Origin: Cordylochernes scorpioides
Taxonomy: Eukaryota; Arthropoda; Arachnida; Pseudoscorpiones; Chernetidae
Length of the DNA stretch: 64,000 bases
Assembly: GCA_030710605.1 (NCBI GenBank)
Contig: CP092870.1
Span: 12,047,408 to 12,111,407 of the forward strand
Reading direction: 5' to 3'
Shown here: in pieces, positions 1 to 64,000 of the stretch
How positions within the stretch are numbered: position 1 is the stretch's first letter
How the letters are laid out: every line of letters starts with the position of its first letter
The notes under the pieces: model-generated
Told to the model about the DNA's origin: nothing
Database searches by the model: none
Seen by the model: only the letters and a program-made list of their open reading frames with translations
Program-made: the position numbers and the translations under genes

Positions 1-2764
1 TTTCTAATTTACTTTAATATGGAAACTATGACAGTGTCATAATAAACATATAACAGATGTCAATTTCAAATGACTTACCATTATGTAAGAAATTGGCAGG
101 GAGGTTTTCCTATTACATATATGGTTACATATACTCAGATCTAATAATTTAATTCATGAAATACATTTCATTAAGTTTACCTATATTTATAAACCAGTTC
201 ATAGTTAAACCAATTAGAAGTTCATTTATTTTTAGGCCTAAATGTCTTTTTTTTCTCTTCATCTTTATTGGTTGAAACAATTTTCTAAGGAAATTTATCG
301 AATAAAAAGGCATGTTTTCTTTTCAAGTGTTTGAAATAACAAAAGCTATAATTATTATTATCTTATAATAAGGTATTTCAGGAATATTGCATATGAGTGT
401 ATGAAAAAAAAATACATTTCTTGACATTCTTTTTGGTTAATAATGATTTTTACTTTTATAGAAGTGTTAGCATGTCTATGCTCTGCCCTTGAGGTACATG
501 CTGACCTACATGATGAAGCTTTTCATAGTATGAAGGAGATATTTACATGGTATGAACAAGATAATTTTAGAGCAAAGGTTTTTTATATCTCATTTTTTTA
601 GGGTAATTTCTAGATTTTTTGAACTTTTTTTTTGTTTGTGTAAATTTATCAAAATGTAAGAGCATTTGTGCATCCTTTTTTTTTTAAACTCAGCCTTTGT
701 TTTTTAGTAATTTTATAAACTTTTATATTAGTATAGATTTAAGACCTACTTTTATGATTAAAGAGATATCCATTTCTTCAACTAGGAGTTAAGATTTTGT
801 GTCTCGGACAGTGAAGCACCTAAAAGCGAGATTTAGGCTCTCTTGGTATCCATCACTGTGAGCAATCTTTATGAAGCAATATTGAATTAGTTGGATAGTC
901 AGTGTAGTAGTTGCCTTTTTTTTTTTAATAGGATTCTAGGATTTATAATATGGTCTAATTTGAGGATTTTTCCTTTTGTTGTTGTTTTCTCTTTGTCGCT
1001 TATTGTAAACACAGGACGGACGGGATACAGGCCCTCTAGATAGCTTTTACAGTGAATGATAATATATTTTTTAGGTTAAATAGATAGGATTAGATGAATG
1101 TTTGAAGATAGGATTTCTATTTTTTTTTATGAACCTTGCACACTTTTTTTTTAATGTTAGATTACTATTTTGGGTACCGAATGACCAAATTGGTGGTAAT
1201 TAGTACAAGTTTATTTTCTTTTGTGAGTTTATGGAGGTGGACCATAACTAGATTTTCTTTGGTATAGAGCACTTGTGCTTATCTCCCTGAATTTAGTTTT
1301 TGAATAGTTGTTTTGTTTGTTTAATGTTCAGGCAGTGCTTTTGATTTCAAGTTTAGTTTGAATGCACCCGCAAATGTTTTTATTTTTTTGTATGAATGAA
1401 GGGTAGTGAATGAGATATCAAACTTCAAGCCAGCAGTATGTTAGACCTGGACAAATTAAAATATTGGTAGGATAGGATCTTGTAACTTTATATAAAATGT
1501 GTTAGGACCTTAATAGTTTGATCTACCATCAGGGATTTGTAAACTCACTGACAATCTGATATGTCTGCTTAGGCAGAGTTTCTTCACTTCATGTGGAGGT
1601 ATAAATTTGATTTCAATTTTTTTTCTTTGTTTATATATGTTAGGTTTAAACTTATCTATTTTTTTAACTGGATTTTTTGACCCTGGATGAGATATAGGCT
1701 CTCCAGCTAAGTTTCTCTTTCTGTGAAGAAAGCACTCGTATGGTTGTGGGAAATGTCATTTGTCATGTGCTCTGGGAGCACACTGGATGTCAAGGGAGAG
1801 AGTCCCATGAATTTTTCTTCTGACTGCTCTGGGAGCAGCAGTTGTGTTGAGACCATGTGAAGGTCTTTGTCCTCCGCCTGAAAGCCCCGAAGGTGTGAGA
1901 AGCTCTAGCTTTGGGCAGCTAGAGGACAAATGGCATAATCCCATGTAAACTAACAAGTACCTGAGTGTCAGTTTGTGATTATAGATTTGGTCTTGAACCT
2001 TGAATACCGGTTCGAAAGAATTTTTTTTTTTAAGGTTTATTATAAAAAAGTAGGGTAATTTTTGTGTGTGTTTTAAGGTCATAAAAAAAAGGAGGTATAT
2101 ATACCTTAAGGTTAAGCTATAGGTTTGGTTTAATATTTTGTGAAGCAGGATTTTTTTTTAACAAAGGATGTTTTCATTTATGTATGGCCATGCGAGGTCA
2201 ATGTACCGAATAATTTAGGTAGACAACTAGTCTAACCATGTAAAAGGTTTCAGTTCAATTTTTAACCAAAGATTCAATTGGTTTTAACAGAATGAGTTGT
2301 GTGTGGGATCAAAGTGTTTTAAATTACTGATTTGAATTACCCTATTAAATATTAGTAGAAAGAAGCGCATTAGATTTAAAATTTGTCTTTCCCCCCTGAT
2401 ACCTTTATGTATTTTAGGACTTTTATTTTTTTTGGCTGTTACATTATGAAAAATGCATATATTGGATAATTGTTGTTATTTGAAAAAGAAAATGAATTGC
2501 ATTTGCATACGTGTATACCATAATATTTTTTAAATTTGTAGATTTATGATTTTAGAATTTTTTTTTTTTATGCACATTCATCACTTCACCTTAGCACCCA
2601 GGGTGGATTTGAGTGATTAATTAATATTTGAGTATGGATATACTATTATTGTAGTAAATATTTTCTTTTATGTAATTTTTTTTATTTTATTAAGTTTCCT
2701 CACTCGGTGTTGGAAATTAATTTTCCTTTTTATTTTGTAAAATTAATTTTTTGGCAGGGAGGAT
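1..2764 (+). other. T-rich non-coding region, probably the interior of an LTR retroelement
   Basis: No credible coding region is seen on either strand; the plus strand is strikingly rich in T runs. The stretch ends in a purine tract (GGCAGGGAGGAT, 2753-2764) immediately before TGTTGGGACACC, the arrangement expected of a polypurine tract next to a 3' LTR. A similar purine tract (GGCAGGGAGG) lies near 95. I infer the non-coding 3' part of a retrotransposon entering from outside the window. Neither the other LTR nor any gag or pol is visible. Confidence 0.35.
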
Positions 2765-3985
2765 TGTTGGGACACCTCGTGACCATAATATGCCAAAGTA
2801 ACCCAGAACCCCACTTAACCTAACCATATCCCACCTTTTTCCATTTAAGTTACCAACCTCTGGTGATTGCGAGGTGTTGAGATGGAGCCTGAAGCCACCT
2901 TTAGCCCTGGCAGCACTGAGCCAGAGACTGAGATCCCCTTCCTGTAATCAAGTCACCTGACCTGTGGTGGATGACCTGGCCCCACCAACACCAGGATAGT
3001 CCAAGATGGACTCAGACACCCCTTCCTGGTGGTCAAGACACCTGACCTATGGTGGATGACCTGGCCCCACCAACACCAAGCTAGCCTGAGATGGACTCAG
3101 ACACCCCTTCCTGTTAGTCGAGCCACATGTCCGATGGTGGCCGACTTGACCACAAACCAGTCCAAGATGGACCCAGACACCCCTTCCTGTAGTCAAGCCA
3201 CCGACCTATGGTGCTTGACCTGGCTCCACCATCTTCATGCAGAGCACCAGCTCCACCACGAGCCCTGAACCTTTCCCAAGCTGACCCCAAGATGCCCAGA
3301 TCCTACAATATTAATTGTTTTTTTTTAATTCAATATTTTCGTATTTTTATTTTATTTTTTGTGAATATTTCTTTAATAATTTTATATTTAATTTATTTTT
3401 ATCATTTTTTTAAGATGCCTTTTTAATTTTTTTATTTTCATAGAGAGAAAGGTGATGATAGCTTGGGGGGGTGAAACTGGGAGAAGGAAGCGGGATATTT
3501 ACATTCTTGAAGATTGACATTTTTGATATTGACATTTTTTTTTCTTGACAAAAGTTTGATTTTTTTTTCTGAGAAAGAAAGAAGACTTGGAGTTGCGGAG
3601 GGCGGAGGCCGCTAGCTGCGGCCTTGGCTGCCCATTTTTTTCGAATGGTGGACATGGGTGGCTGAAGTTAGGTGGGGATATTCTGGGGATAATGGCATAA
3701 TAGGCTTTTTTTGTGTGTTTACATTTATATGTATATTAAACTCCTCCCAATTTTAAACTTATATAGTTTTTTTTTTATTATCCTTTTCCATGAAATCTTA
3801 TATATATATATCTGCTTGTAGTACATTGAAAATTTATTTTATTAGAATAAATAAAATATGTTTGGCAAAAATATTGATTGGTTAATTCCCCTTTTTTTAA
3901 CATTTTATTGCTAGCCGGCACAGCTTTAGGTCTCTATATGTTCCATAGATGAATAAATTTGTGGTCTGCTTTTCTGCAGCCACTG
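2765..3985 (+). repeat. Candidate LTR (3' boundary uncertain)
   Basis: It begins with TG directly after a polypurine tract, as an LTR should, and contains GC-richer sequence with a minisatellite. A possible end lies near 3980, after an AATAAA signal (3952) and a CA, where TGGCGCCC follows; that octamer resembles the start of a tRNA-Lys primer-binding site. No second copy is in the window, so the right boundary is a guess. Confidence 0.3.
2915..3240. repeat. Minisatellite, about 85-bp unit, four copies
   Basis: The anchor CCCCTTCCTG recurs at 2935, 3019, 3104 and 3180, giving spacings of 84, 85 and 76. Each unit also holds a GATGACCTGGCCCCACC-like block and a GATGGACTCAGACACC-like block. Open frames across it are by-products of the repetition, not genes. 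Confidence 0.8.
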
Positions 3986-4104
3986 GCGCCCTAATATATG
4001 GACATGTAGAGATCTGGAAATAGTAAAAGTATAAAATCATCACGATTTTAACAATGACTTTCTTCTTCCATTATACTAAAAATTTATGAAATGCTCTCGA
4101 ACCC

Positions 4105-4475
4105 ATCAACTACAACGCTCGACCACACGCTGCTACATATGTGATGAATGTTCTAGCCAAGAACGGAATTCAATACTTCGCCAACCTGCTTATTCTCCAG
4201 AGTTAGCTCCTAATTACTTTTCCTATTCTTAAAAATCAAAATACTTTAAAAGTTAGGGTTTTTGACACAAGAGAAACCATATTTGCAGAATCGAAAAAAA
4301 ATATTGAAGAGCATCCCGAAAGACAACTTTTGTAAATGTTTTGAAGCATGGGAGAAACGATGGAAGCTGTACATAGATGCGGGATATTTTGGAAATACTA
4401 TTGAATATCTTTCTCAGTCACCATTTTTCTTATGTTTGCCTTTTCTGGGAAATAATTGAACAGACCTTGTATATG
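4105..4475 (+). pseudogene. Mariner-type transposase, C-terminal remnant
   Basis: Conceptual translation gives a NARPHAATYV-like segment at the second catalytic Asp of mariner transposases (here N-Y-N instead of the usual D-N), then a decayed SPDLAP region, then a KSIPK...F..WEKRW C-terminal tail. Stops and frame changes separate these blocks. Near 4447-4470 the sequence reads GGGAAATAATTGAACAGACC and is followed by TA, the probable right terminal repeat; a similar inverted sequence lies at 5186-5208. This is a dead fragment. Confidence 0.6.
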
Positions 4476-4629
4476 ACGAGGTTTCTAAATTTTAAGATGG
4501 AAGCTGATGGTGAGGAGGTTATTCTAAATTATTTTTCTCCAACGGGGGCTGATATAATAGAGGTGGTCGCTGGTGTGCGAATGGTGGAGCACATCAGATC
4601 CCCCTGGTTGGGGGATTTTGAAACATATA

Positions 4630-5185
4630 CAAGGTATTTAACAAATGAAAACATTGATACACAAATGTTTCTTTTCCTAAATAAATCAAATTTCTACTGT
4701 ACTTACTGCGATAAAAAATATTGGGAGGGTTTGGCTGATCAATGGTGAACCCTCCAAACGGTTTCCCTGATTTTTAATCTACCAGACCGCTTCTTTAGAG
4801 TTCTAATACTAAATTGGATCCTTCTGCTTATATAGGCTACACTGAAAGGTGTAATCTCAAAACTGATATTTAGACAAACTATGGACATAAGCTTTTATGA
4901 CAGTAGAATTATATTTGAATATTTACATCCAGCAATTCTCTTCCGCAAACAATTAGGACAAGGCCAGTTAGGAATATATTAATAAAATGAAAAAGCGCCA
5001 TCTATATAACAAATGAAAACAATAGAACACGAATGTTTCTTTTAACAAATAAATCAAATTTCTAATGTCTTTACTGCGATGAAAAATATATTTGAAACTT
5101 GATATATTTGTGAAAAAAGTAACAATGGTGTCTCAATGTTTACATTTGTTATATGTAGATGGCGCTATATTGCTTTGTATTAATA
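4630..5185. repeat. Foldback repeat family X, two adjacent copies
   Basis: This palindromic family has outer ends like TTAATACAAAGCAATA...GCGCCATCTA and inner blocks reading CTACTGTCCTTACTGCGATG and CCTCCCAGCGGTTTCGCC. The second copy (about 4978-5185) has facing GCGCCATCTA and TAGATGGCGC arms at 4995 and 5157. Other copies lie near 27235, 29330, 35790, 59300 and 61800. No protein is encoded. Confidence 0.6.
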
Positions 5186-5439
5186 TAAAAGGTCTGTCCA
5201 GTAATTTCCCAAAAACTTCCAATATTTTTTGAAATACGAATAATGAAAATTTTCGAACACCAATTCTAATAAATAGAAAGTTCGAACAACACGAAAAGAA
5301 TTTCAAAATATCACTTTAAATAACCTCTTAGAAATTTAATGGATACAAAACTGAGCAGCGAATTTGTATGGAATACCGCTGTTATATTGCATTTTTCGGG
5401 TTTCTTTTATACTGATACTGATTTTAGACTTTTGGAATT
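5186..5439. other. Possible mariner left terminal repeat and unrecognised DNA
   Basis: AAGGTCTGTCCAGTAATTTCCC at 5189-5210 is roughly the reverse complement of the end near 4450, so it may be the other end of that mariner family. The rest is AT-rich and unrecognised. Confidence 0.3.
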
Positions 5440-6099
5440 ATTGATATTGATGAAAACTGGCTGTCGAATGTTCTGTGGACAGATGAAGCTCACCTTTCTC
5501 TAAACGGAGAAGTTAATACTCAAAACAGCCGTATTTGGGTAACAGAAAACCCTAGGATTTTTACAGAAATGCCACTTCATCAGCCCAGAGTTACAGTTTG
5601 GTGTGGGTTCACTTTTTCATTTATTATTGGGCCATTTTTCTTTGAAGAAATCAATTGAAGAACTTTTAAAACAGTTTCTGTAATTGGTGAACGTTATGAT
5701 CAAATTTTGAAAGAAAAGGCTATTCCCATATTGAGGGACAGACAAGCACTAAGCGAAATAACATTCATGCAAGATGGAGGACCTACTCATATCTCCCGCG
5801 GTGCCAAACAATTGCTAAAGGATACGTTCGGTGAAAATCGTGTGATAAGTCGCCACTTTATACACACGTGGCCTCCAAGATCACCAGACTTGATCCCTTG
5901 CGATTTTTGGTTATGGGGGTACATTGAGTCGCGTGTTTATCGATGCCGGCCTACCACATTGGCCATGTTGAAGGCTTCTATCAGACGGCACGTTTCATTA
6001 ATTTCAACAGATATGTTATTTAATGCTGTCCATTCTGTCATCTATCGTCTGCAGGCGGTGTTTGAGAATGAAAGGCGTCACATTGAGCAAGGATTGTGA
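5440..6099 (+). pseudogene. Mariner-like transposase pseudogene (IS630-Tc1-mariner superfamily)
   Basis: One frame runs from an N-terminally incomplete catalytic core to a natural end at 6099 and is broken by a TGA near 5656. Visible motifs in order are LWTDEAHLSLNG (first catalytic Asp), VTVWCGFT, FMQDGGPTHIS (second Asp) and SPDLIPCDFWLWG (third acidic residue). I count 42 residues between the last two aspartates, longer than classical mariner. The N-terminal helix-turn-helix is not visible. A terminal-repeat-like end (TTTGGATCACACCCTGTATA) at 7413-7432 may be the right end of this element. Inactive because of the stop and the missing N terminus. Confidence 0.75.
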
Positions 6100-6987
6100 C
6101 CTAATACAAGGGAGAAGGCAGTTACCTCATTTGTTATATAAGCTGCCATGTATTATATTCTCTACTAATATTTTTCAGCTCTTTGTGTTCGGTTATGGGG
6201 ATAATAAAAGCCGCCCTCACATATTTACTTTTTTTCTCTGTGAACAGTAATTTTTTTTTTGTTATTTGCTCACATCTTATATTATGTCGCGCAGACCAAA
6301 GTGTTATAACTTATCGAATAACACTGGTACACACTAGTTTACCCCTTATGTTTAGTTTATCGCTTTTCGCTCATTAGAAGAAATAGCACACGGAATATTC
6401 TCTGTACACCAATAACTTTAGAAAATTTTCGCAAAAAATAATACTGAAATGATTTTACTATAATGTTATTCAACGCAATAGGTCGATCTGATAATGATTT
6501 TTATTTGATGGTACACATTTTTAAAATTTTGTACAGTATAATAAGCAATGATAACATTTGACAAGCCCATAGGATATTTGGAATAAAGTACGACAAATAT
6601 ATTTTGTCCATCCCCTCTTTAATTTGTTGGATCATGACAAATATTCAGTTAAATAGTCAAGTGTCGCCAATCAGTCAAGAAACTACACATTACTTATAGC
6701 AAGAAATCATATTAGTAGTGCCATAATAATTTTTAATACTATATTAACATCTCAAAAAATCGTGTTTTAATTTCAGCAGTGTTTTTCAAACATTCAGTCT
6801 ATTTTATAAAACCGCATCTAAAATATATTTATTATTTTTTGCTACATGTCAATTTGCATTTACCTATTTTACATATTTGGGATTCGGTTCCAAAATCACT
6901 TTATTAGGTACCGCTCAACAAGAGCAACCTAGTTTATGATAATTGATACAATGAATAATATGTGAGTTATTCACATATTAAACAAAA
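6100..6987. other. Unassigned AT-rich DNA
   Basis: Probably the 3' flank of the transposase pseudogene, continuing to a candidate terminal repeat at 7413-7432. No other gene or clear repeat is recognised. Confidence 0.3.
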
Positions 6988-7056
6988 GGTTACGCGGGAT
7001 TCAATCCCGGTTCATGACTGTCGGGAATCGAGGGTGTTACCCACTCGTCCACCGAC
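6988..7056 (-). repeat. tRNA-like sequence, likely SINE head
   Basis: On the minus strand it starts GTCGGTGGACGAGTGGGTAA (D-arm/A-box-like) and ends CCGGGATTGAATCCCG, a T-arm-like hairpin. The ends do not pair as a proper acceptor stem, so I read it as a SINE head or tRNA pseudogene, not a working tRNA. Confidence 0.45.
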
Positions 7057-7848
7057 TTTTTATATTTGGGATTGCATTTAAAAATCGTCATCCAATTTTT
7101 CTACTTTTGGCGAAATGGTGTTTTATTAATTTATCATTTGATATTATTAGGGTTATTTCCCGGTATTCAAAAAGGAAAAATGTGTCGATCAGTTATATTT
7201 TTCAATTATTAAATAATTTGGCTGCTGAATCTCTGATTCTGGTAGAGCGCCATCTAGCGAAAAATTGTATCTAAAATCAATTTTCAAATTTTCAAATTTT
7301 CCCTAAAATATCCCATTGCATCCTGAACACAATGGTGTTTACCGCATTGCTATAGGGCAAATATTCGCAGAGTTATTAATTTTTAAAGTTGTGCAATACT
7401 CTCTCTCTCTCTTTTGGATCACACCCTGTATATAGATGACGCGTTATTGCTTTGTATTAATTTGTATATATGTAACTGAATTCTAAATCTTAGTAAAATA
7501 TAAAAAATCAAATACTTTCGTGGAAGAATGGGACAAGTGTCGTTGGGAGACTCGGCAAGAATAGACTCCCGGTACTGTGCTAGCTGAGTTTTGGTCGAAT
7601 CGGGAGATGGGTCGCTTAGTCAACTTGTTTCTTGATGTTCTCGGAATTTTTACCTATTTTACATATATCTACTCTGTTTATGCATATAAATATATATTTT
7701 CAAATTCTAAATCAGACCAATGTGTGCATGGTTCTATTAAATAGTAGCTGTTATACATTATAATACAATATAATGCGGCTTGTGATTGTAAAACGACATT
7801 TGAAAATTATCCCGCATGTGTTTCTTTTAAACGAAAAATCGAAATTTA

Positions 7849-8109
7849 CACCCATACCTCGCTTTGCGTCGGGGTTACGTTCAAAAAAACACGACGCAAA
7901 TTGAAACGACGCAAAGTGAAAATATGTGAAGGCGCAATCAAAAACAAAGGTGTTGCCATATTTTAGGGAAAAAAAAATTGACGACTCGAATCCAAAACAA
8001 CGCAACTTCGAAAATCTAACGTCGCACAGTGAAAATCATTAAAAATTAAGCAGCGACGTAACTTCGAAAAAAAACGCAAAACGAAACGACGCAAAGCGAG
8101 GTATTGGTG
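7849..8109. mobile_element. 261-bp MITE with TA target duplication
   Basis: The ends are inverted repeats of about 24 bp (CACCCATACCTCGCTTTGCG and its near-complement at 8086-8109), flanked by TA at 7847-7848 and 8110-8111. The empty site is seen in the other SINE copy near 15350. CGACGCAAAG-type motifs recur inside. The TA duplication suits a Tc1/mariner-superfamily MITE. Confidence 0.85.
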
Positions 8110-8205
8110 TATTTTTAAGGAGAAATAACGATTATTTCTAGCCTTAGGGATGAAATATGATAGAATGAATTGTGAAGAGTAATGATAAAAGGAAAAATAA
8201 AAGTG

Positions 8206-8277
8206 TCCAGGGATGGGAATCGAACCCACAGTGTTCCGCTTACCGGGCAGATGCCATGTCCACTAGACTACCCTGGA
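8206..8277 (-). repeat. tRNA-Thr(GGT)-like SINE head
   Basis: On the minus strand a 7-bp acceptor (TCCAGGG with CCCTGGA), a D-arm, a 5-bp anticodon stem with loop CCGGTAA and a T-arm with GGTTCGATTCC can be drawn, giving anticodon GGT. The same sequence with small changes heads a second dispersed repeat at 15443-15514, so it behaves as a SINE promoter. A true tRNA gene cannot be excluded without genome copy numbers. Confidence 0.6.
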
Positions 8278-8281
8278 CATG

Positions 8282-8897
8282 TTATACCTTAGCTTACCAA
8301 TACTGTAAGATTTGTTGTATCAAGCAGTGGAAAAACCTAACTTTCACCCAAGATCAGCACAGAGCGCTCATAATTATGATATTGAGAGAATGCGGAATTT
8401 CCAGGAGAGGTGACACGATGTGGATGTATAAGACTTACCATTAGAAGTTTATGCTACTCCAATCAATAGAATACGATTTATTTTGCCATGAAATTCATTA
8501 TAGGTTTGTGAACTTTGAGCACGTTTCTATATATGTAGAAACATTTCGAGACTTTGTACTTTAGGCATGCTGTAATCTTATTTAATAAGGATTCATTTTA
8601 CCTTTTTTACACTTACAGAGATTCTGGGGTAAATCCAGGTATAAGAAATTTATTTTGCTCCAATTTTCCCAGATTAATCTATTTATTAGCTTGATTGTCT
8701 TGATTAAGTTTCACTGTATATAAATTTAATATTACCTGTATATGTGATTAGCTTTAAAAATTATAATAATAACAATTTTTATTACTGGTAGTATTACTGT
8801 TATACCTGCATGACCCCTACATTTCTACTCGGAGAATCTGTATAAGACTAAAAGGTCTTAATCAAGCTTTTTGTTGTTGTTGTAATCTTATTTAATA
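8282..8897. other. Unassigned AT-rich DNA
   Basis: No gene, paired terminal repeat or recognisable element is seen. Confidence 0.3.
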
Positions 8898-9248
8898 CTA
8901 GACGGGTGACCCGGGCTTCGCCCCGGGATTGACCCGTGTGTATATCTACCCGAGTGATATATATTTAGATAAGATTTTTTTTATAATTGTTTGTTATTAG
9001 CATTATCTATTTGTTTGCATCAGCATAATTTAATCTAATCTTTGATAGAGGGCGCTGTTCGTGAGCTAAGTGGAATAATTTGAATATATAATTTTAATAA
9101 TTGATTTATACATTTTTTAAAATAGCCTATCGTCTTCCCCGTATTTTTTACCTATGTATGGAAATTTTGGTTTGATTTAGTGAACTACTGCGAATTTGTA
9201 TACCGGACATACAAACAAACAAACATACAAACATTGATTTATATATAT

Positions 9249-9592
9249 TGTTGCACCAGGCTGCGGCTTGGCAGACTCTTCAGCCTTGATTCTCTCCTGT
9301 GCTGGGTCTTGCATCTTACCAGAGCGTGTTTCAACCATCCTACAAATTTATAAAAGGGAATAATGAGATAAGTCTACTTTTAGTAGCCTCCAGAATCCCT
9401 TATTTATTTTTTCACATCAAAGAGAGCAGTGAAGTCACACGTGTACCTAAATACAAATAATGACAATCTAAATAATCTGTGTTTTAAATAAATATCATAG
9501 AATATTTTATATAAAAATAAATAAATATATAATTTAAATTTCAAATATATTAAAAATAATATAAGAAATACGCCATTAATCATGATGTAACA
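9249..9592 (-). repeat. 3' LTR of the gypsy element
   Basis: Identical to 14099-14442 except about one base. The pol stop codon lies inside it (9576-9578). The polypurine tract, AGAGGGGGAGG on the minus strand (9593-9603), lies directly upstream and is part of the pol coding sequence. Confidence 0.95.
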
Positions 9593-12500
9593 CCTCCCCC
9601 TCTCCAGAGGTCGTCACGTCCTCGTGGGTTACCTCATCAATTCTCTCAAAATAGGGTTTGAGTCTTGAGACATGGACAATCAATGGGTCTTGGCCAGGAT
9701 TATCTTTTGGCTCAATTAAGTAATTTACGTTAGACAGCTTCTTTAATATTCTATATGGGCCAAAATATTTTCTCAGTAGTTTCTCACACTTTCCTATTTT
9801 CCTAATTGGTGTCCAAACTGCTACTAATTCTCCTGGTTCGTAGCTTCTTTCCATGTGTTTCTTGTCATAATTCTTTTTCATTCTTTCTTGAGTCTTTATT
9901 GTGTTGTTAATAACTAATTTTCTTGTTCTGTTTATTTTGTCTAAGTGATGTTTTATGTATTCATCATAATCATCTTTGTCAATGTCCACCGAGATATTCC
10001 TGTCGTCCAAAAGAGACGTGGGTTCTCTTCCAAACATCAGGAAAAAGGGAGAATATCCTGTGGTTTCCTGAATTGTAGTATTGTAAGCGTGAGTGATGAA
10101 TGGGAGTATCTCGTCCCAATTTTTCTGATCAGTGTTCACATACATACTGAGCATATTGATCAATGTTCTATTTAACCGCTCTGTCAATCCATTAGTCTGG
10201 GGATGATAGCTCGTTGTGAAGCAATGTTTAATCTTGCACGTTTTCATCACCTCTTTCATTAAATTACTGGTAAATTGAGAGCCTCTGTCACTAATAAGAT
10301 ATTGTGGGGCTCCGTGCCGAAGAAAAATATCCTCTACTAGAAATTTAGAAACTTCTTTCACTGTTGCTTCCGAGACTGCTCTTGTTTCTGCATATCTAGT
10401 GTAGTAGTCCGTCAGCACGATTATCCATTTTTTCCTGTTTTTCGTAGATGGTAGTGGACCAACAAAGTCAATTCCAATTCTTTCGAAAGGAAAGTTGGCT
10501 GGGGGGATGGGCTGTAGTAGTCCAGAAGGTAATTGGTTTGAGCCTTTCCTACTTTGGCAAAGGTGACACGTCTTAACGAATTCTGAGACATCCTTTAGCA
10601 TGGATGGCCAAAAGTATTTACTCTTTATTCGGTACATGGTTCTGGCGACGCCCAGATGGCCATTCGACATATGATTGTGATATTCTTTCATAATTTCTCT
10701 CTTTTTATTCTCTGGAACCACAAGCAGCCACGCCCTGCCTTCAGGGTTCGGGTTTTTCTTAAAGAGGCATCCATCTTCTTCTTTAAAGTTTTGCGCAATT
10801 GATCGCCTGCTTCCATTAAGGTTTTTCTTAACACTTTCGATAAATTTATCCTCTTCGTCTGTTATTTGATTTAAAAATAGCCTTTCAAAATCCTCATCCC
10901 AATCAGTTTCTGGTAAGGGCCCCCTAGATAAGCCATCGGCGTCCAGATGCTTCTTTCCCGATTTATGTATTATATCGAAGTCATATTCTTGAATTTTCAA
11001 TGCCCATCTTGCCAATCGACCTGTTGGATCCTTCAAGTTTTTGAGCCAGCATAAGGCGTGATGGTCTGTTACTATTTTAAAGTGTCTTCCATAAAGGTAG
11101 GGTCGTAATTTTGACATTGACCAGACAACGGCCAGACATTCTTTTTCAGTGGTTGAATAATTTTGCTCCGCTTTACTTAGGGTACGACTCAAATATGAGA
11201 TCACCTTCTCTTCACCACCAATGTCTTGGACAAGTGTTGCACCTATGCCGATGTTGGACGCATCAGTATGAACATAAGTAGGTGCATTTGGATTGAAGTG
11301 ACCTAAAATTGGTGGACTTAATAGTGCTGTTTTTAGGGTTTGAAACGCTTCCTCTTGTCTTTCTGTCCAGGTAAATGATACACTTTTTTTTATAAGGTTG
11401 GTCAAAGGGTCAGCAATTTTTGAAAAGTCTTTGATAAATTTTCTATAATATGAACACATTCCCAAAAAGGATTGTACTTCTTTGACCTTTTTGGGCCGAG
11501 GAAAATTTCTGACAGCTTTGATGTTATGTTCCGCGGGTTTTATACCATGTTTGCTCGTTATATAGCCGAGAATCTCCAATTCTTCAAAAGCAAATCGGCA
11601 TTTTTTGTCGTTTAACCTTAAATTAGATTCACGAAAACATCTAAAAACAGCTTCAAGTCTTTTGAGGTGCGTTGGAAAATCCGGGCTATATATGATAACA
11701 TCATCCAGATAACACAAACAAATTTGCCATCTCAGATTTCCAAGCATATTCTCCATATTTCTCTCAAAGGTAGCAGGCGCGTTACAAAGTCCAAAATGCA
11801 TCACGTTGAATTCATATAATCCATGCGCTGTAGTGAAAGCTGTTTTCTCTTTGTCTCTTTCTTCGACTTCAACTTGCCAATATCCAGATCTGAGGTCTAT
11901 TGCTGAGAAGTGTGTAGATCCTTGGAGAGTATCCATAACTTCGTCTATTCTAGGGATCGGATAGACATCTTTTACTGTGACATTATTCAGTTTTCTGTAG
12001 TCCACACAAAATCTGTATTTACCATCTCGCTTCTTGACCAATATTACTGGAAAAGACCAGGGGCTAGAAGATGGCCTAATTATGCCTTCTGTAAGCATCT
12101 CGTCAATTTGCTCTTTTATAATATCTCGTTCTTTAGCACTTACCCGGTAAGGCTTGTGTTTAATTGGCTTCGCGTCTTCTGTGTCTATCCGATGTTTTGC
12201 CAAATTGGTTCTCCCTAATCTCGATGAAAAAAGATCTCCATACCTTTCTAAAACTTGTTTTAACTCCTTCTGTTCCTTTGGTGAAAGATTTTCGTTTATT
12301 TGGAATCTAGGTTCTTCGTTCTTTTCTACCTCTCTTTCTCGACTCACATTTATTTTCGCTGGACTACTACCAAAAGCCAATGTTTGGTTTTTCATTATTT
12401 TTAACGGTCGAGGATACGGATTAGTTATCCAGATGTGTGTTTCCCTATTTATAACATTGATCAAGCTTCTTGCTAGACGAAGTCCATTTGTTTGAAACAT

Positions 12501-13049
12501 TTTGCTGTTCTCTTCGATAATATATTCTCCATCCTCTGTTTCTACCAATGCCTTGATCAATTTCATGGAACATTCCGGTACAATGGAATCCTTGGCACTC
12601 TTTATTTTCAACCTTTCAAAATTGATTTCGTCATGATTATTCGTCAAATCATATTTTATAGTTTCTTGCTTACAATCTATTTTTGCGTTCATTTTCTTAA
12701 GGAAATCTCTCCCAAGAATTAATGTCCGTAAATGCGTTTTCAATATCACAAAGTTGTGTGATAATGTTTCGTCATCAATTTTTATATTTAAAAATATACT
12801 TCCTACCATGTCCAATTTTTTTCCATCGGGTCCTGCACAAATTTTTGCGAGTTTACTTATACCATGGCCTGTATCGAGGGCCGTTCTGAGGTCGACCACT
12901 GAGAGGTCAGCACCTGTATCAACCAAAGCTTCAAAAGTCCCTATCTTGTCCACATTAATTTTTAATTTGTATTTAGGGTCCAACTTCTTGATTCCGTTTA
13001 TGGTCGACTTGCTTTGATTGACAGATTCAGGCGCGACGCTTAGTTTAAA
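9576..13049 (-). CDS. pol: Pol polyprotein of the gypsy element (protease, RT, RNase H, integrase)
   Basis: The frame is open from the slippery site (TTT AAA at 13049) to the stop at 9576, 1157 codons. Numbering from the leucine codon at 12983: aspartic protease LVDTGADLS about 20-28; reverse transcriptase with FCVDYRKLNN and catalytic YLDD about 424; RNase H beginning at YVHTDAS; integrase with the zinc-binding H...H...CHLC to about 806 and a DDE core containing DFVGPL, ISDRGSQF and HPQTNGLTERLN about 930. The order PR-RT-RH-IN is that of Ty3/gypsy. There is no good independent start, so expression is expected as a Gag-Pol fusion by -1 frameshifting. The last codons lie within the 3' LTR. 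Confidence 0.95.
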   Translation of the reverse strand, partial: FKLSVAPESVNQSKSTINGIKKLDPKYKLKINVDKIGTFEALVDTGADLSVVDLRTALDTGHGISKLAKICAGPDGKKLDMVGSIFLNIKIDDETLSHNFVILKTHLRTLILGRDFLKKMNAKIDCKQETIKYDLTNNHDEINFERLKIKSAKDSIVPECSMKLIKALVETEDGEYIIEENSKMFQTNGLRLARSLINVINRETHIWITNPYPRPLKIMKNQTLAFGSSPAKINVSREREVEKNEEPRFQINENLSPKEQKELKQVLERYGDLFSSRLGRTNLAKHRIDTEDAKPIKHKPYRVSAKERDIIKEQIDEMLTEGIIRPSSSPWSFPVILVKKRDGKYRFCVDYRKLNNVTVKDVYPIPRIDEVMDTLQGSTHFSAIDLRSGYWQVEVEERDKEKTAFTTAHGLYEFNVMHFGLCNAPATFERNMENMLGNLRWQICLCYLDDVIIYSPDFPTHLKRLEAVFRCFRESNLRLNDKKCRFAFEELEILGYITSKHGIKPAEHNIKAVRNFPRPKKVKEVQSFLGMCSYYRKFIKDFSKIADPLTNLIKKSVSFTWTERQEEAFQTLKTALLSPPILGHFNPNAPTYVHTDASNIGIGATLVQDIGGEEKVISYLSRTLSKAEQNYSTTEKECLAVVWSMSKLRPYLYGRHFKIVTDHHALCWLKNLKDPTGRLARWALKIQEYDFDIIHKSGKKHLDADGLSRGPLPETDWDEDFERLFLNQITDEEDKFIESVKKNLNGSRRSIAQNFKEEDGCLFKKNPNPEGRAWLLVVPENKKREIMKEYHNHMSNGHLGVARTMYRIKSKYFWPSMLKDVSEFVKTCHLCQSRKGSNQLPSGLLQPIPPANFPFERIGIDFVGPLPSTKNRKKWIIVLTDYYTRYAETRAVSEATVKEVSKFLVEDIFLRHGAPQYLISDRGSQFTSNLMKEVMKTCKIKHCFTTSYHPQTNGLTERLNRTLINMLSMYVNTDQKNWDEILPFITHAYNTTIQETTGYSPFFLMFGREPTSLLDDRNISVDIDKDDYDEYIKHHLDKINRTRKLVINNTIKTQERMKKNYDKKHMERSYEPGELVAVWTPIRKIGKCEKLLRKYFGPYRILKKLSNVNYLIEPKDNPGQDPLIVHVSRLKPYFERIDEVTHEDVTTSGEGEVLHHD
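13040..13049 (-). promoter_or_regulatory. -1 ribosomal frameshift site TTTAAAC at the gag/pol junction
   Basis: In the gag frame the codons TTA AAC are followed at once by TAA (13042-13040). The heptamer T TTA AAC (13049-13043) fits the X XXY YYZ rule for -1 slippage. The -1 frame is then open for more than 1150 codons into pol. A downstream stimulatory structure was not established by eye. Confidence 0.85.
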
Positions 13050-14188
13050 TCTTCCAACACGGAATATCTATTCCGGGTAGGAATATTTGTCTGTGTGCTA
13101 TGACATACATCAGCATAAAGCCGAGGTCCTGATTTCTCTGATATTTCATTCATTTGGCATTTTTCTTCGACCTTCTCTTGGGTATCTGCTGGATCCTCTT
13201 CTAGGATTCTTATAAACTTGACCCTACAATAACGGGCCACGTGCCCTGGCTTGTTACATTTAAAGCAGATTGGTCTTCCATCTTCCGTCCTATTTTTGCT
13301 CACTTCTTGGCTTTTATTGTAAATGTTTCTCTGAAGGTTTGGTTTCGGCACAAAGTTAGGATTATAAGGACGTCTAGGGGTAGAGGGCTGGGGAAAGTTG
13401 TTTCGATACTGTCTGGGGGTAGGAGGGGAGTCGTTCTTGTAATTATTGGAAACAGGGGCTTGGGGCCTGGAAGTGGTCTGGTAGTTTCGTGCGGCAGTCG
13501 GCGGCACGTACCTCGATTGTTGTTGGGGTCTAGAATAGCGTGGACCGTTATATAGGTTTCTGGATTTCTCCACACGTTCCCGATACTTCTTTTCAAAAGA
13601 ATCCATTTTCTTGCACACGACAAGAAGGTCATTGGTCGTTTTAGGAGGGTTCAGGTAGAGCGCGAATGAGTACTCTTTTTTCAGTCCTCCAATAACATGT
13701 TCAATTTTTGTTTCTTCTTCCATTGCGGGGTCAACCTTGTTGCACAACACTAGAATGTCTTCCGCGAACCTGATTGCTGGTTCATTCCAGTGTTGCATTC
13801 TGTTGAGCTTCATTTTAAGTTCTTCTTTATTCGCGTCCAAAGAAAAATCCTGAATGAGGCGGATTTTAATATTTTCCCAGCTCGTGAAACTAGCTTTGTG
13901 TAAATTCAACCAGGTTTTAGCGCTTCCCGTCATGTTCATGGCGGCATAACGAGAGATAATGTAGTCTGCCCAATGGTACAAGAAGCCAATTTCTTCAAGA
14001 GATTCAATCCATAGGCGAGGGTCTTCCGTTCCATCATACTTGGGGATGTCGATGTTGGGATTCAGGACAACTGGGTCGGAACTAGCATCTCTACCAATTG
14101 TTGCACCAGGCTGCGGCTTGGCAGACTCTTCAGCCTTGATTCTCTCCTGTGCTGGGTCTTGCATCTTACCAGAGCGTGTTTCAACCAT
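13040..14188 (-). CDS. gag: Gag of the gypsy element
   Basis: 382 codons starting at ATG 14188, inside the 5' LTR: about 30 N-terminal codons are LTR sequence. The middle resembles a retrotransposon capsid region (WIESLEEIGFLY, W..I...L...F), followed by a basic, proline- and arginine-rich stretch and one CCHC zinc knuckle, CFKCNKPGHVARYC, of spacing CX2CX4HX4C, that would bind the element's RNA. The frame ends in GAT TTA AAC TAA. Gag should assemble the virus-like particle in the cytoplasm. Confidence 0.93.
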   Translation of the reverse strand: MVETRSGKMQDPAQERIKAEESAKPQPGATIGRDASSDPVVLNPNIDIPKYDGTEDPRLWIESLEEIGFLYHWADYIISRYAAMNMTGSAKTWLNLHKASFTSWENIKIRLIQDFSLDANKEELKMKLNRMQHWNEPAIRFAEDILVLCNKVDPAMEEETKIEHVIGGLKKEYSFALYLNPPKTTNDLLVVCKKMDSFEKKYRERVEKSRNLYNGPRYSRPQQQSRYVPPTAARNYQTTSRPQAPVSNNYKNDSPPTPRQYRNNFPQPSTPRRPYNPNFVPKPNLQRNIYNKSQEVSKNRTEDGRPICFKCNKPGHVARYCRVKFIRILEEDPADTQEKVEEKCQMNEISEKSGPRLYADVCHSTQTNIPTRNRYSVLEDLN

Positions 14189-14442
14189 CCTACAAATTTA
14201 TAAAAGGGAATAATGAGATAAGTCTACTTTTAGTAGCCTCCAGAATCCCTTATTTATTTTTTCACATCAAAGAGAGCAGTGAAGTCACACGTGTACCTAA
14301 ATACAAATAATGACAATCTAAATAATCTGTGTTTTAAATAAATATCATAGAATATTTTATATAAGAATAAATAAATATATAATTTAAATTTCAAATATAT
14401 TAAAAATAATATAAGAAATACGCCATTAATCATGATGTAACA
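14099..14442 (-). repeat. 5' LTR of the gypsy element, containing the start of gag
   Basis: TG...CA ends, 344 bp. The gag ATG lies 90 bases before its inner end, so the mRNA start must lie farther upstream in the LTR. Next to the inner edge is ATTGGTAGAGATGCTAG (minus strand), where the primer-binding site should be; it is also gag coding sequence, and I could not match it to a tRNA 3' end. Confidence 0.93.
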
Positions 14443-14451
14443 ATATATAGA

Positions 14452-15284
14452 TATTACAATGGCTGGTGGGTTGTCTCTATACAATATGTGAATGTTGTTA
14501 TTTGATGATTTTATAGTTGCGCTGGGCGCAGTATTGTGGGTAGTTTGATCCCTGTAAGTGTTCCACATGGCTAAATAGGTGGAGGCATGCAAGATACACT
14601 GCTCAGTTACTTTCAATCACTGATGGGGCTGGACTTGTGCAAGAATCATATTTTATTTTGAAGCAATTTATTTTTCAAGTTCTCTTAGGGCGAGGCGTTT
14701 CGATCCAGGGTCAAGTTGATGTTTGCTCCACGCGCGGTCTTTAGAATGGAAAACTCAGTGAATATTCAACGAACAGAACTCTTGGAGATTGAGACTAGTG
14801 GAGCGATTTCGACCTGGCGACCCAAATTCATCGCAAGGAAGAAGTCTGCCGCTGTAATTATGCCAGACTTAGGTACAGGAATACTCCTCCTTCCCGGATG
14901 TGCGGGGGAACATTGCATCATTTCTCTCTCTCTCTCTAAGATCAAAGAACCTCAAAAACAAACCTCTGGGTTCAAGTTATAACGGGATCTCTTGTGGGAG
15001 GATCTATCTTGCTCCCCCCAATAAACAAACTAGGTCTTGGTTGAATACCAGTCTATTTCAGTGCGTTAAAATTTTATCAATTCCTTTGTCTTTTGTAATA
15101 TTTTCTTGTAGTTTTATTCCTTAAAACTACTTTCAGGAGATTCTTACAAAATGACTTTACTAGCAATGTATAACACGAATGTAGAAATACATAAAGGAAA
15201 ACGAACCAGTCCGAAAAGGCGTTCATTTTTACAAAATCTCAAAATATTTACATTTTGGGAAAACTCTCATAGCTAAAAGGTTGA
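14452..15284. other. Unassigned DNA with a partial SINE-2 fragment
   Basis: Around 14560-14650 blocks such as CACTGATGGGGCTGGACTTG and TGCAAGAATC match the body of SINE family 2 (42130-42460). The remainder, including a CT-rich run near 14923-14938, is unrecognised. Confidence 0.4.
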
Positions 15285-15520
15285 TATTATAAAACGACAT
15301 TTGAAAATTATCCCGAATGTGTTTCTTTTGAACGAAAAATCAAAATTTATTCCTAGGAGAAATAACGATTATTTCTAACCTTAGGGATGAGGTATGAAAG
15401 GATGAATTGTGAAGAGTAATGATAAACGGAAAAATAAAAGTGTCCAGAGATGGGAATCGAACCCACAGTGTCCCGCTTACCGGGCAGATGTCATGTCCAC
15501 TAGGCTACCCTGGACATATT
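15285..15520 (-). repeat. tRNA-headed SINE family 1, copy B (uninterrupted)
   Basis: The same body and the same tRNA-Thr(GGT)-like head (15443-15514 on the minus strand) as 7760-8281, without the MITE. It supplies the empty-site sequence that proves the nested insertion in copy A. The acceptor stem has one mismatch (TCCAGAG). Confidence 0.75.
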
Positions 15521-16504
15521 TTTCCGTTATATTGTTTATATTATAATTTACGATTTTTGAAAAAGAGGATATTTATTCAGATGATATTTATGCCGAAGCA
15601 GATGTCTGTGAAATTTGCTATTAAACCAATTCTCGAATTTAAAAAGAACGTTTGATAATGAGACGAAAGAGAGTTTTACAACATATTTGTTCTAAGTGCC
15701 ACTGATGTTTTTCCAGCCCTGTTTCCTCTCGTTAGACCCTTCCTTCCATCTCCCGACGTCACAAGGTCTCCAATATTTAATTACCCGCAAGACAAACAAT
15801 GATACCGTTTTGAAATTCTTGGCACTTTTCCCCATGTGGTCGCCTCGTTTGTCACAGCTACTGGTTTCCAAATATTTGGAGTCGCCTTGGATGGGATGAC
15901 ATGTGGCGACACTCGCGACCTAGGAGGATGTTGGACGTTAGACCTCCACGGAGCATGACAGGATGTTGGGGTGGTGGATAATTTAAGAAATGGTAAAACA
16001 AGCGAACTTTTCACTGGGATTTGATATTTATATTGAAGCCAAACCTCACTGCTTTCGAAGCTGCTGAGTGAGAAGAAGAGAATTGATAGAAGGTTCCTGT
16101 TGCCCCTTATATGGGCCTAAGTATTACTTCAGAATCTAGCTTCGATTATAAACTAATGGACTTTAAGTTAATATCTCGAGCTTTGTCATTAATTAATTCA
16201 TCATGTTTATATTTTCATAAACTCAAGGATTCTACCTGAATGTATCTATACATTCAAACCCCTACAGATGAGGACAACGTAAGGCACCACCGTCATCACC
16301 AACTGGTACGTTTCCCTAAAGCGGACGGCACCATGGAAGACAACCCTCCTGGCTGATACCATCTATGTGACAAATCAGGTAGGTCCGGACAGGCATATTA
16401 GATGGAGATATTTTAAGGCACACTATGGAAACTTTGGAGAGCCCACAACGGGCTCCAGAGGAGAGGGGTAAAATGTATGATTTATATTGGGGATTGGAGG
16501 AAGG
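15521..16504. other. Unassigned, GC-richer than its surroundings around 15830-16480
   Basis: Short open frames do not resemble known proteins. Blocks such as CTAAAGCGGACGGCACCATG (16316-16335) and CCCACAACGGGCTCC suggest an old retroelement or gene remnant, but I cannot assign it. Confidence 0.25.
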
Positions 16505-16797
16505 GTGGTCTAAATCGTTGGTTTTCGACGGCTTCTACCGGGATCGATTAATGCATTTGGTCCCTATTTTCTAAATAAAAGAAAAATGTTCCAATGGCCT
16601 CGATTCTTGCAAAATTCCAATTCCACCAGCGAGTGCAAGTAACTAAACGGGGCTCTGGCACATTTGTAAGTGCAAAAGTCGAACTGATTTTCACATGTGA
16701 AGTCATGTGGTGCACTTACAATAAAAGCAGTCGCCAACTTCTACCCACCATGATTATTATGGCCTGTACCACACGCACTGAGGATAATTTAACAATA
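16505..16797 (+). repeat. SINE family 2, copy on the plus strand
   Basis: A degraded tRNA-like head (TCGTTGGTTTTCGACGG, near 16515) is followed by the common body (GATTCTTGCAAAATTCCAA, GGCACATTTGTAAGTGCAA, TGGTGCACTTACA, CCCACCATGATTATTATGGC). Homologous to 42130-42460 and 43440-43740. The Tc1-like element at 16800 is inserted at its tail. Confidence 0.7.
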
Positions 16798-16799
16798 TA

Positions 16800-18217
16800 C
16801 ACTGCGTGACATTGAAAATGGAACACCAAGAAATAGTGGCCAGAAAGTGATGAAACTCGGCAGACAGAGAGAGACAGGGACGAACAATAAGTGATCTTTA
16901 TTTCAAAATGATACTCATAATACAGAGCTAGAACGGCGTCGGCTTAGTAGCAAGTAGGACCACCGCGGACGGCGATGCACGCAGCAACACGTCTAGGTAG
17001 AGAGTCAATCAGAGTACGGATGGCGTCCTGAGGGATGGCTCTCCATTCCCTCTCAACCATTTGCCACAGTTCGTCTTCTGAACGCGGCTGTGGCAAGGCA
17101 TGCAAACGGCGTCCAATGATGTCCCAGACGTGCTCGATTGGTGAGAGATCAGGAGAGTACGGTGCCCAGGGAAGCATCTGTACATCTTGCAGAGCTTGTT
17201 GGCTAATGCGAGCAGTGTGCGGTCGGGCGTTATCCTGCTGATAAAGGGCATTGGGTACCCCCTGAAGGTAGGAGAGTGTCACCGGTCGCAGCACATCATC
17301 AACGTATCGTTGGGCCGTCATAGTGCCCTGAATACGAAGTAAAGGTGACCTGGAATCATACGCGATTGCGCCCCAAACCATGATTCCACGTTGTCGCACG
17401 GTGGGGCGTTCCACAATTGCTGCCGGATTGGACCTTTCTCCACGTCGACGCCACACGCGTACACGGCGACTATCACTGGACAAGCAGAAACGCGACTCAT
17501 CTGAGAACACGACCCTGTGCCATTCCGTCATCCACGTCGATCTAGCCCGGCACCATTCCAAACGTTGGCGCCTATTCGGTGGGGTCAATGGCAGTCTTCT
17601 TAGCGGACGGCATGAGTGCAAGCCATTAGCAACCAATCGACGGGAAATGGTTCTGGTCGAGATGGAATGATCTAGGGTGTCTTGCACATGTTGCAGGATG
17701 GCGGTACAAGTGGCTTGTGGGGCCGCCACTGCTTGTCGAAGGATACGCCGATCCACACGTGCTGACGTCACTCTGGTTGCACCGACATTCCTATAAATTG
17801 CCACATTTCCTTGTTCCAACCATCTTCTCCACAGTCGGTGCACCGTGGACGCACCAAGGACGCATCAGCTGCGATTTGACGTATGGACCAACCTGCCCTT
17901 TTCAGTCCGATCACCATGCCCCTCGTAAAAGCGTCTGTCTGCTTGAACTGCCTCCGTTTACAATGACCTGGCATTCTCTGTTATTACACGTGTCTTTTGA
18001 CACAAGAACAAAATTTCTACAATGATTTTCCTTGAAGAAATAACGACACGAATACTGTCCTTTCTGCAAGTTCCTTCCCTTATATCTTACTCCATGTGCG
18101 CACGAGAGCTGCGCATTTTACATCATTTGCATAACTCGGTTAGGCGCGTCTACCCTGAAATTTGCATAATTTTCTGGCCACTATTTCTTGGTGTTCCATT
18201 TTCAATGTCACGCAGTG
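16800..18217 (-). mobile_element. Tc1-like DNA transposon, 1418 bp, complete ends
   Basis: Inverted terminal repeats of about 46 bp (CACTGCGTGACATTGAAAAT at the left; its complement at 18172-18217) are flanked by TA (16798-16799 and 18218-18219). The repeats look perfect by eye. It holds a single transposase gene on the minus strand with one frameshift. Confidence 0.92.
16944..17974 (-). pseudogene. Tc1-like transposase with a single frameshift
   Basis: The N-terminal part (17974 to about 17855) carries a helix-turn-helix-like segment, FTRGMVIGLKRAGWSIRQIA. The remainder (frame 17843-16944) holds RTISRRLVANGL, the first catalytic Asp in FSDESRF, the second in YQQDNARPHTA and the Glu in SPDLSPIEHVW, and ends GGPTCY. 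The two parts are in different frames; an apparent one-base deletion near 17855 joins them. I count 32 residues between second Asp and Glu rather than the usual 34. The family cuts and pastes DNA at TA sites. The near-intact state suggests recent activity, but this copy is dead as sequenced. Confidence 0.88.
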
Positions 18218-18884
18218 TATATTTCATATGATATGGAACTGGTATGACACCAAGACACTCTCATCTCTTCTGACACCAGATCGACCACATCGGCCTCGAC
18301 TTATCAACCTTGCTTGGTTCGCAAATCCTTTTATTAGTACGTGCGACCACACAAGCATCATGGTTGATAGAGGGACTGACCCAGATAACACTCCAATACT
18401 AGATATAACCCGTTAAATGAGAGTCCCTTAATTCTTTAATCACACTTTCCTGCATACATTACCAGATAGAGATTCCACCAATAATTGTATTAAAATGAAC
18501 AACAATTAGAACTCACTAACAGTAAAAAATGGATGTTTGGGTGTCACTGAAGGTGACAAGAATATGTTGAACCAAAGAAAATATAACCCGTGGTGGAATG
18601 ACAATCATTCTAAAATAACAAACAGCAGCCCTCAGGAGACCAGCGCGGATTACGAAACATTAAAAAAGGCAAAAATACAAACTGGAAATTTTTAAATATG
18701 AGAAATAGAGGAAAAAATAAGAAAACCACTTTTACAAAGAACATTTCAGTACTATATCCATCACCAAAACATTCACAGGCCTCCATATAGATAAATCAAT
18801 CATAAAACACGATGGTTCGTAGATTCAAACGGCAGATGAGAGTTTCGAATTCCAAAGTAAATAAAGGAACGACAAGGAGGCTAT
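18218..18884. other. Unassigned DNA right of the Tc1 element
   Basis: No recognisable gene or repeat. Short open frames have no known motifs. Confidence 0.3.
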
Positions 18885-19165
18885 AATATATTCCGTCTAT
18901 TGACTGTCTCGCAAACCGGCGGACTCAGGTCGGTGACAAAGCCACAATACCAGCTTTAGTAAACTTTAGTTTAATGGCCCTTGTCAGTCCAGGGAGGGCT
19001 TTATTCCATGAGATTCATAAGGGATATAATGAAATATTCACAATCTTCCAAAGAGATGTTTATCTCGCAAAGTGGCTAGGCCATATTTATGACTTAAATA
19101 TAGATGTAAATTTTGCCGGAAGGATGTTTATCTATAAAAATATAAAGGTCACCTCTCCCGTGAAA
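18885..19165. repeat. Repeat family F (MITE-like), copy 1
   Basis: It ends in AAGGTCACCTCTCCCG (19145-19160), the family's terminal motif, and shares internal blocks (ACCAGCTTTAG, CATAAGGGA) with 58805-59080 and more weakly with 19795-20058 and 45670-45823. Confidence 0.5.
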
Positions 19166-19176
19166 ATATATAATTA

Positions 19177-19410
19177 CTAGCCGAATGACCCGGGCAACGC
19201 CCGGGTTTTACTCGATTAAATGCTTTTATTCAAATACTATTCGTTACAATTATAAATTGGCGCCGTGGATGTCATTCTTGTATAATATATAAATAAGTTT
19301 TAAAAATTGTAAAAAAAAAAAATGCATCGGCCGGGAATAGAACCCGGACCGCCCGCGTGGCAGGCGAGCATTATACCACTGAACCACCGATGGTTATGAG
19401 AAATGGCCAT
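19177..19410 (-). mobile_element. Helitron 3' half carrying a tRNA-Gly(GCC) copy
   Basis: On the minus strand the sequence ends with hairpin CCCGGGCGTTGCCCGGG, then TCATTCGG and CTAG (19180-19177) followed by T. Upstream are a tRNA-Gly-like sequence and the same A-rich/T-run spacer as in the Helitrons at 29602 and 55703. Its 5' end was not located. Confidence 0.6.
19323..19393 (-). pseudogene. tRNA-Gly(GCC) copy, mutated
   Basis: Cloverleaf with anticodon GCC, but the T-loop reads TTCTATT instead of TTCGATT and the first acceptor pair is C-C. It lies within a Helitron, with a run of T directly downstream. Probably a non-functional captured copy. Confidence 0.8.
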
Positions 19411-19514
19411 ATTTGGGTATTTATTCCATTCACAAAGCAAACGGTGACAGAATTGATTAAGAAAGAATTGATTATAACGCTGATAACTGTATATATTAAT
19501 ATGTACTTTTTTAT

Positions 19515-19735
19515 TTTGAAAATAGAGCAATCCATATTTAAATCATTATATAATAAAAAGGCATATATTGGATTGAAAAAAAAACATTTATTTACCAAAA
19601 TTTCGGTTGGCTGAACGCCAAACCTTTATCAAAGTATTACACTTTTGGTTTAAAGGTTTGGCGTTCAGCCAACCGAAATTTTGGCAAATAAATATTTTAT
19701 ATTATTTATATTAATATATTTAATGCCTTTTTTAT
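19515..19735. repeat. Palindromic repeat family I, copy 1, with a hammerhead-like hairpin
   Basis: The arms read AATAAAAAGGCATATATTGG and, more diverged, its complement near 19715. Inside, two facing copies of a GGTTTGGC...GCCAACC hairpin are each followed by GAAATTTT. Compare 56705-56900. The fold is reminiscent of hammerhead stem II plus GAAA, but the core differs (TGATAAA for CTGANGA). Confidence 0.5.
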
Positions 19736-19794
19736 TATCTAATACTTTTTTATAGATCAATATTTACCTGGAAATATTTACATTTATATTTAAG

Positions 19795-20058
19795 GCATGA
19801 ATATGGCCTAACTATCTTGCCAGCTCTTTGGCAGAATGTTAAGATTTCATTTGATCCCTTGTGGATCTCACGGAATAAAGTCCGCCCTAGACTGACGAGG
19901 ACCATTGCCCGAAAGCATAGTCTCTAGGTGGACGCTTCACAGTTTGACAAACCTTCTGTTGTAGCTTTGTCATCGACCTAATCCCCTAGTTTGCGGAGGC
20001 GGTAAATAGATGGTGTCTAGTTTTAACGTCTATTTTGACAGGAGAGGTTCCCTTTATT
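19795..20058. repeat. Repeat family F-like, diverged copy
   Basis: It ends with a GACAGGAGAGGTTCCCTTT block, the complement-like form of the family's terminal CACCTCTCCCG motif. Boundaries are uncertain. Confidence 0.35.
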
Positions 20059-20183
20059 TTATAGATTAATATCCTTCAAGGAAAATTATGATATAGAAAT
20101 ATAGTCTTTTTGAAAATTTGTATTTGAAATTTTTTTTAAATACATTTTTAAAATTGAATATGTACTTGCACTGAATAATTATA

Positions 20184-20358
20184 AAGGTTGTCCCAAAAGT
20201 TCGTGTTCTAAAAACGTTGTTTTTTCTTATTTCTTGGCGAATAATATTATTACGGAGAATACATAATAATACATAATACAAAGACATTATACATAACAGC
20301 GAATAATATTGGTATTTCAATTTTTTGCAAGTGTTTACGAACTTTCGGGACAACCTTG
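20184..20358. mobile_element. 175-bp MITE family G with TA target duplication
   Basis: Ends AAGGTTGTCCCAAAAGTTCG and, inverted, CGAACTTTCGGGACAACCTTG, flanked by TA at 20182-20183 and 20359-20360. The termini are mariner-like. A second copy at 61701-62309 carries a nested foldback element. Confidence 0.85.
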
Positions 20359-20359
20359 T

Positions 20360-20525
20360 ATTTTGACACAAATATCAGGAATGTCACGTTTTCAGAGTTA
20401 AATAAAGAATCGCCAGTTGAGATAGTGTAACCAGTTTTTGAGTTCCTGATTTGTATTTCTTTATCATAAACTTGCACCCTTCAACTCTGGCCACCATATG
20501 CTCCTCTGGTAAAGAATTAGGCACT
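20360..20525. repeat. Direct duplication, copy 1 of 2
   Basis: About 165 bp that recurs at 21000-21168 with few differences (blocks GATGTCACGTTTTCAGAGTT-like, TTTTTGAGTTCCTGATTTG, CATAAACTTGCACCCTTCAA). No function recognised; short minus-strand open frames are shared but match nothing I know. Confidence 0.6.
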
Positions 20526-20999
20526 CAGCGAGATAATCTTTTATGGACCTCTTAATTTCCCAGTAGAATCACATTCAAATTTGAACTCATTTTCAAACAT
20601 GTGGCCACTTTTAAGCGTAATTCGTGGATTTTTTCATTAATTTTAAAACCGTGTCTACATTTTACATTGAACCATCTGTTGATGTCCGGACCTTTTCCTT
20701 TTAAATCCAGAAAACTAATTAATAATTGTTGTAGAAGGGGAAATATCAGAGAAATTTTACTTCAAAGAATTTAAAAGAATCTTCATAATTGGCCTTTTCT
20801 GATATCATTGAAATTCATGGCTTGAAAATAACGTTTTTCAAACTCAATGACGTTTTAGAAGAATGAATCATTCGGTAGGGATAAACAATAGATTTCACAT
20901 ATGCCACATCTTTTACAAGAAGAAGCACTAATCCATTATTTTGAGAGAAGCATTGAGTAATATTGTAGCGTGGTTGATTTGTAAAACGAATGGGATAAG
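20526..20999. other. Unassigned AT-rich DNA between duplicated segments
   Basis: No gene or repeat recognised. Confidence 0.3.
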
Positions 21000-21168
21000 C
21001 TTATATTTTGATACAAAGAGCAGGGATGTCACGTTTTCAGAGTTATATAAAAAATCGCCCGTTGAGATAGTGTAAGCAGTTTTTGAGTTCCTGATTTGTA
21101 TTTCTCTATCATAAACTTGCACCCTTCAACTCTGACCGCCATCTGCTCCTCTGGTAAGAATTAGGCAC
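21000..21168. repeat. Direct duplication, copy 2 of 2
   Basis: Matches 20360-20525 in the same orientation, about 640 bp away. Either a dispersed repeat or a local duplication. Confidence 0.6.
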
Positions 21169-21697
21169 TTAATATGTCATATAGCTATATTTTGCGTGTA
21201 GATATAATTTTAAAGTAGACAGTTAGAGAGGATAAAGTTTGGTTGGGTTTACCTCTCCTCGCGTCTATTTTTTTCAACGCGACAATATAAACATTCGAGA
21301 TAAACAGGGAAAGGCGAATTAATCGATAAAAAAAATAGAATTAACTCCTTTAGAGTAAGTAACGAAAATATCACAAAATCAAAATGAATTAATAACAGAA
21401 TATTTTTATAGAAAGATGAGAATTATAATTTTGTGGAACTCTACATCAATATCTTAATCACTAAATGAGACCGAAATATAAACTTTGCGCAACGGTCACC
21501 TTGATATCAACCTTCAATGTGGTGTTATCCATGGCCACCAAAATAGCAAACAACTTGAGCAACTGCCAGTGTCAATCACTCACAAGCTAACAGTTCCTAA
21601 CACCCAGTAGCTCCTAATCCTCCAGTATTTACAAAACATTCCTTATTACGAAAAATAAAGGAGCATTTTCTTATCGTACAACTAAATGTTGTTGATA
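21169..21697. other. Unassigned AT-rich DNA
   Basis: Contains a GGTTGGGTTTACCTCTCCTC block near 21240 resembling the family F end; otherwise nothing recognised. Confidence 0.25.
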
Positions 21698-21823
21698 GCT
21701 TGCGCCATCTATCGTAATAAATATCAACTATACGTTAAATTTTAATTATTCCAGAATTTACCAAATACCCATTCTTGATTTATCAACGAATAGTTTATAT
21801 TTATTCCGATAGATGGCGCAAGC
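21698..21823. repeat. 126-bp palindromic MITE
   Basis: Inverted arms of about 37 bp, starting GCTTGCGCCATCTATCG (left) and its complement ending GATAGATGGCGCAAGC (right, one mismatch), bracket a short AT-rich centre. Both arms contain the GCGCCATCTA motif discussed in the findings. Confidence 0.7.
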
Positions 21824-22039
21824 CATCTGCAACTTTCAGCTTCACGATAAGGATATGCCCTTCCTTTTTGCTTCTTTTATACACCTTATCCCAGTACAAT
21901 ATCAAATTTTGTACTATGCTCACACCATTCCACATTACGTTACAATCAACAATAACCCTCCCTGCCATAAATCGAGGATATTTCATCTATTTTACTATTA
22001 AAGATTGCGACAAAATAACACAGTTCTTTTTTTTTAATA

Positions 22040-22200
22040 CAGTTAAACCTGTCTATAGCTCCCCCTCTTGGGACTCACCAGAATAGGTTGCTATAGACAG
22101 GTCACTTTTAATGTGAAATGTTTACATGTTAATGTTTAAAATCGGCCGCTATAGAGAGGAAGGCTCTATTTAGAGGGGACGCTATAGACAGGTTTAACTG
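22040..22200. mobile_element. pogo/Tigger-like MITE, 161 bp
   Basis: Inverted ends CAGTTAAACCTGTCTATAGC, flanked by TA at 22038-22039 and 22201-22202. A 177-bp relative lies at 45826-46002. CAGT-starting ends with a TA duplication are typical of pogo/Tigger non-autonomous elements. Non-coding. Confidence 0.85.
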
Positions 22201-22637
22201 TATTTCTTTATTCTCCTGGCGCCAACTCCTGTAAATTCTAAAGCTATTATGCATAATCAGAAAATTTCAATTTGAATTTAAAATATATGAAAATAATAAT
22301 AATAATAATAAAATAGCTGCATTAGCCATGTTGCAACAGTATATGCATTTTACATTTTTAATTTAAAATCTATTATAGAATAATTATGAATATTTTTCTC
22401 TCTTTTTCATTATAATTATCACCCTTGTTATCATAATATTATTTCCTTATTATCCCCATTGTAAAATGTGAATACGATGAAGAAATACCACGCGCTAATT
22501 TAATATAATCAGCCCTCAATTATTTTTAAAAGCAATTGCTTTTTTAATCCAATATTTATATATCATAATCAATCTATTATATATACTCTTTATTAAGAGA
22601 AAAAAGGAATTTATAATTTAATTTCTCTTTAAATATT

Positions 22638-22640
<3 letters not shown>
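22201..22640. other. AT-rich DNA
   Basis: No gene recognised; includes a short AAT triplet run near 22292. Confidence 0.3.

Positions 22641-22678
<38 letters not shown>
22641..22678. repeat. (TA)n microsatellite
   Basis: About 19 uninterrupted TA units. Confidence 0.95.
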
Positions 22679-22682
<4 letters not shown>

Positions 22683-23079
22683 GGTCTCGAAAGCCCACTA
22701 ATAAGGGAGAAATATATTCTTCCCAGCTAGACAGTCAATCGGAACCGATACCGCTCAGTTTTTGCCGTCGATGGCCAAGTGGCTTCTCCTTTGTTAAAGA
22801 AGACAAGACAAACGATGGATTTCGGAAACAAGAAGTTCCCAAACAAAAACGATGAAAATAAGTTGATTCTTAAACCATGGGTGATTTGAGGTGTGCACAA
22901 GGTTTGTCTGGAAGTTGGTGACACAACTTGAAGTTGAAGGGAAATTCCCTAGCTTGAAGTCAGGACTGGACTGTGATTCCTGCTTATCTTCTGCTGATCT
23001 TTCAACTGTCTGCTGTCAAAACCTGACTGATCTGAGGGTCACTTGATTCGGGGGACTAATCAGATGGTGATACGCCACA
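22679..23079. other. Unassigned moderately GC-rich DNA, possible old LTR
   Basis: Starts TGTTGTGGTCTCGAAAGCCC directly after the TA run, which could be an LTR end, but no partner or primer site is seen. Confidence 0.2.
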
Positions 23080-23330
23080 AGAAAACAGTGGATCAGAAAT
23101 CAATTAAACGTTGATTTAGCCTGTTCTGTGATATTTGGCCAACCCATTTTCTTGACAAATGAATAAAAGCCAACCACGAACGCGTTTCAGGCTGTTGGCC
23201 CACGTCACCATGGTACAGACTGTAACTCTACGACCAAAAATATTTTGGTCCCAGAAGTTTATTGAGAAATCAAGAAATGGGTATTAAAGGCAAAACTCGC
23301 GTAAATACACTAAACACGTGTGAAAAAATA
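23080..23330 (-). repeat. Hammerhead repeat family E, decayed copy
   Basis: Matches the ribozyme repeat at 57325-57615. The hammerhead region (about 23174-23211, minus) keeps GAAACGCGTT and a paired stem II (GGGC/GCCT), but the CTGACGA core is mutated (read GTGACGT). It directly abuts the Helitron start at 23332. Confidence 0.7.
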
Positions 23331-23331
23331 A

Positions 23332-24056
23332 TCTACTTATATATTTGCCTTATTCTGTCTGTTTGTCTGTTTGTCTGAAGCTCACGGATAGAATGCGCGC
23401 TCATTGGCTGCCAGGGAACACGTGTCCTCCCTGCCCCCCTCTAGACAACCCTGTTATTCAAAAACCATACATCCAATCGCCATGAAATTCGGGGGTATTA
23501 TTAGGTATATCCCCGGAAAGGTTTTCGAAAAATAATTTCTTGAATATCTTGAATATCCTTAGAGTTATTTGCAGAATTGTAGATATAACTCGCAAGCAGC
23601 GCCGCCAGACGGTGATAGGCTTAAGCTTGCTGCTCCACCCCTGTTGACCTTGGGTCATCGTGTGAGTCACAGCATGATGCAACAAAAAACACTCTCTCTG
23701 GGGATTGCGGCGTCAACAACCTGTAAGTTTGCCTCTCTCATAAACCTGTCTATACAGACCACCCTGACTATAGCGACCACTCTAGACAACCCTGTTATCA
23801 GCTGCCTGTCTATACAGACCACCCTGTCTATAGCGGTCACCTTAGGCAACCCTGTTATCAGCAGTGTGATACATCCACCTGTCTATACAGACCACCCTGT
23901 CTATAGCGACCACTCTAGACAACCCTGTTATCAGCTGTGTGATACATCCACCTGTCTATACAGACCACCCTGTTAATAGCGACCACCCAAGTCAACGTTT
24001 TTAAAATATATTCGCACTCGGGTAAACCCCGGGCGTTGCCCGGGCCATTCGTCTAG
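23332..24056 (+). mobile_element. Non-autonomous Helitron, 725 bp
   Basis: Starts A-TCTACTTATATATTTGCC and ends with hairpin CCCGGGCGTTGCCCGGG, CATTCGT and CTAG (24053-24056) followed by T. The first 60 bases match those of the Helitron at 29602. It contains a minisatellite and no coding region. Confidence 0.85.
23745..23990. repeat. Minisatellite inside the Helitron, 60-73-bp unit
   Basis: Four copies start with CCTGTCTATACAGACCACCC; middle units add GTGTGATACATCCA. The sequence resembles the CTGTCTATAG ends of the pogo/Tigger-like MITEs, so the unit may derive from a captured MITE end. Confidence 0.8.
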
Positions 24057-24121
24057 TATATATATAATGCATAATGTGTATCAATTGATTTAAATTTCCT
24101 GGACATAAATTAAATAAATTT

Positions 24122-25522
24122 CTGGACACCGTAAATGCAACACCCTGAAAGAAACATACAAATAACATGAAATTTACAACATGCATTATCGGAGGTGAGA
24201 AATGCAAATGATTAGAATTTAAGCGAAGACGCACATCACGCGCGCCTGTGGCTCCACTTCAAAGCACTATTTAAGGCTTGAAAATTTCGAAGATTTCAAG
24301 TTCGACAATTGAGTTTTTCTTGTGTTTAAAAAAAAACGATCAATATCTCGTAAAAAACAGCGATCATATTTTGATCAAGAATCCGAGTTCGACAGAGGAA
24401 GGATAGTGGCCTACCGAGATTGTGGATTATCTTTCAGGGAAAATTGGTAGTCGTTGTTGGACGAAAACAAACAACTGTAATGCGGATATGTGATCGTTGG
24501 ATGCAGGAAGGTACGACGGACCAACGTGTTCGATCGCATCCACCTCAGTGCACCACTTCACGTGCTGACAGCCAAATTGTGCACATGGCAGTGACAGATC
24601 GCTCAGTCACATCACGAACCGTAGCACAGTACATTCAGTCGGTAACGCATCATTCAGTGTCTGTGCGTACCATTCGATGCCGTTTACAGCAGAATGGTCT
24701 GTCCGCAAGACGTCCAATGCTTCGTCTACCCTTGACGCATAACCACAGACGTCTCCGCCACCAATGGTGCGAAGAAATAAGAATGTGGATGGCATAATGG
24801 AATGAAATTGTCTTTACTGACGAGTCACGCTTTGTCTGGAACACCACGATGGTCGGATTCGAGTCTGGAGACACCGTGGAGAGAGAATGCTGAACAGCTG
24901 CGTTATGCACCGCCAGACTGGTCCTGCACCTGGTATTATGGTATGAGGCGGTATTGGATATCACTCTCGCACTCCTCTAGTACGCATTGCCGGTACTTTA
25001 AACAGCCAACGCTACATCTCAGAGGTGTTGGAGTCAGTTGTCCTTCCTTACCTTCAGGGCTTTCTCACAGCCATATTTAAACAGGATAATGCGCGACCAC
25101 ACGTGGCACGTATTGTCCAAAGTTTCTTCGTCAATCGTCAGATTGAATTGCTTCCCTGGCCGGCTCGCTCTCCGGAACTTTCGCCGATAGAAAGCATGTG
25201 GTCCATGGTTGCTCAACAATTGACCCAGATTACATCCCCAGCTGCCACAATAGATCAACTTTGGCAACGTGTGGAATCTGCTTGGACTGATGTACCCAAA
25301 GAACACATTCAAAGTCTCTTTGAATCAATGCCGAGGTGTGTGGCAGCGGTGATCTCCAACAATGGCGGCTACTCTGGCTACTGATTCTGGCAGGAACCAC
25401 ACTTCGCAGAAGTCAATAAATTTAATCATTTGATACTTGGTCAACATGTTATTTACAATTTTTTTTTTTTGTGATATCTCTTGTCTTTCTTGGGGTTGCA
25501 ATTTGGGTGGCCAGCAGTGTAT
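24122..25522 (+). mobile_element. Tc1-like transposon, decayed
   Basis: The right terminus (25481-25522, ...GGGGTTGCAATTTGGGTGGCC...GTGTA) has a degraded inverted partner near 24122-24155 (CTGGACACCGTAAATGCAAC). It encloses a broken transposase gene and lies just right of a Helitron end. Confidence 0.65.
24420..25384 (+). pseudogene. Tc1-like transposase pseudogene
   Basis: Blocks in order: a DNA-binding half containing MRICDRWMQEGTT and RTIRCRLQQNGLSARRPM, a TAA at 24796-24798, the first catalytic Asp in IVFTDESRF, then frameshifts between about 24860 and 25025, then YLQG..TAIFKQDNARPHVARI (second Asp) and SPELSPIESMW (Glu), ending NNGGYSGY at 25384. The spacing of the last two catalytic residues is the usual 34. 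Several inactivating changes make this copy older than the one at 16944. Confidence 0.85.
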
Positions 25523-25869
25523 TTAAAAAGGCTTCTGAAAATGAGTTTCTTTTTATTCATTTATTTTTTTATATCAAAAAGAAACAAATATCAGAAAGCT
25601 TTTTAAAATTTTTATAAATAATATGTATATTTTCTATTTATTTTCTATAAAGGTTGGCTACCAGAGATTTAGGTGGCATCGCTGCATAGCTTCCTGAAGT
25701 AGGGTGTCAACCGTTTATTGAAAATGTTTTCTTATTGCTTCTTATTTCAGTTCTGCCGCTGGGTCCATTATGCAAAGAGTTCCTAATTATCCAAAGGTAT
25801 TTGATATCATTCTCCGACACCGTCATTAAAATTACTTCAGAATCTAGGATCTCTCCTTAAAGGGATAAT
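25523..25869. other. Unassigned AT-rich DNA
   Basis: Nothing recognised. Confidence 0.3.
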
Positions 25870-26090
25870 CCTGGTCACGGCACTTTTTTACTTGACTCTC
25901 ACCCTGGAGGCCCGGGTTCGATTCCCTGCGTGGGAATCTTTTGGGCTCGAAAATCATGCACTTTGGCAAGTAGTCCGTAAAACCATATTCTCTTTCTCTT
26001 AAATGGATAGCAGTGTCCCATCAAGTCCTACCAAACCGTGTCTTAGAATAGCCATTAGTCCATTACTTATATCCTCTCATCTGGGAGACA
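25870..26090 (+). repeat. tRNA-like SINE remnant (family 3)
   Basis: GGCCCGGGTTCGATTCCC at 25909-25926 is a strong T-arm/B-box; upstream AATCCTGGTCACGGCAC may be a worn A-box. The following sequence runs into a LINE-like 3' end, a known SINE-LINE pairing pattern, though here it may be chance. Confidence 0.4.
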
Positions 26091-26395
26091 TTTACCATCA
26101 TCCCCCCTGACCTGCAGGGCTGGGTCTTCGGGCGAGGCCTGGATGACGCCCTGGCCATCCTTGCATCTGCCAAGACGTGCATCTATAAGTATTATCTAAA
26201 CATTGAACTGAGAGCGGTTCAAATTGATCCTGCCCTTGTCTGGAGGAGGACTCTCTCTAGATGGAGGAGTCTCTCTTCCTGAGAACAATTTTATATATAT
26301 TTTATCACCAAATTGTAAATAATCACATTTACTTTGTTTAATTTATCTTTGATTTTGTAACAATTAACTTAGAGTGTCAATAAAATATATTGAAT
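26091..26395 (+). mobile_element. LINE 3' end fragment
   Basis: A short frame reads WVFGRGLDDALAIL followed by CIYKYYLNIEL. The related fragment at 28555-28995 has IYKFFLNLEV at the same place. An A/T-rich tail with AATAAAATAT (26380-26389) ends it. These look like the extreme C terminus and 3' UTR of a LINE inserted as a short 5'-truncated copy. Confidence 0.5.
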
Positions 26396-26879
26396 TGGCT
26401 ATTACTTATATGTGATAAGTTCTGCCAATAATAATCTTCTATGTGATATATCTCTTCTCACAGAAGGAATTAAATCTCCCGTGTTTCCGATAAAATATCT
26501 GTGGATTGAGTTCGTCTAACTCCTTTATCCAAGAACATGATGAATTCTACAGATTATACCATACATTTCTTTCTTTTGTACACAGTTTTTTTTCTCGATA
26601 TTTTTCCTCTCTCTTTCTTCTTGTTAATATCATATGACTATTCTATTCACGGTCATGTAATGATAAATGTAAAGGCATACATGACAGCGCAAGTGTCCCT
26701 AGGGAGACATAGCGCTTTAAATTGAAATAAATAAATACCATACATTCTGTTCTCATTTAGAACCAAAATGTCAAGTTAAAAACTTTTAGAAATTGGTCTC
26801 ATCTGAACTTGATACTTATTGTGAGGGGTCAGCCTATAAAAACAATATAGCGCCAAGTGTTACATACAGTATTTCTAAT
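26396..26879. other. Unassigned AT-rich DNA
   Basis: Nothing recognised. Confidence 0.3.
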
Positions 26880-27135
26880 ACGATATAATGCGGCTTATGA
26901 TTGTAGAACGACATTTGAAAATTATCCCGCATGTGTTTCTTTTGAACGAAAAATCAAAAATCATTTTAAGGAGAAATCCCTGTACACTCTTATTTTTCCA
27001 TTTATCATTACTCTTCACAATTTATCCTTTCATACTTCATCCTTAAGGTTAGAAATAATCTCTATTTATCCTTAAAATAAATTTCTATTTTTCGTTCAAA
27101 AGAAACACATGCGGGATAATTTTCAAATGTCGTTT
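26880..27135. repeat. Two SINE family 1 body fragments in inverted orientation
   Basis: The left part matches 7770-7850; the right part is the reverse complement of the same body, including the TAATGATAAATGGAAAAATA block but without the tRNA head. Together they form a palindrome ending in AAACGACATTTGAAAATTAT-type arms. Confidence 0.6.
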
Positions 27136-27234
27136 CTATTTAATTCTGCTGTCCTAAAAGCTTATGTGCATAGTTTTCTTAAATATAATTTCTAAGATCC
27201 CACCCTTCATTGCAGCATATATATAAGCAAAATC

Positions 27235-27420
27235 GTCCACTTAGAGCTATAAGAAGCGGTCTGGTAGATTAAATTGGTGAAACCGCTGGGAAGATTCACC
27301 ACTGATGAACCAAGCCCTCCCAATATTTTTTCATCGCAGTAAGGACAGTAGAAGTTTGTTTTATGTTTAAAATAAACTTTCGTGGTTTAATGTTTCTATC
27401 TATTATACAACGGGAGTAAT
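27235..27420. repeat. Foldback family X, partial copy
   Basis: Carries GCGGTCTGGTAGATTAAATT, CCACTGATGAACCAAGCCCT and TTTTTCATCGCAGTAAGGAC blocks shared with 61798-62220. Confidence 0.6.
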
Positions 27421-28554
27421 GGCTGTACTTGAAAGTATACAAAACTGCTGTGATCCTTGTCATTAAAGGCCCCAACTGTTTTTCTCTCTTAGCGCTGAAG
27501 ATATTTAGCTAGATAGTGGAAATATGAAAGAATAAAAGTCTAATGGAGGGCAAAATAGCTTTCTAAATTTCCCCCAAATCTTCAGGTTTAGTCTTTGCTT
27601 CTTTTCCCTCAAATGATTGATTTTACCCTAAAACGTCCCTGTTCAACGTATGGGCATAAAATGGCAAAATGTATTTTCTTTAAAATATTTCACAGCAACT
27701 AGGTTATTTACATTTCCGAGTTTTATGTCACTATTTAAGGTATATAGAATAATGTCTCGCATTCTGCACACACAAATTATCTGAATTCACTTTTTAAGCT
27801 GCGGCATACTCTCTATTGTAATGAATATTATTATATAAAAGATTAACAAATTAATTGACTTGTAGAAAGGTTTTGTAGCCGTAAGAATTATTAGATTGCC
27901 AACATGAGTATTATGATTTTAGAAGCTACGCAAATAACAAATACAAAACTTTATTGTAGCGGTAAACAAACTAAGCCTAACTCTCACTCGCTTCTTTATT
28001 CTCCAGGGGTGCCAAATCTTTACGGCGCGCTAGCTAAATCGTTGAAATATATGAAAAGACATTTAATGATTTCGCTATATACATATATATAAAGCAAAAT
28101 TTATAAATATAATTTTAAAACCATAAATTCTTATAATAGATCTTTAAATATTCATACTTATATAGAGAAAAAGATCAAGTTATTTCCAAGTCTCAACAAT
28201 TTTCTCTTGAAGTTTTATCCCAAATCCTGAACGATTAATTTTTTACGGGTTTGTTCAGCAATTTGCTTTGCTTCTAATAACATATTTTTTCTTTAGCTCA
28301 GCTTTTTTTAATCTTATTTCGTTGCTAGTCAACCAATAAATACTAAGAGAAGTAAGATTCTACCTTAGGATAATAAGAATAGCCATTTTAGGTAGTTCAA
28401 CCATCAAGTTTTCTAAGTCTCTCAAACGAGATTTCAAGAATGCCATAGGTAGAGACGGATCAATTCTTTCTCTATATAGAGATTATTTTTCATTAGTTAT
28501 CAAAAATTTGCTCTCTAACAAAGAATGAGCTACACTTAGACGTTGTTGCTTCTC
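27421..28554. other. Unassigned AT-rich DNA
   Basis: No gene or repeat is recognised. Confidence 0.3.
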
Positions 28555-28995
28555 GGGGCACGATGCGGACGTGGAGGTCTGTGTGAGGTCATCCTGCATA
28601 TCCAGCCTCTTCCCAAGAATCCTGCATTGTCTGTGGCTCCAATGATCTGTCACTGGCCCACCGGTACTGTTCATGTCCACGCATGCTACTCGCATCCTGG
28701 AGGCCTTCAACATCATCCAGCGACCTGCAAAGTTCGCTCTTCGAACAAAGGATGAATAACTACGCCAACGCAATTCACGGGTCAACAAAGTCATCCATCT
28801 ACAAGTTCTTCCTGAATCTTGAAGTGAGGAGAGATAACGAAGATCCCTGATCATCTAGAGGAGGACTCTTCGGGGTTGGGAAATCCTCCTCGAATCTAGA
28901 CATTTGTAAATAGTCGTGTGTATAGAATTTCTCCATAACCTATATCTCGAATTTATCTGTATACTTTACCATTGACGGGTGTCAATAAATTATTA
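28555..28995 (+). mobile_element. LINE 3' end fragment with a zinc-knuckle-like C terminus
   Basis: On the plus strand a frame contains CIVCGSNDLSLAHRYC, a C-X2-C...H...C pattern as found at the C terminus of many non-LTR retrotransposon proteins. A later frame holds IYKFFLNLEVRRDNEDP, similar to 26091-26395. An AATAAA signal (28984) follows. Frame changes show decay. Confidence 0.55.
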
Positions 28996-29329
28996 TTTTT
29001 TCATTAACAAAGTTTTCTTAAAATAACCCTCTAGTCTTCCAAAGCCATCTTACAGTCTTGTATATATAAAGATCAGAATAAGGCTCAAATCTTGCCAGTG
29101 AAACTTGATTTAGATTATGTCGACTCATAACCTATACCACCAACTTGACTTGTTTTAAAAAATCCACGCATCCCAGCGAACTTTGTTCAACTATTCTATC
29201 AATTCGAACATTAAACATGAAGAAATTTACTTCCTACGGTACAGTCACTAGATATATTTGCTAATGCCAGAGCTGATTTATTTCATAATCTTCAATTTCA
29301 ATATTATGATGCATAGCGCGCCATCTATT
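28996..29329. other. Unassigned DNA
   Basis: Nothing recognised apart from a GCGCCATCT motif at 29318, at the edge of the next repeat. Confidence 0.3.
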
Positions 29330-29575
29330 ATGAATATTCGAAACTATTATAGACGCGTATGATTCTTTTGAAAATTAAAAAAATTTCTACTGCCCTTACT
29401 GCAATGAAAAAATTAAAGGGAGGGCCTGGTTCACCAGTGATGAACCCTCCAAGCGGTTTTGCCAGTTTAATCTACCATACCGCTGTTATATTGCATATTT
29501 TGGAACTTCCTTTTATAGTGATACTGTGACGATACTGTTGTTAGACTCTTGGAATGGGTATTTTAGATTAACTAT
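29330..29575. repeat. Foldback family X, half copy
   Basis: Shows CTACTGCCCTTACTGCAATG, GGGAGGGCCTGGTTCACCAG and AAGCGGTTTTGCCAGTTTAA blocks. Confidence 0.6.
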
Positions 29576-29601
29576 GGACATAAGCTTTGAGGACAGCAGA
29601 A

Positions 29602-30444
29602 TCTACTTATATATTTGCCTTATTCTGTCTGTTTGTTTGTCTGTCTGAAGCTCACGGATGGGATTTTTCATAACCATCGGTGGTTCAGTGGTAGAATGCT
29701 CGCCTGCCACGCGGGCGGCCCGGGTTCGATTCCCGGCCGATGCATTTTTTTTTTTTTTTACAATTTTTAAAACTCATTTATATATTATACAAGAATGACA
29801 TCTACGGCGCCAATTTATAATTGTAACGAATAGTATTTGAATAAAAGCATTTAATCGGGTAAAACCCGGGCGTTGCCCGGGTCATTCGTATGTAATAATT
29901 GTATAAACGAATGCAAGACAAAATCACCGCGAATGTTTCTTTTTTTTTAAGGCAATTTCTTTTTAAGGCAATTATCGTTATTTATCGTTAATTTTTGTTT
30001 CGATTTTATTGAAAAAAAAACGATATTGTGCCTTTAAAAAATGATCTTTATTACTATGCAGTTTTCTATTTAGTCAATATACCTAAGTTCATGTTGCAAA
30101 TATAATTATCTCTATCGATTTAGTAGGTGAAATGCACAAAAAAAAAATCGACATGATGAAATCTTTATGAAAATTCACATTTTTATTTTTATATTTTCAA
30201 GACACACACAGTTTGGGGCGGGACGTTTCACAAGAGAGACATCCACGGCGCCAATTTATAATTGTAACGAATAGTATTTTAATTAAAACATTTTAAAAAC
30301 ACACAGTTTGGAACGGGACGTTTCACAAGAGTGACATCCATGGCGCCAATTTATAATTGTAACGAATAGTATTTGAATTAAAACGTTTTTAAAATATATG
30401 CGCACTCAGGTAAAACCCGGGCGTTGCCCGGGCCATTCGTCTAG
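29602..30444 (+). mobile_element. Helitron, 843 bp, with a captured tRNA-Gly and an apparent read-through 3' end
   Basis: Begins A-TCTACTTATATATTTGCC, like 23332. A terminator-like hairpin (CCCGGGCGTTGCCCGGG) occurs at about 29866-29882, but its CTAG is altered (ATTCGTATG). The sequence continues with two more copies of the subterminal block CGGCGCCAATTTATAATTG and ends in an intact hairpin plus CTAG at 30441-30444, followed by T. A tRNA-Gly-like gene lies at 29674-29744. Confidence 0.75.
29674..29744 (+). tRNA. tRNA-Gly(GCC)-like gene inside a Helitron
   Basis: All arms are present: TGGTTCAGTGGTAGAATGCT (A-box), GCCTGCCACGC (anticodon GCC) and GGGTTCGATTCCC (B-box). Only the first acceptor pair is mismatched (C-C). 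A long T-run, a Pol III terminator, follows immediately. Transcription is plausible; whether the product is processed and charged cannot be told. Confidence 0.7.
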
Positions 30445-30796
30445 TTACATATAATTATAAATATATGAATATTTTCCATTGCAGTGAGGGCAGTAGAAAT
30501 TGTTTAATTTTCAAAAGAATCATACCTTTCTATAATAGTTTCGATTTTCAATATTGTCTGTTTCTTTATCTATAGAATTATCATTGAATAGAGAAATGTA
30601 TTTATTATCCTGTAATGTCTCTATTCAATCCGTGGTGAATTGTCTCCAACATTTCCATTTTCACCACTCCATCAATTATTTCTTCAACAAATACTGACCG
30701 AGTATATTTCCTCCATAAATATAGCACGTAATTTATTTTTTGCTCGCCCATAATATGTTTTTTATAAATTTCGAACATGAAAAATACATTTATTTC
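30445..30796. other. Unassigned AT-rich DNA left of the copia element
   Basis: Nothing recognised. Confidence 0.3.
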
Positions 30797-30995
30797 TGTT
30801 GTGTTTTAACTTTAAAAGCACACAAAAAATATAATAAACTTGAATTTGTTTATTCAAGTATCAAAAAACAAAGCTTTACATATAGAACAAATAATAATTA
30901 AGAAGAAGAAAGAAACATTTTAGGAAAAGGCATAAACAAAACAAAAGTACTGGTCAAAAAGAAACATTTAAAATCACAGATTAATATCTTCAACA
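30797..30995 (-). repeat. 3' LTR of the copia element
   Basis: Identical by eye to 34529-34727. The polypurine tract lies at 30996-31004. Confidence 0.95.
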
Positions 30996-31049
30996 CTTCC
31001 CCTTAATCAGATTTCAAATGTTCCTCATACCCAGTAGATATTTGAAGAT

Positions 31050-34000
31050 TCATTTAACTGCTTCCCAGTCATATATTGTTAGTGCTGCAAGTTTTCGAGA
31101 AACTTTATTCAGTGCAAAAGTGATATCGGTTCTTGTTAAGCAGCTCAGATGCATCAGACTACCATTCGCTTCACGAAAGGGAACATTTTCTAGAATCTCT
31201 GCTTCCCCAGGAACAGTAGAATTATCAGTTGGTGTTCCCACTTTATTCGCTTGAGACATATTGAATTTCTCAAGAATTCTTTTTATATATGCCTTTTGAT
31301 TTATAAAGATTGACCCATCCTGTTGCCGCTCTATCTCAATACCCAAAAAGTAATTTAATGGTTCACTTGTGATCTTAAATGAAAACATTAGTTCATCAAG
31401 AAATTCTTTGACTTCCTGTTCATTTGTACCAGCAATGATTCCATCATCAACATATATGGCAATAATGAGTAGATGATCATTTGTTTTTCTGAAGAATAAA
31501 CAGGGGTCAGCTGTATTTTCCTTCAGACATCTTTCTTTCATGAAGTTGACTATTTTCTGATTCCAGCATCTTGGTGACTGTTTAAGTCCATAGAGACTTT
31601 TCTTCAATTTCCATACAAGATCTGTTCCATTGTTGAATCCTTCAGGTTGTTTGATATAAATTTGATCTTGTAAGTCTCCATAGAGAAAGGCTGTCTTTAT
31701 GTCAAACTGTACCAATTTTAAGTCTTCATTAGCAGCAATTGCTAAAAGAGTTCTTATGGTGTCATGTCTTGCCACAGGACTAAATGTTTCTTCATAATCT
31801 ATACCCTTCTTTTGTGCAAACCCTTTTGCCACCAGTCTTGCCTTATATCTTGTAATCTCTCCTTTAAAATTCAATTTGGTTTTTAATACCCATTTACAAT
31901 CAATTGGTTTTTGGCCAGGTGGTAATGTTGTGCATTCGTATACATCATTTTCCGTTAAAGAATTCATTTCTTCATTCATTGTTTCTTTCCAAAATTGTGC
32001 ATTTGGAGAATCCATTGCTTCTTTGTATGTCTTGGGTTCAAGACCTTCTGCAATATTTATTTCAGCATCAATATACCTTTGAGGTTTTGATATATTTGAT
32101 CGATCTCTTAGATTGTATACGTCTGATGTTTGAACATTGCTTTCAATTTTCTCAATATCTTGAGTATCATTTTGTTCATCAATCTGATTACTTGAAAGTT
32201 CCTTATTTCTCTTTTCAATATCAAGGCTAAATGTTGGTATAGTTTCCTTGAATATTACATCCCTACTTGTGACAACTTTGTTTGAGTTCGGCATCCAGAT
32301 TCGATACCCATCCTTGTTACTGCAATAACCAACTAAAATACCTTTTTCGCTTTTGGCATCTAACTTTCTTCTCTTTTCATCAGGCACATGAACAAAACAT
32401 TCAGTTCCAAATATTCGAAGATGATCAACTGCTGTTTTTTTATCAAACCATAGTTCATAAGGTGTCTTTCCCTCAATTTGTGTTGGTCCTGTTCTATTCA
32501 AAACATATGTAGCAGTATTAACTGCCTCTGCCCAAAGCTTTAGGCTCATATTTTTGGCATATATCATTGAACGAGCTGCTTCTATTAAAGTCCTGTTTTC
32601 CCTTTCCGCTGAACCATTCTGTTGTGGAGTATATGGCATTGTGATCCTATGATTAATACCACACTTGTTTGTAATTTTTGAGGTTTCTTTATTTACAAAC
32701 TCCTTTCCTCCATCTGTGAGAATTTCTTTCACTATATGTCCAGTAGTCTTTGTTTCCAAGAGAAATTGTTCTAGCTTTTCAATGACTTGTGACTTTTCTT
32801 TTAGGAAATACACTGATCGGTATTTTGTAAAATCATCTTTGAAACACACAAAGTATCTCATCCCTCCTTTCGAAACCTCCTGCATAGGGCCACATACATC
32901 TACATGAATTAAGTTTCCAGGTTGAGTAGAAGCATATTGTTCTCTTGATCCAAAACTCAGTCTATGTTGTTTGCCATAAATGCATGCCTCGCAAGGTTCA
33001 TTGTCCATGACTGCATCTATTCCTTGTTCTTTAAGCCATTTTTGAACATGCCTTTTATTTTGATGTCCAAATATTTCATGCCATAGTTGTAGCATATTGA
33101 CATTTTGGGTTTTGGCTAAATTGACTTCTGCAGCATTTTCAGGTTTGATACTTGTTATTAACATACCATGCAAGCCTCCTGGTAGTCTTTTCCCTTCTAT
33201 AATAACTTCTCCAGTTGTTGTCTTAAAAAGTTTACAACCTTTTTTATCCATTTTCATTTCAAACCCTTTATCCAATGTGGACTGTAATGACATCACATTA
33301 CGACTGAAATTGGGAACATACCATACATCAGTTAGGTAGTGAGTTTGCCATTTACCTTTTACACAAGTTTCAATTGTTATAGTTCCACTTCCATAAGCTA
33401 TCAATTTTTCATTACTTCCAACTTTAACAGTCTGTTGGGTAGGAAAATCCTTATAAGAAGTATAAAAACTTGCATTTCTTGTAATGTGGTTAGTAGCTCC
33501 TGAGTCACCAATCCAAATGTCTTCATCTTGTTCATTGAATCTTTCACTGATTAAACTTTCACTTAATTTTGAATTAAGTTTTAATTTAGTTTCATCCTTT
33601 TCTTTTTCCTTTAGTTTCTTCTGTTTTGCATACCTACAATCTTTGGCCAAGTGTCCTTTTCTATGACAAAAGTAACATTCTCTTGTTTCTCTTGTTTTCT
33701 GAAAATTTTCATTACTTTTGGTAACTTTTCCTTTCATATTTTGCTTATTTTCATATGCATTTGCCATTAGTGCTGTCGAACTTGATGCGCTGCATTCATC
33801 TCGCTGTTGAATTCTTATTTCGAGTAACCGAAGCCTTTGTGTGAGATTGTCTACAGAACGTTCTTCTTTAGACACTGATTCCCAAACACTTTTAAAATCA
33901 AAATATTCATCAGGCAAGGTGTTTATGATTCTGCACATCAGCATGGATTCTGGCAATTTCAAATTTTCTTGTTTAGTAAGTTCATTTTGCATATCATTCC

Positions 34001-34451
34001 ATAAACTTTCTAATTTTGAAATGTGCTTTGAAATATCATCTGTAGGATCCTTCTTAAAATTAAAGAATTGATTATAGAGCATGTCTAATCTTTGACCAGA
34101 GCTTTGCTCATAGACACTTAACAATTTGTCCCACATATCTTTAGCACTTGAGCAGGGAATGATTAGTTGACTTACATCAGGCATCACACTTGTTGTAAAT
34201 AGCAATTGGGATATTGCATCTTCACTTTCCCATTTTACATATGCCTCTTTTTCTTCATTTGTTTCTTGTTTTATTGGCTTTCTATATGTTCCATCAACAA
34301 CGCCTATTACTTTGTTTATTGTTAAAAGCAATTTTATATTTTTCTTATATTCTGGACAGTTTATTAATCCTTCCAATTTGGGAATATTCATACCCATTTT
34401 AATATTATCCATTCCAGCCATTGCTAATATAAATTTTGACGTGATAAACAA
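31050..34451 (-). CDS. Copia Gag-Pol polyprotein, C-terminally truncated
   Basis: 1133 codons. In order: Gag with a Retrotran_gag/UBN2-like region; a CCHC knuckle CYFCHRKGHLAKDC near 260; aspartic protease WIGDSGATNHI near 315; integrase zinc motif H...H...CEAC about 465-495 and a core with HVDVCGPM and TPQQNGSAERENRTL; reverse transcriptase with YKARLVAKGFAQ and catalytic YVDD near 998. It ends DWEAVK with TGA where homologues continue into RNase H. Beyond the stop a few codons read IFKYL and then the frame jumps to the natural end of the family protein, indicating an internal deletion. Typical copia polyproteins are about 1400 residues. The start at 34451 is the first in-frame Met near the primer site; an internal Met, beginning MAGMDN, is also possible. 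Confidence 0.92.
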   Translation of the reverse strand: MFITSKFILAMAGMDNIKMGMNIPKLEGLINCPEYKKNIKLLLTINKVIGVVDGTYRKPIKQETNEEKEAYVKWESEDAISQLLFTTSVMPDVSQLIIPCSSAKDMWDKLLSVYEQSSGQRLDMLYNQFFNFKKDPTDDISKHISKLESLWNDMQNELTKQENLKLPESMLMCRIINTLPDEYFDFKSVWESVSKEERSVDNLTQRLRLLEIRIQQRDECSASSSTALMANAYENKQNMKGKVTKSNENFQKTRETRECYFCHRKGHLAKDCRYAKQKKLKEKEKDETKLKLNSKLSESLISERFNEQDEDIWIGDSGATNHITRNASFYTSYKDFPTQQTVKVGSNEKLIAYGSGTITIETCVKGKWQTHYLTDVWYVPNFSRNVMSLQSTLDKGFEMKMDKKGCKLFKTTTGEVIIEGKRLPGGLHGMLITSIKPENAAEVNLAKTQNVNMLQLWHEIFGHQNKRHVQKWLKEQGIDAVMDNEPCEACIYGKQHRLSFGSREQYASTQPGNLIHVDVCGPMQEVSKGGMRYFVCFKDDFTKYRSVYFLKEKSQVIEKLEQFLLETKTTGHIVKEILTDGGKEFVNKETSKITNKCGINHRITMPYTPQQNGSAERENRTLIEAARSMIYAKNMSLKLWAEAVNTATYVLNRTGPTQIEGKTPYELWFDKKTAVDHLRIFGTECFVHVPDEKRRKLDAKSEKGILVGYCSNKDGYRIWMPNSNKVVTSRDVIFKETIPTFSLDIEKRNKELSSNQIDEQNDTQDIEKIESNVQTSDVYNLRDRSNISKPQRYIDAEINIAEGLEPKTYKEAMDSPNAQFWKETMNEEMNSLTENDVYECTTLPPGQKPIDCKWVLKTKLNFKGEITRYKARLVAKGFAQKKGIDYEETFSPVARHDTIRTLLAIAANEDLKLVQFDIKTAFLYGDLQDQIYIKQPEGFNNGTDLVWKLKKSLYGLKQSPRCWNQKIVNFMKERCLKENTADPCLFFRKTNDHLLIIAIYVDDGIIAGTNEQEVKEFLDELMFSFKITSEPLNYFLGIEIERQQDGSIFINQKAYIKRILEKFNMSQANKVGTPTDNSTVPGEAEILENVPFREANGSLMHLSCLTRTDITFALNKVSRKLAALTIYDWEAVK

Positions 34452-34512
34452 AATAGAATTCTTTTTAGGCTTACCGTTGCTTCGTTTTTGTTATATTTCG
34501 CAGTGAATGCGT

Positions 34513-34528
34513 GGTTGGGCCCATAACC
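34513..34528 (-). promoter_or_regulatory. Primer-binding site of the copia element (initiator tRNA-Met half-molecule type)
   Basis: Directly after the 5' LTR the minus strand reads GGTTATGGGCCCAACC. Drosophila copia primes from an internal fragment of initiator tRNA-Met with a site of the same kind (GGTTATGGGCCCA). Confidence 0.8.
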
Positions 34529-34727
34529 TGTTGTGTTTTAACTTTAAAAGCACACAAAAAATATAATAAACTTGAATTTGTTTATTCAAGTATCAAAAAA
34601 CAAAGCTTTACATATAGAACAAATAATAATTAAGAAGAAGAAAGAAACATTTTAGGAAAAGGCATAAACAAAACAAAAGTACTGGTCAAAAAGAAACATT
34701 TAAAATCACAGATTAATATCTTCAACA
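34529..34727 (-). repeat. 5' LTR of the copia element
   Basis: 199 bp, identical by eye to 30797-30995. The element is transcribed leftwards from here. Confidence 0.95.
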
Positions 34728-35789
34728 ATTTCAATAATAAATAAATTACAAGTATAGCGATGGGAGATAGGGTCCAATTTTTTATTTATTATTCAAGGCT
34801 AATGGGTTTTTAAACAATGGCGATCGCCATTATTTTGTCTCGCCGACATTTTCCTTTGTAATAAAACATTTCAGCAGATAATAAAAATGGCAATACCTCT
34901 TTTTATTTGATCAAAAAAGTAAATAGATGATCATATTTTTTTATAGAATATTTATTTATATTATTGAGGTAAATATACTTAGGGAGATAATATGATTACA
35001 TCACTTCATAGGTAATAAAAATAATTCTTTGTCACGCTAAGGCGTAGCGCCGTGTTGCGTCTGCTTTTCTGTGACGTCAGCGACACGTACCGTCTTTGAT
35101 TATGACAGGAAGAACCTGTTTCCATCCATGTTTCACTGACAAAAGCAGTAAATTTTACATTTCTGAATGTGAAATCGTTTATTTTGATAGTGTATTCAGT
35201 TAAATAACCGTCTAATTCTCTTTACTTTAATGGAACTTTTACAAGAAGCTATAAAATCTACGTCGAATTCTCATGTAATTTATCCAAAAAGGAGAAATAT
35301 ACATTGATAAACCAGATTTTGAAATTAAAAAAAAAAAACGGTTTTTTTTAAGGGTGAAATATCAAAAATAGAGATGAACATCCTGGGTCCATAAGCTGAT
35401 TATTATTTAAATCTGACCTGAAGTCGGAATTTCTTAACAATTTGACGGCATTGCAGAGAAGAGATTAAAATCAACTCCCAAGAAATTATCCTTCTGGACT
35501 CTTAAAGACTTATTATGGCATTTTTTAAGGCGCCGTATAAGGCGCATTATATTGCCTTATAATTAATTTATGTCTAACTGGCTTTGTCCTTATTGAGGAA
35601 GAGCTTTGCCCGATGCAAATATTTATATGTAATTCTACCGTCCTAAAAGCTAATATCCATAATTTTCTTGAATACAATTTCCAAGACCCTACCCTTTAGT
35701 TGTTGTTGTTGTCGTGTCCAAAGAAGAGTCTCAGATGTCTCCATGCATCTCCATCACAGCAGCAGCAATATCCACTATCTCTACCCTTT
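34728..35789. other. Unassigned DNA
   Basis: No gene recognised. A palindromic CTGTGACGTCAGCGACAC near 35070 contains a CRE-like TGACGTCA, in a GC-richer patch at 35036-35120 of unknown meaning. A GTTGTTGTTGTTGTCGTGTCC block at 35699-35719 resembles the start of the repeat at 54720. Confidence 0.25.
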
Positions 35790-36005
35790 AGTGTATCATT
35801 TATAAGCAGATTCATCTAATACAGTATTAAAGCTCTAAAAAAGCGGTTTGGTAGATTAAATTGGCGAAACTGCTGGGAGGGTTCACCACTGATCAGCCAA
35901 ACCCTCCCAATATTTCTTTCATCGTAGTAAGTAGAGTGGAAGAGAGAGAGAGAGTTTGATTTAGGTGTAAATGGAACATTCGTGTTTCAATGCTTTCATT
36001 TCAGA
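35790..36005. repeat. Foldback family X, half copy
   Basis: GCGGTTTGGTAGATTAAATT, GTTCACCACTGATCAGCCAA and CATCGTAGTAAG blocks match the other copies. Confidence 0.6.
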
Positions 36006-36534
36006 TACTAAGAGTGATAGAGTTCTATATAAAATGAAGGTGCTTTTAAAATGATGTTGCTTAAGGATAAATGAATAAGGGGAGTAAGGAAGAGAGAAAT
36101 GTAGAGTATATAAAAGGATGAATGTGAGAAAACAGAAAGAAAAATAAATCTATGGTGTGTAAAATGATAAGTAAGGGGGAAAAGGAGAAGAGGGGGTGAT
36201 AAGGTGGGATGGCCAAACTTTGAGGACTGAATGTAGTAATGATTACTGTAACTTGAGGAGGCCGTTTTTTGATAACGTTGATGGTTTCTGAACAAATCGC
36301 TTCTATGAATGTGGTAATCTTCCTATCACGATCAGAGTGGATGAATGTGACGTTTCTATTTGTATTGCCAGCTCTGGACATTCTCAGATGTGATCATCTT
36401 CTGTCTTTTTTATTATTTGTCTAAAATTTCAGTATCTCTTGTCAGTAACTCGATAGAAATGGGGTCTATTAATTGTTTATATCGTAGTTTTTTGTTTTTA
36501 AGCTCTTCAATGGTTGAGGAAAAATGTTTAAAAT
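36006..36534. other. Unassigned AT-rich DNA
   Basis: Nothing recognised. Confidence 0.3.
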
Positions 36535-36665
36535 TGCGATCCTCTCTCTTGAGACCTCGGTTCCCCATGGATCCTTGGAATATTCGACCAAATTCTGGTC
36601 CAAGATGACTAATGTGGCAACGGCACCCATTTTCCAATGAAGAGGGCCTCGCCAACAACAATAAT
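36535..36665 (-). repeat. Dispersed repeat R, copy 1
   Basis: The reverse complement matches 54720-54870 (CTTCATTGGAAAATGGGTGCC, CCAGAATTTGGTC, AATATTCCAAG). Origin unknown, perhaps a LINE or SINE tail because of the adjacent GTT repeats in the other copy. Confidence 0.55.
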
Positions 36666-37059
36666 TGACACTTTAAAAAAGCCTATTAAAGTTTTTGTTT
36701 GTTTGATGAGGCCATTTTGGCTCAGGCATCTGCATCTTCATTTACTTGTATTCCTGCATGTCCTTTTACGCATTAAAAAAAATGTTCGGACACGGGGCTT
36801 CTGTGAGGATTTTGTTTACAAAGGGATATCTCGGCGTTAGATTCCAATGGCTTTAATGAGTGATTTAATGTCGCTGTGTGCGATTGTTGTCGGGTTTTCC
36901 CTGATTCGCCGCATACTCTTTTTGTCCCTTAAAACAAGGTGAGGCAGCTACTTGAGAACAACATGATGTCCAGGGGAAAATGAACAGAAAAAGAAAAAAT
37001 AGCATTTATTACATATTAAAGTTTTATATAGATCAACACATATATCCCTAAAGGACGAC

Positions 37060-38113
37060 ATCATCCAATGAACCCGCCATCAGCAGCAATAACAGCTTCT
37101 ATACGCTGTCGAAACCGACTGTAGGCAGTAATGAGTGGGTCTTGGGAATGTTTGCCATTGCATACTCTATAGTAGTTATGAGAATGGGAACGGTGTTGTG
37201 GGAATGACTATTGGAGTCCCTTTCATCTACCTCAGACACGTAATAATCCAGCGGTTTGATATCTGATGAGCTGGGGACCAAACGTTAGGCGTGACATGGT
37301 CATGAGAATTCTCGACCATCCATTCTTGGGTTGTTCTGGCTGTATGAGATGGTGCTGAGACTTGTTGAGAAACATACAGCCTCCCACGTGCTACAATAGC
37401 GATCCAAAGCTTTACAACTGTGGCTAACACCTCGATGTAAGCAACGGCCTTGACTCTGCTGGAACCTGGAGTAAAAAAATGTGGAGGCATCACATCACCT
37501 CCACTACTAACAACACCATGAACCATAAATGATGCTGGAAACTTGGTATGCATGACCGTAGGTACCTCCTCAGGGTTTTTACACAGCTACCGATCATTTT
37601 TGCGATTTATCTTCTGGGCTCTCTCTCTCTCTCCCTCCTGAACAAAGTTCTTCTCGTCTGAAAAAAAAAACTAATCATTCCTGGCTCCTCGGGATATTTG
37701 AGCTTGTTCTGAAGGCGCTTGGCTCCGGTCAAGTGATTCACCTTTGCTCTTTCGGACATGAATTGTCCTCTCCGCATCACGTATGATTTGTAATGGAGGT
37801 CTTCTTGAGCCACACGTCGGTTGGTAGCCTCATCAACCTGCAGCTCTCTGGGAAAGTGCCCTCATTGACTTCCTAGAATCTTAACCGATGGCAGCTTGGA
37901 CACGGCTTATAAAGTCGGGCATCCTGATACTGTCAGAACGTCGACAATGTCGTTTCCTTTGCGAAACTTCCGCCACCTCATCCTTTGCTGCTCCCAATTA
38001 TTTCCGAACTTTGAAAACGATTGATCGAGCCACTTTAAAGAATGCAGAAGTTTTTTAATCGGTGTGTCCTGCAGCCAAGGAGACAATAACTGCGTAAGAG
38101 TAGGTTCTGCCAT
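37060..38113 (-). pseudogene. Mariner-like transposase pseudogene (outer element)
   Basis: From the N terminus: a helix-turn-helix-like start (MAEPTLTQLLSPWL), then QEDLHYKSYVMRRGQFMSE, then after frame breaks KFPASFMVHGVVSSGG..MPPHFF, QEWMVENSHDHVTPNVW and IKPLDYYV. These are the ordered blocks of a mariner transposase. Several frameshifts, and loss of the catalytic QD..P motif (read here as SQQVSAPSHTA), make it inactive. Confidence 0.75.
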
Positions 38114-38148
38114 GTCTACCTACAATAGGAAAAATATATATATTACTA

Positions 38149-39457
38149 CAGAGAGGGTGTTCACACTTATAGGAAACAAGTTTTATTAGAAAATATTAAA
38201 AATTAACAACATATTTGAAATTTTGCAAATGTTCTATTTGAAAGCCTTTTTGCTTATTTACAGAACGGCACCTGATTTTCCACAATAGCAGACACTTTCT
38301 GATCATGGTCATACTCAAAAGATCCCTTTCTCTCTTTACCACTTTCTAGATACATTCAATTGTCCTAGGGTGTCTCTTTCCAAGGGCTCTTTTAAAGCAT
38401 CCAAAAATGCAAAAATCCATCGGGGCTAAATCAGGAGATTTTACAGGGGTTCTGTTCTTTGGAATAGTGTTGATTCCTGTTCTTTGCCTTGGATCTTTCA
38501 AATAAGCTTGGGTTGAAGATGAGGTATGACTTGTGGCGTTATCATGGTGAAACCAGACTTTGTTGCTCTGTTTTCCATAGATAGAGGGAATATCATTTAA
38601 AAATATAGGTTCTAAAATGTTGTTTTGATAGTACTCCGAGTTTATTTTGGCATTTCTTTCAACTTTTCTTATTTTTAATTTTCCTTCATATGATATACCG
38701 CATGCCACCATAAATCCTTTGGGGTAACTTTCGGCACATTCCTTCATCCAAATTGGCCTAGATTCTTCCACCCTTTTTTGATAGTATATAGCTATTTTTC
38801 TGTCACAATCGGTTAAATATACCCATGCTTCGTTATATGTGTAACAATAAATTTCCATCTATCAGCAGCCAAGAAATTTTCATAAAAATATCTGCTGATA
38901 GTGTGTCGCTGACGAATATGGCTCTGAAACAATTTGTGAACCGCATGTTTTTTTGTAGCTTTTAGGCCTAAATCTTTATTTATTATTTTATTTATTGTTG
39001 ACACTGATGCTCCTATTAATTTGGCTATATCTCTTTGTGGCATAGGATTTTCTTTTGTAATATATTTTTTCACTCTTTTGACAGTTGCAGGATTTCTCAT
39101 AGATATAGGGTGATAATCTTTTGTCCATTTCTCTGTAGGTGCTTTGAATAAAAACTTGATATTTTTGTCGTGAATAATATTAAAAATACCTTTTTTTAGA
39201 AATGTTGATATCATCTTGTTTGCATTTTTTAATTATGTCCAAATAGGTAAGATTAGCTCTGGAAAGTGGTAAAGGAAGAAAGGGATTTTTTTAGTATGAC
39301 CATGATCAGAAAGTGTCTGCTATCGTGGAAAATCAGGTGCCGTTCTGTAAATAAACAAAAAGGCTTTCAGATAGAACATTTGAAAATTTTCAAATATGGT
39401 GTTAATTTCTAATATTTTATAATAAAACTTGTTTCCTATAAGTGTGAACACCCTCTG
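38149..39457 (-). mobile_element. Mariner-like transposon with long terminal inverted repeats, 1309 bp
   Basis: Flanked by TA (38147-38148 and 39458-39459). The terminal repeats extend about 165 bp on each side (CAGAGAGGGTGTTCACACTT... at 38149 and its complement at 39292-39457), much longer than the usual 20-40 bp. Encodes one transposase with a frameshift. Confidence 0.9.
38346..39214 (-). pseudogene. Mariner-like transposase (inner element), frameshifted
   Basis: The first frame (39214-38813) carries the DNA-binding part (VKKYITKENPMPQRDIAKLI, ASVSTINKIINKDLG). The second (38858-38346) carries YNEAWVYLTDCD, PKGFMVACGISYEGKLKIRK, VWFHHDNATSHTS and SPDLAPMDFCIFG. The frames overlap near 38813-38858. 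The first catalytic Asp appears as Asn (YNEAW). I count 41 residues between the second and third Asp, as in the DD41D (rosa-like) group. Inactive, but clearly of recent origin given its ends. Confidence 0.85.
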
Positions 39458-39683
39458 TATAACACACAGGAAAGTGTTACATCTATATTGTGTGTTCTCA
39501 AATAGCAGTCGCCTCCTGTATATACAAAAGCAGCTGATAAAATAGCTTGGAAGATTATTAGATACCCAAAATATATGTTTAATTGATTGCAGATAAACTC
39601 ACAGAAAATTATACACTGAGTTTCCCAACGTGTGCGGTTGTCGATTCAACAATAACAGTAACAATGCCACAAAGATATAACAG

Positions 39684-39938
39684 GTGAAGTACAGTAGCTG
39701 TCGTAGTACGCCATCCTTTATTACGCCATGTCGGAAGGACACAGCGCGCGTGGTGGCAATGACCCCGGACAGTTATGAGAACATCGCGGAGTCACGCCGA
39801 GGTCAGGACGCGCCAAGGTGGGAGAGCTTCCACGGCAGCGACAATTTCTTCACCTACTCAACAATTATGTCTTATTCCATTGTCGCTTTGGTTTCATTTT
39901 ACGACATGGTGACATATGTGGAATTCTGGTGGTAGGTA
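39684..39938 (+). other. GC-rich open segment, possible exon fragment
   Basis: Between about 39660 and 39860 the base composition is clearly GC-richer than the surroundings. One frame is open for 83 codons with a hydrophilic middle (MTPDSYENIAESRRGQDAPR) and a hydrophobic end. An alternative frame starts at a well-placed ATG (CGCCATGTCGG, 39729) but stops after 16 codons. No splice sites or family resemblance are convincing. It could be a host exon, a processed pseudogene or a repeat. Confidence 0.25.
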
Positions 39939-40496
39939 TCTACGTTTTCGTGGCCTGAATTTAGCACTACTTGCCATTTTCTTGCATATATGTAGCACTA
40001 CGAGCTTCATGCCTAGACCCCAGAATATCTCTTACACGGTGATAATGAAAGTTTACCAATGGAACATCTTGTCGGATATTCATTTTTCACGTTGAAATGT
40101 AAACTAAAATATGTTTAATAGACTAAAGGGAAAAGATATCCGCATTGCCACGTTTTAAGAATATTTCATCATGTAATTTTAACAGAAAACAGAGGTAAGT
40201 GTACATATTCGAATAAATTAAATGGATTACAAGTAGTGAGAATGAACATTTCCTCCTTCCATAGACCGGCCATCAGGTGCAAGAACTAAAGGTTGTTCAG
40301 GCTTATGGGCACACTACAAACATTTACATGGAATGTGAAAGTCTCACATGGATCAACTGAGATATTGGGGAACACACAAGCTTGTACTAGCCCTACACCT
40401 CTCAACTTCCGTACTCACCGCGCACAAACATGCGTCGTTGATAATTCTTCTACACATTACATATTTACATATTAAAAACAATAGAGAAAAATTAAA
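39939..40496. other. Unassigned DNA
   Basis: Nothing recognised. Confidence 0.3.
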
Positions 40497-40828
40497 AACC
40501 TGACCCACTTATTTTTGATTTTTTCTATTGTTTTTTCATGTTTTAAGCGTATTTACGCAAATTTGGCCTTAAATACCCATTTCTTGGTTTCTCAAGAAGC
40601 CTCTGGGACCAAAAATCTTTTTGGTCGCAGTGGTACAGCCTACTCCACGCTGACGAGCGCCAACAGCGCGAAACGCGTTCGTGGATGGCTTTTCTTGATT
40701 TATCAAGAAATTGGGTTGGCCAAATATCAGGGAACAGGCTAAATCAATGTTTAGTTGATTTCTGTTCCACCAGATGGCACTCTGCCTTCTGTAAAGCACA
40801 TGTGCTCCTGGTCAGGATAGGCTCTCTT
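40497..40828 (+). repeat. Hammerhead repeat family E, copy with intact ribozyme
   Basis: A repeat of about 300 bp bounded by CCTGACCC (left) and GGTCAGGA (right), with blocks TTAAATACCCATTTCTTGG, TTGATTTATCAAGAAATTGG and CACCAGATGGC. It codes for nothing and carries a hammerhead ribozyme at 40644-40685. Other copies: 57325, 60197, 60650 (truncated), 23080 (decayed). Confidence 0.85.
40644..40685 (+). ncRNA. Type I hammerhead ribozyme
   Basis: Stem I TCCACG (40644-40649) pairs with CGTGGA (40680-40685); core CTGACGA (40650-40656); stem II GCGC/GCGC around loop CAACA; core GAA then A at 40670-40673; palindromic ACGCGT forms a minimal stem III with U16.1; the cleavage site follows T40679 (GTT). 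Every core base of the hammerhead consensus is present. The ACGCGT palindrome would also allow dimerisation through stem III, as described for Penelope-like element ribozymes. Confidence 0.82.
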
Positions 40829-41399
40829 TATTTTTAATATTTACATATGTGAATTCATGCACATAATCCTTACATTCATTTTGTATTGGAATATTTTCAT
40901 TCTTTCAATATTTCGTGTGGCTATACCTGCGCCAAACTCCCTCGAGGAACAAAATTGACTTGGGAGACTGGCGTGGAGTTCTTTATTCAAGCAAACTCCA
41001 AAGTGACCTTTCAAGGAAAGTTTTGTTCGTTGAGGTAGTTTGACGTGCGTATAACCGATTAATTTAACGGATTAATAAAACTATATCGATCCAAGATGAG
41101 CCTTTTTATAATAAATGAATATGGATTGCCACGTTTTAAAACCAAATACATATACAGAGGGTGTTCAATTTTGGAAAGAACGGTTTTGGAACGCTATAGC
41201 TGGCGAGAGAAGCGCGCGATTCAAGTGATATTTATTTATTCGAAAGAAGAAGCATTGATTTATATTTCATGGAAAATCGATTTTTAAATATTCGAAACGC
41301 CGAAAATTATGAGTGACTTTGTAAAAAATTACGTTTACAGACTTTCCGAGGGGAAAAAATCGTTTATCCTTTTTATTAAAATTATGAAAGAATATTTTT
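40829..41399. other. Unassigned DNA
   Basis: TACAGAGGGTGTTCAATTTTGG at 41153-41174 resembles a mariner terminal repeat (compare 38149) and may be the left end of the following pseudogene. Confidence 0.3.
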
Positions 41400-41940
41400 T
41401 TTTGCCATTTCTATATGAATGCATATGTTAAATAATGAAATTATACGAAAAAATCCTTTTAAAAAAATGTGCCTGAAAAAACATTCAACTCCAACCGAAA
41501 GAAAAATAAAGGAAATGTTTGTCCGAGAGAATCCACCTTCTCAAAGTAACATTTCCACAATAACCAACGTACCACTTTCTACCGTTAACCGTATTAACAG
41601 GTGAATGTTCGGTTTAAAAATACGTAAAAAGGCGAAAGTTCATGTTCTCAAGCCGCAACATATCGAGGAACGCAAAGTCTGCAAGGGTCAAAGCAAAAGG
41701 CTCTTTATGAAAAGTACCTGGCAAGTAAAAATTGACGAATGTTGATACACTGGACGAGGCATGGTTTTACCTCAATGATAGCAAACAACCCTGTGCCAAA
41801 TAAAAGCCTCTCAGAACTGAGTCAAGCAATGCAAAGAAAGTTTCTCAAAGGATTTCATGATCGTTTCAGGTTTCTATTACAATGGGAAGCTTCCTATAAA
41901 GAAGGTGAACCCAAATGTCAAGATAACTTCTAGTTCTCCT
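41400..41940 (+). pseudogene. Mariner-like transposase pseudogene
   Basis: Short frames carry an N-terminal-like block (TPTERKIKEMFVRENPPSQS, LSTVNRI), then KAKVHVLKPQHIEERKVC, then around 41745 a decayed DEAWFYLNDS-like catalytic block spread over two frames. Related in plan to the transposase at 38346. No intact frame and no right end recognised. Confidence 0.55.
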
Positions 41941-42129
41941 GTTGAAGGGCATGTTGGCACGAAATCTAGAGAAATAAAAATAGTAAAGAAACTATGGATT
42001 GCTTGTTAATTTCATCAAATTGTAAAGTCCGCGATGAACATGTACTAAAAATGAAGTTTAAAATATGTTATTTGGACCATTCAACTAATGCGGACTTTGG
42101 GAACAATTCTACAAACTAAACTATAACAG

Positions 42130-42460
42130 GCTTTAAATTATAATTATTTTTTTTTGCTCATCCCTAGTACACGTGATACAGGCCATGATAATCATGGTGG
42201 GTAGAAGTAGGCGACTGCTTTTACTGTAAGTGCACCACGTGTCTACACATGTGAAAAGCAGTTCGACGTTGCACTTACAAATGTGCCAGAGCGCCGTTTG
42301 GGTACTTGCACTCGCTGATGGGGTTGGACTTTTGCAAGAATCGGGGGCCATTGGAGCATTTTTTTTTTTAAATCAGAAAATGTGCCCAATGCGGGTATCG
42401 AACCCGGGTCGTACCGGTCGAAAACCGACGGTTTAGACCATCCTTCCACTGACCCCCCAC
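42130..42460 (-). repeat. SINE family 2, best copy (tRNA-Glu-like head)
   Basis: On the minus strand the head reads GTCAGTGGAAGGATGGTCTA (A-box region), GTCGGTTTTCGACCGG (anticodon arm, loop TTTTCGA, anticodon TTC) and CCCGGGTTCGATACCCGC (B-box). The body follows leftwards with GGCCCCCGATTCTTGCAAAA, GCACATTTGTAAGTGCAA and TACCCACCATGATTATCATG and ends in a T-rich tail on the plus strand. The acceptor stem does not close. Confidence 0.75.
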
Positions 42461-43439
42461 AAGTAAATGTATCTAACAGATAGAAAAAAAGTCTTAGCAC
42501 CTTATAGTTTTGAATGTATTTAAACTCTGATATCTTCCCTATAATAGATCTAAGCACAAAAGAGAGATGACCAACTTACAATTATAATTAAATGGATGGA
42601 ACAAGTTAATTGTAAAAGGAAGACGTATTTTGATTAACGAAACAAACCAAATCTTCTGATTCACACTAATTAATTATACCTACTTCATTGTGTATGACCA
42701 TCTTTCTGACGTGAGTTAATTTCCTTAAAAGAAATACGATACCGAGCAGTGGTAATCTCTATCTTTGAGACACAATAGAAAAACATTTAAAGTAAAAAAA
42801 CAATATATTTTCCTTGTTTGGTGAAATCGCCGAAAATTACGTTATTTTATTCTTCTTGCAAGGTCTTTGTAAATAAAATAAAAAAGATGTTAATTAGAGG
42901 TATGTTTAGGTTTTTGTTGAGATCATATAGAGATTCTCTACAGATGGAGGTTGGCATTCTATTTAGGAAGATCTAGCAGAGATCGAGAAACACAATCGAG
43001 AGAACAGTTACCGATCATTCCTGTACAATGGTAGGTAGCCTCTTAAATTTGCTACAAGACTGGTTTATATTGCCACGTGGAAAATTAGGGAAGACAAAAA
43101 CTTCAGGAGGAGACAGCAATTTATTTCAGGCAAGGACAAACTATGAATGGTAAGCAAAAGATAAGCCACGAGGGAAATTTACAGAGAGTAGCAAAATATA
43201 AACATAAAAATGACCACTCTGTTAATAAAAATAATAAAATTAATAAATACTTTTTACAAGATGAATTCTACAAGCTCATCATCTGACTTCTTACTCAAAA
43301 TCTAAATCTGACGTAGAACTTTAGAATCCTTCTTAATTAATTACAAAGCAGCACCCTATATCTTATGTAAATATTTGCACGTACATATTTACACGTGTGT
43401 CAAAAGAGGCATCTCTTCTGGTAACTTTCTATGAGAAGA
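42461..43439. other. Unassigned AT-rich DNA
   Basis: Nothing recognised. Confidence 0.3.
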
Positions 43440-43740
43440 GTTAGTATTATCCCTAGTACACGTGGTACAGGTCATTATAATCATGGCGGGTAGTAGTTAG
43501 TGACTGCTTTTACTGTAAGTGCACCGCATGTCTACACATATGGTAAGCATTCTCGATGTACAAGTGTTCCAGAGCCCGGTTTGTTTACTTGTACTCGCTG
43601 GTAGTGTAGGACTTTTACAAGAATTGGGGGCCATTGGAACTTTTTTTTTAATTATAAAAAAGTGCCCAATGAAAGATTCGTTACCGGGTCGTAGCGGCGG
43701 AAAACCAACTGTTTAGACACACAACTTTCCCTCCAACCCC
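43440..43740 (-). repeat. SINE family 2, second minus-strand copy
   Basis: Parallels 42130-42460 over its whole length with many substitutions; the B-box is damaged (GGTAACGAATC). Confidence 0.7.
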
Positions 43741-45093
43741 TATGAGAAGAGTTATGAAATCTATGAGAGCTGTTGTTTTATTTCGATTGAAGAGTTGGAG
43801 CATTTCGTTATAAAATATATTTATTGGCTTATATACTTAGCACAACATTATTAAAGTAAGAAATGATTAAATGCAAAAGATTATATATCTAAATACAAAA
43901 GGTTATTCAAAAATTAAAGATCATCCATTGTTCTTCATGTCAAAACATTCTTCTTTGTTCTTCATGATTTTTATTAATGTTCCCTTTTCCACAGGTATTA
44001 TACCTTCAAGAGCCACATAGCCCTCAACAATGCCATACATGGGTTAAGTTTTGTCAGAAATCACCAAAATGTTGTTGTGTCTCATTCATGGCTTTATTTT
44101 AATGTACTTCTTACGGAAGAGGTGTCTCTTTTGATCATGAATACCACTACCCTCCCACAACATTGTCATATTTACATATGTTGTATATACAGAAGATTTC
44201 TCTTGATATATCAGACACTTCGGCCAAATTTGTACCGACATTTCAACAAAAATATTTTGCCCTCCTTAGTATGAATTATTTTTGCCGAAACGTCGAAAAA
44301 ATAAAAAGCTATTCTGGTCAAAGAATGTCTGTTATTTCAAGTAATATGAATACCGGGGGGGGGGGGGGGCGCCAGACAACCTCTATCTTCAAGACTATTT
44401 CTCGTATAAGAGAGATATTTTATTTACGAATGTTTATAAATTGAGCAATCAATTGTGTATAGCCTAGTGTCACAGTTTGTCTTCCTAACTGAATACATCT
44501 TAGATTGTTTCTATATATTGGAAGACACATTGTGAAAGAAGGGCCTGAGAAAGTGTTAACGTTTAAAAGTTTTCCAAATTTTAATAAAGAGCTATTCGTT
44601 TTATTTTTATTAGCAGATTGTGGAGCTTAATGTGTACCGTTGTTTTCGAGGTAGAGTCTACAGAACTTGTTTATTTTCAAGAAAAAATCAACTAACCAAC
44701 AGGAGATGAGGGAATCTCACCATTCCTGAACATCCCCAAAACATCAGGTTTCTCCATTGGAATGTCATCTGTGATATCTATTTATTCAGTAGCCCTTCAA
44801 CCTACATTGAACGCTACCTAATTCCGGACATCCCACGTTCTCTTTAAAAAAATATCAATTCCGTAATGAAACAAAACCTAAAGAAACTATGAGACAAATA
44901 ATTTGCATAAAGAAAATTAATTAACATCCGTGTTGATAAACTGGCCAAACCACCATGGTTCCACGATGGATCGCTGAAGTCAGTGGGAACATATTGACCA
45001 ATCTAGAGGGGTCCGGGCAGCGATCAAGGCCGCCGGGCTGACGGTGAAAAGCTCGGGGGCCACCACCGCCTGCCACTCTGCCATCGCCACACC
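43741..45093. other. Unassigned DNA upstream of the host exon, with a G15 homopolymer
   Basis: Around 44275-44400 blocks (GCCGAAACGTCGAAAAAATA, TATGAATACCGG) match the repeat at 45560-45655. A run of 15 G lies at 44355-44369. From about 44990 the sequence turns GC-rich (promoter or 5' UTR of the exon at 45094); GTCAGTGG at 44980 resembles an arthropod initiator TCAGT. Confidence 0.35.
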
Positions 45094-45214
45094 ATGCGCT
45101 GGCTCCCCGTGCTCCTCCTGGCCGTCGCTACCGCCGTCGCTCGGCCCCGCTTCTCGGACGTCCTCGACCGCATCTTCCGCAGCATCACCGGGCCCCTGGA
45201 TGTCGCCACGTCCG
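45094..45214 (+). CDS. First coding exon of a secreted host protein (candidate)
   Basis: The ATG at 45094 has a good context (CCACACCATGC). It opens a frame encoding MRWLPVLLLAVATAVA, a textbook signal peptide with probable cleavage after Ala16, followed by RPRFSDVLDRIFRSITGP and LDVATS. The frame meets a strong splice donor, CCG|GTACGT, at 45215, giving a 121-nt exon that ends in phase 1. The segment 45000-45215 is GC- and CpG-rich, unlike the surrounding AT-rich repeats, as expected of a conserved exon. Beyond the donor the sequence reverts to AT-rich DNA. I do not recognise the mature protein; later exons must lie beyond repeats or outside the window. Confidence 0.6.
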
Positions 45215-45344
45215 GTACGTCCTTATTATACCTACACAATATATATGTGATCCGTGTACCAGTATCCGTGTACAATACGGTATGTGAAATACCTCTTTAA
45301 TAGAGATCTATATAGAAAGATAAAAATATTCATAACACCTTGCG

Positions 45345-45520
45345 GATGATCTAAACCGTTGGTTTTCGACCGCTACGACCCGGTTTCGATTCCCACATTG
45401 GGCACTTATTTCTGATTAACTCATATGTAGACATGTGGTGCACTTATAGTAAAAGCAGTCGACTATTCTACCCACCATGATTATCATGACCTGTACCACA
45501 TGTACTAGGGATAAGCAAAT
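45345..45520 (+). repeat. SINE family 2, internally deleted copy
   Basis: Head GATCTAAACCGTTGGTTTTC and GGTTTCGATTCCC are followed directly by the distal body (GTGGTGCACTTATAGTAAAA, CCCACCATGATTATCATG); the middle is missing. Confidence 0.65.
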
Positions 45521-45547
45521 AATAATAACACCTTGCCAAATAATCTA

Positions 45548-45596
45548 TTTTTCTTGACGAGGACAAAAGATATTTTTGTCGAAACGTTGAGAAAAA
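45548..45596 (+). ncRNA. Hammerhead-like relic in another repeat
   Basis: Core TTGACGA (45554-45560, one change from CTGANGA), stem II GACAAAA/TTTTGTC (45562-45580) around loop GATAT, then GAAACGTT. Stem I TTTTTC pairs with GAGAAA with one wobble. A single core substitution (C3) probably inactivates it. A partial relative lies at 44280-44300. Confidence 0.5.
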
Positions 45597-45669
45597 TGAA
45601 ACTTTTTCTAGCCGAAGTGGCTCTTATTTTAAGAAATATGGATGACGGCCAGGCAACTATATCTTCATT

Positions 45670-45823
45670 ATATAAAAAGATAGTCACCTCTCCCGTCAAA
45701 TGGACACAAATATTTTGCGCCATCTATCGACCGACTTTGCAAGCTAGCAGACTCGGGTCAGTGACATAGCCGCAACCTCAGCTTTGGCGTCTACTTTGGC
45801 GGGAGAGGTGACTCTTTTTCATA
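45670..45823. repeat. Repeat family F, short palindromic copy
   Basis: Facing ends AAAAGATAGTCACCTCTCCC and GCGGGAGAGGTGACTC bracket 110 bp, including a GCGCCATCTATCG motif at 45717. It abuts the Tigger-like MITE at 45826. Confidence 0.65.
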
Positions 45824-45825
45824 TA

Positions 45826-46002
45826 CAGTTAAACCTGTCTATAGCGCCCCCTCTTGGGACTCACCAAAATAGGGTGCTATAAAGAGGGAGTGCTATAGAC
45901 AGGTCACTTTTAATGTAAATCGAATCGTACTACGTATTTAAAATCGGGCGCTATAGAGAGGGAGGCGCTATTTAGAGGGGGTGCTATAGACAGGTTTAAC
46001 TG
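45826..46002. mobile_element. pogo/Tigger-like MITE, 177 bp
   Basis: Inverted ends CAGTTAAACCTGTCTATAGC; TA on the left (45824-45825), CA on the right. Homologous throughout to 22040-22200. Confidence 0.85.
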
Positions 46003-46193
46003 CATATATATCCTCTCGGCCCACACACACACAAATGTCCATCAATTACAGCTCTACATATTGATCTCAGGCGTCACGCCAGGATGGAGACTAGGATTTC
46101 CTGCGAGAAACAACGTTTCCTCTGAAAATTTCAACAAATCATAACGTAAAACCAATACGCGCTATAAATAATTTACATATTAAACAACAAAAA

Positions 46194-47150
46194 CAACAAA
46201 AAGCCGTTATTAAGGACATTCGTCCCATACAGTATTCTCCCAGATACAGAAGTAAACATAGAAGTTATCTACAGAAAGTAGAGAATAAGATCGACCTTTC
46301 TTCAAGTTGGATTCATCATCTATGTTGCGCCTACAGAACTACAGTTTATAGAATCAACAACAAAAACAACAAACCTTTATTAAGGACATTCGTCCCATAC
46401 AGTATTCTCCCAGATACAGAAGTAAACATAGAAGTTATCTACAGAAAGTGGAGATTAAGATCGACCTTTCTTCAAGTTGGATCCATCATCTATGTTGCGC
46501 CTACAGAACTACAGTTTATAGAATCAACAACAAAAACAACAAACCTTTATTAAGGACATTCGTCCCATACAGTATTCTCCCAGATACAGAAGTAAACATA
46601 GAAGTTATCTACAGAAAGTGGAGATTAAGATCGACCTTTCTTCAAGTTGGATCCATCATCTATGTTGCGCCTACAGAACTACAGTTTATAGAATCAACAA
46701 CAAAAACAACAAACCTTTATTAAGGACATTCGTCCCATACAGTATTCTCCCAGATACAGAAGTAAACATAGAAGTTATCTACAGAAAGTGGAGATTAAGA
46801 TCGACCTTTCTTCAAGTTGGATTCATCATCTATGTTGCGCCTACAGAACTACAGTTTATAGAATCAACAACAAAACAACAAAAAGCCGTTATTAAGGACA
46901 TTCGTCCCATACAGTATTCTCCCAGATACAGAAGTAAACATAGAAGTTATCTACAGAAAGTGGAGATTAAGATCGAACTTTTCTTCAAGTTGGATTCATC
47001 ATCTATGTTGCGCCTACAGAACTACAGTTTATAGAATCAACAACAACAACAAACCTTTATTAAGGACATTCGTCCCATACAGTATTCTCCCAGATACAGA
47101 AGTAAACATAGAAGTTATCTACAGAAAGTGGAGATTAAGATTGACCTTTC
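46194..47150 (-). repeat. 170-bp tandem array, six units
   Basis: ATTAAGGACATTCGTCCCAT recurs at 46209, 46379, 46549, 46719, 46891 and 47059 (spacings 170, 170, 170, 172, 168). Units are nearly identical. The last unit passes into a LINE 3' end read on the minus strand, and part of each unit resembles the last codons of that LINE, so the array looks like amplified LINE tail sequence. Because 170 is not divisible by three, the open frames seen across units are artefacts of repetition. Confidence 0.9.
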
Positions 47151-47410
47151 TTTTAATTTGATCCAACATCTGTATTGCGCCTATTGTCTGTTCTGTTTTC
47201 CAGAATTTGTGAAATTCGAATTCATTGAGTTTGAATTTTACTACTTTTGTCATCAGAACATATGGCGAATTGTTTTCATACCCAATCTTTTAACGGAGAA
47301 TTTCTCTCTCTTCCTCCAGTACCGGACAATAAAACATGTAGTGTGGAAAGTCCTGGCTAAATTCACTATTGCACAGAGTGCATTTCAAGTTCTTAGATTT
47401 CAATAATAAA
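47150..47410 (-). mobile_element. LINE C-terminal fragment
   Basis: On the minus strand the translation contains CTLCNSEFSQDFPHYMFYC, a C-X2-C...H...C motif followed by PVLEEEREI, then a stop, then KLNEFEFHKFWKTEQTIG. This matches the layout of the LINE tail at 63130. It is the extreme 3' coding end only. Confidence 0.6.
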
Positions 47411-47416
47411 ACGTGA

Positions 47417-47770
47417 TTATTATAAAATAAATAAAGCTTCCAGGGCTAAGTTTCTTGTTCAACTTTTTATTTTCAAGCTTTCGGACTTGTCAGTCCTTCA
47501 ACAGGAGTATCACGTTAATAAATTGATGATAAATACTATTTTTATATATAAATTATTATTTATATATTTTAAATATTTATGATATTGAAAGGGAGAAAAA
47601 AATAGAATCTTTGTGTGTTAAAAACAAATATTTGAAAATATACGTGCATGGTGGATAATGCGTGATTATAAACGTGATACTCCTGTTGAAGGACTGACAA
47701 GTGCGAAAGCCTGAAAATAAAAAGTTGAATAAGAAACTAAACTCTGGAAGTTTTATTTATTCTATAATTT
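47417..47770. repeat. Palindromic repeat family H with hammerhead-like arms, copy 1
   Basis: Arms of about 95 bp: AAGCTTCCAGGGCTAAGTTT... on the left and its complement-like partner at 47675-47760. Each arm contains, on the appropriate strand, CTGTTGA, a GGACT/AGTCC hairpin and GAAAGC (47471-47514 minus; 47671-47716 plus). This resembles a hammerhead with A6 replaced by T. A second copy is at 59520-59905. Confidence 0.65.
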
Positions 47771-48871
47771 TATAAATCAGGGAAAAACGTGATTATGTTT
47801 AAATATAGTGAAAATATAGTTCTCACTTGGGCAACTGACCATTGTAATATCATCATTGAGATAAGACTCCATAGTAGTTGATGTATGGAAATGCTTGTAG
47901 TAAGGATAAAATATAGAGTTTCTTACTTTACATATCCCCATTAACAGATGGTGTTCATACCCAGCAATGACCGCAGCCTTGCAGAAAATTGACATGGACC
48001 CAGAGCAGCAGTTTTACACACCCAAGATAGTGGACATTGCTGCGATAGAGATGCATAGACACATCTGAGGCTCTTCATTGGACACGACAACAAGAACAGA
48101 TGGGGCGCCAATGTATCATGAATTGAATAAGGTTTACAAGTTATAATTTCCAGGCTGTTAGAAATATTGAAGACGTACTTCATCTAACCTCCACTTAGTG
48201 ACTCTTGTAAAATTTATCAAACATATCAGTGTTAATGATATGTTTGGGAGCTCTAGAATATTCCAGGCAGACAGGGCCGCCTCAAGGATTGGATGCTCCT
48301 GGGGCGGGATTTCTAGCGTCACCCCATCCCATCCGAGCTTCTTCTCCCATACTCTATCCTTGTATTCTTAATCTTTCTATATTTTATCAACTCAACAAAT
48401 TGTAAATAATATAATAATGATTATATTATGATGCATTAGCGCTCCATCTGTTATAAAAAAAAATCATACGCGTCTACAATAGTTTGGAATTTTAATATAA
48501 TAATGAGTTTTTTAATTTGTTGTTTTGGTATCATCATGATTAATAGCCACTTTACGTTCCTTTTGTTTACCGGATCGAGCGGCCCTGGTGAAGGATTATT
48601 GTTGTAGTTGTTCGGTTGTAGCCTATGAATAACTTTCGTGACGTCCGAGACACGGAATTCTTGACACGAGGAAAACTGTCAATAAATTCTTTGTGTTCCT
48701 ACTCCGTCGTGTGAATATGATTGACGTGGGTTGAAGGTCGCAGCAGATAAATATAGAATTCCCGGCCTTGGTCATTTGAATAGCCAGGGATCTGTCTGGC
48801 AAACACAATCGCAACAAACGGGAATACAAGGCATATTTCAACTTATTCTAAGATAAAGGGGGAAAATACTA
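47771..48871. other. Unassigned DNA
   Basis: Mostly AT-rich. A GC-richer stretch at 48260-48360 and another at 48550-48800 have short open frames but no recognised motif. Confidence 0.25.
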
Positions 48872-49789
48872 GGTGGGATCAATAAATAGGGTGAATTATA
48901 ATTTATTTAAAAAGAACGATATTAAAAATTAGGACTTGATTTATTCAAAATAATCACCTTGGCTTTCTATACATCGTCTCCATCGTTCTGGCAACTTGTA
49001 AATACCCTCTTTATAGGCACTCTTAGGGAGCGTGTGAAAAAAATCTTGCACCACTTTCTGGACATCTTCATCCGAGTCAAATCGCTTTCCCTTTAACTCC
49101 TTCTTTAGTAGTTCAAAAAGGAAATAGTCAGAGGGGGCTAGGTCTGGACTATATGCAGGATGTGTGTGTTTTAAAACTTCAAAACCTAATTTAATGATTG
49201 TAGATAGAGTTTTACATGATGTATGCGGCCTTGCATTATCATGAAGGAAGAGAACACCTTTACTAAGCTTCCCTCTTCTTTTGTTTCTTATACCGGGCTT
49301 TAGCTTATTTACAAGAATGTCACAATAAAGGTCGCTTTTCATACGTTGCCTTGAGGATAAAAAATCAAGACAGATTGGTCCATCAACATCCCAAAAAATT
49401 GTTAACAAAACTTTACTGGCCGAACGTTGAGACCTGAGGAACATGTAATTCGTCCATTTTTGAACTCGTTAACCCATTTATAAATGTTTTTTGAGACAAA
49501 TAAGACTCACCATAGATATTTTTCATTCATTGGCATATTTTAGATGTTTGAATACCTTCTGCATTCAATAAACGAATAACTGCACGTTGTTCAAGCGTGG
49601 TGCAATCCTTCAAGGGAGCTTCCATTTTAGTTTATTTATAAGTCTCGCGCCGCACATGGGAAAAAAAAAGAACAGAACACCTTAAATAGTCTTTCGATGT
49701 TATATTTTAATATTCTGTGGTTTAAATTATTTTTGCTTTTTTAATTTTTAATAAATAAGATAATTCACCTTATTTATTGATCCCCTTTG
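48872..49789 (-). mobile_element. Mariner element with internal deletion, 918 bp
   Basis: Inverted ends GGTGGGATCAATAAATAGGG (48873) and the complement of CCTTATTTATTGATCCCCTT (49768-49787), flanked by TA at 48870-48871 and 49790-49791. Full-length relatives are about 1.3 kb. Confidence 0.85.
48941..49628 (-). pseudogene. Mariner transposase, middle deleted
   Basis: The N terminus (from 49628) reads MEAPLKDCTTLEQRAVIRLL, the helix-turn-helix region, with a stop after KICQ. The C-terminal part (49444-48941) holds ASKVLLTIFWDVDGPICLDF, LHDNARPHTS (second Asp) and YSPDLAPSDYFLF (third Asp), and ends RRCIESQGDYFE. The segment bearing the first catalytic Asp is missing between about 49445 and 49460. 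Confidence 0.85.
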
Positions 49790-49816
49790 TAGCCACATTA
49801 ACCAATGATTTATTTA

Positions 49817-49861
49817 ATTCCCGATGTTTCAGTGACCTGCTGTCACTTTCCTACGGGGAAT
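49817..49861 (-). ncRNA. Hammerhead-like relic, second ribozyme group
   Basis: On the minus strand stem I ATTCCC pairs with GGGAAT (six pairs), stem II AGTGAC/GTCACT encloses AGCAG, then GAAACATC with cleavage-type ATC. The core reads CGTAGGA instead of CTGANGA. The related sequence at 54011-54056 has stem II AATGAC/GTCATT, a compensatory change. Probably a decayed Penelope-like element end. Confidence 0.5.
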
Positions 49862-49954
49862 GATTATTTTGAATCCTAGTTCAACCTTTATACATACATG
49901 ATTTTATAAAATAGATGTAAAGCGTCACACCTATTTGAATATATATATATGTCG

Positions 49955-50296
49955 TAAACCCGGGTAAGCCAACAAGTGAGTTGGAAGCAGTCGGGGTTGA
50001 GTGGCAAGGCGTGCAGAGTGGGAAGTCCGCACGGGACAGTAAGGACAAAGTTTGGGATCAAAAGACGCTCTCCTAGTACGTCTCACGTGGCACCAGGACC
50101 AGGGGAAAGTTGAGGATTAACTGAGGAAAGCTCGGCGTCCTGCATGAGCCGCGAGGGCAGAGAGGAGCCAAAACGGCGGCCACGAGGGCCGCCGTGAGAT
50201 GACAACCGACTTAGACTCAGCGGGCCTGTACGAAATATCCACTGTAACCTAACTAACTGTCAACATCCGGACCAAAGCCCCTTCTTTGTCCCTCTC
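49955..50296 (-). other. GC-rich segment downstream of the LINE, probably its 3' UTR
   Basis: It lies between the LINE stop region and an (AT)n run at 49939-49950. A strong hairpin, GGCGGCC-ACGA-GGGCCGCC, is at 50174-50192. No coding frame. The position suggests a structured 3' UTR ending in an AT tail, though it could be a separate repeat. Confidence 0.4.
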
Positions 50297-53200
50297 TGTT
50301 GTTGTTGTTGTTTCTTATCCCCTTGTGTAAAGATTACACAAATTCCATGAGTTCATGCTCCTCGAGCTGTTTTATGATGAGCAGCGGCCTCTCCCAAAGG
50401 TCCTGTTTAGTGCATCTAATGCAAGCCAAAATGTGTTCTGGAGCTGAAGGTGCCAAGCTACATTTTGGGCAAGTGGGGTAGATTTTGTTATTATTTTCTA
50501 ACTTCAATGGCTTGAGATGGCCTGTTCTAAATCTTGTTAGTGTTGTTTGATGCTGTCTATTTCTGATGTTCAGAGCTCCTCCTGGGTTCACTCCACTGTA
50601 CCAATTGTGCTTAGGTGGGATCCTCCAGTTCTTGTTTATTTTTGTTTTGGCTACTGTTTCTATTTCTTTAAAAGTAAGTTTATTTTTCTGTGACAAGGGT
50701 TCTTTTGTGCCTTTTTTCGCTAGCACATCAGCAGCTTCATTGCCTTCAATTCCAACATGTGAGGGTATCCATTGAAGGTGAATTTTTGAGGTTTTTGAGA
50801 GTTTTTGGAGATAGCCAATTATGTTCCTGCTTACTTTGTCTCTAAGTTCCCCTGTGTGACTCAAGTGTTGTATGGCACTTCTACTATCAGTAAGAATCCA
50901 GATATCTTGATAACTAGTATTTCTGATGGATTTTAAGGCTTCATAGATGGCTATAAGTTCTGATCTGAAGACTGAGCAAAAATCTGGGTTTCTTCTGTTC
51001 ATTTTCTCAATGCCATTTGTGGTTTTGATGAGACAGCCACTGCCAGTGTGTCCTAGCTCGTCTCTGCTACCATCGGTATAAATAGTTATTGCATTTTTAG
51101 GAATGTTATTAATTATTTCTAATGTTAATTGTTTTAAGTATTCTGCATTTTGGCATTGTTTGTTGGTAGGTGTTAAAGTGGTATTAAAAATAACATTTTG
51201 TAGTGGTTCGCATGGAGAAATTTTTTCTACTAAATAATTTTTTTCTACTTTATATTTTAAAAATCCATTTCTTTTGGCCAGGTGGAGAGGGCCTTCTTTT
51301 TTGAGTCTTAGATTGGATTCCCAATTAAGTATGTAATTGGAAGTTCTGTGTTTGTTTCCATAACTCTTGATTTTGTTTATATATTTTGGCAGATTGTAGC
51401 TTCTTCTATCCTTTAAGGGCATAATGTCTGCCTCGTAAAGTACAATATCATTAGGGCAGGTATTTCGAAGACCTGTAATAATTCTAGCTGCACTTAGTTG
51501 TATCCTTTCCAGTGATTTTAGATTTGTTTCAGATGCTGTACCATAGATTTGATATCCATATTCCAGGATAGGTCTAATTAGAGATGTGTAAGTTAATTTT
51601 AGTGTGGTTGCATCGGCTCCCCACTCTCTTCCTGAAATATATTTCAGGATTTTTAGTCGGTCTTTTCCTTTTCTAATAACTTCTTCAATATGTTTACTGG
51701 AGTTAATTTCTGGATCCAGGGTGTAGCCGAGATATTTAGGATGTTTATTATATTGTAATTGTTGTTCTTTCAGAATAATTTTTGGCCTTATTTTGTATAG
51801 TTTCTTATCGGTAGTAAAAAGACAGGTTTCAGATTTTTGGGGGTTAAATTCTAATTTATGTTTATTAGCAAATTTTTCTAGGTGGAGAAGAGTCTTGTTC
51901 AAATCCCTTTCAGCTTTTTTCCAGTTAGTGTTACTGCTCCATAGAATAATGTCATCAGCGAAAAGTCCAATATTGGTTTTATGTGAATTTTTTTCTTCTA
52001 TGCCTGCAATAAATAGGGTGAAGAGAGTTGGGCTAAGGACTGATTCTTGTGGTAATCCTTGGTACAATTTGAAGGTTTTAGATAGAGTTCCATTATATTT
52101 GACTCTGATGTATCTATTTTTAAGGAAATCATTTATCCAAGTGATAGCTTTTCCATCAATTTTGAAATGCTTGTATAATTTTGTAATTAACTTGTTTTTC
52201 CATACTTTATCAAAAGCTTGTGTAAGGTCTAAAAAAGCAGCTAAGGTGTGGTTAGTTGGTTTTCTGTTTTGTGCATCTTTTACCTTTTGTGTGAAAAATA
52301 AGAGTTGGTCTATTGTCCCATGTCCTTTCCTAAATCCATATTGTTCTTCTGGTAAGAGATTTCTTGTGTCAAGGTGGTAGGTAAGTCGTCTGAGTATAAT
52401 TTTTTCCATTAATTTGCAGCAAATACTTGTGAGGGAGATAGGTCGATAGTTTTTTGGGTCATCAGCAGATTTGTCAAGTTTTTTAATAGGAATTATTGTT
52501 GCAGTTTTCCAGTCTTGAGGCAATTTTCCAGTTTTCCAGGAGTTTTTGAAAATATCAAGAAGTATTTCTTTGCCATTTTTGCCCAAGTTTGATATCATTT
52601 GGCCATGGATTCCATCTGGCCCAGGAGTCTTGTTCAAGTCAGTGTTTTCTAATGCATAATCTAGCTCTTTCATATTGATTTTTTCATGGAAAATATTATG
52701 AGTGCTGGTGAAATTTTTACAGTCATGAATAATCTTTCGGGCCTTTTTTTCAACTTTCTTATCTTTTATTTCAAATTTGATTTTACTACTTATTTGATAT
52801 GAATTACCTAAAAGATTAGCAGCATTTTTGTCATTAGTTGCTGGAGTACCATCTGTATTCTTAATCATATTTGTGTTTTCAGTTTGTGGCTGGGCTCTGT
52901 GAATTTGTTTTGCCAAATGCCAAAGTTTTGTATTTGGGTTTCTTGGGTTCAGGTTTTCACAAGTTTGTTTCCATTTTTCCCTTTTCATATTTACATATAA
53001 CCTTTTTATTTTTGCATTCACAATGTTCAGTTCAGTTCTACAATTTGTTTGGTTTTGGATGCACATTTTTTGTAGTTCATTTCTTTTAGTTATAAGTGTT
53101 TGAATATCTTTTGCCTGGTGTGTATAATTTGGAATCCATTTCTTAATATTACCTCTTGGTATTGAAACTTTGGCTGCTTTAATAATAGTGTTTTTGAAAG

Positions 53201-53373
53201 ATATCTCCAATTTTGTTCCAGATCTTTTATTCTAGTGGGTGCTTTTCTAAAGTCTTCATTGGTGTTTTGCTGGTAAAGATTCCAATTAGCCTTTTTGAAG
53301 TTCCAGAATTTTTCTTTAATTGAGCTGGTTTTGGTCTTGGTGCTAATTTCTATCAATTTCTATCAATTTCTCT
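50297..53373 (-). mobile_element. 5'-truncated LINE (I/jockey-type non-LTR retrotransposon)
   Basis: An RT plus RNase H frame on the minus strand, with (AAC)n-type repeats at its end (50297-50313). The endonuclease domain and ORF1 are missing, and the sequence starts in the region between endonuclease and RT at about 53373. AT-repeats flank both sides (49939 and 53475), which hampers recognition of a target duplication. Confidence 0.85.
50334..53356 (-). pseudogene. LINE ORF2: reverse transcriptase, RNase H and C-terminal knuckle; endonuclease missing
   Basis: The main frame 53210-50334 (958 codons) contains the RT fingers (TPGPDGIHGQMISNL), LAAFLDLTQAFDKVW, GLPQESVLSPTLF and the catalytic GLFADDI near 415; RNase H with IYTDGSRDE near 708 and WIPSHVGIEGNEAADVLA; and a C-terminal CPKCSLAPSAPEHILAC. 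The first 50 or so codons lie in another frame (53356-53090, beginning IEISTKTKTSSIKEKFWNF), so a frameshift occurs near 53215. The RT region itself is open throughout, suggesting a fairly recent insertion. RNase H points to the I/R1 side of the jockey superfamily. Confidence 0.88.
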
Positions 53374-53649
53374 CTGGATCCCCCGGGTGTCCGGTGGCAA
53401 GCTGGTGTCACTTTGAGACGACTAGAAAAGACGTCATACTTTATTACTTACATATCACATTGTTTAAATTACGATATATATATATATATTAATATGTAGT
53501 AATGTAGTTGTTGTTGCTGTAGGATGAATGTAGTGTGGCATGTTGGTTGCAGTCGTGGTGGCCACAATGTTTAGAGTGGGTTCAGGCGTGGAATTGGGAT
53601 TATATAAAAGGAAGAGGCATGTTGGATGTCACCATATATATATATATAT
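53374..53649. other. Flank of the LINE with AT repeats
   Basis: GATCCCCCGGGTGTCCGGTG (53375-53394) is GC-rich and may still belong to the LINE; (AT)n runs lie at 53475-53488 and 53634-53649. No gene. Confidence 0.3.
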
Positions 53650-53932
53650 ACACACCTTTCCCCCTATTTACACGGTACTTATTTTACACGTTTTCGCTTT
53701 TACACGGTTTTCCAAATAAGTTTTTTTTTATCGCACTATACTAAATGCTACTGTGATTGAACACATGCGCTGTGTAACACATCTCACGAGGAATCCCGAG
53801 CTTATATGTGCTGACTACATCTTTTAACCTGTCAATGCATTTTATTTTTATTTCTGTATACACCTATCCCCCGATTTACACATTTTTCTCAGGAACGTAT
53901 CTACCGTGTAAATCGAGGGAATCGGGGTATAT
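53650..53932. repeat. MITE-like repeat with TTTACACGG ends
   Basis: CCCCCTATTTACACGG near 53661 and CCGTGTAAATCGAGGG near 53904 face each other, with an internal CCCCCGATTTACAC (53868). The style resembles pogo/Tigger-type MITEs; boundaries are uncertain. Confidence 0.5.
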
Positions 53933-54010
53933 AGAGAGAAATAAATAAATTACATCTATTTTAGAAAATTGTGTATGTATATAAGTAGAACTAGGATTTT
54001 TTTAAAAATA

Positions 54011-54056
54011 ATTTCCTTGAGGAGAATGACAGCAGGTCATTGAAACGTCAGGAGTT
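54011..54056 (+). ncRNA. Hammerhead-like relic, partner of 49817-49861
   Basis: Core TTGAGGA, stem II AATGAC/GTCATT around AGCAG, then GAAACGTC. Stem I is weak (CC/GG with wobbles). The loop and 3' context (GAGTTAAAT) match the copy at 49817. Confidence 0.45.
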
Positions 54057-54719
54057 AAATATATTATTGGTTGATGTGGCTGTGGTTTTTCTCTGAAACA
54101 ACTTCAACCAACAAATGATCTTCGGAATTATTCTAAGATGATAGTGTTATCTAGAAATATATACAAGGATGGGCAGGGTAGTGTAGGCACACGGAAAGAG
54201 TCTTACACGCAATTAAGATTTGTTCCTACTGTTTCGGATGCGATCACTGCCTCACTTACAAAGCTCGGAAAGCTTGCCGCATCCTGGATGTCTGGCCTTA
54301 TCTGAATAGTTGTGGCAGAGCTTCTGTATCTTCTTGCCAGACTTCTTGTCTCCAACCGAATTGAAGCCTATATGCTTCCTCAAAAGTGCCCACAACACCA
54401 GAAACCCTGATGACACTAATGATTCAACAACACCCGATGGTTACTGACACACTTTTATTAAACTTTCACATCCTTATATACACAATTATATTTACAAATA
54501 TGTAAATCTGTCTGAATAAGCAAAAAGAGAAATTTACATAACCGGCGTCTCCACCTACAAAACACCAGGTTGGTAGTAGTACCAATTACTGGTATGGTTG
54601 TGTAGAGAGTCAATGAATATCATTGAAATGGTTGCTTCCTGGCAACACCAGTGTTTGGTTACTTAGCCCTCTCTACCTGTGGATCTATTGAAAGAATTAT
54701 TCAAAGTTAAAAAGAACGA
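54057..54719. other. Unassigned DNA
   Basis: No gene or repeat is recognised. Confidence 0.3.
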
Positions 54720-54870
54720 AATGTTGTTGTTGTCGTGTCCTTCATTGGAAAATGGGTGCCGTGGCCACGCTAGTCACCTTGGAATAGAACCAGAATTTGG
54801 TCAAATATTCCAAGAGTCCATGGTTCTCCCTGGGAGGTGTGGTCAGACCCTTGTCCCCCCTCCCCCAAAA
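54720..54870 (+). repeat. Dispersed repeat R, copy 2
   Basis: Begins with GTTGTTGTTGTCGTGTCC and matches 36535-36665 in reverse orientation. Confidence 0.55.
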
Positions 54871-55702
54871 AGGACGAAATACAAGAATTTAAAAGATCTG
54901 ACGCGATAATATGGGAATACTTCCAAAAAAAAACAGAATATGCGATATGAGACATTGTTGTCCACAGTTCTCTGAATTCCCATCAATGTAGAATTTGGTA
55001 CATCTATAGTTGACTTACAGAATTCGATCTAGTAGGTGATGTTTCAAATAATGAAGATCTTCAAGTGTCCACTTTCACGTTAGCTCACCAAAGACTATGG
55101 ACTAAGCTTCCACATTTCTCCTATCCGTCCCTTTACATGCACAAATATGGCTGCATTCATAGAACCAGATGGCTTGGAAACTGGTCCGTATTCAAAAATA
55201 AATATTTTCTGGTAGAGGAATAACCGGTAAACTCGAAAAAACATTCTTTTCCAAAATAATTTTACGTAATCAGGAATAAATGTTAGTATATTAACAGGAA
55301 TAAATGTTATTGTATAGTTCATATCATATTACATAAGTTTATATACAGATAGATAAAAATAAATATATGAGATTATAGAGAGATTGTGTTTTAAGGAGGA
55401 AGGTTTGTCATGCAAAATATTTTGAAATTGTTTTTAAGTATCAGCATACCCCCTGAAATAAAAATTAATGTAATATCAACTCTTCAGCGAGGTTTTGGTC
55501 AGGTTCTTTAACCAGATAGACTTTTATGTGCAGAGGCTCGAACTTTGGTAAGGCCAAAATACCCAGTCGAGCTTACTGGAGTTTTATTGTGATCAACTTC
55601 TGTAGCCGGGTGGGTAGACTTCTTGAAGAGAGAGAGAGATTTGATATTTAAAAAATATGTTATTGACCTCATACACAAGTCAATGGTAGTAGTATATAAT
55701 AA
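54871..55702. other. Unassigned AT-rich DNA
   Basis: Nothing recognised. Some wording (for example TTCAGCGAGGTTTTG near 55484) recurs near 56602, suggesting another old repeat. Confidence 0.3.
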
Positions 55703-56276
55703 CTAGGCGAATGACCCGGCTTCGCCCGAGAAATCCCTTGGGTGCAATTTCCTTCATACTAAAAGTATATCGATAATAAATATTAGAAGTGCCATAGAAT
55801 AGCAATACAGAAGTAACACATAAACTACAGGAAAAAAGTGTGTGTGATGGCAAAAATTGTGTATTATATTAGTGTTTAGGTATTTGATTTAATTAATATA
55901 GTTGATATAATAGTATATATTTATATTATATTTTTTATAAATGAGTTTTAAAAATTGTAAAAAAAAAAAATGCATCGGCCGGGAATCGAACCCGGGCCGC
56001 CCGCGTGGCAGGCGAGCATTCTACCACTGAACCACCGATGCTTTTAAAAAAAAATGGCCATATTTAGGTATTCATTCCATTCCGGATTAGTCCGCGTAAA
56101 AAAAAAGTTCTTCAAATTAAAAAAAGAAATAGCCAAAAAAACTAATCAAAATGCAGCCGAAAATTTCCCTCAGGTTTATAAAAAGCGACATTCAAAATTT
56201 GGTACCAATTGGTTCAGTAGTTTTTGAGTTTATCGCGAAACAGACAGACAGAAATTGACTTTTATATATATAGAGA
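55703..56276 (-). mobile_element. Helitron, 574 bp, carrying a perfect tRNA-Gly(GCC)
   Basis: On the minus strand it starts A-TCTCTATATATATAAAAG, contains CTGTCTGTCTGTTTCGCG, and ends with hairpin CTCGGGCGAAGCCGGG, TCATTCGC and CTAG (55706-55703), followed by T. Both the A/T insertion rule and the hairpin-CTRR end fit Helitrons. The tRNA gene sits in the middle with its T-run. Confidence 0.85.
55971..56041 (-). tRNA. tRNA-Gly(GCC), perfect cloverleaf, inside a Helitron
   Basis: Acceptor GCATCGG/CCGATGC is fully paired, D-arm TGGTTCAGTGGTAGAATGC, anticodon arm CTCGCCTGCCACGCGGG (anticodon GCC), T-arm CCGGGTTCGATTCCCGG, discriminator A at 55971, then a long T-run. As far as I recall this is the ordinary arthropod tRNA-Gly(GCC). 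It could be transcribed by Pol III. Confidence 0.85.
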
Positions 56277-56704
56277 TTATAAAAAGAGGGAAAAGAGGGT
56301 AAAATAAAAGTGTAAAATATTTACAGTTATGCACAGTCGAGGAGATTCCCCCAACGACAGAGAGTCCTCCTCCAAACAGTAAAGGGGTTTCCACGCAGAG
56401 AGAGATTGAAACTACTATGCGTTCATATAATGTCAAATAAGTTTATACATACAGATAGATAAAAATAAATATATAAGATTATATACATATAGACAGAGTG
56501 TGTGTTTTAAGGAGGAAAGTTTGTAATGAAAAATATGTTGAAATTAGTTTCAAATATCAGCATATCTGATCTTAAATTTAAATTAATGTAATTTTAACTA
56601 TTCAGCGAGGTTTTGTTCTTCAACCATATAGACTTTCATAATTGTGGAGAAAATTAAGGGAGGAAGAAATCCTTCAAAATATCACCAAATACCTAGGTTA
56701 TATC
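56277..56704. other. Unassigned AT-rich DNA
   Basis: Shares short blocks with 55320-55500 (TTTATACATACAGATAGATA, GTGTTTTAAGGAGGAAAG), i.e. a diverged duplicate. Confidence 0.35.
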
Positions 56705-56900
56705 GTTTTGAAAATAGAGCAATCCTTATTTGATTCATAAGATAATAAAAAGGCATATATTGGATTTTTGTATACAAAAATGTAATGCCTCGATAAAGGT
56801 TGGCTTTCAGCCAGCCGAAATATTGGCAAAATAAATCTTTTATTAAATCCAATATATGCCTTTTTATTATCTTATATACTTTTTATTATCTTATATGTAG
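56705..56900. repeat. Palindromic repeat family I, copy 2, with a hammerhead-like hairpin
   Basis: Arms ATAATAAAAAGGCATATATT (left) and the complement of ATATGCCTTTTTATTATCTT (right). The centre contains CTCGATAA, GGTTGGC...GCCAGCC and GAAATATT. Compare 19515-19735. Confidence 0.6.
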
Positions 56901-57324
56901 TTTCATTATTTTTATTATTTGATGGACACTCATTCAATTCAAATAACACATGCTATCTTTCTCTCTCTCTCATAACAAATAGAGTGCAGTTCCCACAAAT
57001 AACAATTCTTAACAAACTATAACATTGAAAGGATCGAATTAGAAAAGGCTTTGGCAATTTAAATTTTCCTACAAAGTAGAAGTTGATAAAAATAGAAGCT
57101 TTAGTAAGCCTTAATTCTGAATGATGTTCTGGACTTGCCGACGACATTTGACAATCTATTTGGACCGAAAACCTCAAGTTCTATGAGTCAATGGGACGGA
57201 CAATCCGACGTCACCACGAACTAACCTGCTGGAATCACACGTTTTTATCATAGTCTGTTTCATAATTTTCAAATATTTTTATAATTTTCGTTTTATATTT
57301 TTAGGAAAAAATTCGCAATATACA
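56901..57324. other. Unassigned DNA
   Basis: Nothing recognised. Confidence 0.3.
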
Positions 57325-57615
57325 GTTAAAGGCAGAGCGCCATCTGGTGAAACAGAAATCAACTATTCATTGATTTAGCCTGTTCCCTGATATTGACCAA
57401 CCCAATTTCTTGATAAATCAAGAAAAGCTATCCACGAACGCGTTTCGCGCTGTTGGCGTTCGTCAGCGTGGAGTAGGCTGTACCACTGTGACCAAAAAGA
57501 TTTTTGGTCCCAGTGGCTTCTTGAGAAACCAAGAAATGGGTATTTAAGACCAAATTTGCGTAAATACGCTTAAGACATGAAAAAACAATAGAAAAAAATA
57601 AAAAATAAAAAGGTC
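57325..57615 (-). repeat. Hammerhead repeat family E, minus-strand copy
   Basis: Full-length match to 40497-40828 on the opposite strand, including AGAGCGCCATCTGGTGAAAC and a terminal GGTCAGG. The ribozyme is at 57431-57472. Confidence 0.85.
57431..57472 (-). ncRNA. Type I hammerhead ribozyme, copy 2
   Basis: On the minus strand: stem I TCCACG/CGTGGA, core CTGACGA, stem II ACGC/GCGC (outer A-C mismatch), GAAACGCGTT. All catalytic core bases are intact. Confidence 0.78.
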
Positions 57616-58804
57616 AGGTGTTATATGTATACTTTCAATTATATTTATAAAGACAATATTTAATTTTGAATAATACTAAATCCGTTGTGGGTGTGGTATA
57701 CGAAAGACGGGAAGACACACACACTGTGGTCTTCCCGCCCTTCGAACCATTCGAGTTTAAGAAGAAGGATCTGCCAGCTTCCATACCAGGCATTCCAGCA
57801 TCCTCCCTCTTAAGAGGCCTCTCGGCTAGGGCCCCGTAGATTGCACGCCAGTCTATCACCATTACCTGCCGTACAACCTTTCCGACTTCATTAGATGACA
57901 TCTTAGATACATTTCACAAGAATCAATATTTATCTTTATATTCATCGTCTGCTGAGAGAAATTTTGGCACATCGCCACATTCCAATGGACGCAATATAGT
58001 CAATTAGATTTATTCTTATTGGGTTTTTATATAATAGCGTCATATATATGTTGAAATATATACAATAGATAGGTGATACAATATATTTACGATATCAATT
58101 GAAGCGATTTTAACGAAGATAGAAGAGTTCAGGGGAATACTAGCGTATAGGTCTGTCAACCTAACATGAAAACTATAAAATGATCAGTTTCTCTGATAAA
58201 AAAGTGTTGGAATATTACAGAGTAACAATGGCTATAGATGAAACTGAGTTTGAAAAGGAACTTGTATGTATATAATGTTTTAGTATTGTTTTCGTTCTTT
58301 TCATGTAGACATATATACCAAGATTTGTTTCATATAATTGCTATTAATAATAAATAATATGTAAAGTTAAATTGGTTACGGATTCATTCTTCTTACTTAT
58401 TTTGATTATATAACAAAAAAGACATTGACTACTGTGACCTACAGTTAGGATTGTCGCTTAATCCCCATTGTTCAATCCTCCTTGGTCTGTTCTGAAAGCC
58501 GTCTAGTCAGACCTAACCGTATATCGACATTGGAAAGCCTAGAAGATCAATTAGATAAATGAGGAAGGGTGGAATGCAGCTCTGCCCTGGGCATGGCCAG
58601 CGGGGATAGTCCCCTGTCTAGCTTATAGCTTCTGTGCACAATTACATCCATTATATACAATTTCTTAATACCTATGTAACTTGAGCCCTTTTGGAAAAAA
58701 TATATAACTCTTTAAAGAGATGGTTCAATACTTTATATTTTAGTGCAGAACAATTTTTGTATAAGAAGGTTTTAATCTTAATCGCCTGATCCATGATATT
58801 CTGT
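57616..58804. other. Unassigned DNA, with a GC-richer patch at 57680-57900
   Basis: The patch has an 88-codon minus-strand frame (57901-57635) with MSSNEVGKVVRQVMVIDWRA near its start and no motif I know; it may be a repeat or LINE relic. The rest is AT-rich. Confidence 0.25.
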
Positions 58805-59080
58805 AAAAAAAATGGCTACCTCTCTGGTAAAAAAAAAAAAACGAAAAAATGATGCGCCATTCTTTTGCTCTTTCTGGATGCTAGAACAATGAGTCGGTGA
58901 GAACACCAGCTTTAGCGAATTCAGTGTGCCAACTTAGTGACCAAGATTTCAGGATATTTATTTCACGAGGTCCATAAGGGACTCAAATGAATTCTCTGAA
59001 TTTGTCAAAGAGGCGTTCAACTGGATATTTTTTTGAGGGGAAATTGTTTTTAAAAAAAGGCCTACCTCTTACGTCAAAAT
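58805..59080. repeat. Repeat family F, copy
   Basis: Internal blocks CACCAGCTTTAGCGAATTCA and CCATAAGGGA match 18885-19165. The ends read TGGCTACCTCTCTGG and GGCCTACCTCTTACG, worn forms of the family end. Confidence 0.5.
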
Positions 59081-59299
59081 GCAACAAAAATGCGTCACAA
59101 ACATCTTTTTTTTTTTTTCGATTACACTTTCCTCCTGATAAAAAACACGCATCTTTGTCCCGGTAAAAATGATGAGGAGTCGTCCAGTTTAAATAAGCAA
59201 ATATTTGTTGATAAATAAGAAATATTTTTGTTATAAGGCTATAACGTACCATCTATATATATATATAAGTAATGGAAGCTTTATAAAGCATGAATTGTT
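59081..59299. other. Unassigned AT-rich DNA
   Basis: Nothing recognised. Confidence 0.3.
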
Positions 59300-59425
59300 A
59301 TTCTTTCAAACACAAAACAAACTCTTCTATTGTCCTTACAATATATCTTTTCATCTCAGTAAGGACAGTAGAGGAGATTGTTTTGTGTTTTAAAAGAGAA
59401 AAATTCGTGTTTTATAATGCTACCA
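59300..59425. repeat. Foldback family X, short palindromic copy
   Basis: Facing CTTCTATTGTCCTTAC and GTAAGGACAGTAGAGG blocks around CATCTCA. Confidence 0.55.
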
Positions 59426-59519
59426 TTTCTTATAGATACTTTTGTGTACATCTATAACAGTATAAACAAAAATATTTATTCAACTCTTGATAATAAATAA
59501 ACGTTTTTTCCCTGATTAA

Positions 59520-59905
59520 TAATATTATAAAATAAATAAAGCTTCCAGGGTTAAGTTTCTTGTTAAACTTTTTATTTTCAAGCTTTCGGACTTGTTAGTC
59601 CTTCAACAGGAGTATTACGTTTATAAATTGATGATATATACTATTTTATATACAAACCAGTATGCATCATCCACCATACACGTATATTTTCAAAAATTTG
59701 TTTGTTAAACACAAAGAATATAATATATTTTTCTCTCCCTTTCAATATCATAAATATTTAAAATATGTAAATAATAATTTGTATATAAAAATAGTATTTA
59801 TCATCAATTCATTAACCTGATAATCCTGTAGAAGGACTGACAAGTCCGAAAGCTTGAAAATAAAAAGTTGAACAAGAAACTTAGCTCTGAAAGCTTTATT
59901 CATTT
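59520..59905. repeat. Palindromic repeat family H with hammerhead-like arms, copy 2
   Basis: Arms as in 47417-47770. Hammerhead-like segments lie at about 59577-59620 (minus; CTGTTGA, GGACT/AGTCC, GAAAGCTT) and 59818-59862 (plus; CTGTAGA, the same hairpin, GAAAGCTT). Confidence 0.65.
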
Positions 59906-60196
59906 GATGAAAATATTTATACATCAAGCAGCAGTGGGGTAAAAAAAAATATTTAATATTATTCACTGACAATATTCTCTATTAGACAATATTCAGAAAC
60001 ACGATATGCTGCAACCTATAATCATATCTAAGATATCGGAGCCATTTCAAAGTTTGCTATGGAATCCTGGATCTTATGGTTAGTCCATCTTTTATCTCTC
60101 TATTTTATATATTTATATTATGCATATATTTATCATCATATAATCTTATTTATTCATATATATGTTGAAAATATATAAAATATAAAAATAAAAAGG
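59906..60196. other. Unassigned AT-rich DNA
   Basis: Nothing recognised. Confidence 0.3.
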
Positions 60197-60545
60197 TCAG
60201 GGGTTGGTATTAAAATAATAAAAAAACATATCCTGACCAAGAGCACATTAGCTTTTTTAGATGACAGAGCGCCATCTAGTGGAACAGAAATCAACTAAAA
60301 GTTGATTTGGCCTTTTCCCTGTGATTTTTGGCCAACCCAATTTATTTATAATTCAAGAAAAGTCAACCACGAACGCGTTTCGGTCTGTTGACCCTCGTCA
60401 GCGTGGTGCAGGCTGTACCACTACGTACAAAAGTGTTTTGGTCCCAGAGGCTTCTTGATAAAGCAAGAAATGGGTATTTAAGGCCAAACATCCATAAATA
60501 CGCTGAACATATGTGAAAAAATAATAATAAATAGAAAATATTGTA
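60197..60545 (-). repeat. Hammerhead repeat family E, third ribozyme-bearing copy
   Basis: Same blocks as the other copies, with ATATCCTGACCAAGAGCACA and AGAGCGCCATCTAGTGGAAC near its left edge. The ribozyme is at 60366-60407. Confidence 0.85.
60366..60407 (-). ncRNA. Type I hammerhead ribozyme, copy 3, with compensatory changes
   Basis: On the minus strand: stem I ACCACG/CGTGGT (the sixth pair is A-T here, T-A in copies 1 and 2), core CTGACGA, stem II GGTC/GACC after one extra G (GCGC/GCGC in copy 1), GAAACGCGTT. Core bases are unchanged while both stems differ and still pair. Confidence 0.82.
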
Positions 60546-60550
60546 TTTCA

Positions 60551-60640
60551 CCTTATATAATCTTATATGAACGATATAATAAAAGTAGTCTCAATCTCTC
60601 TCCCTTCGTCGGTGGCGGAGTCTTTCCCGCGGTGGGCGCC
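60551..60640. other. Block shared with the U6 upstream region, plus a GC-rich hairpin
   Basis: TTATATAATCTTATAT and GATATAATAAAAGTA at 60554-60588 recur at 60921-60955 directly upstream of the U6-like gene. A hairpin GGTGGCG...GCGCCACC (60611-60643) follows. Function unknown. Confidence 0.35.
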
Positions 60641-60649
60641 ACCCATATA

Positions 60650-60825
60650 TGCCAACAGCGCGAAACACGTTCGTGGATGGATTTTCTTGATTTATCAAGA
60701 AATTGGGTTGGCCAAAATCAGGGAACAGGAAAAATCAATGTTTAGTTGATTTATGTTTCACCAGATGGCGCTCTGCCTTCTGTAAAGCACATGTGCTCAT
60801 GGTCAGGATATGCCTTTTTTATTTT
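60650..60825 (+). repeat. Hammerhead repeat family E, truncated copy
   Basis: It begins inside the ribozyme loop (GCCAACAGCGCGAAACACG) and continues to GGTCAGGATATGCC. The 5' part including CTGACGA is missing. Contains CCAGATGGCGCTCTGCC at 60761-60777. Confidence 0.8.
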
Positions 60826-60984
60826 TAATATATATATTCATATTTATTTATCTATACATTTATCATTATTTAATTCTATTTTTATAGTATTTACAAAGTT
60901 ATTCACTTTTATATTTACCATTATATAATCTTATATTTTGATATAATAAAGTATTCTCGATCTCAATATCTCTTTCTCTTCTTT

Positions 60985-61085
60985 GTACACGCTTGTTCGG
61001 CGGTACATATACTAAAATTGGAACGACACAGAGAAAATTAGCATGGCCCCTGCGCAAGGATGACACGCAAAATCGTGAAGCGTTC
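60985..61085 (+). ncRNA. U6: U6 spliceosomal RNA-like gene, possibly a pseudogene
   Basis: U6 landmarks are clear: CATATACTAAAATTGGAACG, the ACAGAGA box, AGCATGGCCCCTGCGC and AAGGATGACACGC of the internal stem-loop, and CGTGAAGCGTTC. U6 pairs with U4 and U2 in the spliceosome and forms its catalytic centre. The 5' hairpin is altered (GTAC...GTAC, still paired, with an enlarged loop), and AAGAT after the ACAGAGA box reads AAAAT. After GCGTTC the sequence becomes CT-rich with no TTTT terminator. TATA-like ATATAATA lies at 60941-60948, 37-44 bases upstream. A retroposed or decayed copy is as likely as an active gene. Confidence 0.8.
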
Positions 61086-61288
61086 TCTCTCTCTCTTCTC
61101 TGTGCTCCTCTCTAGTTTCTGGTTCGGACGTGTCTTTCACGAGAGCTTCAAAGAAGACTTCAATCTTCCAACTTGAAAAAATAAGAGATTGCGAAGTAAT
61201 TGTATCAATTTTTATGCATATTTTCATAAAACATTGAAAATTTTTTAATATTCTATTTTTTAAAATAGTTTTCCTCTTTTTTCCAATA

Positions 61289-61441
61289 CAGTAGAACTTG
61301 GATAACTCAAGTGTCTTTAATTCGAATATTTATCTTGGTCCCTAGAATTTCCTATGAATAGAATTTCTGGTTTTTATTCGAATTTTTGGATAATTCGATT
61401 TTTTTTTATCTCTTGGGCTTCGAATTGTTCAAGTATTACTG
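61289..61441. mobile_element. pogo/Tigger-like MITE, 153 bp
   Basis: Ends CAGTAGAACTTGGATAACTC and, inverted, TTCAAGTATTACTG, with TA at 61287-61288 and 61442-61443. Non-coding. Confidence 0.75.
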
Positions 61442-61700
61442 TATATGATTCATTAAATTTTATTATTAAATAGATGTTTTCATTCGTGCTTATAATTTTT
61501 AAAAATAATTAGAAAGTATATATTACTTTATGAAATATCTATTATCAATTTAAAACTGGTTTCATATTTATTATCGACTCAAATATTTATGTAGTATAGC
61601 TTAGAACACTTACTTTAGTCTCAAGAGAATAATTCACGGTTCGTTGAAGATAAAAATCCCAACAAAGGATAATCAAGGCCAGTCATAGCTACAGATATAT

Positions 61701-62309
61701 AAGGTTATCTCAAAAGTTCGTGTTTTTCTTAAAACGTTGTTTTTATTATTACTTGGCGAATAATATTATTACGGCGAATACATTATAATACATAATACAA
61801 TTAATACAAAGCAATAACGCGCCATCTATATAACACAAATGAAAACACCAAAACTCGAATGTTTTTTTTTTTTTTTCACAAATCAAATTCTACTGTCCTT
61901 ACTGCGATGAAAAAATATTGGGAGGGCTTGGCTCATCAGTGGTTAACCCTCCCAGCGGTTTCGCCAATTTAATCTACAAGACTACTTCTTTAGAGCTCTA
62001 ATACTGTATTGGATCATTCTGCTTTTATATGCTACACTGAAGAATGGAATTTTAGAATTGGTAGATTAAATTGGCGAAACCGCAGTGAGGGTTCACCACT
62101 GATGAGCCAAGCCTTCCCAATATTTTTTCATCGCAGTAAAGACAGTAGAGGTTTGATTTATTTGTGGAAAGAAACTTTCGCGTTTTGGTGTTTTTATTTG
62201 TATAATACAATTACTTTATACGTAATACAAAGACCATTATACATAATGGCGAATAATATTGGTATTCAATTTTTTTTGCAAGTGTTTACGAACTTTTGAG
62301 ACAACCTTG
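61701..62309. mobile_element. MITE family G, copy 2, carrying a nested foldback element
   Basis: Ends AAGGTTATCTCAAAAGTTCG and CGAACTTTTGAGACAACCTTG, flanked by TA (61699-61700 and 62310-62311). Its flanks match 20184-20358; the extra 420 bp in the centre are a foldback element. Confidence 0.8.
61798..62220. mobile_element. Foldback family X, full copy nested in MITE G
   Basis: Left arm TTAATACAAAGCAATAACGC, GCGCCATCTATATAAC, CTACTGTCCTTACTGCGATG, GGCGAAACCGC-type complement; right arm the inverse, ending near CAATTACTTTATACG. Arms of about 150 bp surround TTTAGAGCTCTAATACTG. Non-coding. Confidence 0.75.
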
Positions 62310-62614
62310 TAAGAATCTTTCCTTGAGGAAATCAAGTCATTATGCTGTAAGTGGGTGGTTAAAGGCTTCTGATTGAATGGCGATGTATTATTTATTACCT
62401 TAACTTGCTTCCATACCTGCCCGTCTGTCTGTCCACAATTCTTGTGATCAATTTTATTATACTTATAAAGCACCTAGAAATCTAAAATTTGGTACACTCA
62501 TTCAAACCTTTTATAAAACACAATTTGAATTATAGATAATTAAGGTAATAAGACCAAATCTAAATAAATATATAGTATGTGACGTTTCTGTAACAGCTTT
62601 GTTACCATTATCTT
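62310..62614. other. Unassigned AT-rich DNA
   Basis: Nothing recognised. Confidence 0.3.
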
Positions 62615-62815
62615 TGAATGCATTATTGTTAACGAGGAACGGAATAAGATCTTAAAGAACATTATCCAAGAATACGTGAACCCAGTTCAGCTAATCAGAA
62701 TAATGTCCGAGAAAAAATATATAGCGATAGAATTGTTTAACTTTTATAAAGTGTTAGAGAACAAGATAATCTCTAAGAACTAAAATTACAGAACAATTTC
62801 CTTCCATAGACAATA
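62615..62815 (+). mobile_element. LINE 3' coding fragment, copy a
   Basis: About 190 bp almost identical to 63250-63440 (blocks AACGAGGAACGGAATAAGAT, GAACCCAGTTCAGCTAATCA). It lacks the preceding zinc-knuckle codons and the first part of the 3' UTR. Confidence 0.7.
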
Positions 62816-63129
62816 CAGTACTTGAGGTAAAGATAGAGGCTGCCTGGCCGGTATTCATAATTCTTCAAATTAAAGACACTTCGGCCAGTAAATCTTGTTT
62901 ACTTGTGTTTGTGTTTAACCTGTTTACGTTGCAAGTTGACAAAATATTTGACTTCTGGGTGGCCGGATGGTCTGAAATGAACTAATTTTATTTTATATAT
63001 TTAAAATCAAATTTTGTGTTATTGAATTTAATATACTTCCAGACAACGCAGAAGTATGAAAATTTGCACACTCACTCAACCAAGCTAACAACGAATGTGT
63101 ATAAAATATCAAACTTCTAGGATACCATA
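62816..63129. other. Repeat-like DNA between LINE tails
   Basis: At 62835-62900 (GAGGCTGCCTGGCCGGTATTC, GACACTTCGGCCAG) it is the reverse of sequence seen at 44280-44390 and 45600-45660, a dispersed repeat with hammerhead-like relatives. Confidence 0.4.
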
Positions 63130-63655
63130 ATGGTCTGGAATAGAATAGAATTTGTATATATATCAAAAGAATTTAAAAAGGAAGATGTAATTTGCAAATT
63201 CTGCAAAACTGAAAGCATAGAAGAAATGACCCACTACATCTCTGAATGCACTATTGTTAACGAGGAACGGAATAAGATCTTAAAGAACATTATCCAAGTA
63301 TACGTGAACCCAGTTCAGCTAATCAGAATAATGTCCGAGAAAAAATATATAGCGATAGAATTGTTTAACTTTCATAAAGTGTTAGAGAACAAGATAATCT
63401 CTAAGAAATATAATTACAGAACAATTTACTTCCATAGTTAATTTGTATAGTCATTTTTAATACTTTGATTTCCTTTTCATTTTCCCTTCTCTTCTAAGTT
63501 TATATTTCTTTTTTCCTTTTCTCCATAAAAATGATGTATGGCGAGTCTTTACAGGACGGAAATGTCCATATAAAGCTGTTGTTGTATATACCAAAAGGAG
63601 AAAATAGACGCAGCCGTTTGTGGTGTAATTAACCGCTGCCATTCCATATAAATAA
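63130..63655 (+). mobile_element. LINE 3' end, copy b, with knuckle and 3' UTR
   Basis: A 103-codon frame (63130-63441) ends a non-LTR element protein: VICKFCKTESIEEMTHYISEC is a C-X2-C...H...C motif, followed by NEERNKILKNIIQVYV. The UTR runs to about 63655 with ATATAAATAAATCGG. 5'-truncated insertion; the frame is open, so fairly young. Confidence 0.7.
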
Positions 63656-64000
63656 ATCGGTAGGATGAACTAGAGCTATACATGATTGTCAAGATATTTT
63701 CAGAAATATATAATCATTTGAAATAATCTGAATACAAATTTCACTAAAAATTTAAAATGTAAAAATATAATGATGAAATTATACATTTATAGAATTCACA
63801 CACACAACGCACAGAGGACTCTCTCTCTCTCTCTAAAAATTAAATAGAGAATTAATTAATAAAAAGTGCTTTTAAAAGCATTTATTGATATTCACTACAA
63901 AATATAAAATACATATTTCAGCTACCGTCATTGAATAATTAGATTTATATAAATCAAAATAAAGGTGGCGGGGGACGATCATCAAGAATTTCGAACACAA
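63656..64000. other. AT-rich end of the window
   Basis: Contains a CT microsatellite at 63820-63834; nothing else recognised. Confidence 0.3.

What the first reader, a model, noticed from the sequence alone, without database searches (positions are those of the whole stretch)
40644..40685. Dispersed repeat with a complete type I hammerhead ribozyme
Stem I TCCACG/CGTGGA, core CTGACGA, stem II GCGC-CAACA-GCGC, GAAA, and a minimal palindromic stem III ACGCGT before the cleavage position fit the hammerhead consensus at every core base. Hammerheads are known from Penelope-like elements and retrozymes; this short, non-coding, dispersed repeat looks like a non-autonomous, self-cleaving retroelement of that kind. 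No autonomous partner is visible in the window.
Basis: partly seen in the sequence, partly recalled or inferred. Interest (0 to 1): 0.85.

Follow-up and report, generated by a model that had tools for sequence, protein, structure and literature searches.

The report
Pseudoscorpion hammerhead retrozyme with inverted arms
A short self-cleaving RNA repeat in a pseudoscorpion genome is a small parasitic element whose inverted double-ended copies record how such elements are probably pasted into chromosomes from RNA circles.

Summary
The hammerhead at 40644-40685 is real and every catalytic position fits. A covariance model built only from copies outside the window scores it 98.2 bits; helices covary across 26 distinct copies. 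It misses Rfam's gathering score (27.9 of 52). The host is the pseudoscorpion Cordylochernes scorpioides. The 364-bp element (40473-40836) lies between perfect 12-bp target duplications.

It belongs to the known class of animal non-LTR retrozymes: 338-352-nt units, 39,034 strict core matches genome-wide, plus a third family with 11,952.

New is the insertion anatomy. Opposed copies are head-to-head: 336 against 6 tail-to-tail at one spacing. Outer ends fall on two RNA positions about 50 nt apart (68 of 79); inner ends scatter and ignore the ribozyme cut. Units within an array differ by 0-3 nt, opposed arms included where compared (L010, L012). Two-ended target-primed reverse transcription of one RNA circle by a Penelope-like (PLE) enzyme would leave this. 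Close GIY-YIG pairs are head-to-head too, 11 of 11, and 8 of 20 GIY-YIG loci carry a hammerhead-like motif. Cleavage, circles and the enzyme are inferred.

The parts
40461..40472 (.). left 12-bp target-site duplication ATATTTACATAT of copy A
   Evidence: exact match to 40837-40848
40473..40498 (-). short inverted stub (minus arm) of copy A, reverse complement of its own T-rich tract near start site S2
   Evidence: 17-nt match at 94%, 40474-40490 against 40519-40535; longer, weaker inverted self-match
40492..40838 (+). retrozyme unit of copy A, about one full turn of the circle (circ 16 to 15), 91% identical to monomer f350
   Evidence: circle mapping
40637..40690 (+). type I hammerhead ribozyme of copy A: outer stem I 40637-40640/40687-40690, internal loop 40641-40643/40686, inner stem I 40644-40649/40680-40685, stem II 40657-40660/40666-40669, palindromic stem III 40673-40678, expected cleavage 40679|40680
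40837..40848 (.). right 12-bp target-site duplication of copy A
57329..57622 (-). copy C, hammerhead 57419-57486 with intact core; one pair lost in stem II and one in outer stem I
   Evidence: its 3' end lies at circ 315, so it does not fit the S1/S2 rule
60177..60521 (-). copy B, hammerhead 60354-60421 with intact core; one stem II and one outer stem I pair lost
60654..60829 (+). partial copy B', head-to-head with B across about 130 bp, cut inside the hammerhead
23088..23328 (-). copy D, decayed; hammerhead core changed (GTGACGT); outer end at circ 298, outside S1/S2
21663..21917 (.). head-to-head remnant of the second retrozyme family (f338), minus arm 21663-21786, plus arm 21782-21917
19841..20090 (+). 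copy of a third hammerhead-bearing repeat, hammerhead core at 19892; further copies at 18885-19037 -, 45667-45789 -, 58786-58995 -
45529..45631 (+). decayed copy of the hammerhead-like stretch found in GIY-YIG (PLE-type) loci; core changed (TTGACGA for CTGACGA)
   Evidence: nhmmer E 2.2e-9 and alignment

Best explanation
This is an animal non-LTR retrozyme: a non-coding 338-352-nt RNA unit with a type I hammerhead. Shown here: the ribozyme fold, the tandem and head-to-head array structure, the two preferred outer end positions, and target duplications in a minority of insertions, in AT-rich DNA. Inferred: a multi-unit transcript cuts itself at the hammerheads, probably pairing two hammerheads through the palindromic stem III; a host ligase closes the monomer into a circle; a Penelope-like (GIY-YIG plus RT) protein nicks both strands of an AT-rich target and uses each 3' end to prime reverse transcription on the circle, at start site S1 on one side and usually S2, about 50 nt away, on the other; going round the circle makes tandem units; the two cDNAs are joined where they stop, which leaves heads meeting in the middle.
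For: Ribozyme: (covariation score 0.255 against 0.134 +/- 0.011 in shuffles, and at most 0.044 when slid). Geometry: 336 head-to-head against 6 tail-to-tail in the same gap range; 10 of 10 opposed tandem arrays under 2 kb in the first 100 listed tandem pairs, two of which look like duplicates of one another; 21 minus-plus and 0 plus-minus simple pairs in the fetched loci after dropping the duplicate loci L002 and L003. Ends: 68 of 79 outer ends in S1 or S2, Rayleigh p about 1e-22; of 17 pairs with both ends classed, 14 are S1/S2 (p 0.013); the class limits were set after seeing the ends. Template read through the cut site: 1 of 79 inner ends within 8 nt of it. One template per insertion: 0-3 differences within arrays, including between the arms of L010 (0) and L012 (3), against 7-24 between arrays of a family. 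Targets: 80% AT flanks against 66%; direct repeats of 10 bp or more that are not pure (TA)n in 14 of 41 insertions against 139 of 1592 swapped flanks. PLE link: GIY-YIG neighbours under 6 kb 11 of 11 head-to-head among the 146 best matches; a hammerhead-like motif in 8 of 20 GIY-YIG loci; a PLE protein cuts and extends both strands, prefers AT-rich targets and has two RT start sites that bound the 'tail' (PMC11167929, main text read); a PLE insert with one inverted pLTR and an optional tail on one side, and head-to-head as the most frequent inverted arrangement (PMC3846280, passages).
Against: No RNA data, so neither cleavage, circles nor expression are shown. Long linear multimers copied from an already uniform array could also give tandem units. 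LINE twin priming also leaves head-to-head inversions. The hammerhead-like motif of the GIY-YIG loci has an extra purine before stem II, shows no covariation (0 of 11 pairs changed on both sides) and no Rfam hammerhead match up to E 1, and it does not resemble the retrozyme ribozyme outside the core. 11 of 79 outer ends are outside S1/S2, including window copies C and D. The S1/S2 split of 14 to 3 is only suggestive. Repeats of 10 bp or more join the flanks of about a third of insertions, and some of them are nearly (TA)n. Two compound clusters (L015, L027) each contain one plus-then-minus neighbour, read here as separate insertions. Fetched loci were partly chosen because they showed arrays; the pattern counts are free of that choice.
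Confidence: 0.72

Rival explanations
1. Same retrozyme, but mobilised by a LINE (for example the RT/RNase H element at 50334-53210) through twin priming, with the Penelope-like elements only bystanders.
For: LINE twin priming also gives head-to-head inversions (recalled); an RT plus RNase H ORF is in the window.
Against: Two preferred start sites about 50 nt apart, an AT-rich target and inverted arms match PLE reports; the genome's GIY-YIG elements show the same geometry, 11 of 11. Copy A ends without a poly(A) tail, at TTTTTA next to the duplication.
Confidence: 0.12
2. Templates are linear multimers transcribed from genomic arrays; no circle is needed and the ribozyme is a by-product.
For: In the PLE of Anolis, ribozyme mutants did not change insertion in vitro (PMC11167929); inner ends ignore the cut site.
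Against: Units of an insertion, and both arms where compared, share one private variant, which asks for a uniform source array in every case; uniform arrays themselves need a rolling-circle or similar step.
Confidence: 0.2
3. A DNA satellite or miniature DNA transposon (terminal CTGACC/GGTCAG) that happens to carry a hammerhead, amplified at DNA level.
For: CTGACC near the start of copies A and C and GGTCAG near the end of A, B and B' look like short inverted termini.
Against: In arrays those motifs are internal and the circle runs through them; insertion ends fall at S1/S2 instead; scattered inner ends, head-to-head bias and target duplications of 10-15 bp are retro-insertion traits.
Confidence: 0.04
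4. Head-to-head arrays are assembly or sequencing hairpin artefacts.
For: L014 and L027 have flanks that are inverted repeats of each other.
Against: Arms differ in length, start site and inner end; 336 against 6 is a head-specific bias that a hairpin artefact would not be expected to prefer; the geometry is seen in three hammerhead families and in GIY-YIG elements.
Confidence: 0.04

Closest known systems
Metazoan non-LTR retrozymes (Cervera and de la Pena 2020, PMC7229834)
   Same: Type I hammerhead in tandem repeats of about 350 nt, low GC, non-coding, thousands of copies, highly self-paired predicted circle, weak palindromic helix III like the salamander motifs.
   Different: Arachnid host; many copies are single-unit with one hammerhead; head-to-head arms and two preferred start sites, which I did not see in the parts of that paper that I read (parts 1-4 of 6; supplement not read).
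Penelope-like elements with pLTR, inverted pLTR and tail (PMC3846280; PMC11167929)
   Same: Head-to-head inverted arm, partial tandems, tail on one side, AT-rich target, short target duplications, priming on both strands.
   Different: Those encode RT and GIY-YIG; this unit encodes nothing. Their hammerheads are described as minimal (PMC7761336, passages); this one has the outer stem I and an internal loop.
Rfam HH9 hammerhead (RF02275)
   Same: Core, stem II and the asymmetric internal loop in stem I align over the whole model.
   Different: 27.9 bits against a gathering score of 52; stem III is one or two pairs and palindromic instead of a hairpin.

Membership tests
Type I hammerhead ribozyme | CUGANGA ... 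GAAA core and NUH before the cut | tested here: met
   CUGACGA, GAAA, GUU in copies A, B and C; copy D has a changed core
Type I hammerhead ribozyme | stems I and II pair and covary | tested here: met
   96.2% of cells paired in 26 distinct copies; stem I UA to AU in 11, stem II CG to GC in 9
Type I hammerhead ribozyme | loop I-loop II tertiary contact | tested here: inconclusive
   internal loop UAC/U and loop CAACA are present, the contact itself was not modelled
Type I hammerhead ribozyme | self-cleavage | not testable with these tools
   no bench data
Type I hammerhead ribozyme | Rfam gathering score (a convention, not a biological feature) | tested here: not met
   27.9 of 52 bits for RF02275; no hammerhead family
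Metazoan non-LTR retrozyme | tandem units of 150-450 bp each with a type I hammerhead | tested here: met
   periods 338-352; 2206 + 2314 pairs at that spacing (a control spacing did not complete); not met by the single-unit copies in the window
Metazoan non-LTR retrozyme | GC below 50%, no coding capacity | tested here: met
   GC 0.39-0.41; longest stop-free run 49-100 aa in tripled monomers, 96 aa in copy A; no Pfam test of these runs
Metazoan non-LTR retrozyme | target duplications longer than 4 bp when present | tested here: met
   12 bp in copy A; 14 of 41 insertions have 10 bp or more against 8.7% of swapped flanks
Metazoan non-LTR retrozyme | expressed as linear and circular RNA | not testable with these tools
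   no RNA data held
Penelope-like element | ORF with telomerase-like RT and GIY-YIG | tested here: not met
   no such ORF in the element; in the genome GIY-YIG ORFs occur and the L034 ORF aligns to P0118, which has GIY-YIG 99-183 and RVT_1 576-760
Penelope-like element | insertion anatomy: inverted arm, tail asymmetry, AT target | tested here: met

The most novel reading that the evidence does not exclude
Animal retrozymes insert by two-ended target-primed reverse transcription on a single RNA circle bound by a Penelope-like protein: each cut strand primes at a different one of two start sites about 50 nt apart, rolling-circle synthesis on both sides makes the arms, and heads are joined in the middle. 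Palindromic arrays, ascribed in one study of Penelope elements to self-priming on antisense RNA, would then be explained without any antisense template.
Probability: 0.5. Interest if true: 0.8.

Novelty: new member of a known kind. Interest (0 to 1): 0.62.

Why it matters
Which enzyme moves animal retrozymes, and whether the template is a circle, has been a proposal (PMC7229834 and PMC7761336 name PLEs as candidates, on shared type I hammerheads, tandem copies and co-occurrence). This genome holds a record of insertions whose ends, arms and uniformity speak directly to both questions, and it gives a template (about 350 nt) and predicted start sites for an in vitro PLE assay. It also offers another reading of the inverted arms that are typical of Penelope elements.

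Tried and rejected
Rfam at gathering level for hammerheads gave nothing. A scan of viral contigs with the ribozyme pattern gave 0, so no relative outside this genome was found; genome contigs was not scanned, since it holds only bacteria and archaea. I first believed that the GIY-YIG loci carry no hammerhead: a loose rule found only a retrozyme copy in L041, and a looser one added two sites in L032 (a mononucleotide-shuffled window gave 2 hits in 20 shuffles). On re-checking, those two sites proved to belong to a conserved stretch with an intact-core motif in 8 of 20 GIY-YIG loci and in L009, L019 and L022. It pairs well (97.3% of cells against at most 52.7% when slid) but is nearly invariant, so covariation says nothing for it, it has one purine too many before stem II, and neither Rfam nor model R1 finds it. 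A DNA-transposon reading from CTGACC/GGTCAG was dropped when the motifs proved internal to the circle. A linear cut monomer as the template was dropped because inner ends do not pile up at the cut and because arrays pass through it. A control for the tandem spacing (gap 270-300), a genome-wide U6 search and a count of the PLE motif were asked for and never answered. PMC4209133 and PMC5785218 are not held, so what they say on minimal hammerheads is taken from PMC7761336 passages. Paper searches: hammerhead with pseudoscorpion, 0 papers; retrozyme with head-to-head, inverted or target site duplication, 12 listed of 2,890; Cordylochernes, 10 listed of 31,551. No report of this anatomy was seen in those listings, which is a limited search.

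Full report
Host. The intact copia polyprotein at 31050-34451 (-) is up to 97-98% identical to proteins of the pseudoscorpion Cordylochernes scorpioides. The genome that holds the window has 24 contigs and 2.62 Gb, and its contig C1 has 223,678,689 bases, the very length given for the contig of a C. scorpioides protein. The window is C8:12047408-12111407.

The ribozyme. All named pieces are present at the stated coordinates. Rfam's best match is HH9, 27.9 bits, E 4.6e-5 in 351 bases, end to end over the model, but below its gathering score. From the loci held and the window, with L002, L003, L004 and L006 left out as duplicates, nhmmer found 69 hammerheads, 58 near full length, 26 distinct. 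On their alignment 96.2% of cells pair; every helix has at least one pair changed on both sides; the covariation score is 0.255 against 0.134 in shuffles and at most 0.044 when the partners are slid. One of the five measures, further pair types, does not exceed the shuffles (163 of 500). Related sequences can beat shuffles without structure, so the slide control and the two-sided changes carry more weight. A model from the 22 non-window copies finds five window copies at 33-98 bits and a sixth, divergent one at 16.3 bits. Stem III can be read as one A-U pair around CGCG, the kind reported for salamanders, where dimers cleave far better (PMC7229834, parts 1-4 of 6 read).

The element. Copy A lies between two perfect copies of ATATTTACATAT (40461-40472, 40837-40848). 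Between them are an inverted stub of about 17-25 nt and one full turn of a unit that is 91% identical to monomer f350. It is 364 bp, 40% GC, and its longest stop-free run is 96 aa. Copies B and C keep the core but each lose a stem II and an outer stem I pair, D has lost core bases, and B' is cut inside the ribozyme.

The genome. The strict core pattern has 19,416 + 19,618 matches and none in the reversed control. Units of 338, 347, 350, 351 and 352 nt occur in tandem, and the pattern repeats at 332-362 nt 4,520 times; a control spacing did not complete. Two diverged families are mapped here (units differ at 122-132 alignment positions). A third hammerhead repeat, seen first at window 19892, has its own stem III palindrome (ACCATGGT) and a GUC triplet in its better copies, 11,952 strict matches, and two neighbouring pairs 319 nt apart in the listed part.

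Orientation. In the loci held 58 clusters were seen: 22 minus-then-plus, 0 plus-then-minus, 20 plus, 14 minus, 2 compound, the latter with one plus-then-minus neighbour each. After dropping L002 and L003, 21 simple minus-plus pairs remain. These loci were partly chosen for arrays, so the genome-wide counts matter more: 336 head-to-head against 6 tail-to-tail with gaps of 220-250. In the first 100 listed places, opposed neighbours under 1 kb are 9 minus-plus and 1 plus-minus, the latter from two different families; for the third family 8 and 0. Opposed tandem arrays under 2 kb in the first 100 listed pairs: 10 and 0, with two of the ten probably duplicates.

Ends. On a common circle (position 1 after GGATATGCC or GGAGATGCC), 36 of 79 outer ends lie at S1 (at most 26), 32 at S2 (45-80) and 11 elsewhere; inner ends spread widely, with a weak peak (Rayleigh R 0.235, p 0.013), and only 1 of 79 lies within 8 nt of the predicted cut. 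The S1 and S2 limits were drawn after seeing the ends. Of 21 simple pairs, 14 have one S1 and one S2 end, 2 have S1/S1, 1 has S2/S2 and 4 have an end outside. L014 (S1/S1) and L027 (S2/S2) have flanks that are inverted repeats, so they may be rearranged; this too was noted after seeing them. The 14 to 3 split has p 0.013, which is suggestive, not strong.

One template. In L009, L010, L011 and L012 units differ by 0-3 nt; opposed arms could be compared in L010 (0) and L012 (3). Different loci of the same family differ by 7-24. The simplest reading is that each insertion was copied from one RNA variant, several times round.

Targets. Flanks are 80% AT against 66% in all held sequence. Direct repeats of 10 bp or more that are not pure (TA)n join the flanks of 14 of 41 insertions, against 139 of 1592 swapped pairs; some of the 14 are nearly (TA)n.

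Machinery. GIY-YIG: 146 matches among 150 scored, out of 17,015 candidates. Two groups are seen in the 20 loci held. In the L029/L034 group the endonuclease leads a long ORF, and the L034 ORF aligns over 96% of its length (31% identity) to P0118, which has GIY-YIG before RVT_1. In the L030/L045 group a hammerhead-like motif lies nearby, in L045 300 nt after the end of the GIY-YIG ORF; 8 of 20 GIY-YIG loci have it with an intact core. Its helices pair in 97.3% of cells but hardly vary, there is one purine too many before stem II, and stem III is just ACGU, so I call it hammerhead-like; RT was not shown for this group. A decayed copy is in the window at 45529-45631. GIY-YIG neighbours under 6 kb: 11 of 11 minus-plus; farther neighbours 33 plus-minus, 28 minus-plus, 28 plus-plus, 22 minus-minus. 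In print, the Anolis PLE cuts and extends both strands, prefers AT-rich DNA, starts inside its RNA at two sites, and the stretch between them is the 'tail' of genomic copies; that paper saw no difference in start site between the two strands and no need for ribozyme cleavage in vitro (PMC11167929, main text). The rotifer PLE paper reports inverted pLTRs, a tail on one side, 8-10-bp duplications and head-to-head as the most frequent inverted form, and proposes self-priming on antisense RNA (PMC3846280, passages). The retrozyme junctions argue against self-priming here, because the two inner ends lie at different circle positions in nearly all pairs (L001 is the exception).

Fold. Circular minimum energies are -112 to -114 kcal/mol for five units; three (f352, f338, f350) were compared with 100 dinucleotide shuffles each, z -6.4, -7.9 and -6.6, and none as low. 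Stems I and II of the hammerhead form inside that fold, but the energy model also pairs part of the catalytic core, so it does not show the active shape.

What is shown and what is inferred. Shown: ribozyme structure, copy number, array geometry, end positions, uniformity, target type. Inferred: cleavage, ligation to a circle, two-ended priming, PLE as the enzyme. The class is known; the insertion record is the new part.

Noticed in passing
L023:27-2535 (-) and L012:1-296 (-): Tandem arrays made of U6 snRNA sequence: in L023 37 matches to the first 65 positions of U6, nearly all at period 66; in L012 three units at period 113. Whether U6 fragments were also copied from circles is open; the genome-wide U6 search did not complete.
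   Followed up: partly
window 60985-61094 (+): U6-like gene at 97.1 bits, beside retrozyme copy B'; a similar AT-rich stretch flanks it and lies between B and B'.
   Followed up: partly
window 19841-20090 (+), L010:2738-2515 (-), L028:5975-5762 (-): Third hammerhead repeat with stem III palindrome ACCATGGT and GUC in the better copies; 11,952 strict matches and 8 of 8 opposed close pairs head-to-head in the first 100 places.
   Followed up: partly
L045:2072-2184 (+), L030:3006-3117 (+) and 992-1103 (-), window 45529-45631 (+): Hammerhead-like motif with stem III ACGU near GIY-YIG ORFs, in 8 of 20 GIY-YIG loci with intact core, one purine too many before stem II.
   Followed up: partly
40767-40784 (AGATGGCA in copy A) and other copies: AGATGGCG is frequent in the retrozyme families (73 sites, 3.0 per kb inside copies; 22 sites, 0.07 per kb outside) and sits in several unrelated repeats; it resembles YY1/CTCF sites as recalled, not tested.
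   Followed up: partly
L015:4549-4990 (-): A 115-nt piece of the f338 unit around the hammerhead repeated three times head to tail, a smaller circle or a later expansion.
   Followed up: no
L013 and L014: Two insertions 12 kb apart share the same inner junction in opposite orientation, and L014's flanks are inverted repeats of each other.
   Followed up: no
window 8203-8278, 15440-15515, 19323-19393, 29674-29744, 55971-56041: Five tRNA-like genes, two Thr and three Gly, possibly repeat-borne.
   Followed up: no
window 9576-14188, 31050-34451, 16944-17843, 50334-53210: By Pfam domains: an LTR-type pol and gag, a copia-type polyprotein, a Tc-type transposase and an RT with RNase H, probably a LINE.
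   Followed up: no
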